38,841 bases of DNA from a virus. Positions 1-38,841 of this stretch are shown here, in pieces (within the stretch, counting starts at the first letter, position 1; every line of letters starts with the position of its first letter). Position numbers and translations under genes: made by a program. The notes beneath the pieces are model-generated. The model saw only the letters and a program-made list of their open reading frames with translations. It did not search any database and was not told the DNA's origin. The stretch is taken from positions 1 through 38,841 of the IMG/VR virus record IMGVR_UViG_3300005528_000100; one strand, written 5' to 3'.

Positions 1-161
1 ATCCCACTATGGAGACTCTATATGTCTGATCAGAGCACGGACACGTATCCGTTATATAGAGAGGTAGAGTTGCATACCTTTTATAAACCAATCCATTTAT
101 TGCAGAGTTGTTGATTGGTTAAATCTATCTCTGACCTGATGGGTTTCGCATCAGGATTTTT
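1..161 (+). ncRNA. 3' part of a structured RNA entering from the left edge
   Basis: No plausible ORF is present, but nested stems are: CTCTATAT (16-23) pairs with ATATAGAG (54-61) around CGGA/TCCG (38-41/48-51), and AACCAATC (86-93) pairs with GATTGGTT (113-120). The block ends in an intrinsic terminator, so a plus-strand transcript appears to finish here. The 5' part lies outside the window, so the RNA class cannot be named; a 3' UTR of an upstream gene is the alternative. Confidence 0.4.
135..161 (+). terminator. Intrinsic terminator
   Basis: CCTGATG-GGTTTCG-CATCAGG followed by ATTTTT. A second perfect stem, AGTGCTGG/CCAGCACT (162-169/179-186), follows directly. The minus-strand operon coming from the right also ends near here, so this is a convergent termination zone. 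Confidence 0.75.
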
Positions 162-233
162 AGTGCTGGTTCGACTAGCCAGCACTAAACTTTTAAATTT
201 TTCAAAGAACTATATCTAATTTACCAGATATAT

Positions 234-359
234 TTAATCAGTCAATGTATTTTCTTCTTTTGGTGTAAAGATGGGTTCTAAACTTTTAATAAGTTCATTA
301 AGTTCAGTAATTGTCAATTTACTGATTTCTTCCATAATTTGTTTTAATTTATCACTCAT
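234..359 (-). CDS. L7/L12 N-terminal-domain-like small protein
   Basis: 41 residues. Residues about 8-30 carry the pattern I-x-x-I-S-K-L-T-x-x-E-L-x-E-L-x-K-x-L-E-x-x-F, typical of the N-terminal dimerisation domain of bacterial ribosomal protein L7/L12 (bL12). Full-length L12 has about 120 residues; here the hinge and factor-binding C-terminal domain are missing and the protein ends in a short Pro/acidic tail. Its ATG lies within ATGAGTGA, overlapping the stop of the upstream gene, so it is the translationally coupled last gene of the minus operon. L12-like genes are known in other phages. That this peptide dimerises with host L12 or binds L10 is inference; a chance amphipathic helix is the alternative. 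Confidence 0.5.
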   Translation of the reverse strand: MSDKLKQIMEEISKLTITELNELIKSLEPIFTPKEENTLTD

Positions 360-540
360 ATTCTTTTTTATCACAGATGTCTTGAATTTGTTTTCTAGGA
401 TATTCTTCTCCTATTTTATAAAATGACCACTCCTTATAAGGGACTTGCATATCTGTTCCATCATCAAATATAAACAAGTACTTGTCAACAAGCATTCCCC
501 CATAGGTAGTTTTATTAGATATAATCTTTTTTGTTTTCAT
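352..540 (-). CDS. Unknown small phage protein
   Basis: 62 residues, not recognised. It is rich in Lys, Asp and aromatic residues, with probable beta strands (LVDKYLFIFDDGTDMQV) and a charged helical C-terminus. It overlaps the upstream gene by 26 nt and the downstream L12-like gene by 8 nt, so it belongs to the same minus operon. No signal peptide or membrane segment. Confidence 0.7.
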   Translation of the reverse strand: MKTKKIISNKTTYGGMLVDKYLFIFDDGTDMQVPYKEWSFYKIGEEYPRKQIQDICDKKEYE

Positions 541-919
541 CTTTTTCTACTTTTTCTAGTATCATTCTATCCGCTATTTTATAAACTTCAAAGAAGTATA
601 TCCTTTCATACTCTTCAATATAAAGCAATCTGTCACCAACTGTTTCAAGCCTGTTGCATTGTTCTTTAGGATCATATCTCAGGAATGCTATAACATAATT
701 TGTTTCTTTTCCTTCAAAACAATTTTTGTCAATTGATCCGCATTTACACTTGATATATGCTCCTTTATCTTCCCAACCATCTTTGAGATAGTTTTCAAGT
801 TCCCCATAATATCTATTTGGGTGATACTTTACAATAGAGCATTCATATCTTGGCTCTTCAAATCTTTTGCCAATATATGTTACAGGCTCTGCACCAATAT
901 TATTGATTCGAACTTTCAT
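515..919 (-). CDS. Unknown phage protein with a Cys cluster
   Basis: 134 residues, not recognised. The middle has CKCGSIDKNC, a possible small metal-binding knuckle, followed by a long charged helix. The start is embedded in the 3' end of the lipoprotein gene (20 nt overlap); no SD is visible (an A-run precedes ATG), so expression probably relies on coupling. Confidence 0.7.
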   Translation of the reverse strand: MKVRINNIGAEPVTYIGKRFEEPRYECSIVKYHPNRYYGELENYLKDGWEDKGAYIKCKCGSIDKNCFEGKETNYVIAFLRYDPKEQCNRLETVGDRLLYIEEYERIYFFEVYKIADRMILEKVEKDENKKDYI

Positions 920-1067
920 TTTTTTTAAGCCAAGGTTTTTTTAAAATAGTTCCATCCCAAATACAAGGAGTTTTCCAATAGTTATCTTCATTAATAGCTG
1001 GTTTTACCATTTTATCTGTAAGCGTTGTGCATCCAGTTAAAAGTAAAGATAAAATTATAATTTTCAT
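900..1067 (-). CDS. Small lipoprotein
   Basis: 55 residues: a Lys start, a hydrophobic stretch and the lipobox LLTGC (Cys13), then a mature part of about 43 residues with WKTPCIWDG and a basic end. This is a classical type II signal peptide, so the product should be lipidated and held in the host envelope. Phage lipoproteins of this size include Rz1-like spanins and superinfection-exclusion proteins; no Rz partner overlaps it, which leaves exclusion or an unknown envelope role. The ATG overlaps the previous stop as ATGA. Confidence 0.75.
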   Translation of the reverse strand: MKIIILSLLLTGCTTLTDKMVKPAINEDNYWKTPCIWDGTILKKPWLKKNESSNQ

Positions 1068-1606
1068 TCTTTTACTTTATAACAAATTCTACCTTGTCCG
1101 TCAAGATCATACCCATGTTTATCCAATACTTTTCTGACATCAACATCTAACTTATCGGCAAACATCTTTGAAAGATTTTCTTCAAACCAAGATATTCTTT
1201 CTTTATTTTTTTGATAATGTTTAACAGCGAGTGGAGTATATAAAAAACCATCTTTAATATTTTTTAAAGTAGTTTCAAATTCACCCCAAAAAAGTTTAAA
1301 ACGAGTTAATGGAGTTGATGTTCTGTGAAATTTAGTATAGATCTTATCAAACCCATATGGGTTATATTTTTCTTCATAAGATCTAAAATCCAAAGGGTTG
1401 TAGTTTTTCAAAAATATCCAACGGTTTTTAAGAATAATAAAAGTATTTTTTAAACGATCTTTAATCGTCCAACTATAATCTGGTTTTGATTTTTCTGGTA
1501 TGTAAAGAGCATTTATACCTGTACTTTTTTTAATGTTCTTTTTCTTGTGCGCTTGGTTTTTACCGCACTCTTCTTCTAGAATTTTTACATATTCATTTGT
1601 ATTCAT
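1064..1606 (-). CDS. Unknown phage protein, basic, 180 residues
   Basis: Not recognised. Basic and aromatic-rich (KNRWIFLKNYNPLDF, TRFKLFWGEF) with no membrane segment. The start chosen (MNTNEY) has GGGAG 8 nt upstream; an in-frame ATG 15 nt earlier is possible but has no ribosome-binding site. The stop overlaps the lipoprotein start (ATGA). Confidence 0.7.
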   Translation of the reverse strand: MNTNEYVKILEEECGKNQAHKKKNIKKSTGINALYIPEKSKPDYSWTIKDRLKNTFIILKNRWIFLKNYNPLDFRSYEEKYNPYGFDKIYTKFHRTSTPLTRFKLFWGEFETTLKNIKDGFLYTPLAVKHYQKNKERISWFEENLSKMFADKLDVDVRKVLDKHGYDLDGQGRICYKVKE

Positions 1607-1608
1607 AG

Positions 1609-1869
1609 TTAAATCTCCCATATAGTCCAGCTTACAGTATCATAGCATTGATCGCAAGGTTCTTTTTCAGAACCATGATCCGTTTCTTGAAAAACTCCAA
1701 CAATATCTGAAAACAAAACAGTTCCTTTATCAATTTCTTCTTTCATTTTTTCACAAAGATAATCAATAATTTCTTTTTGTTTCTCTTTGGAAACATTAGC
1801 AAGGTCTTCATCATTGACAGTGAAGCCAAATGCCGTGCAACCTTGAGTTTCTACAAATTTATATTTCAT
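1609..1869 (-). CDS. Unknown small acidic protein
   Basis: 86 residues, not recognised: a central Lys/Glu helix (EKQKEIIDYLCEKMKEEID) and a CDQCYD motif near the C-terminus that could bind a metal or form a disulphide. Its start overlaps the end of the MKYRIK-family gene upstream, and its stop lies 2 nt before the next start. Confidence 0.7.
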   Translation of the reverse strand: MKYKFVETQGCTAFGFTVNDEDLANVSKEKQKEIIDYLCEKMKEEIDKGTVLFSDIVGVFQETDHGSEKEPCDQCYDTVSWTIWEI

Positions 1870-2065
1870 ATGGTATATATTCTCTTTTAGGATTGCTTTT
1901 ATCTATATGATTATCAAGAAAATTTTGTGTCCTTAACTTTGAAGTGAATTTAACAAAGCCTCTATTTTGATGATCAGTAAAATAAACCCAAAACCATAAC
2001 AGCTTCCATTGCGGAAAATATATTGATTCGTTCTTGAAATGTAATGCTTTAATTCTATATTTCAT
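1859..2065 (-). CDS. MKYRIK-family small protein, copy 1
   Basis: 68 residues. Begins MKYRIK and continues with an aromatic core ending YFPQWKLLWFWVYF, shared in pattern with the genes ending at 2066 and 2682. Small proteins of this plan (KYRI..., a Y-x-x-Q strand, then an LFW motif) recur in phage accessory regions without known function. Starts one base after the previous stop codon. Confidence 0.75.
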   Translation of the reverse strand: MKYRIKALHFKNESIYFPQWKLLWFWVYFTDHQNRGFVKFTSKLRTQNFLDNHIDKSNPKREYIPYEI

Positions 2066-2296
2066 CTATGATATATAGGAATGATACAACACTTGTTTGT
2101 AACTATCAGACTTTTTTTTCTTATTTAGTCTCTCTTTAAAAATTTCGATATGATCTCTAGCTCCTTTTAGGTGAGGGTATACAACTACATCTTTAACATC
2201 GCGCTCAGTCATATTCCTCCAGAAGAGGAATTTTTTATATTGAGGGTAAAAATAATGTTTACCCATCTTTATTTCTTCTTTAATTCTGTATTTCAT
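2066..2296 (-). CDS. MKYRIK-family small protein, copy 2
   Basis: 76 residues; MKYRIK start, then YFYPQYKKFLFWRN matching copy 1, and a Lys-rich tail. GGAAG sits about 7 nt before the ATG and the start overlaps the stop of the upstream membrane gene, so it is co-translated. Confidence 0.75.
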   Translation of the reverse strand: MKYRIKEEIKMGKHYFYPQYKKFLFWRNMTERDVKDVVVYPHLKGARDHIEIFKERLNKKKKSDSYKQVLYHSYIS

Positions 2297-2475
2297 TTGT
2301 CATCTTCCATTATTTTTCTATAAATGCTGCTTACAACAACTTGACCAACTACACCAAAGAGTATAATTGCTGTCCAGCTTTTAGGTTCTAATCCCCATCC
2401 ATAGATGAGAGTTGCTACACTCAATCCGATAGATGAGGCAACCACTGCGATTAATGCTACTAGTTTTGTTATCAT
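2293..2475 (-). CDS. Small membrane protein, two TM segments
   Basis: 60 residues with hydrophobic segments at about 4-25 and 34-51 separated by a WGLEPKSW loop, and a charged C-terminus (IYRKIMEDDK). The size and two-TM layout fit a holin or another inner-membrane protein, but no lysis gene is next to it, so function is open. Confidence 0.7.
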   Translation of the reverse strand: MITKLVALIAVVASSIGLSVATLIYGWGLEPKSWTAIILFGVVGQVVVSSIYRKIMEDDK

Positions 2476-2503
2476 ATTTTTATTATTTTAGTATATAAGA
2501 TTT

Positions 2504-2692
2504 TTATAGACTAGTCAAGATTTGATTTTTTCCTAATTGTGCTAATTCTGAAAGTTCTTCCCATTTTTTATTCTGTTTTAAGTAATCGATAAACTCACTT
2601 GTACTAATCCATTTATCGTCCACAAAGATTTCTCTAGGGCGAACTTTGTAAATGGTATCTTTGATCTTTATAAATGTATTATCAGATTTCAT
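2504..2692 (-). CDS. Unknown small protein
   Basis: 62 residues, not recognised. The N-terminal half is beta-like (FIKIKDTIYKVRPREIFV), the C-terminal half helical (SEFIDYLKQNKKWEELSEL). Its start lies 11 nt inside the end of the MKYRIK copy 3 gene. Confidence 0.65.
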   Translation of the reverse strand: MKSDNTFIKIKDTIYKVRPREIFVDDKWISTSEFIDYLKQNKKWEELSELAQLGKNQILTSL

Positions 2693-2882
2693 GAACTATA
2701 GGTTTGGCATTTTTGTTATGCAAAAGCATAGCAGCAAATTCAGATGCTTCACTTAAGGTGTCAAATTCTGGAGCATATCCTCCTAAAGATTCATAATCAA
2801 CCCAAAAAAGACCAAATATCTTTTGTTGCACATAGTATTTTGGACCATTATACCAATTGTATTCTTTAATTCTGTATTTCAT
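2682..2882 (-). CDS. MKYRIK-family small protein, copy 3
   Basis: 66 residues. MKYRIKEYNWYNGPKYYVQQ followed by FGLFWVDYE, the same layout as the two paralogues downstream, plus a helical C-terminal half (LSEASEFAAMLLH) that they lack or have changed. The ATG overlaps the upstream stop (ATGA). Confidence 0.75.
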   Translation of the reverse strand: MKYRIKEYNWYNGPKYYVQQKIFGLFWVDYESLGGYAPEFDTLSEASEFAAMLLHNKNAKPIVHEI

Positions 2883-3046
2883 TTTTTTCTTATTTTTTTC
2901 TTTAATGCTTTATCTAACCTCTCTTGTAATATTTTAGCTATTTTTAAATCTACAACTCTGATATATCTTTCTCCTCTTCCCCAAGGTTCAATGCCATTAA
3001 AAGTATCATGAAGAAAACTTATTTTATCTAAATCAAATTTGTTCAT
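2879..3046 (-). CDS. Unknown small basic protein, first gene of an operon
   Basis: 55 residues with PWGRGERYIRVVDLKIAKIL and a Lys/Arg-rich tail, possibly nucleic-acid binding. A promoter (3054-3081) places the predicted transcript start within 1-2 nt of the ATG, so the operon 3046-234 probably starts with a leaderless message. Confidence 0.7.
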   Translation of the reverse strand: MNKFDLDKISFLHDTFNGIEPWGRGERYIRVVDLKIAKILQERLDKALKKKIRKK

Positions 3047-3053
3047 TCTTCTA

Positions 3054-3081
3054 AGTATATCGGAATCTTAGGACAAAGCAA
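3054..3081 (-). promoter_or_regulatory. Promoter, leaderless type
   Basis: TTGCTT-N16-TATACT, then 7 nt to the ATG at 3046. Confidence 0.6.
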
Positions 3082-3096
3082 GAATTAAATTAATTG

Positions 3097-3354
3097 TCAT
3101 TCCTCGTTCTCTTCCTCTACAATCGGCACATCAGTCCAATGCGGCTTTCCGCATTCAAGGCATCGCATCCCTTGCTGAAGTATGTCTTGATAGTATACTC
3201 CACCGCTATTGAGTTTGCCCCCAACCGCCTTGCGAACCCAACGCAAACCAGCGAATACGCCGCCTGTGACACAATGATGTTTACCAACAACAGTCACAGT
3301 ATCTCCTGTAACAATGTAATTCGGTCGCACGAAAACTAAAGCGTCTTGGCTCAT
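3097..3354 (-). CDS. Unknown protein with CxxC-His motif
   Basis: 85 residues; C-terminal CLECGKPHW suggests half of a zinc site. The middle is Gly/Val rich (beta). The local base composition is clearly more GC-rich than its neighbours, so it may be a recent acquisition. Starts immediately after the stop of the upstream gene. Confidence 0.65.
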   Translation of the reverse strand: MSQDALVFVRPNYIVTGDTVTVVGKHHCVTGGVFAGLRWVRKAVGGKLNSGGVYYQDILQQGMRCLECGKPHWTDVPIVEEENEE

Positions 3355-3355
3355 A

Positions 3356-3565
3356 TTATTTTATCCTCTTCCATCTAAACCCAAAGAACAAAGTCATCAT
3401 CCATCTATAGAAGATGTTAGGTGCTTTGGGCAATCTTATAGTGAGATAACTGTCATTACAGAAAGGATAAAGTTCCCAAGAGATAGGGGGGTATTCTGTT
3501 AGATTAAGATATCCTTCAAAGACTTGTGTTGCTAAAGATTCTTCTTTTTTAGATTTCTTTTTCAT
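3356..3565 (-). CDS. Unknown small basic protein
   Basis: 69 residues: Lys-rich start, then an aromatic and hydrophobic C-terminal half (IFYRWMMTLFFGFRWKRIK), possibly a membrane-associated helix. Overlaps the upstream small gene by 17 nt. Confidence 0.65.
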   Translation of the reverse strand: MKKKSKKEESLATQVFEGYLNLTEYPPISWELYPFCNDSYLTIRLPKAPNIFYRWMMTLFFGFRWKRIK

Positions 3566-3707
3566 CTTGTAATGTCCATTTTAGATCTTGTCTAATGTTT
3601 AGTTCTTCATCAGAGTAGCCATAATTGATACCTTCAGGAAGATCAGCAACTCTTTGAACTCTCAGGTCAATATACTTGAGTAATAGTTCTAATTGTTCTT
3701 TAGTCAT
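3549..3707 (-). CDS. Unknown small protein
   Basis: 52 residues, helical (MTKEQLELLLKYIDLRVQRV), acidic; not recognised. It bridges its neighbours, overlapping the upstream gene by 8 nt and the downstream gene by 17 nt, which supports a real, coupled gene. Confidence 0.65.
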   Translation of the reverse strand: MTKEQLELLLKYIDLRVQRVADLPEGINYGYSDEELNIRQDLKWTLQDEKEI

Positions 3708-4023
3708 TTTGTAATTCTTCTAATACCTTTCTGTTACTTTTTCCTGTTTCAGGGTTTACAATATTTGAATAGAATGAAAGGCTCTTTTCAATATTTTCCC
3801 ATTGTTTTTTTGTTTTAGCCATAATACTATCAAGCACTTCTTTTCTATTTTGCTCTTTCATAGCTTCAATGTCATTTTTGAGTTTTCGATAAACCTCTCC
3901 AATAGCAAATTTATTATCCTGAAGCATAAAAAGATCATCTTCAGACATTCTATGACAAGCCCAAAGATCGGTTTGCTTTGATGGGCAATAATCCCTAACT
4001 CTTATTTCAACCATTGGACTCAT
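3700..4023 (-). CDS. Unknown helical protein
   Basis: 107 residues; residues about 40-85 form a charged helix or coiled coil (KLKNDIEAMKEQNRKEVLD). Not recognised. The start at 4023 overlaps the preceding stop (ATGA); an internal Met three codons later is less likely for that reason. Confidence 0.7.
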   Translation of the reverse strand: MSPMVEIRVRDYCPSKQTDLWACHRMSEDDLFMLQDNKFAIGEVYRKLKNDIEAMKEQNRKEVLDSIMAKTKKQWENIEKSLSFYSNIVNPETGKSNRKVLEELQND

Positions 4024-4196
4024 TTTGTTTTAAACTGAAATTTAGCATTGCCATTTTGATCAGCAACCCATTCAGCAACTCCAGCCTTTACAGCTTCTTT
4101 TTGCCACTGATATCCACTAACAGCACCACCAACGATGAATATTGCTATTAGGACAAAGATCATCATTAGAATATATACAGGACCATTTTCGTTCAT
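4020..4196 (-). CDS. Small single-TM protein with a KAGVAEW tail
   Basis: 58 residues: a TM segment at about 7-28, then QKEAVKAGVAEWVADQNG and a Lys/aromatic end. The same plan (TM helix, then A-x-x-x-G-x-A-x-W and a C-terminal F/W-K patch) recurs at 28903-29130 and more loosely at 6107-6286. Such proteins are common in phages and of unknown function; the tail should be soluble. Confidence 0.7.
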   Translation of the reverse strand: MNENGPVYILMMIFVLIAIFIVGGAVSGYQWQKEAVKAGVAEWVADQNGNAKFQFKTK

Positions 4197-4205
4197 AAAT
4201 TTATT

Positions 4206-4553
4206 TTATTGATTATGATACCAGCTATTTGAAGTAACCAGATCTTTATACTTGACCTTATACTTTGCCAAGAAGTCTTCAAACTCAATATTTTCTTCTT
4301 CGTTATAAACAAAATCAAAAAGCCATTCTTTGCCCTTTTCGTTAAGTTTTAAGTCCATAGCTAAAATATCATATACTATATCAATATGTGATTGAAGTCT
4401 GTTGATAAATTCTTTGTCTCTGTAGATTCGATCTTCGGGATGATCACCGTCTAGTGTGTAATGTTCCTCCGTAATTGTTGATTTTGATTCATAATATGGT
4501 GATCTTACATCCGTTGATGGATATGGTTTAAATTTATTATTTTTCTTTTTCAT
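4206..4553 (-). CDS. Unknown acidic protein
   Basis: 115 residues, Lys-rich start, acidic helical C-terminal half (KGKEWLFDFVYNEEENIEFE). Not recognised. Overlaps the upstream gene by 4 nt. Confidence 0.65.
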   Translation of the reverse strand: MKKKNNKFKPYPSTDVRSPYYESKSTITEEHYTLDGDHPEDRIYRDKEFINRLQSHIDIVYDILAMDLKLNEKGKEWLFDFVYNEEENIEFEDFLAKYKVKYKDLVTSNSWYHNQ

Positions 4554-4852
4554 AAATTTTTAGCAGCTTCTTCTCTTTCTTTTTTCTTTTCGGTATATAT
4601 TCTTTGTCTTTCTTCGACTTCTTTATCGGATTTTGGAGTATCGCAAAGTTGCCAAAATGCTTTTGTAATCAATCTTTGTTGTTCTCTTTCAGAGGGTTCT
4701 CCGTTTCCTACACGATGCATATAAGACCAATCATCTGCATTATGTACAAGTTCTTGAACTCCTGTATTATTACAACACATTACACACATATTGATCTTAT
4801 GTAAGAATTTTTCATACATTTCGATCTTTTGTTTCTGTGTAGGTTTCTTCAT
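4550..4852 (-). CDS. Conserved-looking phage protein with VMCCNN motif
   Basis: 100 residues. The stretch with VMCCNNTGVQELVHNAD, then WSYMHRVGNGE and AFWQLCDTP, has a pattern I have seen in many phage proteins of unknown function. The tail is a Lys/Glu helix. The two adjacent Cys residues could bind a metal. Overlaps the upstream stop (ATGA). Confidence 0.65.
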   Translation of the reverse strand: MKKPTQKQKIEMYEKFLHKINMCVMCCNNTGVQELVHNADDWSYMHRVGNGEPSEREQQRLITKAFWQLCDTPKSDKEVEERQRIYTEKKKEREEAAKNL

Positions 4853-5463
4853 TTATTCTTTTTCCAATCAGGTGAAGGTGGATTGCACATACCATGAACC
4901 CATTTATTCTTAACCACTTCTTTTGTAGCTTCGTAATGAAGATCAGACATTTTACGAGCATCTTCATTAGCTTTCTTTTTTTGCTCGTTATCAAGTCTAG
5001 CAATTCCATCATTCCACTCTTTGAGTTTCTTTTCTGCTTTAGTCCATTCATTATCTAAAGAACTAGAAGTAGTAGAAAGACCGCTATCATGTTGAGGAAA
5101 AAACTTTTTAGGATCTTCCGCTGTTATGTTGTGTTTATCAGAAGAACAAATGCTTGACGGTTGATTATCCCAATAAGAAGGAGATTTAACTGTTGGAGGT
5201 ATAATATATTGTTCATCTTCTAAACCATCAGTATCACCCATACAACAATAGTCTGTATCATCGATGACATCATAACCACTTTCTGGTACAACTTCCAAAT
5301 GTCCATCAAAGACAAAGCCACAAGCTTTCAAGTAACACTCAAAATTCCAAAGCATTTGAGTAATAGTTACTTCTCCTGTTGGTATATCAAAAATGACTTC
5401 AACTGGTGAAAAGTTTTCACAAAATTCGTCGTATGTATATTTGAATTGATGTTTTGCTTTCAT
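4849..5463 (-). CDS. Unknown phage protein, 204 residues
   Basis: The N-terminal part contains ITQMLWNFECYLKACGFVFDG, a pattern (a helix, then K-A-x-G-(Y/F)-x-F-D-G) recurrent in small phage proteins of unknown function. The rest is low-complexity and charged, with a Lys/Glu helix near 140-180. Overlaps the upstream zincin-like gene by 4 nt. Confidence 0.65.
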   Translation of the reverse strand: MKAKHQFKYTYDEFCENFSPVEVIFDIPTGEVTITQMLWNFECYLKACGFVFDGHLEVVPESGYDVIDDTDYCCMGDTDGLEDEQYIIPPTVKSPSYWDNQPSSICSSDKHNITAEDPKKFFPQHDSGLSTTSSSLDNEWTKAEKKLKEWNDGIARLDNEQKKKANEDARKMSDLHYEATKEVVKNKWVHGMCNPPSPDWKKNK

Positions 5464-6110
5464 AATTTTGATTGTTGTTTATAAAGACTACTATATTCGA
5501 TACGAACACTAATGTCAACCCCTTTTCCAAAATCTTCATTTTCATATCCATATTGAAGATATGCTTGTATCTCATCATCAACGACTTTTGCGGCATATCC
5601 CATTTTTAAAATATTTTTTTTGAATGCTTCGTAATATTTTTTTGGAAGTCCTTTAGTCAAAGCATCCATTTTCTTTTTGTATTCTTTATTGGTGTAATAA
5701 AGACCATGACAGACTTCATGTTTAAAGATATCACCTTTTGTGTCACCACAACCAATCACGTATGATTCATTTGTCGCAAGATATTTTAAATTCAAAACAG
5801 CCAGAATATCATACATTAGTTTATCATAAGGAGACTCTATCTTGTTTAACTTGTTATAACAATCGTTTATTTGTCTCAAAGGAATGTTAAAACCAGACCA
5901 ATCTGAACCATAACTAAATCCCCAACCATTTTGTTCATCATACCATTTCATGTAGTCCCAAATAGAAAATTGTTTTCCACGAAACTTAGGACTTGGGCTT
6001 TCATAATATTCTTGGGCGCGACAAAAAAGCATGGCGCGATCATATTTGTTTTTAATAACAACAGCAAAAATATTAGGTTTTACTTCTTTGATGTAATGTT
6101 TTATTTTCAT
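5460..6110 (-). CDS. Putative metalloprotease-like protein (HExxH)
   Basis: 216 residues. DIFKHEVCHGLYY at about residues 140-152 gives HEVCH, a fit to the zincin HExxH signature in a helical context, and the E-rich C-terminal part could supply a third ligand. The start at 6110 is preceded by AAAGGACG and overlaps the upstream stop (ATGA); a start 18 nt earlier is possible. Proteolysis is inferred; it may only retain the fold. Confidence 0.55.
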   Translation of the reverse strand: MKIKHYIKEVKPNIFAVVIKNKYDRAMLFCRAQEYYESPSPKFRGKQFSIWDYMKWYDEQNGWGFSYGSDWSGFNIPLRQINDCYNKLNKIESPYDKLMYDILAVLNLKYLATNESYVIGCGDTKGDIFKHEVCHGLYYTNKEYKKKMDALTKGLPKKYYEAFKKNILKMGYAAKVVDDEIQAYLQYGYENEDFGKGVDISVRIEYSSLYKQQSKL

Positions 6111-6286
6111 TTTTCGTCCTTTACCCACAACACTTTACCTTTTACTTCTTTTTGATAATAGCCCATTCTTGCCATATCTTTTACTAATTCAGCCGCGACC
6201 TTTTCTTTAAATGCTTCGCCAGATAAAGCAATAGCAGTTAAAATCATACCCATGATTAAAACTAGTATAATGTATTTATTTTCCAT
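6107..6286 (-). CDS. Small single-TM protein
   Basis: 59 residues: TM segment at about 5-22, then a helical tail ending VKGKVLWVKDEK, related in plan to the proteins at 4020-4196 and 28903-29130. First gene downstream of tRNA-Pro, with its own promoter in between. Confidence 0.7.
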   Translation of the reverse strand: MENKYIILVLIMGMILTAIALSGEAFKEKVAAELVKDMARMGYYQKEVKGKVLWVKDEK

Positions 6287-6292
6287 AAAAAT

Positions 6293-6321
6293 ACACTAAT
6301 ACAAAAATAAAAAAATGTCAA
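6293..6321 (-). promoter_or_regulatory. Promoter, leaderless type
   Basis: TTGACA-N17-TAGTGT, then 6 nt to the ATG at 6286. The -35 is perfect, the -10 weak. It lies just downstream of tRNA-Pro. Confidence 0.5.
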
Positions 6322-6332
6322 TTAAAAATTGG

Positions 6333-6406
6333 TCGGGATGACAGGATTTGAACCTGCAACCCTCTGCTCCCAAAGCAGATGCTCTACCAAGTTGAGCCAC
6401 ATCCCG
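6333..6406 (-). tRNA. tRNA-Pro (TGG)
   Basis: Cloverleaf on the minus strand: acceptor CGGGATG/CATCCCG, anticodon stem TCTGC/GCAGA around TTTGGGA, T-loop TTCAAAT. 3' CCA not encoded in full. Confidence 0.9.
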
Positions 6407-6448
6407 ATATTATTATCTTACTAGAAAAATCAAAGAAAGCAAGATAAA

Positions 6449-7177
6449 TTAAAATTCGGGCATTTTTGGTTTTTCTTCTTCTGGTGTTTCTGGCTGAGAT
6501 TGGCCTTGTTTTTTGAAAGCAATAGAAATTTTCTTTTGCATTTCATCGTTGTCTCCAGCAATCTCATATGCTGATTTGCCACCACCACTCAGTTCATACC
6601 ATTTAGCACCTTCTTTGTCGGCACTATCAGTTGCTGGTTTAAGTTTGCCTGTTGCTGGATCAACTTCTGAAGGAGAAGTATAACGATAAGCGTTTCCTTC
6701 TTTGTCTTTAATTGTTGATCCAATTCCAATACCAGAAACATCAACTTGCGATTCTGGAAGTTGTGAGCTTAAATAAGATGTGAAATCTTGTGTTATTTGG
6801 GAAGCAAATTGTTCGGCTGTAAGATTTTCAGGATTTAAATCTAATTTGTTTAAATCATTAATGACTTCTTGAGCAATCTTTTGAATGCTGCCTGTATGAG
6901 ATTTCATGATTGAGTTTATTTTACCAGCCATACCAGCTTCTGATGCAGATTTTTGTAAACGCTCACCTGTTTGTTGTAACATTTTTCCTGCTGTTGGACT
7001 CAGCATACCAGCAGCTTTTCCCAATCCTTTTGCTGCCATTGCGCCTAATCTTTTACCAGGCGCAATACCTTTAATTGCACCACCAATTTTGGCTTTAGCG
7101 ACATCAAACATGCCTTCTTCTAAATTTTGATAAACTTTTAAGTAAGCTTCGTTAATGCTAATATCGTCTTTTCTCAT
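6449..7177 (-). CDS. Late-type phage protein with EAY-KV N-terminus
   Basis: 242 residues. Starts MRKDDISINEAYLKVYQNLE, a short motif shared in pattern with the products starting at 11898 and 20854; then a Gly/Ala/Lys-rich stretch (GKRLGAMAAKGLGKAAGML) that looks amphipathic, and an acidic Pro-rich C-terminus. Could be a virion or internal protein; not otherwise recognised. TAAGTATAA lies just upstream of the ATG. Confidence 0.65.
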   Translation of the reverse strand: MRKDDISINEAYLKVYQNLEEGMFDVAKAKIGGAIKGIAPGKRLGAMAAKGLGKAAGMLSPTAGKMLQQTGERLQKSASEAGMAGKINSIMKSHTGSIQKIAQEVINDLNKLDLNPENLTAEQFASQITQDFTSYLSSQLPESQVDVSGIGIGSTIKDKEGNAYRYTSPSEVDPATGKLKPATDSADKEGAKWYELSGGGKSAYEIAGDNDEMQKKISIAFKKQGQSQPETPEEEKPKMPEF

Positions 7178-7186
7178 ATTTTATAC

Positions 7187-7618
7187 TTATTTGATAAAGG
7201 CACAAATATAGTTATCTTTTTGGTCAATTTTATAGTCTCTATATGTTTCTTTGAACTTTTTATCTGTAATTTCATTTACTGGTTCAGTGCAAACCCTTCC
7301 AATACCATACATTTGCACGATTTGTTTTTCAAAATTATAAATTAAATCAACCAACCCCAAACCTTTCATTCTTTGACCGTTTTCATCAAACCCCACACCG
7401 ATATGATTTAAATATAATGTTTTTGTTTCAGGATCATAATCTCTTTCAATTTTCCCATACCTTTTTCCATTCTCATCAACAATTTCCATTTGGTTATATG
7501 GATCATTTTCAATTTTTTTTAAGTTCCAGTTTTTTTGTGAATTCAAAAAATTATTTAAAAGTTTATAATAAACATTTAAATTAAAATTTTTTGATTCAAA
7601 ATAAATTTTAAATTTCAT
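7187..7618 (-). CDS. GNAT-like protein
   Basis: 143 residues. Strand LYLNHIGVGFDE followed by GQRMKGLGLVDLIYNFEKQI resembles acetyl-CoA-binding motif A of GNAT acetyltransferases (R/Q-x-x-G-x-G/A starting a helix). Length fits a single GNAT domain. Substrate unknown. Assignment by motif pattern only. Overlaps the upstream gene by 4 nt. Confidence 0.45.
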   Translation of the reverse strand: MKFKIYFESKNFNLNVYYKLLNNFLNSQKNWNLKKIENDPYNQMEIVDENGKRYGKIERDYDPETKTLYLNHIGVGFDENGQRMKGLGLVDLIYNFEKQIVQMYGIGRVCTEPVNEITDKKFKETYRDYKIDQKDNYICAFIK

Positions 7619-7821
7619 TTTACAAATACTTTACAGTTTGGGTTTTTATGTAAAAAACCCATAGCTTCTTCGTAAATTTCAAAATCTACAGTTGAACCGT
7701 CATCAAAAACCGCTTGGAATTTTGGTGGGTTAATTTTTAAATTATCTAACGTTTCTTTTATTGCTTCATTTATAAAAGCATCAGATGTTTTATCTTCAAA
7801 TGAGTTTCCGCTTTCAAACAT
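7615..7821 (-). CDS. Unknown small acidic protein
   Basis: 68 residues: acidic N-terminal helix (AFINEAIKETLDNL) and a beta-type C-terminal half (FQAVFDDGSTVDFEIYEEA). Not recognised. TAAGTATAACAT directly precedes the ATG. Lies 20 nt downstream of tRNA-Asp. Confidence 0.65.
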   Translation of the reverse strand: MFESGNSFEDKTSDAFINEAIKETLDNLKINPPKFQAVFDDGSTVDFEIYEEAMGFLHKNPNCKVFVK

Positions 7822-7841
7822 ATGTTATACTTATTCAAAAA

Positions 7842-7915
7842 CGGAGTCAACGAGGCTCGAACTCGCAACCCCCGCCGTGACAGGGCGGTGCTCTGACCAA
7901 TTGAGCTATGACTCC
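7842..7915 (-). tRNA. tRNA-Asp (GTC)
   Basis: Acceptor GGAGTCA/TGACTCC, anticodon stem CCGCC/GGCGG around CTGTCAC, T-loop TTCGAGC. Confidence 0.9.
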
Positions 7916-7922
7916 TAAATGG

Positions 7923-8010
7923 CGGGTAGAGTAGGATTCGAACCCACGGTGAAGTTTCCCCCACTTCCGATTTCAAGTCGGACGCCTTAGACCAACTCAG
8001 CCATCTACCC
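7923..8010 (-). tRNA. tRNA-Ser (TGA)
   Basis: Class II tRNA with a long variable arm (GAAGT/ACTTC). Acceptor GGGTAGA/TCTACCC, anticodon loop CTTGAAA. Confidence 0.9.
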
Positions 8011-8015
8011 AAAAA

Positions 8016-8228
8016 TTAATTTGCCAGATAACTATCTCCTTCTATCCAACTTCTGGCAGCATCTACATATCCTTCATCAACAAGATATTTTCTTAAATCT
8101 TGAAAATCTTCTCCAGATAGAGAACCTTTAAATTCCATTTCCAAATCAAATCTATCATCATCTTTTGGTAAAATGTTTAATTTAAAATTACGTCCTTTGA
8201 ATTTAATATGTATAGCATACTTTTTCAT
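8016..8228 (-). CDS. Unknown small protein
   Basis: 70 residues, beta-rich (YAIHIKFKGRNFKLNIL) then SLSGEDFQDLRKYLVDEGY; not recognised. Follows the DUF2452-like gene by 12 nt and ends just before tRNA-Ser(TGA). Confidence 0.65.
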   Translation of the reverse strand: MKKYAIHIKFKGRNFKLNILPKDDDRFDLEMEFKGSLSGEDFQDLRKYLVDEGYVDAARSWIEGDSYLAN

Positions 8229-8240
8229 ATTGATATATTA

Positions 8241-8654
8241 TCACAACTTTTCCCAAAGTCCATTAGCTAAAAATTGAACTTCTGAAATATATTGATAATT
8301 TTCTGGAGGGTTTGTAGACCAATCATTCGGTCCCAAAACAACAATTTTTATATTATTCTTTTTTGTATCTTTTATAATCCAGTATCTGGCTCCGACAACA
8401 GGGGTAAAGGTACGTTCGGCGTTATATATGAGTTCTGTAATTTCTAAACGCTCTTTTATTTGTTGAGCTTGTTTATTAATCACATCAGCTATTTGTTTAA
8501 GATTTTCAAATTCTTTTTGTGCTTGTTGCACTGCAAGATTGTAGTGCTGATCTTTTTTAGTTTTTGTTTCAATTATATCAAATTTAGGAGCACCCCTATC
8601 TAATCCATAAGGAACAATTGATTTTTTAAACTGATCGTATTCTGTTATTTCCAT
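8241..8654 (-). CDS. DUF2452-like protein
   Basis: 137 residues. FDIIETKTKKDQHYNLAVQQ, then a Gln/Lys helix (residues about 40-70), RLEITELIYNAER, FTPVVGARYWI and GPNDWS near the C-terminus match my recollection of the DUF2452 family (function unknown, found in bacteria and phages). Starts 9 nt after the 3' end of tRNA-Ser(ACT), so it may be translated from the processed tRNA transcript. Confidence 0.6.
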   Translation of the reverse strand: MEITEYDQFKKSIVPYGLDRGAPKFDIIETKTKKDQHYNLAVQQAQKEFENLKQIADVINKQAQQIKERLEITELIYNAERTFTPVVGARYWIIKDTKKNNIKIVVLGPNDWSTNPPENYQYISEVQFLANGLWEKL

Positions 8655-8663
8655 AAAATAAAT

Positions 8664-8750
8664 CGGTGCGAGTAGGATTCGAACCCACGGAAGCGATTAA
8701 ACTTCGAGAGTTTAGTAAACTCCTGCTTTAGACCACTCAGCCATCGCACC
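8664..8750 (-). tRNA. tRNA-Ser (ACT), unusual anticodon
   Basis: Class II cloverleaf: acceptor GGTGCGA/TCGCACC, D-stem GCT/AGC, anticodon stem GGAGT/ACTCT around TTACTAA, variable arm GAAG/CTTC, T-loop TTCGAAT. The anticodon reads ACT (codon AGU). Bacterial tRNA-Ser for AGY normally has GCT. Confidence 0.85.
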
Positions 8751-8756
8751 TTTAAA

Positions 8757-9052
8757 ATTGAGCGGTTTACCCGCGACCACTCTGGAAAAACCATAACCAT
8801 TGGAAAGTCGGCTCCTTTTACGAGATAATCCCAAAAATTAGTGTTTGAGAGGTTTTGATCTAGAACTTGTCCTCTCCTCAACGAAGCGTCCGCGATACGC
8901 AGACCATTCAACGTCAAAGCCTGTATTGATCTAATGCTTGGGATCATAGTTTTACGCAGGTAACTCCCCCAGCGAACAAGTTCACCAACACACTAACAGG
9001 CAAGATCCCTTGTTCTGATTCGGTCAATCCTGCATCCGAATCGTGTTAATAA
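8757..9052 (-). ncRNA. Candidate structured non-coding RNA beside tRNAs
   Basis: About 300 nt with no convincing ORF but several perfect or near-perfect stems, in minus orientation: GATTCGG/CCGAATC (9036-9042/9017-9023), GAACAAG/CTTGTTC (9009-9015/8974-8980), GAGAGG/CCTCTC (8871-8876/8847-8852) and GAGTGGT/ACCGCTC (8776-8782/8760-8766). It sits between a gene promoter region and tRNA-Ser(ACT). Large ornate phage RNAs (GOLLD, ROOL) also lie beside tRNAs, but this one is shorter and I cannot match it to either. Confidence 0.5.
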
Positions 9053-9075
9053 TTTATCAAAGATCTTTCTTATTG

Positions 9076-9630
9076 TCAAATACTATTTACACTATCTTGG
9101 TAATATAATCTTTTTAGGTTATACAACGCAACATCATTAAATTCTGCAAGTTTACTATATTCCATTTTTACATTTTCGTATAAATTTTTCATATTAGACT
9201 TTGCCCACTTTGAAACTATTTTTGAAAAAGAATAATTTGATTGATCAACTAAATTTTGATTTGTATCAACATCACAAAAACTTGCTTCATGTACTTCGGA
9301 AATAAACATTCCTGAATAAAATCCATTTAATTGATATTTTTCAACAAACTTATCAGCATTGCACCAAAGATAAAAACATTCTTTTTTCTTTTTCAATAAA
9401 TGTACAACATTTTTATCAATAACATACCCACCATCAAAATTACCAACAGAAAATAATCCATCAGGAGAACCATGACCCATCATCATAATTCTGTCGTGTG
9501 TTTCGATGAGATTAATAAGTTGTTCAAAAGAACAGTTATTTTGAATAACAATTTTATTCTCAATCTTTTCGTAGATGGGTTCCAAAAAAACAGTAGAAGT
9601 ATCTTTGGGGTGAATGATTAATGTTTGCAC
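9076..9630 (-). CDS. Caspase-like (clan CD) protein candidate
   Basis: 184 residues. Strand then IMMMGHGSPDGLFS (His-Gly of the clan CD type at about residues 53-54), later ECFYLWCNADKFVEK with a Cys at the end of a hydrophobic strand, then GFYSGMFISEVHEA. The order His-Gly ... Cys after core strands fits caspase-like or CHAT folds, but neither a prodomain nor a known substrate is evident. The start codon is GTG, fixed by a near-perfect promoter 7 nt upstream. Confidence 0.45.
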   Translation of the reverse strand: MQTLIIHPKDTSTVFLEPIYEKIENKIVIQNNCSFEQLINLIETHDRIMMMGHGSPDGLFSVGNFDGGYVIDKNVVHLLKKKKECFYLWCNADKFVEKYQLNGFYSGMFISEVHEASFCDVDTNQNLVDQSNYSFSKIVSKWAKSNMKNLYENVKMEYSKLAEFNDVALYNLKRLYYQDSVNSI

Positions 9631-9637
9631 ATCATCA

Positions 9638-9666
9638 TTTATAGCTGTTTATTTATTTTTTGTCAA
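9638..9666 (-). promoter_or_regulatory. Promoter, leaderless type, near consensus
   Basis: TTGACA-N17-TATAAA, then 7 nt to the GTG start at 9630. The predicted transcript start is 1 nt before the GTG. The -35 overlaps the end of the bS21 gene. Confidence 0.8.
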
Positions 9667-9865
9667 AAGATTTTTTCTTAATCATTTTGAGTCGTTGTCT
9701 GAGTTTTCTTTCTCTCTTTTCTTTTGGCGTTTCAAAAGCTCTTTTAGAGCGAACCGTGTCAATAACCCCCTCGATCATTAATTTTGTTTTTAATCTTTGG
9801 AGTGCTCTATCCAAAGAAATTTTTGGATCACCTTTTTTGAATATTCTTACTTCTGCATTAATCAT
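9653..9865 (-). CDS. rpsU: Ribosomal protein bS21 homologue
   Basis: 70 residues, the usual bS21 length. ISLDRALQRLKTKLMIEGV (residues about 16-34) followed by the Arg/Lys-rich SKRAFETPKEKRERKLRQR gives the two-helix bS21 pattern: a short N-terminal strand, then an Arg-rich helix with a P-x-E-(K/R)-(K/R) hinge. In bacteria bS21 sits on the 30S platform next to the anti-SD and affects initiation; phage bS21 genes are established in large phages. Flanked by tRNA-Gly upstream and the caspase-like gene downstream. A weak promoter (TTGACT-N15-TAAATT, 6 nt to ATG) lies upstream. Confidence 0.85.
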   Translation of the reverse strand: MINAEVRIFKKGDPKISLDRALQRLKTKLMIEGVIDTVRSKRAFETPKEKRERKLRQRLKMIKKKSFDKK

Positions 9866-9899
9866 ATGATTAATTTATTTTTAAAAGCAATAAGTCAAG

Positions 9900-9973
9900 T
9901 GGTGCGGAATGAGGGAATCGAACCCTCGTCCTGACTTTGGAAGAGTCCAGTTTTACCATTAAACTAATTCCGC
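9900..9973 (-). tRNA. tRNA-Gly (TCC)
   Basis: Acceptor GCGGAAT/ATTCCGC, anticodon stem GGACT/AGTCA around CTTCCAA, T-loop TTCGATT; discriminator A followed by a genomic CCA. Confidence 0.9.
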
Positions 9974-9978
9974 AAAAG

Positions 9979-10050
9979 CATCGCCACGGAGAATCGAACT
10001 CCGATTACATGGATGAAAACCATGTGTCCTAACCGTTAGACGATGGCGAC
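9979..10050 (-). tRNA. tRNA-Glu (TTC)
   Basis: Acceptor GTCGCCA/TGGCGAT, anticodon stem CATGG/CCATG around TTTTCAT, T-loop TTCGATT. Confidence 0.9.
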
Positions 10051-10057
10051 ATAAAAT

Positions 10058-10219
10058 TTATTTTCTTTTACTTAGAATTTCTTTCATGAATTGTTTATTG
10101 GCTCTTTTCTCTCGCCAAGAAATCCAAATGAAAGATAATACTGCACCAATACTTAATCCAATTAAAAAATATCCAGTAAAAATTGCCAACCAACGAAGAA
10201 GTAAAAAAGTAATATCCAT
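10058..10219 (-). CDS. Small membrane protein with basic tail
   Basis: 53 residues: hydrophobic from about 4 to 38 (one long or two short TM helices, with GYFLIGLSIGAVLSF) and a basic C-terminus (WREKRANKQFMKEI). Holin-like in size and charge layout but unproven. Own promoter; the transcript continues into tRNA-Glu, 8 nt downstream. Confidence 0.65.
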   Translation of the reverse strand: MDITFLLLRWLAIFTGYFLIGLSIGAVLSFIWISWREKRANKQFMKEILSKRK

Positions 10220-10225
10220 AATAGA

Positions 10226-10253
10226 AATATACTAAAAATATTTTAAAAGTCAA
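10226..10253 (-). promoter_or_regulatory. Promoter, leaderless type
   Basis: TTGACT-N16-TATATT, then 6 nt to the ATG at 10219. Also serves tRNA-Glu, tRNA-Gly and possibly bS21. Confidence 0.65.
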
Positions 10254-10280
10254 ATAAAAACCCCTCTCTTTCGAGAGGGG
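10254..10280 (-). terminator. Intrinsic terminator of the 10454 gene
   Basis: On the minus strand CCCCTCTC-GAAA-GAGAGGGG followed by TTTTTATTT. A strong GNRA-type loop and 8-bp stem. Confidence 0.85.
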
Positions 10281-10292
10281 TTGTGTTTATGA

Positions 10293-10454
10293 TTAGAACA
10301 ATGAAGCTAAAGTTGTTTTAACCCAACGAAACAATCCGAAAAAAATCTGAGCGATTTCTTTCAAATCTTCTCGCTGTATTGTTCCTACATACCCAACTGT
10401 ACCATAAGGACCAAAAACAATCCCTAATTGATGTGTTTGATATTGTTTTTCCAT
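10293..10454 (-). CDS. Small strongly expressed protein
   Basis: 53 residues, not recognised: beta-type N-terminal half (HQLGIVFGPYGTVGYVGTI), then a helix DLKEIAQIFFGLFRWVKTT that is amphipathic and may bind a membrane. It stands alone between a promoter with an operator-like dyad and a strong terminator, and has the best Shine-Dalgarno in the window (AAAGGAGG, 5 nt from ATG), so it is probably made in large amounts. Confidence 0.7.
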   Translation of the reverse strand: MEKQYQTHQLGIVFGPYGTVGYVGTIQREDLKEIAQIFFGLFRWVKTTLASLF

Positions 10455-10475
10455 GTATACCTCCTTTCACACCTT

Positions 10476-10504
10476 TATTTAGCACCATTTGTGCCAACTA
10501 ACAA
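10476..10504 (-). promoter_or_regulatory. Promoter with operator-like dyad and SD leader
   Basis: TTGTTA-N17-TAAATA. The spacer contains the imperfect palindrome GGCAC-AAATG-GTGC, a possible repressor site. Predicted leader about 15 nt with AAAGGAGG at 10460-10467. Confidence 0.6.
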
Positions 10505-10521
10505 GTTAAGATTTCGTCACA

Positions 10522-10743
10522 TTATTGGATCTTGGGCATTAAAATTCTAACTTGCCCATTTCCTTTTGAAATACCAGTAGGATGCTGAAAAAATCTTTTT
10601 GGTAATTCTGTGATAGCCCCTTCATGATATTTTGGATCTAAAAGAGATTTATCATCTCCTTCTAAATAAACATACGATTCTCCCGTCAAAAGACAGGTTA
10701 CTTCTTGTTCAGGATTTTCAAAATGTTTAGATGGTATATACAT
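10522..10743 (-). CDS. Unknown small protein after tRNA-Trp
   Basis: 73 residues, not recognised: YIPSKHFENPEQEVTCLLTG (beta), acidic middle, basic C-terminus (GNGQVRILMPKIQ). The reading frame stays open into tRNA-Trp, but the start must be MYIPSK at 10743, 10 nt after the tRNA 3' end. Confidence 0.65.
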   Translation of the reverse strand: MYIPSKHFENPEQEVTCLLTGESYVYLEGDDKSLLDPKYHEGAITELPKRFFQHPTGISKGNGQVRILMPKIQ

Positions 10744-10753
10744 AAAGTTTTGG

Positions 10754-10824
10754 CACGTACACAAGGATTTGAACCCTGACAAATTCTTTTGGAGAGAATT
10801 GTGCTACCGTTACACTATGTACGT
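10754..10824 (-). tRNA. tRNA-Trp (CCA)
   Basis: Acceptor ACGTACA/TGTACGT, anticodon stem ATTCT/AGAAT around CTCCAAA, T-stem CAGGG/CCTTG. Confidence 0.85.
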
Positions 10825-10828
10825 AAAG

Positions 10829-10902
10829 TAGCGGGAGTGGGAATCGAACCCACCTAAAAGTGCTTATGAGACACTTGAGTTCACCAGAACTGCTATCCCG
10901 CA
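10829..10902 (-). tRNA. tRNA with CAT anticodon (Met type)
   Basis: GCGGGA/TCCCGC acceptor with an unpaired T-T at position 1-72, as in initiator tRNAs, anticodon stem AGTGT/GCACT around CTCATAA, T-stem GTGGG/CCCAC. The initiator GGG/CCC anticodon-stem run is missing and the D-arm is irregular (GCAGTT/AACTC with a bulge), so initiator, elongator Met or Ile2 cannot be separated by eye. Confidence 0.75.
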
Positions 10903-10910
10903 ATTTAAAA

Positions 10911-10981
10911 AGCCCAGTACCAGAATCGAACTGGTGTCAGATGATTACAAATCAACCGTTTTACCATTAAACTAACCAGGC
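10911..10981 (-). tRNA. tRNA-Thr (TGT)
   Basis: Acceptor GCCTGGT/ACTGGGC with G-T pairs, D-stem GTTT/AAAC, anticodon stem GTTGA/TCATC (one T-T mismatch) around TTTGTAA, T-stem ACCAG/CTGGT. Confidence 0.85.
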
Positions 10982-11021
10982 ATTTAATATACTATAAACT
11001 TACCTTAAACATCGGTTGATG

Positions 11022-11186
11022 TCAATTAACAATTAAATCTTTTTTAGAAATTTTTTGTTCAATGCTCGCAATATATGGTTTTACTATAAAAAAATCACCT
11101 TCTTCTGCAATAATGCTAACTATTTGCGTTTTTCTTAATACTGGATGTTCTTCGGTGTTTACTACTCCTTGTTTATAAGAATTCAT
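11022..11186 (-). CDS. Unknown small protein
   Basis: 54 residues; beta-type (TQIVSIIAEEGDFFIVKPYI), ending in a Lys-rich tail. Not recognised. ATG overlaps the preceding stop (ATGA). Confidence 0.65.
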   Translation of the reverse strand: MNSYKQGVVNTEEHPVLRKTQIVSIIAEEGDFFIVKPYIASIEQKISKKDLIVN

Positions 11187-11536
11187 TTTTGAAAAAAATT
11201 TAAAACTTCTGGGTTCGTGTCTAGAAAGTTTGCTGCTTTATCTATACCATAATTCAAAACTTCTGGGTTTTGATCAATAAATTTTTGAGTATTAAATCCT
11301 GCTAAAGCCATTGATGCTGCAACGACCAATGGACTAAAATGATGTGATCTTATGCCTTGCTTAATACGTCTTACTATTTCTTTTCTATTATCTTTGATGT
11401 CTTTAAATACTTGAGCCAAGGTTATACCCTTTTCTTTATCATCAGCTTTCATATGAAAGCCGCCATTTTTAAACTCCAAAGCTTCCGACAAATAATAATA
11501 TTCTTGAAAATTTAATTTTTCAATTTGGCAAGCCAT
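11183..11536 (-). CDS. Unknown protein with duplicated NPEVLN
   Basis: 117 residues. A charged helical middle is followed by a short hydrophobic segment (PLVVAASMALAGF) and two copies of NPEVLN (residues about 89-94 and 108-113), each after a helix. Not recognised. Lies 8 nt after the acidic EAY-KV gene, in the same operon. Confidence 0.65.
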   Translation of the reverse strand: MACQIEKLNFQEYYYLSEALEFKNGGFHMKADDKEKGITLAQVFKDIKDNRKEIVRRIKQGIRSHHFSPLVVAASMALAGFNTQKFIDQNPEVLNYGIDKAANFLDTNPEVLNFFQK

Positions 11537-11544
11537 ACCAAAAA

Positions 11545-11898
11545 TTAATTGTTTGTATTTTCTTCTTCGTCAAACTTTAAATTCATTCTTTGTTTTAAAA
11601 ACTCTTCAGAATCAACACCTTTTGGTTTTCCTTCCGAAGGACTTTCTTTAGTAAACATATCATCGACTAAAGGTTTTAAAGAATTTAAAAGTTTTTCTAA
11701 TTTTCCATAAGCAGAACCAAATTCACCGCTCATTAAATCTTGCTCGATTTCTTTTAAATCTTCAGGTGCATGTTTTTGTGCATTGGATGCACTATCACCA
11801 TCATCGTATTCACCCATATCTTCATCTTCAAATCCGCTTATTTCATTTAAAACTTTTTTATATGCTTCTTCTAAAAGCTGTTGATCTTTGGTTTTCAT
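11545..11898 (-). CDS. Acidic late-type protein with EAY-KV N-terminus
   Basis: 117 residues, strongly acidic (EDEDMGEYDDGDSA). The N-terminus MKTKDQQLLEEAYKKVLNEI has the same pattern as the products starting at 7177 and 20854. Possibly a scaffold-like or internal virion protein. AAGTATAAG and AAGTATTAT elements lie upstream of the ATG. Confidence 0.65.
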   Translation of the reverse strand: MKTKDQQLLEEAYKKVLNEISGFEDEDMGEYDDGDSASNAQKHAPEDLKEIEQDLMSGEFGSAYGKLEKLLNSLKPLVDDMFTKESPSEGKPKGVDSEEFLKQRMNLKFDEEENTNN

Positions 11899-11919
11899 AG
11901 TGTTGATAATACTTATACT

Positions 11920-12183
11920 TTATGATGCCTTATCTCCTTTTTTCCAAGAAATTCTTTTAGAACCTTTCTTGTGTCTTTTACGAGAATTGCACATAGATTT
12001 GGTTGGACGGCAAGCAGGATACCCTTTTCTTTTTTCTCCTTTTTGTCTTCCGCACGTTTTTCCTGTTTTACAATCCACCCAACCCTTTCCTTTATTTCTA
12101 GAAAACCAACCATGCAATCCTTCTTTTTTTTCTTTTTGAAAACCTTCTTCAATTACATCTAAAATTAATTGTTTTAAATTCAT
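11920..12183 (-). CDS. Basic Cys-containing domain protein (DUF5872-like)
   Basis: 87 residues. GLHGWFSRNKGKGWVDCKTG, CGRQKGEKRKGYPACRP and a Lys/Arg tail resemble the DUF5872-type domain I recall from large viruses and phages. Highly basic, so a nucleic-acid-binding or virion-packaged role is plausible. Overlaps the upstream gene by 4 nt. Confidence 0.5.
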   Translation of the reverse strand: MNLKQLILDVIEEGFQKEKKEGLHGWFSRNKGKGWVDCKTGKTCGRQKGEKRKGYPACRPTKSMCNSRKRHKKGSKRISWKKGDKAS

Positions 12184-12566
12184 TTTTTCTTTTTCCAGAT
12201 TTTACCTTGGCGACACTTGACTACCGCGCCAGATTTATAGGCACTTGTTTTTTTACCGTAGACGCTATCCGCCCTTCGCAAGCAACGGTCACGTTTGGCT
12301 TTTTCTTCATTAACAATTGGTTTTGTCTCTGGGTTAGGTTTTTCTTCAACAACTTTTGCATTTTGTAAAACTTTTGAAATAATAATCGCAGGATTTTTAT
12401 AATTCATTTTTTCCGCAATTTTTCTACCAATAAATGCCATTGCTTGTTTTGGTGTATTGGCACTTAAAGTATATCTTTTTTGATCGTAAGATATAACATA
12501 CGAATTTTTATATTTTGGTTTTCCAAGTTTATCAAGATAACTTGATACTAATAAATCATATTTCAT
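12180..12566 (-). CDS. Protein with basic RCLRRADSVYG C-terminal domain
   Basis: 128 residues. The N-terminal half looks like a small alpha/beta domain (YVISYDQKRYTLSANTPKQA); the C-terminal 40 residues (KRDRCLRRADSVYG ... SAYKSGAVVKCRQGKIWKK) form a basic two-Cys domain common in phage virion-associated proteins. Pairs with the basic protein encoded just downstream. Confidence 0.55.
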   Translation of the reverse strand: MKYDLLVSSYLDKLGKPKYKNSYVISYDQKRYTLSANTPKQAMAFIGRKIAEKMNYKNPAIIISKVLQNAKVVEEKPNPETKPIVNEEKAKRDRCLRRADSVYGKKTSAYKSGAVVKCRQGKIWKKKK

Positions 12567-13009
12567 GGTGTCTTTGGTTCAGAATAATAATTTCTAATAT
12601 TTCTCTCTATATATGTAACTCTTTCATTTAAGTCATCAACATCTTTTTGTTGATTAACCATCAGTTGATTTACAGATTTTAATTGTTCAGTGTATATTGT
12701 TTGTTGATTGATGATTGCATCCAATTTAGTTTGTACTACTTCAAATCGTGTTTTGGCTAATTCATCTTGTTTTGCGTCTTCTACGTCTTGTTTTTCGATA
12801 TATTGAACAAATTGAGTTTGTTTAACGTATGTTGATGAAAGCCACATTGTATAATATCCTACAGATAAAAACATCAAAAGCATAAACAGCGGTCTTAAAA
12901 TTAAACTGATAAATGCTCTGTGTTTTACTTCAAATTGGTTTAAAAATTCAATTATATTAACTTTAGCATCACTTTTATCTGCTGATCTTCGGTGTGTATA
13001 TGATTCCAT
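12563..13009 (-). CDS. Membrane-anchored coiled-coil protein
   Basis: 148 residues: basic cytoplasmic N-terminus, one TM segment (about 36-58, PLFMLLMFLSVGYYTMWL), then a heptad-rich region to about 140 (VVQTKLDAIINQQTIYTEQL). Topology resembles spanin-like or envelope-spanning proteins; function unknown. Overlaps the next start (ATGA). Confidence 0.65.
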   Translation of the reverse strand: MESYTHRRSADKSDAKVNIIEFLNQFEVKHRAFISLILRPLFMLLMFLSVGYYTMWLSSTYVKQTQFVQYIEKQDVEDAKQDELAKTRFEVVQTKLDAIINQQTIYTEQLKSVNQLMVNQQKDVDDLNERVTYIERNIRNYYSEPKTP

Positions 13010-13027
13010 TGGAGATAATAATAATTA

Positions 13028-13360
13028 TCAATTTGGGGTGTCAATATTGTCGGGAAATATAGCCCAAACGATTTGTGGATGGCCGTAGCTAGTTTCAAAC
13101 ACAGGATCAGACATTTCACACAAATCGTTTATCTTTTTTTGATATTTCCAAATTTTAGCCATTCCTCTTGCTACTATTTTCTCATCTACATCTTTATGCC
13201 ATCTGGCAATTGATTCATAAAAAGAATATGGTACAATACTAAAACCATTAGGATAAAAAATAGTTTTAACTTCAAATGCTTCGTATTTTAAAACAAGTTC
13301 TTCTTTTAGTTTTTCATTCAATTGAAAAAATTCTTGATCTTCCACCATATATTTATTCAC
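13028..13360 (-). CDS. Unknown phage protein
   Basis: 110 residues, not recognised; YEAFEVKTIFYPNGFSIVPY, then a helix (ARWHKDVDEKIVARGMAKIW). The start may be GTG at 13360, ATG at 13348 or the GTG after it. Divergent from the metallophosphoesterase gene, sharing its -35 area: ATTTGACAAAT is nearly palindromic. Confidence 0.6.
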   Translation of the reverse strand: MNKYMVEDQEFFQLNEKLKEELVLKYEAFEVKTIFYPNGFSIVPYSFYESIARWHKDVDEKIVARGMAKIWKYQKKINDLCEMSDPVFETSYGHPQIVWAIFPDNIDTPN

Positions 13361-13369
13361 AAAAAAGAT

Positions 13370-13398
13370 TTGACAAATATACCATAATCATTTAATAT
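13370..13398 (+). promoter_or_regulatory. Promoter, leaderless, near consensus
   Basis: TTGACA-N17-TAATAT, then 7 nt to the ATG at 13406; predicted start at the base before the ATG. No SD is present. Confidence 0.85.
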
Positions 13399-13405
13399 AA
13401 GCAAT

Positions 13406-14578
13406 ATGAATATACATTCAGATAGAAACATGAAGCGTAAAAAAGTTTTACAGCTTCACGGAAGAGGCAAAACCAAAACAGAAATTTCGGAACTCTTGGG
13501 TGTTCCGCGATCAACTATTCACGATTGGGTTACAGGTCGCCGCCGCAATACTACTGTTAAGACAACAGTTCAAAATTCTTTTGATGAGAATGACAACCCC
13601 ATCAATATTATTACTGAAGAAGAAACTACTGAATCTTTTGAAACTCCTTATCTGGCAGGAATGACCAAAAATGATTTCCGCCAAGAACGTTTGAAAGAGT
13701 TTTTGGAAAATATTAAATATATTCAATATCCTGCTCCAGTAAAACCTAAAACATATTCGGTTGCCAACAAATCAACAATGATTATTGGAGACACTCACTT
13801 TGGTTTTGAGTGTTGGGATACGATCAACATCTTTCTTCAAGCTGTCGAAGAAATGAAACCAGAAAGAATTATTCTTAACGGTGATACGGTTGATCTTCTT
13901 TCTATTAGCAAGTATTCTAAAGATCCTAGACATACCCATAGTATTAATGATGAAATTGAGGCTTATCATAAATTTCTCAAAATTCTTCATGATATTACAG
14001 AACCATTTAAAGCAGAGATTCTTGAAACGAATGGAAACCATTCAGGTAATGGTATCGAAGGTCGTTGGTGGAGATATATTTCTGCCAGTGATGATATCAA
14101 ACAACTATTAGAGCTTCCACAAATTGCAGAAAACCTCTCATATACGAAGGTGTTCCATCCTCAAGCTGATTGGTCAAGAATTCGCTTAGTAGATGCTACA
14201 GATGATATGGATTCTCTCGTAGAACTGCCAAACAATGTGTTTGTTTATCATGGTGATATTGTTCGTAAGCATGGTGGCTTCTCTGCTAGAGGTAATTTTG
14301 AAAAACATTTTGCTTCTACTATTACAAGCCATACTCATCGTTTGGGATCAACCTATCAAACCATTCCAAAGATTGGTTCTCGTCCAATGGAAATTATTGA
14401 GAACCATGAAATCGGATGTGCATGTAAACTGAATCCTACCTATGTTAAAGGCGCAAATTGGCAAAATGGTTTTTGTATTGTCAATTATTCTGAAGATAGC
14501 ACAGGCGTTGAATTGGTTAAGGTTACGAATAAAAAAGCCACAATCAATTCATTGGGTAAAACTTTGAAGGTTGACTAA
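13406..14578 (+). CDS. HTH-metallophosphoesterase
   Basis: 390 residues. Residues about 12-45 (LQLHGRGKTKTEISELLGVPR) form a helix-turn-helix. A calcineurin-like phosphoesterase domain follows: GDTHFG (motif I, about 127), NGDTVD (about 155), ETNGNH (motif III, about 210), YHGD and TSHTHR (about 300-325), giving the full dimetal ligand set. Related phage enzymes are annotated as DNA-repair exonuclease-like; the N-terminal HTH suggests targeting to DNA. It is the only gene on this strand in the neighbourhood and runs into tmRNA 24 nt downstream, so the two may be co-transcribed. Confidence 0.8.
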   Translation: MNIHSDRNMKRKKVLQLHGRGKTKTEISELLGVPRSTIHDWVTGRRRNTTVKTTVQNSFDENDNPINIITEEETTESFETPYLAGMTKNDFRQERLKEFLENIKYIQYPAPVKPKTYSVANKSTMIIGDTHFGFECWDTINIFLQAVEEMKPERIILNGDTVDLLSISKYSKDPRHTHSINDEIEAYHKFLKILHDITEPFKAEILETNGNHSGNGIEGRWWRYISASDDIKQLLELPQIAENLSYTKVFHPQADWSRIRLVDATDDMDSLVELPNNVFVYHGDIVRKHGGFSARGNFEKHFASTITSHTHRLGSTYQTIPKIGSRPMEIIENHEIGCACKLNPTYVKGANWQNGFCIVNYSEDSTGVELVKVTNKKATINSLGKTLKVD

Positions 14579-14601
14579 ATAGATCTGTTCTTTGAAAATT
14601 T

Positions 14602-15058
14602 GGGGGTGTACTGGTTTCGACAGATAGTTGAAACTAAAAGTGCATGTCGAGGTTAATCGATGGCCTCGTAAAAAATCGATTAAAAAACTAAATGCAGAAG
14701 ATTTTACTTCTGATCTCTTGGCAGAAGCCGAGAGTATTTTCAACAACGCTGATGAGGTTCTCGCCTCATATGCGGATGAAGAGATGCTCTTAGCCGCCTA
14801 AGAACCTTGATTCTGGATCCTCTAAAGAATCATTGATAGCAGAGGTTGTTAGATTGTTGGTAGTTCTAATGTAACAATAAAATATCAACCGTATGTAGAT
14901 TGCGATAATGTCTACAGGCAGACTCTAAACTCAGTTAGTGTCACTATGCAGCCTAAAGTCTTCGTCACCGTATGGTGGCTGAAATGCTAAAGACATTTAA
15001 ACATGTAGACCTTTTAGCCTAGATTATTTGGACAGGAGTTCAACTCTCCTCACCTCCA
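14602..15058 (+). ncRNA. ssrA: tmRNA with a 35-residue tag
   Basis: 5' GGGGGTG pairs with 3' CACCTCC, keeping the G3-U70 pair that alanyl-tRNA synthetase reads; the T-arm is AGGAG-TTCAACT-CTCCT. GTCGAGG...CCTCGT and the following stem form the expected PK1. The resume codon is GCA at 14694; the frame runs 35 codons to TAA at 14799. The tag starts AEDFTSDLLA and ends ADEEMLLAA, a hydrophobic Ala-Ala end like known degrons. Function: trans-translation and rescue of stalled ribosomes. Phage tmRNAs exist but are uncommon; a tag this long is unusual (E. coli has 11). CCA is not encoded. Confidence 0.92.
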
Positions 15059-15067
15059 CTTTCAAAA

Positions 15068-15208
15068 TTATTTCCAAAGTTTTTTAAAAAAGTTTTTAAC
15101 TTTATCTAAAACAGAAGTCTTCTTTTTAATTTTCTTTTTAACTGTTTTAATTTCTTTTTCAATAATAACTTCTTGATCTCTATATTTTCTATTTTTGCTA
15201 TATTTCAT
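15068..15208 (-). CDS. Small Lys-rich protein
   Basis: 46 residues, about 40 percent Lys (EIKTVKKKIKKKTSVLDKVK). Probably nucleic-acid or ribosome binding; not recognised. Starts 1 nt past the stop of the membrane gene upstream and ends 9 nt from the tmRNA 3' end (convergent). Confidence 0.65.
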   Translation of the reverse strand: MKYSKNRKYRDQEVIIEKEIKTVKKKIKKKTSVLDKVKNFFKKLWK

Positions 15209-15209
15209 A

Positions 15210-16046
15210 TTAGTTTCTATATTTTGCTGTTGATGGTAAAATCTTTTCTTTAATTTTTCTTATTAATTTAACTTCTTTTTCTTCATCTTCGACTACAATT
15301 TCCTCTTCATCAAATTTTTTATTTGCTGCTATATTATAAGCTAATACTAAAGCAATAGCCAAAGGATCGAATACAACAATAATAGCAAGCGTGAACCATT
15401 TAACAATTGTGTTGATATCGGTTCCAAAAAGTTCTGCTGCATATTTGAGTGTTCCGATATCTTTTTGTTTACCACTTTGTTTTTGTGCTTCCAGTGTTTG
15501 TAAATCAAGGGCTTTTATTTCTTCAAATATTTGATTCATTCTTCCTTTAGATTGTGTAATTTCTTCTCCTGACTTTTTAATATCTTCATAAACTGGTGCG
15601 GCTGATCTACGAGACATTGATGGGAGTCTTTGTTCTTGTGAAAGGCGAGATTGGTTAAGTGTTTCTACACGCATTGTCAAAGACTCTAATTCTTTTTCTA
15701 GTATCGCTTTTTGCGATACCAAAAATTCCTGTTGGGTTTCTGCTTGAGAATATTCAATAAGACTTGTTTGATAAGCTGATGTTAAAAACCCAAATATACC
15801 CATCGATGTAATCCCCATCAAAGTTAAAATGGCAACAAGAATATAAGTTTTTAACAACAGATTAGTCTTGTGCCAGTATCGGTAAAGAAAACTTGTGGCT
15901 ACAAGCTTACCGACTTCCAAAGCTCCTGCCATAACGAGAACTGAAATAAATGCTCCTGCATAGAGTGTAGCAATACCATAAACGGAAAAATATGCTGCAA
16001 CACCAGCAATGACAAATGCTGTAAAAGCTAAAATACCTACGAACAT
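15210..16046 (-). CDS. Multi-pass membrane protein with coiled coil
   Basis: 278 residues. TM segments at about 3-22, 28-50, 65-90 and 215-240; between them residues about 95-190 form a coiled coil (QKAILEKELESLTMRVETL). The C-terminus is acidic then basic. Phages of marine type carry proteins of this plan without known function. It lies 13 nt downstream of the beta-rich structural candidate, so late expression is likely. Could link the membrane to assembly or lysis; unproven. Confidence 0.65.
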   Translation of the reverse strand: MFVGILAFTAFVIAGVAAYFSVYGIATLYAGAFISVLVMAGALEVGKLVATSFLYRYWHKTNLLLKTYILVAILTLMGITSMGIFGFLTSAYQTSLIEYSQAETQQEFLVSQKAILEKELESLTMRVETLNQSRLSQEQRLPSMSRRSAAPVYEDIKKSGEEITQSKGRMNQIFEEIKALDLQTLEAQKQSGKQKDIGTLKYAAELFGTDINTIVKWFTLAIIVVFDPLAIALVLAYNIAANKKFDEEEIVVEDEEKEVKLIRKIKEKILPSTAKYRN

Positions 16047-16059
16047 AACTATCTAATAT

Positions 16060-17643
16060 TTATCTGCTAATCTCTTCCCAATCCATTGAACCAAACACTT
16101 TAGCTTTAGCTGTATCTGTTGATAATACTAGTGTTAGTTCATGAAAGATCCCATTTAAAGAATCTCTTTCAAGTTGAAATTTAAATAAAGCTTCTTTCAA
16201 TATATCTACTTGCGTAGAGCCTTGGTTTGATGTAACCATGTAACCTGATGCTAAAACTCTTCCCCCAGATATGGATGTTCTATCTGTTCTGTATTCAACA
16301 CAAGAATCGGGTCCTGCATTTACCCAAGTAACTCCTCCTCCAGATGTTATTCCACTTGCTACCAATTTCCATTTATATGCTCCTAAATCTTTTCCGAGTA
16401 TGGATAAAGCTGTTAAAATTGCGATGGCATCTTTTTTATCTGATTTAAGCCTCAGTGTTATGATGGGATAATCTACTCCAGCTAATGTCAATTCTGTGGG
16501 GGAAGTAATTGATAAATCAACAGCTTGTTGTAAGCCTCGTAATTCATATCCTCCTTCTGAAATTACAGAAGAACATATTTGCTTCATGGTTCTTGTAACC
16601 CCTGTAGCTGCCTTGTTAGTAATTTCATATCTTAAAGGCAATGAAGCAGTGGTGATATATGTTGAAGCAATTCTGTTGGCATGGTGGAAAGAATGACAAT
16701 GCACAAACTTTCCATCAATTACAAACCCACAGCGAACAGTTCCTACACCTAACCATTCAACGTCCATCCAAGAAATTTGAGCCTTTGTTATATCTAAAGT
16801 GAATCCAGAAGGACCAGTTCCATCAAGCTTGTCAACATTCCAACCAGATAGAGGTACTATTGTTTCTGAAGGAGCACCAGTAACTAAGGATCTTTCAACA
16901 AAACTTATTACCCCATCATCCAATTGGAAATAAATTCCATTATCTTGTCCGAAGTAACCAGTTCTTTGTCTTAAACCTATAGCAGAAGGAGCAAAGACGA
17001 AAGTGTTTAATATCAGAAGAGATTTGCCAGGTTGATATGAAAATACTTTTGTAGTCTCTCTAATGACAGAAGAACTTAGTGCTCCTGTAACTGTCATCTC
17101 TACAAGACCTTGGTTTTGGTTAAATGCATAGGTTCCATTAACAGCAGTTAAAGATGCCCAAAGATTATTGTCTCTATATCTATGACTTGAATCAAAAAGA
17201 GTCAAAGGTGTTGATACTCTGAGTCTGCCAAATGCATCAAGTTGTGTTGGTTCTGGTGTTGTTACACTGTTAATTGTATTGGTTACATTAACATTTAAAG
17301 ATGATGATGATTGTTTAACTGTTGCAAAGTTTCCTTGTTTATCTCCAATGGTAATATCATCAACAGATGATTCTAAATCTTGGGATAAAACTCTTAATGC
17401 ATTTAACCCATCAGATGATGTTACATCGGCTCTTAAATTTGAATCCCAATCTTTTATTTCGACTGCACCAATATCAACATTTCCTGCCGATAAAGAAACT
17501 GTAAAATCATCAAAGTTTGTTATATATGATGCTTGTGCAAACAAATCTCTGTTTACATCATTGTTTACTTGAATCCAAGAATTATTATAACCTACATTAC
17601 AATTAAAGGGTTCTCCCGATAAAACATTTACTAACATTGCCAT
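16060..17643 (-). CDS. Beta-rich virion structural protein candidate
   Basis: 527 residues, Ser/Thr/Val/Gly rich and almost all beta, with few Lys clusters. It contains QLDAFGRLRVSTPLTLFDSS then HRYRDNNLWASL, a combination I know from phage structural proteins (fibre, neck or decoration type). No signal peptide or catalytic motif. The annotated start MAMLVNV is preceded by GTAAGTATAAT; counting 8 nt from TATAAT points to the second Met (MLVNV, 17637). The following membrane gene is in the same unit. Confidence 0.65.
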   Translation of the reverse strand: MAMLVNVLSGEPFNCNVGYNNSWIQVNNDVNRDLFAQASYITNFDDFTVSLSAGNVDIGAVEIKDWDSNLRADVTSSDGLNALRVLSQDLESSVDDITIGDKQGNFATVKQSSSSLNVNVTNTINSVTTPEPTQLDAFGRLRVSTPLTLFDSSHRYRDNNLWASLTAVNGTYAFNQNQGLVEMTVTGALSSSVIRETTKVFSYQPGKSLLILNTFVFAPSAIGLRQRTGYFGQDNGIYFQLDDGVISFVERSLVTGAPSETIVPLSGWNVDKLDGTGPSGFTLDITKAQISWMDVEWLGVGTVRCGFVIDGKFVHCHSFHHANRIASTYITTASLPLRYEITNKAATGVTRTMKQICSSVISEGGYELRGLQQAVDLSITSPTELTLAGVDYPIITLRLKSDKKDAIAILTALSILGKDLGAYKWKLVASGITSGGGVTWVNAGPDSCVEYRTDRTSISGGRVLASGYMVTSNQGSTQVDILKEALFKFQLERDSLNGIFHELTLVLSTDTAKAKVFGSMDWEEISR

Positions 17644-17670
17644 TTATTATACTTACCGTATAATAAATTA

Positions 17671-18612
17671 TTATTTTGTAGATATATACTCTGTTGTTCT
17701 AAAACAGCTTAAATCTTTCCCACCAGAATAACTTATAGAACTCTGTAATGCTTGAGTCATTTCACGCAATCTTTCTTCCAAAGATTTATGAGGCTCTAAA
17801 TCCAAGATTGTTCCTTCGATATGGTTATCATGTCCTTTGTTGTAAGCACTGGCAGATCCATAATAAACTTTTCTACCATTCACAACCAATGCAGGTGAAT
17901 CATCACAGGCAGCAAACATAGATCCTGCCATAACCCAATCTGCACCAGCAACTAATGCCTTGGCAATATCTCCGTAATGGTTGATACCACCATCGGCAAA
18001 CATTGGTTTTTTGGCAAACTTTGCACACTCAATAAGAGCAGTAAACATTGGAATATGAAAGCCAGTTTGAAACTTCGTCGTACATGCCTTACCGGGTCCA
18101 ATACCAATGCGCGTTGCATCTGCTCCTGCTTCTTCCAAATAGCGAACACCTTCAGGTGTTGTTACGTTTCCTGCAATAATAAAAACATTGGGAAAAATAT
18201 TACGAATTTTATCAATCGTTTTTTTAACTTTGATATGATGTCCATGAGCAACATCAATCGTAATGTAATCTAATCTCCAACCATTCTTGTGAATTTCTAC
18301 GAGTTCATCTTCGGAGTCTTGGTTTACACCTGTACTGATACTGACAAATTTATAACCTTCTTCGTTTGCTTTTTTAACAAATGGAACTGTCACTGAATCA
18401 AAACGATGCATCATATAAAAGTAACCGTTGTCGCTCAACCATTTACACCATTCCGCATGAATTACTGTCTTCATGTTTGATGGAACAACTGGTAATTTAA
18501 ATTTATGATTACCCAATTGAATTGAAGTGTCAGCAAGTTTTCTCGATTCCAGTTCAGAATATTTTGGAATCAAATAAACATCATCATAATTAAGAGCGGT
18601 ATATTTCAACAT
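17671..18612 (-). CDS. guaC: GMP reductase / IMP dehydrogenase family enzyme
   Basis: 313 residues, a single TIM barrel without CBS domains, the length of GMP reductase rather than IMPDH. NYDDVYLIPKYSE opens the barrel; VVPSNMKTV, AGNVTTPEG, GIGPGKACTTK (catalytic Cys and Thr loop) and FADGGINHYGDIAKAL with AGSMFAACDDSP (phosphate binding) follow the family order. GMP reductase converts GMP and NADPH to IMP and ammonia; in a phage it would rebalance purine pools for replication. The usual Ser before the catalytic Cys is Ala here. Its promoter gives a 2-nt leader. Confidence 0.85.
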   Translation of the reverse strand: MLKYTALNYDDVYLIPKYSELESRKLADTSIQLGNHKFKLPVVPSNMKTVIHAEWCKWLSDNGYFYMMHRFDSVTVPFVKKANEEGYKFVSISTGVNQDSEDELVEIHKNGWRLDYITIDVAHGHHIKVKKTIDKIRNIFPNVFIIAGNVTTPEGVRYLEEAGADATRIGIGPGKACTTKFQTGFHIPMFTALIECAKFAKKPMFADGGINHYGDIAKALVAGADWVMAGSMFAACDDSPALVVNGRKVYYGSASAYNKGHDNHIEGTILDLEPHKSLEERLREMTQALQSSISYSGGKDLSCFRTTEYISTK

Positions 18613-18620
18613 ACAAAAAC

Positions 18621-18649
18621 ATTGTATAATATATTCGCTTATTTGTCAA
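18621..18649 (-). promoter_or_regulatory. Promoter, near-leaderless
   Basis: TTGACA-N17-TACAAT, then 8 nt to the ATG at 18612. Confidence 0.8.
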
Positions 18650-18854
18650 TTTTTTTGATTACTTGAATGGTAAAAATTTTATTTTTCAAACTACCACAAC
18701 TGGAAACTTTACCCATGTATTTTTGGTTTTCATATTGAAAACGAATACTGTCAGTTTCATCAATCGGCAAATCTGGATTTGCTTGATTGTATTCTTCCAA
18801 GTCAAAATAAAAAATGTTGTTCTCTAGAACAACATACTCATCCAATTTAATCAT
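18639..18854 (-). CDS. Unknown small acidic protein
   Basis: 71 residues, beta-type (LENNIFYFDLEEYNQ, KIFTIQVIKKIDK); not recognised. Overlaps the upstream membrane gene by 8 nt; its 3' end contains the -35 of the GMP reductase promoter. Confidence 0.65.
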   Translation of the reverse strand: MIKLDEYVVLENNIFYFDLEEYNQANPDLPIDETDSIRFQYENQKYMGKVSSCGSLKNKIFTIQVIKKIDK

Positions 18855-19059
18855 TCTTTTTTTCTATAAGATTGAATCGTTCCGCAGCATTACATGCACA
18901 GTAAATGAAAAAATGATAGATAAACAACATAAACAAAACACTTCCACTCAAGAGAACAAACGGCCACCATAATGATTGTCCTTCGGTTACTTTTTCAACA
19001 ACTAAACTGGCAAACCCGACAACAAAAGTAGAAAATGCTATATATTTTGTTAACAACAT
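18847..19059 (-). CDS. Small two-TM membrane protein
   Basis: 70 residues with TM segments at about 5-22 and 31-53 and a Cys-containing charged C-terminus (ACNAAERFNLIEKK). Not recognised. GTAAGTATAA lies 13 nt upstream of the ATG. Confidence 0.65.
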   Translation of the reverse strand: MLLTKYIAFSTFVVGFASLVVEKVTEGQSLWWPFVLLSGSVLFMLFIYHFFIYCACNAAERFNLIEKKND

Positions 19060-19084
19060 GTGATGTTATTTTTTATACTTACAA

Positions 19085-19216
19085 TTATTTACTATCAGAT
19101 CCTTCTTTTTGTAAATTTTTTCTGATAACCTCTGCTTCAGCTAACATTTTTTTAATTCCTTCTTTGATTTCTAGATCCATTTGTTTTTTAAGTTCTTTTT
19201 TTTCTTGATCAGTCAT
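19085..19216 (-). CDS. Small charged helical protein
   Basis: 43 residues, one Lys/Glu helix (KKELKKQMDLEIKEGIKKML). The frame is open further upstream into the divergent gene, but the promoter at 19224-19251 fixes the start at MTDQEK. Confidence 0.65.
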   Translation of the reverse strand: MTDQEKKELKKQMDLEIKEGIKKMLAEAEVIRKNLQKEGSDSK

Positions 19217-19223
19217 GTAAATA

Positions 19224-19251
19224 AATATACACACAATTTTAAAATAATCAA
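19224..19251 (-). promoter_or_regulatory. Promoter, leaderless type
   Basis: TTGATT-N16-TATATT, then 7 nt to the ATG at 19216. Overlaps the start of the divergent nucleotidyltransferase gene. Confidence 0.6.
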
Positions 19252-19937
19252 TGAATTCTTTAAACGATTTAATCTGGACCAAAAACGAAAAAATAATTCC
19301 ATCAATAAAAAGAAAACTTTTGGAAATTGCTGATTGGGTAACAAAAGACTTGGAAGATATGGTGGAAATTAAAGACATTTATTTTACAGGATCTTTGGCC
19401 ACCTACAAATGGACACCAACCAGTGATGTTGATTTGCATATTATCATCGATGTAAAAGAAAAAATTTGTGACGAGCCTGTGGAAGAATATTTGGAATTGA
19501 AATCAAAACTTTTCAATAAAGAACATAACATTTTTATCAAAGGTTACAAAGTCGAAGTTAACATGAAAGACAAAGAAACCAAATTAAAGGGTAAAGGAAT
19601 TTATGATTTGCTAAAAGACAATTGGGTTATTCAACCCACCAAAGTAACTCGCACAGTTAAAGACCCTGATGTTATCAAAAAAGCTGATAAGTTCAAACAA
19701 AAAATAGATTTGGTTGTTACCCAAAAAAGAAGTTTGGATGATGTTGAAAGTCTCAAAAAAGAAATTAAAAAAATGAGAGTAGACGGACTTCAAAAAGAAG
19801 GAGAATATTCAGTTGGAAATTTAGCTTTTAAAGTACTGAGAAACTCCGGTTATTTGGGGAAAATTTTTGACTACAAAGCAAAACTAATAGACGATAGTTT
19901 GTCTCTTGAGAGTTTTAGAACTTTCTTTACTCACTGA
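19251..19937 (+). CDS. Nucleotidyltransferase-fold protein
   Basis: 228 residues. FTGSLATYKWTPTSDVDLHI (about residues 45-64) is the Pol-beta-type signature: a helix-capping G-S, then D-x-D metal ligands, and a third acidic residue may lie in KVEVNMKD. The C-terminal half is helical (SLDDVESLKKEIKKM). Similar proteins occur in T4-type phages; the substrate is unknown (tRNA, nucleotide or protein modification are possible). Its 3' end overlaps the convergent MAGKGDK gene by 54 nt. Confidence 0.7.
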   Translation: MNSLNDLIWTKNEKIIPSIKRKLLEIADWVTKDLEDMVEIKDIYFTGSLATYKWTPTSDVDLHIIIDVKEKICDEPVEEYLELKSKLFNKEHNIFIKGYKVEVNMKDKETKLKGKGIYDLLKDNWVIQPTKVTRTVKDPDVIKKADKFKQKIDLVVTQKRSLDDVESLKKEIKKMRVDGLQKEGEYSVGNLAFKVLRNSGYLGKIFDYKAKLIDDSLSLESFRTFFTH

Positions 19938-20033
19938 TTTTTTTGTTTTTTTCTTTTTCCAAACAATCAAATCAAAATTACTTTTGAATTGATTGGAAAA
20001 ACAATTACGAGGTTTATCGCCCTTTCCTGCCAT
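19884..20033 (-). CDS. MAGKGDKPRNCFS small phage protein
   Basis: 49 residues. MAGKGDKPRNCFSNQFKSNF followed by DLIVWKKKK matches a widespread short phage protein with this N-terminal signature and no known function. Basic C-terminus. The start is inside the end of the preceding gene (20 nt overlap); the frame extends further upstream but the signature fixes the start. Confidence 0.7.
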   Translation of the reverse strand: MAGKGDKPRNCFSNQFKSNFDLIVWKKKKTKKSVSKESSKTLKRQTIVY

Positions 20034-20349
20034 TGGATTTTTTCTTGGTTGGTTTTTTTGTTTTGATTTTTTTATTGAAGAACTCTTCCAATTCTTCTTC
20101 ATCGACCTTGTTACTCACAGGTTGAGCATCATAAAAGTTGGCAATTTGTAAACCTTCGGAAATCAAAAAGTTGATACGGTCACGGACAGCACCAACCTTG
20201 CAAGGACAAATACTGGGATTGACTAATTTTCTCAGTTCCAACAAAATGTTTTCGATATCATTTTCTGAACCATTATAGTAATCGGCTTCGATCAAAGTTT
20301 TATCGGAAGCACATTTGAATTTGTTATAGATTTTGGAAAAAATGTTCAT
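20014..20349 (-). CDS. Unknown phage protein with Lys-rich tail
   Basis: 111 residues; NPSICPCKVGAVRDRINFLI has a CxC motif; the C-terminus is an acidic stretch (VDEEELEEFF) then Lys/Arg-rich. Not recognised. The start at 20349 rather than 20355 is chosen because the promoter's -10 abuts the first ATG. Confidence 0.65.
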   Translation of the reverse strand: MNIFSKIYNKFKCASDKTLIEADYYNGSENDIENILLELRKLVNPSICPCKVGAVRDRINFLISEGLQIANFYDAQPVSNKVDEEELEEFFNKKIKTKKPTKKKSNGRKGR

Positions 20350-20355
20350 GTCCAT

Positions 20356-20383
20356 ACTTTACTATGGATTCAGAAATTGTCAA
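20356..20383 (-). promoter_or_regulatory. Promoter, leaderless type
   Basis: TTGACA-N16-TAAAGT, then 6 nt to the ATG at 20349. Confidence 0.65.
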
Positions 20384-20854
20384 TTAAAATTCTACAATAC
20401 ACTTTTCTGGAACGATATTCAAATCTTTATCCACGAAAAGTTTTATACTTGTGGGATAAAATTGTTTACCTTCCAGATGTGATGTTTCAAATTGGGCATC
20501 TGATAAATCTGTTTCAGGCATTTCTTTGATTACCTTTTCTTCGAACTCTTCGTCCATTACCGTGAACTTGAAAGGCAAGAGTTTAAAACCATAGGCATAC
20601 ATATTCTTAATGCCGTATTTACGGTATTCTATTTCAATCTTGTATTTGATGGTTACTTCATCATTTTTTTTGTCAATCACAATGCTGTCATTTTGAACAT
20701 TGAGATGGGAAAGATCTTTTACTTCTTGGCTATCGGTATCGATATAATCGACATCAACAGGAGAAATAAATTCCATGTCTTCAACTCCTTCTTTGACCAA
20801 TCCTTTGACCTTGTTGTAACAGGTTTCCAATAACATTGCATCTTTGTTTCTCAT
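20384..20854 (-). CDS. Late-type acidic protein with EAY-KV-like N-terminus
   Basis: 156 residues. MRNKDAMLLETCYNKVKGLV matches the start pattern of the 7177 and 11898 products. The rest is acidic and beta-rich (DEVTIKYKIEIEYRKYG). Possibly a virion component. Follows the 52-residue gene by 3 nt. Confidence 0.65.
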   Translation of the reverse strand: MRNKDAMLLETCYNKVKGLVKEGVEDMEFISPVDVDYIDTDSQEVKDLSHLNVQNDSIVIDKKNDEVTIKYKIEIEYRKYGIKNMYAYGFKLLPFKFTVMDEEFEEKVIKEMPETDLSDAQFETSHLEGKQFYPTSIKLFVDKDLNIVPEKCIVEF

Positions 20855-20857
20855 ATA

Positions 20858-21016
20858 TTAATTTACTCCTGACCCATCTCCTGCATTGGTTTCTGATGGA
20901 AAAGTATGATAAAAGCCAATTGGTCCAACCATATAGGTTCCCCTTTTTTTACTCTTATATTTCTTTTTTCTTTTCTTCTTTTCCAAAAGATATTCTTTAA
21001 AGGAAATTTTTTTCAT
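20858..21016 (-). CDS. Small phage protein with basic helix and Gly-rich end
   Basis: 52 residues: MKKISFKEYLLEKKKRKKKY (basic helix), then YMVGPIGFYHTFPSETNAGD and GSGVN. Not recognised. GTAAATATAAAATA upstream gives a -10-like TATAAA 6 nt before the ATG. Confidence 0.65.
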   Translation of the reverse strand: MKKISFKEYLLEKKKRKKKYKSKKRGTYMVGPIGFYHTFPSETNAGDGSGVN

Positions 21017-21047
21017 GTGTATTTTATATTTACCCTAAAATAAATGT

Positions 21048-21075
21048 TTGACAAATATATAATTTAGTGTAAATT
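21048..21075 (+). promoter_or_regulatory. Promoter, near-leaderless
   Basis: TTGACA-N16-TAAATT, then 9 nt to the ATG at 21085. Confidence 0.65.
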
Positions 21076-21084
21076 TATTACTCT

Positions 21085-21282
21085 ATGAGTACAGAAAACA
21101 ACCAACTCGAAAACGAAATCAAAGCTGCCAAAGAAGCAATCGAAGCAGTCCTCAAGGAACACGGTGTCACCTTGCTCCCTGTAGTTGTTCACCAAGGCAA
21201 CAGAACCTTCTCCCACATCGATGTGGTCAAGGTTCCTGCTGAACAAGCTACTGCTCCAGTTGTTTCCCAAGACCAAGCCTAA
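21085..21282 (+). CDS. Unknown small protein
   Basis: 65 residues: a helix (NEIKAAKEAIEAVLKEHGV), a beta hairpin (VTLLPVVVHQGNRTF) and an Ala/Val/Gln end. Codon use is more GC-rich than its neighbours. Lone plus-strand gene with its own promoter; overlaps the convergent NUDIX gene end by 4 nt. Confidence 0.65.
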   Translation: MSTENNQLENEIKAAKEAIEAVLKEHGVTLLPVVVHQGNRTFSHIDVVKVPAEQATAPVVSQDQA

Positions 21283-21677
21283 TTCTTCTTAAGAAGAGGG
21301 TATAGGTCACGAACAGCCTTTGATAAATTATATTCGGACATCCTTTTAAGGGGTATCCATTTATAATCAGCGTGTTCGAAAGATAAACTAGGGACAAAGG
21401 GTTCCGAAATTCTCATGATGAATGAGAAACAAGAACCCTTTGTCTCTCTTTTTTTATACTTGATCATATCCACCACTTCCCCCTTGGGAAGAAAACCAAT
21501 CTCTTCCTTACATTCTCTTTGGGCTGTTTGATAAGGAGTTTCTCCTTTTTCCGAATGACCTCCAACCAAACTCCATTTCTTGTTATGCTTTTGCAGTAAC
21601 AAGGTTTGATTGTCTGGTGTCAAAAATAAAAACCCTGCACCCTCATACTTTTTACTGACAAAATCGGAAAAGTTCAT
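21279..21677 (-). CDS. NUDIX hydrolase
   Basis: 132 residues, the typical one-domain length. The NUDIX box GHSEKGETPYQTAQRECKEE + IGF (residues about 39-61) fits G-x5-E-x7-R-E-U-x-E-E-x-G-U completely. These enzymes hydrolyse nucleoside diphosphates linked to another moiety; phage members clean up (d)NTP derivatives or decap RNA. The substrate cannot be read from sequence. No clear -35 upstream; AAGGCGA precedes the ATG. Confidence 0.85.
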   Translation of the reverse strand: MNFSDFVSKKYEGAGFLFLTPDNQTLLLQKHNKKWSLVGGHSEKGETPYQTAQRECKEEIGFLPKGEVVDMIKYKKRETKGSCFSFIMRISEPFVPSLSFEHADYKWIPLKRMSEYNLSKAVRDLYPLLKKN

Positions 21678-21694
21678 TCGCCTTATTATTTATA

Positions 21695-21722
21695 TTGCTT
21701 TTAGAAAATTTTTTGATATATT
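21695..21722 (+). promoter_or_regulatory. Promoter, near-leaderless
   Basis: TTGCTT-N16-TATATT, then 8 nt to the ATG at 21731. Confidence 0.6.
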
Positions 21723-21730
21723 AGAATATT

Positions 21731-22384
21731 ATGGAAACTATTAACGAGATTTGGAAACCTGTATTTTTAGAAGAATTTAAACATTTATACGAAGTATCAA
21801 ACAAAGGAAATATCCGCCGTCGAGACGGTAAGAAAAAATTGTATGGACATATCAATAGACTAGGATATCACGAAGTTAAATTCTACAACAAAGGACACAA
21901 ATCATTTTTGGTTCATAGATTGGTAAAAATAACCTTTGATTACAGAGAAGATTATAGCAACTACCATGTCCATCATAGAAGTCCAGATAAAACCAACAAT
22001 GCATACTATAACCTGCAATATCTGACCCCCCAAGAACACAATGAACTGGAAAGAAAAAAGGGAACTAACAAAGTAGGAGTCATGGGAAGAAAAAGTCTGA
22101 AGTTCAAGGGACTTATCGGAAAATTCGACAAAGAAGGATACCTCTTAAACTTTTACGAAGGACTGTTTGATTTGACCTCAAATGGTTACAATTCAAAATT
22201 GGTTTACAGGTGTGTCAATAAAAGATCAAAAATATATGCAAATCATATATGGAGAAGATTTCCCAAAAATCATAAACCAGAAATTGGAAAACTATATGAT
22301 ACAAACGATCCAATGTTTGATAAAACTATAGCAAAGTTTAAAAAAGAAAAGAAAAAAGAATACCAGATGGCACTCAAATTCTAA
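21731..22384 (+). CDS. NUMOD4-HNH homing endonuclease
   Basis: 217 residues. EIWKPVFLEEFKHLYEVSNK then GNIRRRDGKK and GYHEVKFYNKGHKSFLVHRL is the NUMOD4 plus HNH-core arrangement; HVHHRSPDKTNNAYYNLQYL with TPQEHNE supplies the HNH His/Asn residues. The C-terminal part likely binds DNA. Such enzymes spread by cutting intronless or genus-related genomes. First gene of a four-gene plus-strand cluster. Confidence 0.85.
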   Translation: METINEIWKPVFLEEFKHLYEVSNKGNIRRRDGKKKLYGHINRLGYHEVKFYNKGHKSFLVHRLVKITFDYREDYSNYHVHHRSPDKTNNAYYNLQYLTPQEHNELERKKGTNKVGVMGRKSLKFKGLIGKFDKEGYLLNFYEGLFDLTSNGYNSKLVYRCVNKRSKIYANHIWRRFPKNHKPEIGKLYDTNDPMFDKTIAKFKKEKKKEYQMALKF

Positions 22385-22855
22385 ATGAAAATAGCCCTTA
22401 CCAAAGAAGAAGCAGAACAAGCAGCTATCATGGGAGTCAAAAGAAGACTCACCAATCTATTCCGAGAACTCCGAGACTTGAGCCATCATGGACCACCCAT
22501 AGGTGGAAACTGGTGGTCCAATGATATCGAAGCAGCAGGAGCCGAATTAGCCTTTGCCAAATACATTGGAGAAGAATGGGTAGGATCGGTCAATACCTTC
22601 AGTGCTCCCGATGTAGGAACCAATTGGCAAGTAAGATATACCAATATTGATCATGGATGCCTAATCATTAGAAAAAAAGACAAAGGTAAACTTAATCAAA
22701 ACTTTGTTCTTATTACAGGTAATATGCCCAATTACACAGTAAAGGGATATATCAAAGGAGATGATGCTCTGGATAAAAAATATGTCCGAAATCCCAATAA
22801 TGGAGAACCTGCCTTCTTTGTTCCCCAAAAAGACCTTAAAACAAATTTCAAATGA
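22385..22855 (+). CDS. Putative PD-(D/E)XK nuclease-like protein
   Basis: 156 residues. AAGAELAFAKYIG (acidic helix), then SAPDVGTNWQVRYT gives E...D-x(n)-Q-V-R, compatible with the PD-(D/E)XK core, and two further strands (CLIIRKKD, FVLITGNM). Starts directly after the HNH gene stop (TAAATG). A nuclease role fits the neighbouring endonucleases but is inferred; the Lys of the motif is Arg. Confidence 0.45.
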   Translation: MKIALTKEEAEQAAIMGVKRRLTNLFRELRDLSHHGPPIGGNWWSNDIEAAGAELAFAKYIGEEWVGSVNTFSAPDVGTNWQVRYTNIDHGCLIIRKKDKGKLNQNFVLITGNMPNYTVKGYIKGDDALDKKYVRNPNNGEPAFFVPQKDLKTNFK

Positions 22856-23058
22856 TTAGCTATAAACCAATTACCAATTATAAATTATATCTCCGATATT
22901 GTGATTTGATAGCAAATTATAATATTATTCAAATATATAAAGAACTTCTAATCAAATTATCAGAAGAAGAACTGGATCTAAACCTATATCTTCATAAAAA
23001 TATGAAAGAAATGGAAATGAGATCTGTTCTTAATAAGCTACACAGAGAGTACCTATGA
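22852..23058 (+). CDS. Unknown small protein
   Basis: 68 residues, helical, aromatic N-terminus (YKPITNYKLYLRYCDLIANY). Overlaps both neighbours by 4 nt (ATGA-type), so it is translated within the endonuclease cluster. Not recognised. Confidence 0.65.
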   Translation: MISYKPITNYKLYLRYCDLIANYNIIQIYKELLIKLSEEELDLNLYLHKNMKEMEMRSVLNKLHREYL

Positions 23059-23606
23059 TGGAACAATTAGATTTTTTTGAAACTTTGTGTCCAACTTGTC
23101 CTGTTTGTAACCAATCTTTTAAAAAAACAACACACAATAAAAAATATTGTTCTGGTACATGTAGAGAAATAAAAGAAAAAGAAAAATACAAATATTCTGA
23201 ATATTTGTTCTGTTCTGTATGTAAAAAAAATTTTACCAAAACAAATAGAAGATTTAAAAAATACTGTAGTCAGTTATGTTATAAAGAAAAAAACAAACAC
23301 AGAAACCGTTTAATGACAGAACTTCGAAATATTTTATTTATGGTTGATAATCCAAAAGATGAAACCGTTTTCAATCTAACAGGAATAAAATCTAAAGACT
23401 TTTTAAAAAAACATTTGGAACAACAATTTAAGGAAGGAATGACATGGGAAAATTATGGAACAATGGGGTGGCATATTGATCACATTAATCCTTGCAGTTC
23501 TTTTGATTTAACTCTTCAAGAAGAAAGAAAAAAGTGTTTTCATTATACTAATCTTCAACCTTTATGGTGGTGGGAAAATACTTCCAAAGGAAATAGGATA
23601 ATATAG
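23055..23606 (+). CDS. HNH endonuclease with two zinc knuckles
   Basis: 183 residues. Two Cys4 modules (CPVCNQSF...YCSGTC and CSVCKKNF...YCSQLC), then the HNH core WHIDHINPCSSFDLTLQEER with FHYTNLQPLWWWEN and the final Asn/Lys. This is a standard freestanding phage HNH endonuclease. Last gene of the plus-strand cluster, followed by a terminator. Confidence 0.88.
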   Translation: MMEQLDFFETLCPTCPVCNQSFKKTTHNKKYCSGTCREIKEKEKYKYSEYLFCSVCKKNFTKTNRRFKKYCSQLCYKEKNKHRNRLMTELRNILFMVDNPKDETVFNLTGIKSKDFLKKHLEQQFKEGMTWENYGTMGWHIDHINPCSSFDLTLQEERKKCFHYTNLQPLWWWENTSKGNRII

Positions 23607-23660
23607 TACCATACCCTATATACCCCTATATAAAATGGGGGGCATTGCCCCCTATGACAC

Positions 23661-23693
23661 CTATGACACAATGTTTGTCATAGAGATATTTTT
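23661..23693 (+). terminator. Intrinsic terminator of the endonuclease cluster
   Basis: CTATGACA-CAATGTT-TGTCATAG then AGATATTTTT. Just upstream are a GGGGGC/GCCCCC stem and a tandem CTATGACAC. Confidence 0.65.
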
Positions 23694-23792
23694 GCAGAGG
23701 GGGTCTTCGAATGAAACGTGTTTTCAGGAAACACGATTTTTTTAAAACGTCTTTGAGAAGAGAAGGTGGTTCGAAGTGGAACGAGTGCAAAG

Positions 23793-23821
23793 AAAAACCC
23801 ACTGCCCTTGCGAGCAGTGGG
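23793..23821 (-). terminator. Intrinsic terminator
   Basis: On the minus strand CCCACTGC-N8-GCAGTGGG followed by TTTTTC. Ends the 24042 gene. Confidence 0.8.
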
Positions 23822-23841
23822 TCTGACTTCGAGGTGGAAGT

Positions 23842-24042
23842 CTATGGGTTGATCCCGAACTTCTTGAGGTATCTCCTCGTAGGATGGAAGCCTCTATCTG
23901 AACGGTGCCAAGCCAAGGGTGGCATGGTCTTATCGTGAGGGTAGAGTATACCTCCGATGGTTGTCTCCTTGTTCCAGAAGAGTCCAGAGAGGAGTGCTTT
24001 GTTGATGAGGTTACCGACTCGTTTGCTGTGTGATGATTTCAT
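23842..24042 (-). CDS. Unknown small basic protein
   Basis: 66 residues: MKSSHSKRVGNLINKALLSG, then GGILYPHDKTMPPLAWHRSD and a basic end (RRYLKKFGINP). Not recognised. The start is fixed by the promoter at 24053-24081. Monocistronic, with its own terminator. Confidence 0.65.
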   Translation of the reverse strand: MKSSHSKRVGNLINKALLSGLFWNKETTIGGILYPHDKTMPPLAWHRSDRGFHPTRRYLKKFGINP

Positions 24043-24052
24043 AACAGTATCA

Positions 24053-24081
24053 ATGATAGATGATGAGTGGTTGGTGGACAA
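24053..24081 (-). promoter_or_regulatory. Promoter, near-leaderless
   Basis: TTGTCC-N17-TATCAT, then 10 nt to the ATG at 24042. Confidence 0.65.
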
Positions 24082-24181
24082 CCGCCGCGAGTGTCATAAA
24101 GAATAGATTGTTCTACTGATGGGAACCTTTGGTTGTCATAAGAACTGGTGGGTGGGTTAGAACCACTGTTCAACTGGGACA

Positions 24182-24210
24182 ACAAGAAGACATGAATCAT
24201 ATTTTCTTGT
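24182..24210 (+). repeat. ACAAGAAAA dyad, inverted copy
   Basis: ACAAGAAGAC...ATTTTCTTGT; the only copy whose ATGAATCAT core reads on the plus strand. It lies 100 bp upstream of its promoter rather than 27-28. Confidence 0.7.
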
Positions 24211-24244
24211 GAGCGCAGGTGACGGGCTGGACAGATGTGGGAAA

Positions 24245-24276
24245 GAAAAAACCCCCACGGATTTCTCCGTGAGGGT
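24245..24276 (-). terminator. Intrinsic terminator
   Basis: On the minus strand CCCTCACGGA-GAAA-TCCGTGGGGG then TTTTTTCTTTC. Ends the 24703 gene. Confidence 0.85.
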
Positions 24277-24295
24277 TCGTGTGAGTTGGGTTGGT

Positions 24296-24703
24296 TTAGC
24301 CCCAAGTCAAGCCGCCGACATCGCTTGGTGAGACTGTGGTAACCACCCCTTGAGCCAAGAGCATTTGGGCACAGAGTTCGGGGTCTTCGCAAACTCCGTT
24401 GTAGAGTTCGCCCTCCCACTTGTCGGTGTTGTTTTCGAGGAGGTCGTAGACATCGCCACGGAGCTTGCCCCATCCGAAGATGCGGAAGTTGTCCATTGGT
24501 CCCATGTCGGGGTTGTCGTTGATCTCGCGCCAGAGTTCGTGCTCCAGATCGAGAGTGTCCTCGTTGCGCGAACGGGCAGCATTGAGGAGTTCCTTGTGGT
24601 TGGCTTGCGTCTTGGTGAGACGCTCCATTGTTCCCTTGGGCACTTCTGCGAGTGCTTCGAGGGTGTTGCTGTTGGTGGTGATTGGATATAAGCGTGTTCC
24701 CAT
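24296..24703 (-). CDS. Unknown early-region protein
   Basis: 135 residues, acidic and helical: KTQANHKELLNAARSRNEDT, RIFGWGKLRGDVYDLL and a Cys-containing C-terminus (CEDPELCAQML). Not recognised. Monocistronic: dyad, promoter, gene, terminator. The start context is CTCGTTATG, with no SD. Confidence 0.65.
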   Translation of the reverse strand: MGTRLYPITTNSNTLEALAEVPKGTMERLTKTQANHKELLNAARSRNEDTLDLEHELWREINDNPDMGPMDNFRIFGWGKLRGDVYDLLENNTDKWEGELYNGVCEDPELCAQMLLAQGVVTTVSPSDVGGLTWG

Positions 24704-24713
24704 AACGAGGATG

Positions 24714-24741
24714 AGTGTATGTGGAATGGTCAGGAAGGGAA
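24714..24741 (-). promoter_or_regulatory. Promoter, near-leaderless
   Basis: TTCCCT-N16-TACACT, then 10 nt to the ATG. The weak -35 is supported by the fixed 27-bp distance to the dyad. Confidence 0.55.
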
Positions 24742-24768
24742 GAAGTTTTTTGCCCGTTGTTGGACTCT

Positions 24769-24797
24769 ACAAGAAAATAAGATTCATACTTTCTTGT
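24769..24797 (-). repeat. ACAAGAAAA dyad
   Basis: ACAAGAAAAT...CTTTCTTGT; perfect outer arms, 27 bp upstream of the -35 of the 24703 gene, with a T/A-tract between. Confidence 0.8.
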
Positions 24798-24843
24798 AAG
24801 GGGTTTGCAGGTGAGAAGTCAGGGAAGTTCTGGTCTGGGAAAA

Positions 24844-24874
24844 AGAAAAACCCAACCACCTTTCGATGGTTGGG
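24844..24874 (-). terminator. Intrinsic terminator
   Basis: On the minus strand CCCAACCA-N8-TGGTTGGG then TTTTTCTTTT. Ends the 25303 gene. Confidence 0.85.
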
Positions 24875-24895
24875 TTGGTTGGGAGGAAAGTATTC

Positions 24896-25303
24896 CTATC
24901 CGTAGATGGCTTCTCCGAAGAGACAACATTGGAGGAAGACATCGCCAGTATCAGCATCTTCGTTTTCGTTGATGAAATCCATCATGTGACGAGGATACTT
25001 TTCAGCCATGATCTTAAGACCTCTTTCGATGGCTTCCAGATCAAGGCGTTTGTCTTCGGAGTCTTCATCTTCCATGTCACCCACGACGAGTGCCCCGCCT
25101 TCGTTCAAGGGATAATCCAGATGGCGGTAGACTTGATCCTTATCGGTTCGGAACGTGAGAGCTTTTGGCTCCACGAATTCGTTGATGACATACCAGTAGT
25201 TGCTGCCACCTTCAAAGGCAGAGCAGAGCAGATCGGAAATACGTTCCAAGCTGATGCTATGCTTGACGGCGACTGACAGGGTTTGAGGTGTTTGTGTTTT
25301 CAT
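24896..25303 (-). CDS. Recurrent phage protein with GGSNYWY motif
   Basis: 135 residues. LLCSAFEGGSNYWYVIN near residues 27-43 is a motif I have seen in phage proteins of unknown function; acidic middle (GDMEDEDSEDKR), then a helix (IERGLKIMAEKYPRH) and D-F. Monocistronic with dyad, promoter and terminator. Confidence 0.65.
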   Translation of the reverse strand: MKTQTPQTLSVAVKHSISLERISDLLCSAFEGGSNYWYVINEFVEPKALTFRTDKDQVYRHLDYPLNEGGALVVGDMEDEDSEDKRLDLEAIERGLKIMAEKYPRHMMDFINENEDADTGDVFLQCCLFGEAIYG

Positions 25304-25313
25304 AACGAGCGCG

Positions 25314-25341
25314 ATTATACACAGGATCCAATGGCTGTGAA
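25314..25341 (-). promoter_or_regulatory. Promoter, near-leaderless
   Basis: TTCACA-N16-TATAAT, then 10 nt (ending CGTT) to the ATG at 25303. A GGAAAAAAA tract sits just upstream of the -35. Confidence 0.75.
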
Positions 25342-25369
25342 GGACTTTTTTTCCTGAACCTCGAACACT

Positions 25370-25400
25370 ACAAGAAAATAAGATTCATGCTTTCTTTTGT
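25370..25400 (-). repeat. ACAAGAAAA dyad
   Basis: ACAAGAAAAT...TTTCTTTTGT, right arm with two extra T; 28 bp upstream of the -35. Confidence 0.75.
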
Positions 25401-25463
25401 TCTGGGTTGCAGGTGAGATGTGGATTTGTTTTGTGTGTCGTTGTTTTGTGTGTGTTGGTATGA

Positions 25464-25497
25464 AAGAAAAAAACCCACCGCCCTTTCGGACGATGGG
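25464..25497 (-). terminator. Intrinsic terminator
   Basis: On the minus strand CCCATCG-N10-CGGTGGG (one mismatch) then TTTTTTTCTTTC. Ends the SprT-like gene. Confidence 0.75.
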
Positions 25498-25517
25498 TTG
25501 ATCACACCACAAATGTT

Positions 25518-25892
25518 TCAGCAATCAAACGGGTCGTTTTGACAAGGCCCATTGAAGATTTGTTTGGGGTATACTTTGTTTCGTTTGATGTAGATTCCCC
25601 AGTAAGCAAGAGCCTTGTCCTCTACCTTTTTGAACAGGGTTCCATGATCAATGCCACCTGCATAGAAGTGACAGACTTCATGGATGGTGTAGTAGGTGAC
25701 GTAACGATCCCCACGATTCCAAGCCCACTTTGGCAGAGAGAACCAACCCTTGTGGGTGTAGGCTTTGCCGTTGCGAGTGTCCTTGATGATTGCGCGAGGA
25801 CGAATCGACAGGTTGAGAAACTTTGCCGTCAAGTCTGCGATACCTTGGATATCTTCCAGCTTGAGTGTGGATGGAATTGCATTAGTAGTCAT
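25518..25892 (-). CDS. SprT-like zinc metalloprotease-type protein
   Basis: 124 residues. YYTIHEVCHFYAGG (about 67-80) is an HExxH zincin motif in a SprT-like setting: a strand, then HE-x-x-H, then HGTLFKKVEDKAL where the second His-Gly supplies the third ligand. SprT/Spartan proteins act on DNA-protein crosslinks or as small metalloproteases. The frame is open further upstream, but the promoter -10 at 25903-25908 fixes the start at MTTNAI. Monocistronic. Confidence 0.7.
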   Translation of the reverse strand: MTTNAIPSTLKLEDIQGIADLTAKFLNLSIRPRAIIKDTRNGKAYTHKGWFSLPKWAWNRGDRYVTYYTIHEVCHFYAGGIDHGTLFKKVEDKALAYWGIYIKRNKVYPKQIFNGPCQNDPFDC

Positions 25893-25902
25893 AACGTCTG
25901 CG

Positions 25903-25930
25903 AGTATAGATGGGGCGGATCGAGGGACAA
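25903..25930 (-). promoter_or_regulatory. Promoter, near-leaderless
   Basis: TTGTCC-N16-TATACT, then 10 nt (ending CGTT) to the ATG at 25892. Confidence 0.75.
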
Positions 25931-25957
25931 GGAATTTTTTGCAGGTGGATCGAGACA

Positions 25958-25988
25958 ACAAGAAAATAAGATTCATCCTTTCTTTTGA
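25958..25988 (-). repeat. ACAAGAAAA dyad
   Basis: ACAAGAAAAT...CTTTCTTTTGA; 27 bp upstream of the -35; right arm degenerate. Confidence 0.7.
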
Positions 25989-26040
25989 GAGGTGGAATCG
26001 AACCAAATGATTTCGGACAGAGAGAAAGTGTAACTCAAAC

Positions 26041-26068
26041 AAAAAACCCGCCCCCTTTCGGGAGCGGG
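26041..26068 (-). terminator. Intrinsic terminator
   Basis: On the minus strand CCCGCTCCC-GAAA-GGGGGCGGG then TTTTTTG. Ends the 26630 gene. Confidence 0.85.
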
Positions 26069-26087
26069 TTGGTTTGAGCGGGAGGGA

Positions 26088-26630
26088 TTAGTGCAATTCG
26101 ATCAGATCGCCGCAGACCTTAACACCTGCGATGTTTTCGGGGTTAAGGATGAATTGACCGAATTTGTTACGCTTAAACTCCAGAGCCTTTTCGATGTCAC
26201 GCTTTGCCAGAGTAAGCGGACGGCTGTTGACAGGCTTCTTCGGATTTGTCGGAGGAGCAACTTGCTCCTTTTGTTGGACGAATCCGTAGAGGTAGATTTC
26301 ACCAGTTTCTTTGTGTTGGCGAATACCTTTGCCGATGTTATCGAATGTATCTTTTTGCGTGTAGCTGCTGCTCACGCCTTGGGTGAGCGTTTCGGTGAGC
26401 GACTGAAGCATTTGCCCCTTGGCTTCGGTTTCAATGTCGTTGCTCGGCTGATAGGCTTCCAGAGCGATTTTGTCCGCTTCGCAAGCTGCCTTGTAGTCGA
26501 TACCAAAGTTAAGCGTGTAACGCGAGGTTTCGCCTGTGCCTTTGGTCATGTAGATGAACGAGATGAATTTGCATCCGTTCGTGGTGGATTCCCTCAAGAT
26601 GTCGAGGGCATTGATTTTGATGTTAGCCAT
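26088..26630 (-). CDS. Unknown early-region protein
   Basis: 180 residues. N-terminal alpha/beta part (TTNGCKFISFIYMTKGTGET), a central helix, then Pro-rich linker (APPTNPKKPVNS) and a basic helical end (RDIEKALEFKRNKFGQFIL). Not recognised. Unlike its neighbours it has a leader of about 50 nt, with a GTC-GAAA-GAC hairpin and tandem CACAAA units. Confidence 0.65.
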   Translation of the reverse strand: MANIKINALDILRESTTNGCKFISFIYMTKGTGETSRYTLNFGIDYKAACEADKIALEAYQPSNDIETEAKGQMLQSLTETLTQGVSSSYTQKDTFDNIGKGIRQHKETGEIYLYGFVQQKEQVAPPTNPKKPVNSRPLTLAKRDIEKALEFKRNKFGQFILNPENIAGVKVCGDLIELH

Positions 26631-26689
26631 AACTTTTGTCTATTTTGTTTGGTTGTTTGTGTTTGTGTTTGTGTCTTTCGACAATGCCG

Positions 26690-26717
26690 ACAATACCAGA
26701 AGGCACAGCCGATGCAA
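26690..26717 (-). promoter_or_regulatory. Promoter with long leader
   Basis: TTGCAT-N16-TATTGT; predicted start near 26683, about 53 nt before the ATG at 26630. Dyad 27 bp upstream. Confidence 0.6.
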
Positions 26718-26744
26718 CGGATTTTTTTCCCGTGGGAACACTCT

Positions 26745-26774
26745 ACAAGAAAATAAGATTCATGCTTTCTTTTG
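26745..26774 (-). repeat. ACAAGAAAA dyad
   Basis: ACAAGAAAAT...CTTTCTTTTGA, 27 bp upstream of the -35 at 26712-26717. Confidence 0.7.
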
Positions 26775-26943
26775 AGCCTGAAAATTGCCCAGGCGAAGAA
26801 GCCGATTTCGTTCTATCAGTTGGCGGAATTCCTGGCGAGGAGGACACCAGACAAGAAAATAAGTTTCCCAATTCTCACATACTAATGAGTTTGGGTTATT
26901 AAATATAAGTTATTAGATATAACCTATTGATATTCAACTACAA
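26775..26943. other. Intergenic region, no gene seen
   Basis: No credible ORF. It holds one half-dyad (26851) and an AT-rich stretch at about 26880-26935 with three related units (TTATTAAATATAAG, TTATTAGATATAACC, TATTGATATTC), bounded by GGTTAT and ATAACC. Could be a regulatory spacer or easily melted DNA. Confidence 0.5.
26851..26867 (-). repeat. ACAAGAAAATAAGTTTC half-site
   Basis: Left arm plus AAGTTTC; right arm absent. 106 bp from the full copy at 26745. Confidence 0.65.
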
Positions 26944-26977
26944 AGAAAAGGGGTGGTGACCACTCGGCCACCACCCC
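26944..26977 (-). terminator. Intrinsic terminator
   Basis: On the minus strand GGGGTGGTG-N10-CACCACCCC then TTTTCTTTG. Ends the 27310 gene. Confidence 0.8.
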
Positions 26978-26998
26978 AACACACAACACACCTATCTA

Positions 26999-27310
26999 CT
27001 AATTTTCTAAATCTACATAGATATTCTTCTTTGCCAATGCATTGAGAATATCGAAGAACTCTTCGCGGCCTTTGATAGATCCATCCTCTTCAATATTGTT
27101 TCCAAAGGACTCTTCAATGTCCAATACATCTTCCGCATGGTGTCCAAAGGAGATTGCATCTATGAGCGTTCTATTGTTGTCTCCCCAACTGAAGGGTGCA
27201 TCTTGGCTAATCACATCATAGAACCAGCCATGCCAATCTTTGGGAATGATATCTGATATTGGAACGAACTTTGCAATTTGAGTTTCTGGTAGTTTAAGTT
27301 TCGTTTTCAT
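26999..27310 (-). CDS. Unknown early-region protein
   Basis: 103 residues, acidic: DWHGWFYDVISQDAPFSWGD, then HHAEDVLDIEESFGNN and a helical end. Not recognised. A half-dyad lies only 20 nt upstream of the ATG and a conserved 43-bp block 81 bp upstream; no consensus -35/-10 is visible, so control differs from its neighbours. Confidence 0.65.
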   Translation of the reverse strand: MKTKLKLPETQIAKFVPISDIIPKDWHGWFYDVISQDAPFSWGDNNRTLIDAISFGHHAEDVLDIEESFGNNIEEDGSIKGREEFFDILNALAKKNIYVDLEN

Positions 27311-27329
27311 TTTATTTAATTTTTCGCTT

Positions 27330-27346
27330 ACAAGAAAATAAGTTTC
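27330..27346 (-). repeat. ACAAGAAAATAAGTTTC half-site
   Basis: Half-site very close to the 27310 start, closer than in any other unit. Confidence 0.65.
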
Positions 27347-27390
27347 TGGATTATCTAATCGCGTGTGCGCGTATACGTATATGCGTCACC

Positions 27391-27433
27391 TGCGGGTATG
27401 CGACACCATGTTACAATTCAACACACTGTTGCA
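27391..27433. repeat. 43-bp conserved block, copy 1
   Basis: Begins TGCGGGTATGCGACACCATG and ends AACACACTGTTGCA; 39 of 43 positions match copy 2 at 30059. It covers the last codons of the 27690 gene and lies upstream of the 27310 gene beside a near-palindrome (CGTATACGTATATGCG). Confidence 0.75.
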
Positions 27434-27690
27434 AATTTACTCGTCTTTACTGGATAAAGCTCGAAAGGTTCATTATCGAAGTTGTAATGATAGTAGTCCA
27501 AGTATTGAAGAGTCTTTTGAAGTTGTTTGGCAAAGAGAATAGTGCGGCGGCAACGACTGCACTCGTAGAAGCCAAACGATGGAACCTCTACAAGCTCACC
27601 CATTGAGATGACTTGTTGTTTGTCGATGACAGATACGAGTTTGCCAACTTTGCACTTGGGACAATCAGAGTTTTCTTTAGGTGTTTTCAT
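27418..27690 (-). CDS. Zinc-ribbon protein
   Basis: 90 residues. CPKCKVGKL (10-13) and CSRCRR (about 49-52) form a CxxC...CxxC zinc ribbon of about 40 residues, followed by a helix and an acidic/aromatic tail. Zinc ribbons of this size bind nucleic acid or proteins; partner unknown. Start context GTGTTATG, promoter and dyad upstream. Confidence 0.7.
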   Translation of the reverse strand: MKTPKENSDCPKCKVGKLVSVIDKQQVISMGELVEVPSFGFYECSRCRRTILFAKQLQKTLQYLDYYHYNFDNEPFELYPVKTSKFATVC

Positions 27691-27699
27691 AACACGGAC

Positions 27700-27728
27700 A
27701 TTGAATCATTTTAAAAGAACTATGGCAA
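27700..27728 (-). promoter_or_regulatory. Promoter, near-leaderless
   Basis: TTGCCA-N17-TTCAAT, then 9 nt to the ATG at 27690; weak -10, but the 28-bp dyad spacing supports it. Confidence 0.5.
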
Positions 27729-27756
27729 GAACTTTTTTTCCTGATCCTCGAACACG

Positions 27757-27785
27757 ACAAGAAAATATGATTCATCTTTTCTTTA
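27757..27785 (-). repeat. ACAAGAAAA dyad
   Basis: ACAAGAAAATATGATTCAT then CTTTTCTTTAT; 28 bp upstream of the -35. Confidence 0.7.
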
Positions 27786-27830
27786 TCGCCTGAAAATATC
27801 AACTAAAGTTGATGTCAGTATATACAAAAG

Positions 27831-27858
27831 AAAAAACCCCCTGTCTTTCGACAGAGGG
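27831..27858 (-). terminator. Intrinsic terminator of the GP88 gene
   Basis: On the minus strand CCCTCTGTC-GAAA-GACAGGGGG then TTTTTTCTTTTG. Confidence 0.85.
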
Positions 27859-27882
27859 TTTTGAGAAGGGATTTTCTGTTTG

Positions 27883-28524
27883 TCAGTGTTGCTTGTAGCT
27901 AATGCAATAAACCGACCTGTCCCAACAAGCTCGACAATCTCCACAGATATTGTTTTGCTTGGAAGCGGGGCAAGTAAATCCATCCTTGGATACACCGCTC
28001 ACTTGAACCCCCAAGCGTTGCGCGACGGAATCGGGAGTTTTACCATCAAGCATATAGGCAGAGAGACGAACACAGAGGTTGTCGGGAAAAGAATTTTCAA
28101 CCTTTGCGATGTAGTCAGAGACGATGCCGTATTCTCTGGTGGGAAGCCAGAATTTGATTGACGGAAGATTCTTTGCAACTTGCACAATCTTTTGCAGGTG
28201 GTCGATGTCTTGTAAATCTCCGCTGTCATGCCAGCGAAAGAATCCACTCTTTTCCTTTTTATTGATAAGGAATGTAATGGCATCAACCCACAGAGGATTA
28301 GTCAAAGACTGAAAACGTTTTTCCATAGCATCAATGACGTTTTGGAAAATGTAACGACCCTTGAGCGCATAGCACTTGGAGCAAATGCTTCCCTTGATCT
28401 TGCGAAGCAAAGAACCGACCTTGCAACGAAAGGCAGGGATTGAATAAGCATGACCGGGCATCTTGCTCGGTGCGGATAGTGTGTGAACGATTTGTTCGGC
28501 TTGTTTTGTTGTGGTGAATTTCAT
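27883..28524 (-). CDS. GP88-family phage protein
   Basis: 213 residues. ICSKCYALKGRYIF, later FFRWHDSGDLQDIDHLQ, KFWLPTREYG and a Cys-rich C-terminus (CPASKQNNICGDCRACWD) match the phage GP88 family, which carries conserved Cys residues that probably bind metal; its biochemical role is not established. The start MKFTTT (28524) is chosen because the -10 at 28534-28539 lies upstream; a Met three codons earlier would precede the transcript start. Confidence 0.8.
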   Translation of the reverse strand: MKFTTTKQAEQIVHTLSAPSKMPGHAYSIPAFRCKVGSLLRKIKGSICSKCYALKGRYIFQNVIDAMEKRFQSLTNPLWVDAITFLINKKEKSGFFRWHDSGDLQDIDHLQKIVQVAKNLPSIKFWLPTREYGIVSDYIAKVENSFPDNLCVRLSAYMLDGKTPDSVAQRLGVQVSGVSKDGFTCPASKQNNICGDCRACWDRSVYCISYKQH

Positions 28525-28533
28525 AACGCGCAA

Positions 28534-28562
28534 AGAGTAAGCAATTGCCTCGAACCTGACAA
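28534..28562 (-). promoter_or_regulatory. Promoter, near-leaderless
   Basis: TTGTCA-N17-TACTCT, then 9 nt to the ATG at 28524; GGAAAAAAA tract upstream. Confidence 0.75.
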
Positions 28563-28589
28563 GGATTTTTTTCCTGAATCTCGAACACT

Positions 28590-28620
28590 ACAAGAAAATA
28601 TGATTCATCTTTTCTTTTGT
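28590..28620 (-). repeat. ACAAGAAAA dyad
   Basis: ACAAGAAAATATGATTCAT then CTTTTCTTTTGT; 27 bp upstream of the -35. Confidence 0.75.
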
Positions 28621-28661
28621 TCTGGGTTGCCCTATGCGAATGACTTCTCATACGGGGAAAA

Positions 28662-28690
28662 GAAAAAAGACACAGACTTTCGCCTGTGCC
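28662..28690. terminator. Bidirectional intrinsic terminator
   Basis: GACACAG-N8-CTGTGCC with T-runs on both sides (TTTCTTTT on plus, CTTTTTTC on minus). Ends the tRNA-Cys operon. Confidence 0.8.
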
Positions 28691-28723
28691 TTTCTTTTGT
28701 TATGACTACACCAATCCTAAAAA

Positions 28724-28903
28724 TTATTTGTAATCAAAGCGTTTCCACTTATCGAGTTGGGTCTTGAGATGCTTATAGGTTTCCGAATCATCACCTGCAT
28801 ACTCATACAAACAATCCACTGCTTCCGATGCGAGAATGACAAGTTTGGTGAGTTGATCATTGTCAACCATGACCATTTTTTTATTGGTAATTTCTTTTTT
28901 CAT
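28724..28903 (-). CDS. Unknown small protein
   Basis: 59 residues, helical: DQLTKLVILASEAVDCLYEY, then YKHLKTQLDKWKRFDYK. Not recognised. The start is within TAATG, overlapping the stop of the TM protein gene, so it is coupled. Confidence 0.65.
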   Translation of the reverse strand: MKKEITNKKMVMVDNDQLTKLVILASEAVDCLYEYAGDDSETYKHLKTQLDKWKRFDYK

Positions 28904-29130
28904 TAGAATGAGAAGCGAGCAAGAGTGTGATCTTTCCACACGAATTTGGTTGCGCCGATGGAAGTGTCCGTGACTTGCCATTCCGCAAATCCGCGCTCGA
29001 CTGCTTGTTTCTTCAATGGCGCGGCCATAAAGATCATGCAAGCAAGGAACGTGAGGATAATTCCGAGGATGAAGGTGAGTGCCATCAAGACGAAGGCATC
29101 TTTTTCTCTAATCATTAGTTGGTTTTTCAT
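28903..29130 (-). CDS. Small TM protein with ERGFAEW tail
   Basis: 75 residues: TM segment at about 13-36 (FVLMALTFILGIILTFLACM), then KKQAVERGFAEWQVTD and TKFVWKD. Same plan as the product of 4020-4196. ATG overlaps the preceding stop (ATGA). Confidence 0.7.
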   Translation of the reverse strand: MKNQLMIREKDAFVLMALTFILGIILTFLACMIFMAAPLKKQAVERGFAEWQVTDTSIGATKFVWKDHTLARFSF

Positions 29131-29231
29131 GGTTTGAAATATCCTTTGTAGATGTATTTTAAAATTTTACCAGATTTATTTTTTATTACTTCAAACTTGT
29201 ATCCGCAATAAAATACAAACTCTGTTTTCAT
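29127..29231 (-). CDS. Very small protein after tRNA-Cys
   Basis: 34 residues, beta-type and basic (EFVFYCGYKFEVIKNKSGKI). Short, but framed by tRNA-Cys upstream and an ATGA overlap downstream. Not recognised. Confidence 0.5.
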   Translation of the reverse strand: MKTEFVFYCGYKFEVIKNKSGKILKYIYKGYFKP

Positions 29232-29268
29232 GGTTTTTTATTTGTATCAGTTTTTTGGTTTGTTGTCA

Positions 29269-29340
29269 AGCACCTTGCTGGACTCGAACCAGCGCATAAG
29301 AGTTTTGCAGACTCTCGCCTTACCGCTTGGCTAAAGGTGC
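29269..29340 (-). tRNA. tRNA-Cys (GCA)
   Basis: Acceptor GCACCTT/AAGGTGC, anticodon stem AGAGT/ACTCT around CTGCAAA, T-loop TTCGAGT. First element of an operon with three small genes. Confidence 0.9.
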
Positions 29341-29426
29341 GATGATAAAATTTTGGGTTGGAGGTTAATTCCTCTGGTTTTGTCTGTTGCAACTCTCACC
29401 CTTCTGGGATGAGTCAACCCGTGCCC

Positions 29427-29454
29427 AGACTATTCCAATATCAGGATGACTCAA
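29427..29454 (-). promoter_or_regulatory. Promoter of the tRNA-Cys operon
   Basis: TTGAGT-N16-TAGTCT; the half-dyad lies 27 bp upstream of the -35, as at protein-gene promoters. Confidence 0.6.
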
Positions 29455-29481
29455 GAACTTTTTTCCTGAATCTCGAACACG

Positions 29482-29498
29482 ACAAGAAAATAAGTTTC
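29482..29498 (-). repeat. ACAAGAAAATAAGTTTC half-site, tandem copy 1
   Basis: 27 bp upstream of the tRNA-Cys promoter -35; repeated 61 bp away at 29543. Confidence 0.7.
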
Positions 29499-29542
29499 AC
29501 GATATCCAAGTTTCACATCAATACGGGGGTTACCAGGCGCCG

Positions 29543-29559
29543 ACAAGAAAATAAGTTTC
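29543..29559 (-). repeat. ACAAGAAAATAAGTTTC half-site, tandem copy 2
   Basis: Shares CGACAAGAAAATAAGTTTCA with the copy at 29482, 61 bp apart (about six helical turns). Confidence 0.7.
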
Positions 29560-29609
29560 ACAATTCCCAGTTATCTCTAACACTGAGAACTGTTTATGAA
29601 CAACCAATT

Positions 29610-30011
29610 TTACTTTAAATAGACATCGATGATCTTGGCTCTGGTCTTTTGAATGTTTCCGTTGCGGGTAAAGTTGCCTTTTGCGCTGTATGGAAGTCCA
29701 TCATTGGGGACACGATAGAGTCTGCGTTTGATTCCCATAGGTTTAAGCATGGTTTCAATCAAAAGCTCTCCTTCCCTGTCATTACTGACTGTTACTTTCT
29801 TGGTATTGAGTGCTGTTTGATCTTTGACTTTGTATTTCTTTTGCACGACACCATTTGCATACTTGTAGTATTTGGCTGTCTTGGATTCATGAATGAGTTT
29901 TCCAAAACAAATCAAACCATCAACTTTGAATGGTGAAGTATTGTTGTTCTTTGCCTTTACCATCGTAAAGGTTTGAAAGATCATTTGATCTGATAGAGCA
30001 GTAGATATCAT
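29610..30011 (-). CDS. Unknown basic protein
   Basis: 133 residues, Lys-rich and beta-like: DGLICFGKLIHESKTAKYYK, KVTVSNDREGELLIE, then MGIKRRLYRVPNDGLPYS. Not recognised. A TATAGA lies 11 nt before the ATG, but there is no -35; the 43-bp block (30059) sits next to where the -35 would be. Confidence 0.65.
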   Translation of the reverse strand: MISTALSDQMIFQTFTMVKAKNNNTSPFKVDGLICFGKLIHESKTAKYYKYANGVVQKKYKVKDQTALNTKKVTVSNDREGELLIETMLKPMGIKRRLYRVPNDGLPYSAKGNFTRNGNIQKTRAKIIDVYLK

Positions 30012-30041
30012 TGTTGTATTTTTCTATAGTGTGTGCCTACG

Positions 30042-30062
30042 CGCACGTATGCGCTACGTGCG
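30042..30062. repeat. Perfect palindrome beside the 43-bp block
   Basis: CGCACGTA-TGCGC-TACGTGCG, upstream of the 30011 gene; no T-run follows, so operator rather than terminator. Confidence 0.65.
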
Positions 30063-30101
30063 GGTATGCGACACCATGTTGCATTCTAACACACTGTTGC
30101 A
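30059..30101. repeat. 43-bp conserved block, copy 2
   Basis: Same block as 27391-27433 (39/43 by eye), containing GCAACA twice, 11 nt apart, on the minus strand. Confidence 0.75.
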
Positions 30102-30371
30102 GCGTAACAAGAGTTTATTTAAGAACAATCTTATTAAGAAAGAATGCCCTGAAGAATGGGAGGAAGAAGCCATCCCTGACAGGATCATAGTTAGGGTTAC
30201 TGAGAAGAAGAACTACTTGATCCAATCTTCTCGTTATGTTTTGTTTCAGTTTTGCTTTCATAAAACTTCTCGCCACGGCGCATTTTGATTACGCCTTAAG
30301 GCGCCAGGATAAAGATGCGTTGAACTTCATTGCTTTTTAATTCCGTAATTTGTGTTCGGGCGAAAATGCTA
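30102..30371. other. Intergenic region with only doubtful short ORFs
   Basis: Contains the palindrome CGCCTTAAGGCG (30292-30303) and several short minus-strand ORFs (13, 27 and 48 codons) plus a plus-strand ORF, none with a promoter or SD. I cannot call a gene here. Confidence 0.4.
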
Positions 30372-30584
30372 TCAGTCATCACCCAACCAGCGCACCACTG
30401 CACTGACCCCCAGATATGTAATGACGATGATTGCACATACAGCCGAGAAGATAATAATACTAAAGATCAGCAGGGTTTTCCCTATAGATGTATTTATCTC
30501 CCACTTGTTCGCAAAAACCCTCTTGAACCATGTAGTCCAATTGTTTTTGGATATCTTGTCGTAGTAGTTCGTTAAGTTTTTCAT
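30372..30584 (-). CDS. Overlapping single-TM protein
   Basis: 70 residues: basic/aromatic N-terminal half, then a TM helix (TLLIFSIIIFSAVCAIIVIT) and VVRWLGDD. The 3' 88 nt lie outside any other gene, but the first 125 nt overlap the 30681 gene in another frame. No start codon exists after that overlap, so if the TM part is translated the overlap is real. Not recognised. Confidence 0.5.
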   Translation of the reverse strand: MKNLTNYYDKISKNNWTTWFKRVFANKWEINTSIGKTLLIFSIIIFSAVCAIIVITYLGVSAVVRWLGDD

Positions 30585-30681
30585 CGTCCATGTGAGATCC
30601 GAATTCAGGATCGTATTCAACATCTGCATCGCGGCAAAGATCCTTGATGTACTTCTCCATTTGTTTTTCTTTTTTTGTCAT
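30460..30681 (-). CDS. Unknown acidic protein after tRNA-Ile2
   Basis: 73 residues, helical and acidic (MDDEKLNELLRQDIQKQL). Starts 8 nt past the tRNA-Ile2 3' end without SD, so it may be read from the processed tRNA transcript. Not recognised. Confidence 0.65.
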   Translation of the reverse strand: MTKKEKQMEKYIKDLCRDADVEYDPEFGSHMDDEKLNELLRQDIQKQLDYMVQEGFCEQVGDKYIYRENPADL

Positions 30682-30689
30682 AATATTTG

Positions 30690-30762
30690 TGGGGCGGGAG
30701 GGATTCGAACCCCCAACCAATCGATTATGAGCCGACTGCTCTAACCATTGAGCTACCACCCC
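30690..30762 (-). tRNA. tRNA-Ile2 (CAT)
   Basis: Acceptor GGGGTGG/CCGCCCC, anticodon loop CTCATAA in TCGG/TCGA context. The stretch AGAGCAG-CG-CTCATAATCG-TTGGT follows bacterial tRNA-Ile2, whose C34 is changed to lysidine to read AUA, rather than tRNA-Met. Confidence 0.85.
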
Positions 30763-30768
30763 AAATTC

Positions 30769-31245
30769 TTAAGCTGCTTTTTTCATCATGCTTTGAGGAA
30801 GCTTTGCGGTCTTGCCAGTATACAATTCATAATACTCCACGCCTTCTTGCCACCCAGTATCTTCCATGTCTCCATCGGAGGAGAACTCGAATGCTTCTGG
30901 GAAGATCTCAGCAAATGTGAGAAGAGCAAAGCAGACCAAGAGATCGTAAGGTTTACGGGCGGTCTTGCAGAAGTCGCTGTGTTTACCATGAGTAGTAGGA
31001 CGCGACCAATGAAGGTTAAACGTTTCGTGATCGAGCTTCTCCGATCCATCCCCATTGAACCAGATTTCGGTTTCGTTGAAGATAGGTTTACCATCTCCAA
31101 GTCCACCGCAGATCTTGATCCCTTTGTTAGGCAACCAGTTGGCAAATGATTTAATTTGCTTGCTGGCTCGTTTAAACTTCTTGCGAAGCGTTTCGGTGTT
31201 TTCGATCCTGTTAGGCTCGAAGTTCCAGTAGTGTGTATATCCCAT
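30769..31245 (-). CDS. MGYTHYW-family phage protein
   Basis: 158 residues. MGYTHYWNFEPNRI, then ICGGLGDGKP, ETEIWFNGDG and a long helical part (KPYDLLVCFALLTFAEIFPE) are the hallmarks of a recurrent phage family of unknown function. The frame is open further upstream, but the signature fixes the start. Follows the previous gene within the operon. Confidence 0.7.
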   Translation of the reverse strand: MGYTHYWNFEPNRIENTETLRKKFKRASKQIKSFANWLPNKGIKICGGLGDGKPIFNETEIWFNGDGSEKLDHETFNLHWSRPTTHGKHSDFCKTARKPYDLLVCFALLTFAEIFPEAFEFSSDGDMEDTGWQEGVEYYELYTGKTAKLPQSMMKKAA

Positions 31246-31246
31246 A

Positions 31247-31555
31247 TTATTGTTCTCCGTTGAAATGGTATTCGTAATCAGCCGCTTTTTCAAGGGTATT
31301 AATAAAGCGAATGGAAAAGATATCTCTGATTTGAGTATCCAAGTCACCCCAAGTATCAAGAGCAATTCCATAATTGCCGTTGAGGATTTCCCCACAGATG
31401 AACAGAACGTCCGCGAGGTCGTTGCTATGCATTTTGAGGAGTTCGTAGTCACCAGACATGGCACTACGATTGAGGTGTTTGATTTGGCGAGCAATGATCC
31501 TTTGCTTGATATTGCGAGCCATAGCTTTGAGTTTTGTGGTGTTTGGTTTTTTCAT
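31247..31555 (-). CDS. Unknown basic protein
   Basis: 102 residues: basic N-terminal helix (KLKAMARNIKQRIIARQIKH), then LLKMHSNDLADVLFICGEIL. Not recognised. Has a promoter of its own inside the end of the upstream gene. Confidence 0.65.
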   Translation of the reverse strand: MKKPNTTKLKAMARNIKQRIIARQIKHLNRSAMSGDYELLKMHSNDLADVLFICGEILNGNYGIALDTWGDLDTQIRDIFSIRFINTLEKAADYEYHFNGEQ

Positions 31556-31564
31556 GACGTAAGA

Positions 31565-31593
31565 AGGTTAGACGCTGGCTGGTTTCTCGTCAA
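31565..31593 (-). promoter_or_regulatory. Internal promoter, near-leaderless
   Basis: TTGACG-N17-TAACCT, then 9 nt to the ATG at 31555; A-tract upstream. It overlaps the 3' end of the preceding gene. Confidence 0.7.
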
Positions 31594-31735
31594 GACTTTT
31601 TTGGAATTGTTCGATAAGTTTTTGGAATTGTTCATTAGACAATCCCAAGTCTTCTTCGACCCAATCATCCCAATTGGAATTGAGATAGCAGAGTGCGTAA
31701 TCAATTACTCGGTTCATTAGTTGGTTCTTTTTCAT
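31568..31735 (-). CDS. Unknown small acidic protein
   Basis: 55 residues: MNRVIDYALCYLNSNWDDWV, then SNEQFQKLIEQFQKSLDEK, with FQK twice. Not recognised. ATG overlaps the upstream stop (ATGA). Confidence 0.65.
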   Translation of the reverse strand: MKKNQLMNRVIDYALCYLNSNWDDWVEEDLGLSNEQFQKLIEQFQKSLDEKPASV

Positions 31736-31932
31736 TGTAGTTCGATTTGATGTTCTCCACGGAAGATAGTTTGAGGTTCGAGAGGTGCAAGTTCAAAGAT
31801 GGGATAAGGCTCTCCGTTGTCTCCATCATCCACTTGAATGATCTTGTGAATGCGGTAGAGGTCTTTCTTGCGACCAGCTTTCACAACATCTCCAACATTG
31901 ACTCTTTGTTTATTTTTGTCTTTTGCAATCAT
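31732..31932 (-). CDS. Small SH3-like protein
   Basis: 66 residues. VNVGDVVKAGRKKDLYRIHK, then FELAPLEP, resembles a small beta-barrel (KOW/SH3-like) domain of unknown binding partner. Start placed at MIAKDK after the upstream stop (TGATATG). Confidence 0.55.
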   Translation of the reverse strand: MIAKDKNKQRVNVGDVVKAGRKKDLYRIHKIIQVDDGDNGEPYPIFELAPLEPQTIFRGEHQIELQ

Positions 31933-31933
31933 A

Positions 31934-32152
31934 TCAGCGGATGTATTGATCCTCGGCCAACCAAAAGCCCAAATGCGTGAGCGCAGCATGAGCAGCGGTG
32001 TTCGGATCGGTTGCTTCGATTTCAAAAACATCATGTGGGTTGTTGTCGTTAACCACAAGATATTTCTTGATGGGTTTTCTCATTTGCTTACGAACACTTT
32101 TCGTCGGAAGGGAGAAAAGTCTTTTAGTAAGTGTCTTGGTCATTGTCTTCAT
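31934..32152 (-). CDS. Unknown small protein
   Basis: 72 residues: basic N-terminal half (TKSVRKQMRKPIKKY), then EIEATDPNTAAHAALTHLGF, a pattern common in short phage proteins. Function unknown. Alternative start at 32143. Confidence 0.65.
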   Translation of the reverse strand: MKTMTKTLTKRLFSLPTKSVRKQMRKPIKKYLVVNDNNPHDVFEIEATDPNTAAHAALTHLGFWLAEDQYIR

Positions 32153-32355
32153 TTAGTTAGTAGTTCGATGGTTTGTTTCTTAAGTTCCTCAATGCTTATA
32201 AGGATTTTTGAAGCGAGCGTCAATACTTTTTTTGTTTTTTTATCAGAAACATCTTGAGTATCCAAAATAGCATCAATGGTATCTTTTGTCTTGTCTTCTT
32301 GATCCCCGCACCATTTAAGAATCTCGGAAATACTTTTGTCTTGTTTCTTATTCAT
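32149..32355 (-). CDS. Unknown helical protein
   Basis: 68 residues, charged helices (ILKWCGDQEDKTKDTIDAIL). ATG shares a base with the upstream stop (TAATG). Not recognised. Confidence 0.65.
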   Translation of the reverse strand: MNKKQDKSISEILKWCGDQEDKTKDTIDAILDTQDVSDKKTKKVLTLASKILISIEELKKQTIELLTK

Positions 32356-32591
32356 TATTTTCGTTTGAGCGCGAGCTTCAACTGCTTTGCGTCTTGCTCT
32401 TTCTGTTTGTCGTGGAGCTTGTTGATCTTCTCATTCATCTTCTGGAATGTTGTATAGATTTCCTTGTCGATGAAGCAAGCATAGTTGCCATCAATTTCTT
32501 GGGAGATTTCTAAATCATCAGCAAGTTCGAGCGCAATTTCTTTTAGCTCTTCGTAGGCTTCGTTTATTTTTTCTTGTATTGTCTTTTTCAT
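32355..32591 (-). CDS. Unknown coiled-coil-like protein
   Basis: 78 residues, Lys/Glu-rich helices (INEAYEELKEIALELADDL; MNEKINKLHDKQKEQDAKQ). The frame is open upstream, but the coupled start at MKKTIQ, 4 nt after the Api92-like stop, is preferred. Confidence 0.65.
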   Translation of the reverse strand: MKKTIQEKINEAYEELKEIALELADDLEISQEIDGNYACFIDKEIYTTFQKMNEKINKLHDKQKEQDAKQLKLALKRK

Positions 32592-32595
32592 AAGG

Positions 32596-33114
32596 TTACC
32601 ATGTCCATTCACTAACGAGTTCCTTTTGAAGTTTCTTGGGTGCGCTACTGATAGGAGAGTGTTCATGGTCGTGATTCTCCAACCAGTTAGGGTAGCTGAA
32701 GTATTCTCCGCAGAAGTCCACACCTTCTTCGATATAGGTCAAGCGGAAGTCTCGGCCAGTTAGTTTCGAGAGTTGCGCCACAATCGGAATCGGAGGACTC
32801 CATGCAGTATCCATTGTCATGCAATGTTTGCTTTGATTTTTCTCCGCATCCATGTCGCAGTTCCATTTGGTTCCCCAGTTTTGCACACACCAATCCCACC
32901 AGTTATCCGCGCCATACTTTTGTATGAGTGCTTCCCTGATAGTAGGATCAGTGTCCTTTGGTGTTGGAGATGTGGTTCCGCGCAATTCATCAGGCATAGG
33001 ACGAATCAACTCGAAGTCCAATCTTCCATTGGAAATGTAATCTCTGAGGACATCCCAGATCGAATCGTTACTATCCTCATTCAGCATGAGAACGTTTGTG
33101 CAATAGTTAGGCAT
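32596..33114 (-). CDS. Api92-like (DUF1281-type) protein
   Basis: 172 residues. MPNYCTNVLMLNEDSND, then LDFELIRPMPDELRG, WWDWCVQNWGTKWNC and SPPIPIVAQLSK reproduce the Api92-like pattern (N-terminal ferredoxin-like fold, P-M-P, NWGTKW) found in phages and conjugative elements; function unknown. GGAG lies 10 nt before the ATG. Confidence 0.8.
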   Translation of the reverse strand: MPNYCTNVLMLNEDSNDSIWDVLRDYISNGRLDFELIRPMPDELRGTTSPTPKDTDPTIREALIQKYGADNWWDWCVQNWGTKWNCDMDAEKNQSKHCMTMDTAWSPPIPIVAQLSKLTGRDFRLTYIEEGVDFCGEYFSYPNWLENHDHEHSPISSAPKKLQKELVSEWTW

Positions 33115-33319
33115 AACTTTTAATCTCCTTCATTTCTTTTTTGGTTAGTGGTTGAACTTCCATGATTTCAGTATCTGCCATCTCGAAGCGTTCGAGAAAA
33201 CATTTACCAGTTGTTTCGAGGAAGTTGTAGTCGAGTTCATTCACACAGTCAAGAACATCGTTCGAGTTTTCCGCGAGGACGTTCAGACTGATCGTGACTT
33301 TGATGTTGTAGCGGTTCAT
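33107..33319 (-). CDS. Unknown small protein
   Basis: 70 residues, ferredoxin-like strand/helix pattern (YNIKVTISLNVLAENSNDVL), acidic. Not recognised. Start context ATCGTTATG; own promoter. Overlaps the Api92-like start by 8 nt. Confidence 0.65.
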   Translation of the reverse strand: MNRYNIKVTISLNVLAENSNDVLDCVNELDYNFLETTGKCFLERFEMADTEIMEVQPLTKKEMKEIKSYA

Positions 33320-33328
33320 AACGATTGC

Positions 33329-33357
33329 AGCCTATTCGAGGTCGCTATGATCGTCAA
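33329..33357 (-). promoter_or_regulatory. Internal promoter, near-leaderless
   Basis: TTGACG-N17-TAGGCT, then 9 nt (ending CGTT) to the ATG at 33319; overlaps the end of the upstream gene. Confidence 0.65.
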
Positions 33358-33631
33358 GAGTTTTCTTCACATATTTTTCGATCTTATTCCAAGTCGTTCC
33401 TTCGTTAGCATTCACATAGTTGTAGAGGTAATTGGAAACAATCATAGCCTCACGGATTGTGATTTCACGACCAGCCTTGGCTTCGTAGTCTTCAGGTGTC
33501 CATGCTTCGATGTAACACTCTGGATACGTTTGCTGAAGAGCGAAAAGAGCTTCGAGGAAATTGGGTTTGCTTCCAAACCCTTTTCCGTAATCTTGACGTT
33601 CTTCTTGAGTAAGAAGACGATCCTTTTTCAT
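33332..33631 (-). CDS. Unknown protein
   Basis: 99 residues: YPECYIEAWTPEDYEAKAGR, then ITIREAMIVSNYLYNYV, helical. Not recognised. Follows its neighbour by 12 nt. Confidence 0.65.
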   Translation of the reverse strand: MKKDRLLTQEERQDYGKGFGSKPNFLEALFALQQTYPECYIEAWTPEDYEAKAGREITIREAMIVSNYLYNYVNANEGTTWNKIEKYVKKTLDDHSDLE

Positions 33632-33643
33632 TTGGATTTATTC

Positions 33644-33829
33644 TTACTTGGTTTCGACATCCTCCAAGACTGTGAAAGTCTTGAGGCGTTTGAATGCATC
33701 GCCAAGGGCGGCATCGACTGTGGTATAGCCATACTCGGTTTGAGTATTGCCATTGATATCATCATACTCGTATCCGTAAAGATCTGTCTCTTTAAAGAAG
33801 ACGATTGACAACGTTGGTATATGTTTCAT
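33644..33829 (-). CDS. Unknown small protein
   Basis: 61 residues, beta strand start (IPTLSIVFFKETDLYGYEYD), then a helix (DAALGDAFKRLKTF). Not recognised. 13 nt downstream of the previous gene. Confidence 0.65.
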   Translation of the reverse strand: MKHIPTLSIVFFKETDLYGYEYDDINGNTQTEYGYTTVDAALGDAFKRLKTFTVLEDVETK

Positions 33830-33842
33830 TTATTCTTTCTGT

Positions 33843-34040
33843 TTAGTTGTTTTGATTGTAGTAGTAGAGGTGATCAAGAATTCTACCTTGACGAACAATT
33901 CCGTCAAGCCAATTTTCTTGGGTAAACTCCACCACGCTAAGAGCCATGAAAGATGGCTTTTGTTTCCTGTGGAGGAATCGTTCCGTCAAACTGACGAAAT
34001 ATTCCAACACAACACTTATTGGTAGCATGAATTTCTTCAT
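33843..34040 (-). CDS. Unknown basic protein, first gene of a long operon
   Basis: 65 residues: KFMLPISVVLEYFVSLTERF, basic middle (LHRKQKPS), then a loop and YYYNQNN. Not recognised. The promoter at 34051-34079 fixes the start at MKKFML and probably drives genes down to 30372 together with internal promoters. Confidence 0.65.
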   Translation of the reverse strand: MKKFMLPISVVLEYFVSLTERFLHRKQKPSFMALSVVEFTQENWLDGIVRQGRILDHLYYYNQNN

Positions 34041-34050
34041 TACAAGAAAG

Positions 34051-34079
34051 ATTAAAGCATAAAGCTGGCAAAGTGTCAA
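34051..34079 (-). promoter_or_regulatory. Promoter, near-leaderless
   Basis: TTGACA-N17-TTTAAT, then 10 nt to the ATG at 34040. The dyad is 38 bp upstream, one helical turn more than the usual 27. Confidence 0.75.
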
Positions 34080-34117
34080 CAAGTTTTGATAAATATTTGA
34101 CCATACCACAACACTCT

Positions 34118-34146
34118 ACAAGAAAATAAGATTCATCTTTTCTTGT
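34118..34146 (-). repeat. ACAAGAAAA dyad, perfect
   Basis: ACAAGAAAA-N11-TTTTCTTGT, 38 bp upstream of the -35. Confidence 0.85.
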
Positions 34147-34206
34147 TCGGCTCGATGATCCTGAAATTTGTTTCGTGATGTTCCCGAAATTGACTTCGGG
34201 AAGATA

Positions 34207-34231
34207 CAAAAAAACCCGTCGATTGACGGGT
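34207..34231 (-). terminator. Intrinsic terminator after tRNA-Lys
   Basis: On the minus strand ACCCGTC-AATC-GACGGGT then TTTTTTG. A separate stem without T-run, TTCCCGAA/TTCGGGAA, lies at 34181-34202. Confidence 0.8.
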
Positions 34232-34235
34232 TGAA

Positions 34236-34307
34236 TGGGATGGGTGAGGATCGAACTCACAACCAATGCCTTAAAAGGGCACTGCTCTACCTTTGAGCTA
34301 CCATCCC
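34236..34307 (-). tRNA. tRNA-Lys (TTT)
   Basis: Acceptor GGGATGG/CCATCCC, anticodon stem GTGCC/GGCAT around CTTTTAA, T-loop TTCGATC. Confidence 0.92.
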
Positions 34308-34313
34308 TTGATG

Positions 34314-34386
<73 letters not shown>

Positions 34387-34399
34387 ATGAAAATACTTA

Positions 34400-34418
34400 A
34401 CAAGAAAATATGATTCAT
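34400..34418 (-). repeat. ACAAGAAAA half-dyad upstream of tRNA-Arg
   Basis: ACAAGAAAATATGATTCAT without right arm, 13 bp from the tRNA-Arg 5' end; no promoter with the usual spacing is visible. Confidence 0.65.
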
Positions 34419-34425
34419 GGTGATA

Positions 34426-34452
34426 GGGGAGGGAGCACCACACTCCCTCCCC
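34426..34452 (-). terminator. Strong hairpin after rIIB
   Basis: GGGGAGGGAG-N7-CTCCCTCCCC, 10 bp, GC-rich; no T-run on the minus strand, so a weak or processing-type end. Confidence 0.45.
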
Positions 34453-34477
34453 CTTTGCCTTTCAGCAACCACCACCA

Positions 34478-35464
34478 CTACACATTCTTCTTTTGGAACT
34501 TCCCATCATCCCCACGGAGGTTGTAGAACTTTTGACCAGTGGGTTTGACTCCATAAACATCGGGAGAGTATCCGTTGCTGACTTCATCCAAGTGATCATC
34601 ATAGGATTGATCATCTTCGTTGCAGTAGCAATTGCCATCATCGCAGCAATCATTCCAATCGGAATCCTCGTCCTCATACTCCCCACCATCGGATGAGTAG
34701 AGTGGAGCGTCCCAACCGCTTTCGTTGCGACCCAACTTCTCGCGCCAGTTTTCGGTGTATTCACCAACAACTTCGTAGCGGCAAGTGCGTCCTTTGGTGT
34801 TGTTGTAATCGGCGGGAATAGCAACAACGTCCTTGGGATTGATCTTCACGATCATGGTCTTACCACCATTACAATCTCGGAAGTGAGGGAGATACGCAAT
34901 AGAGCAGAAGTGCAATCCGTAACTGCAAGTGCGATCTTTGTCCTCGTCAACTTGGTTGCGCTTCATTTCACAGATAGCACCAACCGCATTGTCAAACTTG
35001 CCAGAGTAAATGTCCTTGTAGTCTGCTTTGACATTCTTGAAGGCGAGGAAGTGACCATCTTCAGTGATGGGCAACTCACCTGCTTCAAGGAAGTCATACA
35101 ACTCGTCAACCGCTCTCTTGGAAGGATTGTCCATGAGATTGCAGAGGAAGTTGAGCATAGGCTTGAAAGGCAAGTCTTGTTGCATGAAGCTAATGACTCG
35201 TTTGGTCAAGGTGTTGTGAACAGATTCACCATCGAACACGATCATGCCATCCTTAATCTCGACGTTGGTGTTGTGAACGTAGTCACGAACCTTGCGAGAG
35301 AGGTCAACACAATCCAAGAAGGTTTCCCAATCGCTATTGCGAATAGCGTCAAGTGCCTTGGCATGGTTCGGGTGATCGGTTTCCACGGAGTATGCCGTGC
35401 CGTCGATGACAGCGGCGATCTTGCCGTTGCCTGTGATAGTAACTGCTGTGGTATGGTTATTCAT
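34478..35464 (-). CDS. rIIB: rIIB-like protein
   Basis: 328 residues. FKPMLNFLCNLMDNPSKRAV, then ELYDFLEAGELPITEDGHFL with AFKNVKADYKDIYSGKFDN, CSYGLHFCSIAYL and VKINPKDVVAIPADYNNTKG are the diagnostic rIIB blocks. The C-terminus is very acidic and Cys-containing (DCCDDGNCYC). In T4, rIIA and rIIB act at the membrane and affect exclusion and lysis control; the mechanism is not settled. The promoter (35475-35503) fixes the start at MNNHTT. Lies directly downstream of rIIA. Confidence 0.88.
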   Translation of the reverse strand: MNNHTTAVTITGNGKIAAVIDGTAYSVETDHPNHAKALDAIRNSDWETFLDCVDLSRKVRDYVHNTNVEIKDGMIVFDGESVHNTLTKRVISFMQQDLPFKPMLNFLCNLMDNPSKRAVDELYDFLEAGELPITEDGHFLAFKNVKADYKDIYSGKFDNAVGAICEMKRNQVDEDKDRTCSYGLHFCSIAYLPHFRDCNGGKTMIVKINPKDVVAIPADYNNTKGRTCRYEVVGEYTENWREKLGRNESGWDAPLYSSDGGEYEDEDSDWNDCCDDGNCYCNEDDQSYDDHLDEVSNGYSPDVYGVKPTGQKFYNLRGDDGKFQKKNV

Positions 35465-35474
35465 ATCGTCTATT

Positions 35475-35503
35475 AGGTTATATGGTTTGTTGTTAGTTGT
35501 CAA
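35475..35503 (-). promoter_or_regulatory. rIIB promoter, near-leaderless
   Basis: TTGACA-N17-TAACCT, then 10 nt to the ATG at 35464; A-tract upstream. The spacer resembles that of the rIIA promoter (ACTAAC-ACAAACCA). Confidence 0.75.
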
Positions 35504-35516
35504 TGGATTTTTTCCA

Positions 35517-37532
35517 TTATTTTTCAAGTGCTTTGGCAAGCACCAGATACTTGTCGCAATCGTAGTGACCGCAATTACGGATGAAGTCAAACACAATCGC
35601 TTCCGCTTCATTAAGAGGGAACTTGACTTTCTTTCCACTCTTGAAGTTTTCCAAGGAATGAGTGATGTCTTTGAGTTTGACATACTTTGCCTTCAAGGTC
35701 TTGAGCGTGTTGAGCGCGACTTTGATGGAATTGGAATCGTCAAGGTCTTTGAACTTCTTATGACTTGTGATCTTATCCATGTGATAGAACTCGTATTCTT
35801 CAAGAGTTTTCAACTCATCGGCATCGAACTCGACTTTGATGTTAGCGTTCCACCACGTTGCAAGATTCTCGCATCCTCCACGTTGGAGAACTTTCTTTTC
35901 CTCACGCGAAGAAACCATGCAGACTTCATCACGCGAGATACCGAAAGCGGCGAGGATGTTTGCCAACTCTCCCTTGGTAGAAAGAACTCGGATTCCGTTG
36001 AGCTTGAGCTTCAATCCCCAACCATCAGTCTCTTTGACAAAGTAGTATTTAGGCAGAGTGTCGGAAGGTTCGATCACTTCACTCTCCCACTTCTCTTTGT
36101 GCATTTCCCCGAAGGTATAGGTAGTAATATCTTCCTTGGCTTTTTGCACAACTGTTCCGTTGCTACGCACTTTGCGTTGAGCAGTAGGAGAAGGCAACGA
36201 AGATACCGCTTTGAACATATCGGATGTGAACTTGTTTTTGAGAAGATTGTCATAATCGGTCTGATTGAAAACCATGACAGTCTTGCCACTGGAAGAAACG
36301 TATCCACGAACTCGACGCTCGCCACCACGAACAACGTCATTACGGAACCATTCGATGTCGCTACCGAATTGTGGTTGAGTGCTGACACTGATCTTGCGAC
36401 GATGCCAACTACGCTTGCTGAACAACTCCATATTAGGAGCGAGCTTTTTGAAGAAGCCAGTAGGTTCGGTAATGTCAATACCTTTCCAAGTGATCTTCAT
36501 TTCATCTTTCTTCACGCCGATACGATTGACGTTGAGGAAGTAGAACTTGTCGATGAAGAACAACGTAGCGCGGATAGCTTCAAGCAACGTCTCTTTGCTG
36601 TCGATCATTTCAGTCACCTTGACAGGCAACTCTTTCTTGACCTTGGCAAGTTTGTCATGAACTGCCTTGATTGTCATAGGCGTATAGGACAGAGCATCCC
36701 TTGCAGGAGTGAAGTCCAACTCGCCCATAGCGAACTTCAAGACCAATCCGTTGCGAAGCATTTGCTGATACTCGCCTTCTTCATCGCGCACTTGATAGGT
36801 GTCGATAGGATAGGTCACGCCACCCATGATGGCGAAGGATTGACCATGATAGCGGTCTGCCATCTTCTCAAAGAAAGCCCAATCGTCCGATTTGAACAAC
36901 GGAGTTTCCACGCCCCAATCCAACTTGCCGCCACTGATCGTTGGCTTAACGTCGAAGAAGCGGAAGGCTTTTTGCGTAGCAACAAGGAAGTCTTGGAAGT
37001 CTGTGGACTTCACAGGAATTTGAATCTTCACACCATTGGAACCAGAATGATTCTCGGTTGACATGAGTGCGATTGCAGGAGTGCCTTCCTCGTTGAAGTA
37101 AGCATTGTAGATACGACGAACTCCATTGTGAGTAGAAGTCACGGAGAAGTTATCGGTATAGCAGAAAGGAGACTTGCTACCCAATCCCAAGCAACCAATC
37201 TGACTGTTGCTGTTGGTCTTGGTCGAAGCGAAATAGACAGTGTAAATCTCGTAGATGTCATCATGCGAGATACCCGTCCCGAAATCTTCAATGGCAAGCC
37301 AAGGTTCCAAGGTGTTCGGAAGATGAATGTGGAAGGGTTGGTCAGCTTTGCCAGCAGCAGTCATGCTGTCAGCGGCGTTGCAACCCAACTCACGCACGAT
37401 GGCGAGAGGTTTGTCGGAGTAGAGGTCAGAGAGGATTTGAAATGCCTTCTGACTTGTTTTCATACGGAATTGCGCCTCGTTGGACACGTTTCCGATACGC
37501 TCGATGGTGTTGGTGGTGGTGTTTAGTTTCAT
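35517..37532 (-). CDS. rIIA: rIIA-like protein
   Basis: 671 residues, close to the T4 rIIA length (about 725). An N-terminal GHKL-type ATP-binding region: VRELGCNAADSMTAAG (N box, Asn/Asp), then AIEDFGTGIS (G1 box, DxGxG) and IGCLGLGSKSPFCYTDNF (G2 lid), all near residues 42-120. The C-terminal half is helical and basic. Paired with rIIB as in T4-type phages. Confidence 0.9.
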   Translation of the reverse strand: MKLNTTTNTIERIGNVSNEAQFRMKTSQKAFQILSDLYSDKPLAIVRELGCNAADSMTAAGKADQPFHIHLPNTLEPWLAIEDFGTGISHDDIYEIYTVYFASTKTNSNSQIGCLGLGSKSPFCYTDNFSVTSTHNGVRRIYNAYFNEEGTPAIALMSTENHSGSNGVKIQIPVKSTDFQDFLVATQKAFRFFDVKPTISGGKLDWGVETPLFKSDDWAFFEKMADRYHGQSFAIMGGVTYPIDTYQVRDEEGEYQQMLRNGLVLKFAMGELDFTPARDALSYTPMTIKAVHDKLAKVKKELPVKVTEMIDSKETLLEAIRATLFFIDKFYFLNVNRIGVKKDEMKITWKGIDITEPTGFFKKLAPNMELFSKRSWHRRKISVSTQPQFGSDIEWFRNDVVRGGERRVRGYVSSSGKTVMVFNQTDYDNLLKNKFTSDMFKAVSSLPSPTAQRKVRSNGTVVQKAKEDITTYTFGEMHKEKWESEVIEPSDTLPKYYFVKETDGWGLKLKLNGIRVLSTKGELANILAAFGISRDEVCMVSSREEKKVLQRGGCENLATWWNANIKVEFDADELKTLEEYEFYHMDKITSHKKFKDLDDSNSIKVALNTLKTLKAKYVKLKDITHSLENFKSGKKVKFPLNEAEAIVFDFIRNCGHYDCDKYLVLAKALEK

Positions 37533-37541
37533 GATGATTTT

Positions 37542-37570
37542 AGGTTAGTTGGTTTGTGGTTAGTTGTAAA
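37542..37570 (-). promoter_or_regulatory. rIIA promoter, near-leaderless
   Basis: TTTACA-N17-TAACCT, then 9 nt to the ATG at 37532. It lies over the end of the preceding gene and has no dyad. Confidence 0.65.
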
Positions 37571-37727
37571 GATAATTTTGCTTTGAGCAAATCTTTTCTA
37601 ATTGTTTAAGAGCACGAACGTATTCAGGATCGAGCCACTTGTCAAGAATATATTTCAATTCTTTTTCCAAGTGTTGTGGAAGTTTTTCACTTGACACGAC
37701 CTTGTATTCGTCTGTGCTTTTGAACAT
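37560..37727 (-). CDS. Unknown small protein
   Basis: 55 residues, helical: PQHLEKELKYILDKWLDPEY, then LKQLEKICSKQ. Not recognised. Start at MFKSTD, 6 nt after the -10; the frame is open upstream but would precede the transcript start. Confidence 0.65.
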   Translation of the reverse strand: MFKSTDEYKVVSSEKLPQHLEKELKYILDKWLDPEYVRALKQLEKICSKQNYLYN

Positions 37728-37733
37728 GGGGAG

Positions 37734-37762
37734 ATCATGACAAATTCCCGCGCCCGTGGCAA
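37734..37762 (-). promoter_or_regulatory. Promoter, leaderless type
   Basis: TTGCCA-N17-CATGAT, then 6 nt to the ATG at 37727; dyad 28 bp upstream. Confidence 0.55.
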
Positions 37763-37790
37763 GAACTTTTTTTGCCCGTGGGTGCATTCA

Positions 37791-37819
37791 ACAAGAAAAT
37801 AAGATTCATCTTTTCTTGT
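37791..37819 (-). repeat. ACAAGAAAA dyad, perfect
   Basis: ACAAGAAAA-N11-TTTTCTTGT (10-bp arms counting the flanking A/T), 28 bp upstream of the -35. Confidence 0.85.
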
Positions 37820-37870
37820 TTGGGGTTAACCGGACCACAGGGACCACAAGGCCCACATGGTAAAAACAAA

Positions 37871-37900
37871 AAAGGCCACCATCTTTCGACAGTGGCCTTT
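37871..37900. terminator. Bidirectional intrinsic terminator
   Basis: AAAGGCCAC-N12-GTGGCCTTT with T-runs on both strands; ends the 38096 operon. Confidence 0.85.
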
Positions 37901-37919
37901 GTTTGCGCGAGGAGGAATT

Positions 37920-38096
37920 CTATGGGATGATGTCGGGAACCAAGGTCAGATCAATTTGTTGTTTAGGATCGTATCCGTGTTTCTTCCACCAAGGTTCTTT
38001 CGGCGCACAACCAATCAAGTTGAAGATCAGATAGCCGATCAAGATCCAGAACAAGGTTGCCCAGAACAAAGAAAGAATGAGGGTGACCTTCTTCAT
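37920..38096 (-). CDS. Small lipoprotein
   Basis: 58 residues: Lys start, hydrophobic signal with two Trp (LSLFWATLFWILIGYLIFNL), lipobox LIGC (Cys at about 29), then APKEPWWKKHGYDPKQQ and a short tail. A type II signal peptide is likely, so it should be anchored to the envelope. No lysis partner nearby; an exclusion role near rII genes is possible but unproven. ATGA overlap with the upstream gene. Confidence 0.7.
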   Translation of the reverse strand: MKKVTLILSLFWATLFWILIGYLIFNLIGCAPKEPWWKKHGYDPKQQIDLTLVPDIIP

Positions 38097-38299
38097 TCCG
38101 TTTCGCTTCCTTCTATGTTAATCGGAATGTCATCGAGCGACGAAGGAATGTTTTCTTCTTCATCGTAGTAAGGTTTGCTGTTGATGCCTGACAGATAGAA
38201 AGACTCCATCATGTCACAGTCTTCGTCCCAGTTGTTTCGTTGGGGCAGGTGAACTTTGTATTGATGCATAAGATTAGCGGGGTAGAGGTTCATGACCAT
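38093..38299 (-). CDS. Unknown acidic protein
   Basis: 68 residues: MNLYPANLMHQYKVHLPQRN, then an acidic C-terminal half (DEEENIPSSLDD). Start at 38299 or two codons later. Not recognised. Overlaps the upstream gene by 26 nt. Confidence 0.65.
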   Translation of the reverse strand: MVMNLYPANLMHQYKVHLPQRNNWDEDCDMMESFYLSGINSKPYYDEEENIPSSLDDIPINIEGSETE

Positions 38300-38441
38300 T
38301 CTCGAAACGAGAAAGATCGACGGAGAGAGCATTAAGTTCCTCAAGGTGTGCCTTGTAGAGTTTATGCAACTCGGTGATGTAGTTGTCCAACTTGCGACGA
38401 AGGCGTTGAGCCTTCCGTTGTTCTTTGTTTAGTTTTTTCAT
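38274..38441 (-). CDS. Small basic helical protein
   Basis: 55 residues: KLNKEQRKAQRLRRKLDNY and a second helix (HKLYKAHLEELNAL). Probably a coiled-coil or nucleic-acid binding peptide. A promoter TTGACC-N17-TACTGA lies in the end of the upstream gene, giving a leader of nearly 40 nt. Confidence 0.65.
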   Translation of the reverse strand: MKKLNKEQRKAQRLRRKLDNYITELHKLYKAHLEELNALSVDLSRFENGHEPLPR

Positions 38442-38448
38442 ATTGGGT

Positions 38449-38808
38449 TTATTGTTTGTATGCATCAGGTTTGTATGCATCAGTAATGTCTGACACGGAA
38501 ATGGTCAAGACTTTTTTTCCGAAGACACAAACGATCCCGTCTTCGAATCGTTGCATCTTGGGAACATTGTAACCATTCTCTTCCTCATCGAGTTTGAAGA
38601 AGATATGACGGACGAGTTCGTTAGTTGTCATGGTGGTGTTATAGTGGTTGGCTGTTTTGGTGTCAATGGAATTTTTGGCCCATTGCACTAAAGCAGCGGT
38701 GACTTCGTTTCGACGTTTAGCCGCCTCGAAGGTTTCGTCGTATTGGGTTTCCGTAGAGAAGAGCCATTGGATCATCTCTTTGGCTTCTTGGGTGGTTGGT
38801 GTATTCAT
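38449..38808 (-). CDS. Unknown protein with internal promoter
   Basis: 119 residues: helical N-terminal half (AKEMIQWLFSTETQYDETFE, then AAKRRNEVTAALVQWA), C-terminal half with YNVPKMQRFEDG and VCVFGKKVLTISVSD, ending in DAYKPDAYK from a 14-bp direct repeat. GATAAA lies 10 nt before the ATG; the -35 would fall at or beyond the window edge. A second promoter (38638-38666) points to an internal start at 38631, giving a 60-residue product. Confidence 0.6.
   Translation of the reverse strand: MNTPTTQEAKEMIQWLFSTETQYDETFEAAKRRNEVTAALVQWAKNSIDTKTANHYNTTMTTNELVRHIFFKLDEEENGYNVPKMQRFEDGIVCVFGKKVLTISVSDITDAYKPDAYKQ
38638..38666 (-). promoter_or_regulatory. Internal promoter, leaderless type
   Basis: TTGACA-N17-TATAAC, then 6 nt to an in-frame ATG (38631) inside the 38808 gene. 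A-tract upstream, as at other promoters of this region. Confidence 0.7.
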
Positions 38809-38841
38809 CGTGGACAGTTTTATCAGGTACACATTCAGGGG

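Follow-up and report, generated by a model that had tools for sequence, protein, structure and literature searches.

Phage genes for the small ribosomal protein bS21 are common. It has already been hypothesised in print (PMC9723584) that phage-encoded bS21 becomes part of ribosomes and gives phage mRNA an advantage; the same paper cites a report that the bS21 of phage HTVC008M is incorporated into E. coli ribosomes (Mizuno et al. 2019, PMC6375957). In F. johnsoniae, Tyr54 of bS21 is stacked against the 16S tail and contributes to masking of the anti-SD (PMC9976891). In E. coli, bS21 is required for SD-containing mRNA, and 61S ribosomes without bS21 still translate leaderless mRNA (PMC4929434).

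The stretch of DNA analysed here (the window) is a virus record of 38.8 kb. It is co-linear with the region between 40 and 78 kb of the 211.6-kb contig G001, with some stretches divergent or unmatched. As the alignment with G001 continues on either side of the GC step, located near 24 kb, the change in GC content is not a misjoin, and a chimera at this position was rejected. The window encodes rIIA and rIIB, and the TerL and the gp23 capsid protein of G001 are of T4 type, with less than 40% identity to those of T4-like cultivated phages; these genes, together with a TATAAATA-like late box, assign the phage to the T4-type group. The G001 capsid has at least 600 matches in IMG/VR.

A total of 13 tRNAs and one tmRNA were found in the window. 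The genes of tRNA-Gly and tRNA-Glu lie directly upstream of the bS21 gene on the same strand, and bS21 begins 34 nt downstream of tRNA-Gly, in agreement with the sequence-only reading, which had placed bS21 next to tRNAs. The tmRNA is 458 nt long and carries an unusual tag, identical to that of G001. A phage-encoded GMP reductase (17671-18612) was uninformative about the host, its nearest cellular copies being 49% identical and belonging to Burkholderiales and lactic acid bacteria; a scan of genome contigs for bS21, also intended to indicate the host, found no relative. Other genes in the window include one (13406-14578) whose product has a helix-turn-helix N-terminus fused to a metallophosphoesterase-like domain, and an HNH (NUMOD4) endonuclease gene (21731-22384) near an endonuclease VII-like gene (23055-23606), close to the border of the GC regions. 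The coordinates of the features discussed below are presented in Table 1.

Table 1. Positions of the genes and of the observed or predicted signals in the window.
Feature	Position	Strand	Remarks
Late box ATAAGTA	7184-7190	minus	-13 of gene 6449-7177
Late box ATAAGTA	7828-7834	minus	-13 of gene 7615-7821
Caspase/CHAT-fold protein gene	9076-9630	minus	22 nt downstream of bS21, same strand
Phage bS21 gene	9653-9865	minus	70 aa; Pfam/PHROG match, alignment to 7jil and 9i5v
18-bp perfect palindrome ATTAATCAT/ATGATTAAT	9857-9874	none	centre coincides with the start codon of bS21 and the predicted start of transcription
Candidate -10 / late-type box TAAATT (inside ATAAATT)	9872-9877	minus	6 nt before ATG; kept in 5 contigs
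Candidate -35 element TTGACT	9893-9898	minus	just past tRNA-Gly 3' end
tRNA-Gly(TCC)	9900-9973	minus	ARAGORN and Rfam
tRNA-Glu(TTC)	9978-10050	minus	ARAGORN and Rfam
tmRNA, tag ADEEMLLAA	14602-15059	plus	ARAGORN and Rfam
Late box ATAAATA	16057-16063	minus	-17 of gene 15210-16046
Late-type box GTAAGTA	17650-17656	minus	-13 of structural gene 16060-17643
Early promoter module	24704-24809	minus	near-palindrome, A-tract, -35, -10, CGTT-ATG
Early promoter module	25304-25410	minus	TTCACA-16-TATAAT, ends 10 nt before ATG
Early promoter module	25893-25998	minus	TTGTCC-16-TATACT, ends 10 nt before ATG
Early promoter module	27691-27797	minus	aligned repeat module
Early promoter module	28525-28630	minus	aligned repeat module
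Early promoter module	37728-37831	minus	aligned repeat module

The identification of the gene as bS21 was confirmed by a match to the Pfam family PF01165 (Ribosomal_S21) with an E value of 1.4e-10 and 41.1 bits, against a curated cut-off of 27, as well as by a match to PHROG 21469 'ribosomal protein S21'. Orthologues 80-87% identical to it are present in four contigs of IMG/VR, whereas a tblastn search of 50,697 phage records (E 0.01) gave no match. In the bS21 tree, built on 63 columns and containing only two Bacteroidia-type sequences, the phage lineage forms a long separate branch with its position unplaced. An insertion of 6-7 residues near the N-terminus is kept in the four closest relatives and is missing from the more distant copy in contig G006. 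The T4-type relative G013 (L121, 1474-1677) carries a bS21 of very different sequence, of the SYLKP type, which suggests that bS21 may have been acquired separately within the clade.

Lys60 of the phage protein aligns with Tyr54 of F. johnsoniae bS21, and all five orthologues, like the G006 copy, have lysine at this position. The equivalent residue is lysine or arginine in 49 of 52 cellular sequences from Pseudomonadota and Bacillota, tyrosine in both Bacteroidia-type PDB chains (7jil, from F. johnsoniae, and 9i5v, taken as Bacteroidia-type from its sequence) and histidine or tyrosine in two bS21 proteins of phages of the type described by Chen et al. 2022 (Chen-type). The phage bS21 has lysine where tyrosine or another aromatic residue would be expected of an anti-SD-masking bS21 of Bacteroidia type. 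The protein also contains an AF-x-x-P motif that is present in both Bacteroidia-type PDB chains and in none of the 52 sequences from Pseudomonadota and Bacillota.

The bS21 gene itself has no SD. Its start region, ATTAATCATATGATTAAT, is a perfect 18-bp palindrome with its centre between -1 and +1 of the start, and it is identical in all five contigs. Palindromes of this length were found in only 4 of 1426 start regions, every one belonging to a bS21 gene. The order of elements, TTGAC followed by AAAATAAATTAATCAT-ATG-ATTAAT, is kept in all five contigs with a variable spacer, and TTGAC is kept even where the tRNA is absent, while the position of the TAAATT box coincides with the late-box peak of the clade. 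The RNA hairpin predicted for the palindrome is weak (-4.2 kcal/mol), and judging from the sequence the element may equally be a DNA operator or an RNA switch. A wider phage motif was rejected, as the other copies inspected in IMG/VR fall within coding sequence.

The frequency of SD-like words, defined as at least 4 nt in the region from -20 to -4, was compared with that in shuffled upstream sequence, using starts from a gene caller that ignores ribosome-binding sites. Such words precede 13% of the low-GC genes of the window, against 16-17% after shuffling, and 9-21% of the genes in the window and eleven relatives, against about 7-16%; the frequencies of G007 and G013 are somewhat above the shuffled ones. 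In the controls SD was enriched, with 70% against 31% in T4, 75% against 37% in phiM9 and 45% against 27% in S-RIM50. The description of the genome as SD-poor therefore holds for the window and the eleven relatives. Five-base SD words (AGGAG, GGAGG or AAGGA) were found for 59 of the 1424 genes of the clade (4%), and in three Chen-type phages for 1 of 309 genes (Fisher P 2e-4).

In the low-GC genes of G001 and G003 (403 genes), the words ATAAGTAT, ATAAATAT and GTAAATAT before the ATG are enriched about 70- to 270-fold relative to coding sequence. The start of the late box peaks at -13/-12 in the genes of these two contigs, and the median distance from the end of the box to the ATG is 6 nt (n = 225, ten relatives). 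In T4, TATAAATA ends 14-41 nt before the ATG in 19 of 20 cases, mostly at 23-29 nt. The T4 late box spans about -13 to -6 relative to the transcript start, so that a box abutting the ATG predicts that transcription starts on the AUG or directly beside it. Bacterial leaderless genes, in which a TA-like signal lies about 10-12 bp before the start, have been interpreted in this way too (PMC3160421), and a subset of the phage genes has this arrangement, with the late box starting at -13/-12 or the early -10 element at -16 to -11.

In the modules of the high-GC part, the -10 element ends 9-10 nt before the ATG, and CGTT stands immediately before the ATG, with 79% agreement at each position in the alignment of 14 module copies from the window and G001. 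A transcript starting at the G of CGTT would have a leader of 3 nt. A generic TTGACA/TATAAT scan over the early genes was not clearly above shuffles, and the claim for early genes is therefore limited to the module-bearing ones and rests on the aligned repeat modules. The Bacteroidia promoter motif TAnnTTTG showed no clustering near starts. The high-GC early region (24000-38841) is organised as genes split by repeated modules with UUCG-like hairpins and a promoter at the gene start, and the near-palindrome within these modules reads ACAAGAAAATAAGATTCAT..TTTCTTGT.

A late box stands at the start of 301 of 1424 genes, about a fifth. Of the same-strand neighbours, 52-62% are no more than 20 nt apart, so many starts are internal to operons. 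The promoter positions support the view that many phage mRNAs would be leaderless or near-leaderless, and the earlier claim of leaderless genes can be kept for the subset of genes in which the promoter position fits; a statement that most genes are leaderless found no support, as more than half follow closely behind another gene.

Among 142 gene families, each present in at least three contigs, gp23 is the clearest conserved exception to the lack of SD. In this family four of six members have an SD and the other two are apparently start-miscalled; a four-base SD core lies within the last 20 nt at 48 of 78 gp23 loci, compared with 4% of all genes for the stricter five-base words (binomial P 2e-23, in a simple test that ignores relatedness). 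In most cases the capsid SD is a short AGGA or AGGAG. A few other small families also scored, among them one encoding a 217-aa protein (3/4, AAGGA words only) and one encoding a different 217-aa protein (2/3). The SD of the capsid gene directs attention to the part of bS21 biology that concerns the SD and anti-SD, rather than to leaderless starts.

The gene following bS21 gave nothing convincing in comparisons with Pfam, PHROGs, PADLOC and PDB sequences. His52 (in GHG) and Cys89 (in WC) are invariant in a 23-member alignment of its family, and the AlphaFold model based on these 23 sequences (pLDDT 93) is caspase-like. The best structural match was SAVED-CHAT, with Z 12.0 over 158 residues, followed by caspases, separases and gingipains, while Foldseek alone returned no match under E 0.001 for the same model. 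The structural matches of a first model, built from three sequences with pLDDT 49, were discarded. The fold, with the histidine (HG) and the cysteine at strand ends, assigns the protein to the caspase/CHAT fold (clan CD), and on the basis of the model the product may be a protease. The family has 29 matches in IMG/VR, and relatives occur in many large phage contigs of up to 476 kb. A homologue is also carried by L278 (MT837816), which is labelled 'Bacteriophage sp.' and resembles a bacterial chromosome fragment.

As the best explanation, to which we assign a probability of about 0.4, we propose that the phage bS21 joins the host 30S subunit and tunes its platform for mixed messages, in a genome built for SD-independent starts. 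Along with the tRNAs and the tmRNA, the protein would belong to a translation kit carried by this large T4-type phage, and it would most likely swap with the host bS21 on the 30S subunit during infection. It would keep or tune the platform for mRNAs without SD, many of them at or near leaderless, and for a few SD-led mRNAs, the capsid mRNA foremost. Tyr54, by which the anti-SD is masked in Bacteroidia, is missing from it, and the anti-SD should therefore stay accessible. The presence of the capsid SD in distant relatives as well counts against this explanation, as do the restriction of late boxes near the ATG to about a fifth of the genes, the many operon-internal starts and the unplaced position of the lineage in the tree. 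The direct coupling of bS21 to leaderless mRNAs, proposed in the sequence-only reading, was not supported. The leaderless geometry is clade-wide, being shared by a relative whose bS21 is very different and by records, though fragmentary ones, in which no bS21 was found, and early genes would be read before any phage bS21 exists. As E. coli ribosomes without bS21 also translate leaderless mRNA, the SD-less leaderless layout probably reflects adaptation of the whole clade to the host rather than an effect of bS21.

The alternatives differ in what the phage protein would change. If it only topped up an exchangeable 30S protein during a long infection, the choice of mRNA would remain as it was. 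The place of the gene among other parts that could be topped up, the tRNAs and the tmRNA, agrees with this, as does the occurrence of the leaderless, SD-less layout where bS21 differs or none was found. However, a pure supply copy is expected to stay near the bS21 of the host, whereas the phage sequence is far from the sampled cellular proteins, on its long separate branch, and its N-terminal insertion is conserved in the four closest relatives; we regard such simple supply as doubtful. A change on the SD side is unlikely in our estimation: in a Bacteroidia-like host, Tyr54 would hide the anti-SD and the phage lysine would free it, so that the SD-bearing capsid mRNA would be read efficiently. 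In vitro, F. johnsoniae bS21 with Y54A or a C-terminal truncation gives a 3- to 5-fold rise in the translation of reporters with a strong SD (PMC9976891), and the lysine at the Tyr54 position, the capsid gene as the clearest conserved SD carrier and the AF-x-x-P motif shared with the Bacteroidia-type chains point the same way, along with the occurrence of the family of the neighbouring gene in Chen-type phages and in a gut contig that looks bacterial. Nevertheless, the Bacteroidia host is an assumption, and the early promoters resemble TTGACA/TATAAT and not TAnnTTTG. Moreover, the usually short capsid SD differs from the exceptionally strong SD needed in rpsU autoregulation, and initiation on SD-less mRNA, the kind made from most phage genes, is reduced by C-terminally truncated bS21.

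The caspase/CHAT-fold neighbour could enter the explanation if it removed the host bS21, or another host factor, and thereby let the phage bS21 in, and McNutt et al. (PMC9976891) have speculated on a phage protease against host bS21. The close same-strand position of the gene, the caspase fold and the invariant histidine and cysteine are consistent with this, but the gene adjoins bS21 in only three of four relatives, it has no match in G003, which has bS21, and among the 19 other records that carry it bS21 was found in only three, and in none within 3 kb. Such a swap module is very unlikely. A combined form, in which two start modes exist, the Tyr54-less bS21 opens the anti-SD for the capsid mRNA and the caspase-fold neighbour possibly clears the host bS21, is in our judgement rather improbable. 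Least probable of all is a role away from the working ribosome, in which this small basic protein would act as an RNA binder or as a regulator of phage genes. Tight control of the bS21 gene is suggested by the palindrome spanning its start, and the bS21 from a Bacillota species is reported to occur in a non-ribosomal RNP (PMC12054373); against this, the phage protein scores above the curated cut-off and its conserved core is that of the bS21 family. Exchange into the host 30S subunit, within a larger translation kit, remains the preferred reading.

Like T4 and the T4-type cyanophages, the phage has gp23, TerL, rIIA/rIIB and a T4-type late box. In T4, S-RIM50 and P-SSM2, SD words are enriched, although weakly in P-SSM2, and this box lies mostly 21-40 nt before the ATG, whereas in the present phage the box directly adjoins the start codon and there is no enrichment of SD words. 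If the transcripts are leaderless, the T4 late-promoter system has shifted the transcription start onto the AUG. In the literature searched, we found no description of such a shift, of a lineage of T4-type phages whose late boxes adjoin the AUG, of a capsid gene that keeps its SD in such a genome or of a palindromic bS21 start. The control of T4 gene e (PMC3014915) is similar in that the start region is possibly closed in read-through transcripts and open in those from the gene-adjacent promoter; the element here is different, a palindrome of 18 bp spanning the start of bS21, which has a predicted weak hairpin and may equally serve as a DNA operator.

Pelagibacter phage HTVC008M likewise encodes its own bS21, but no close sequence relation to it was seen (tblastn, 50,697 phage records, E 0.01). 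The autoregulation of rpsU in F. johnsoniae (PMC9976891) is comparable in that bS21 controls the availability of the anti-SD and a rare SD gene stands amid an SD-less rest. In F. johnsoniae it is rpsU itself that carries the SD, and the anti-SD is masked by Tyr54, whereas here bS21 has neither an SD nor Tyr54 and the clearest SD gene is that of the capsid. The lineage offers a testable system, with SD-free genes, a predicted leaderless layout, a capsid SD and a key anti-SD residue in bS21 unlike that of the known Bacteroidetes phages, and a link of bS21 with the SD on the capsid mRNA is the one worth testing. The Bacteroidetes phages that Chen et al. (2022, PMC9723584) described are also large and have their own bS21, several tRNAs and SD-less genes, for which hijacking was hypothesised. 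However, their bS21 gene lies on the opposite strand among the terminase, portal, protease and capsid genes and has an aromatic residue at position 54. In G001, bS21 (70 kb) is distant from TerL (116 kb) and the capsid gene (191 kb), and its neighbours are tRNAs and small ORFs. The bS21 gene described here stands in a tRNA cluster in the orientation of its neighbours, has lysine at position 54 and belongs to a different sequence lineage.
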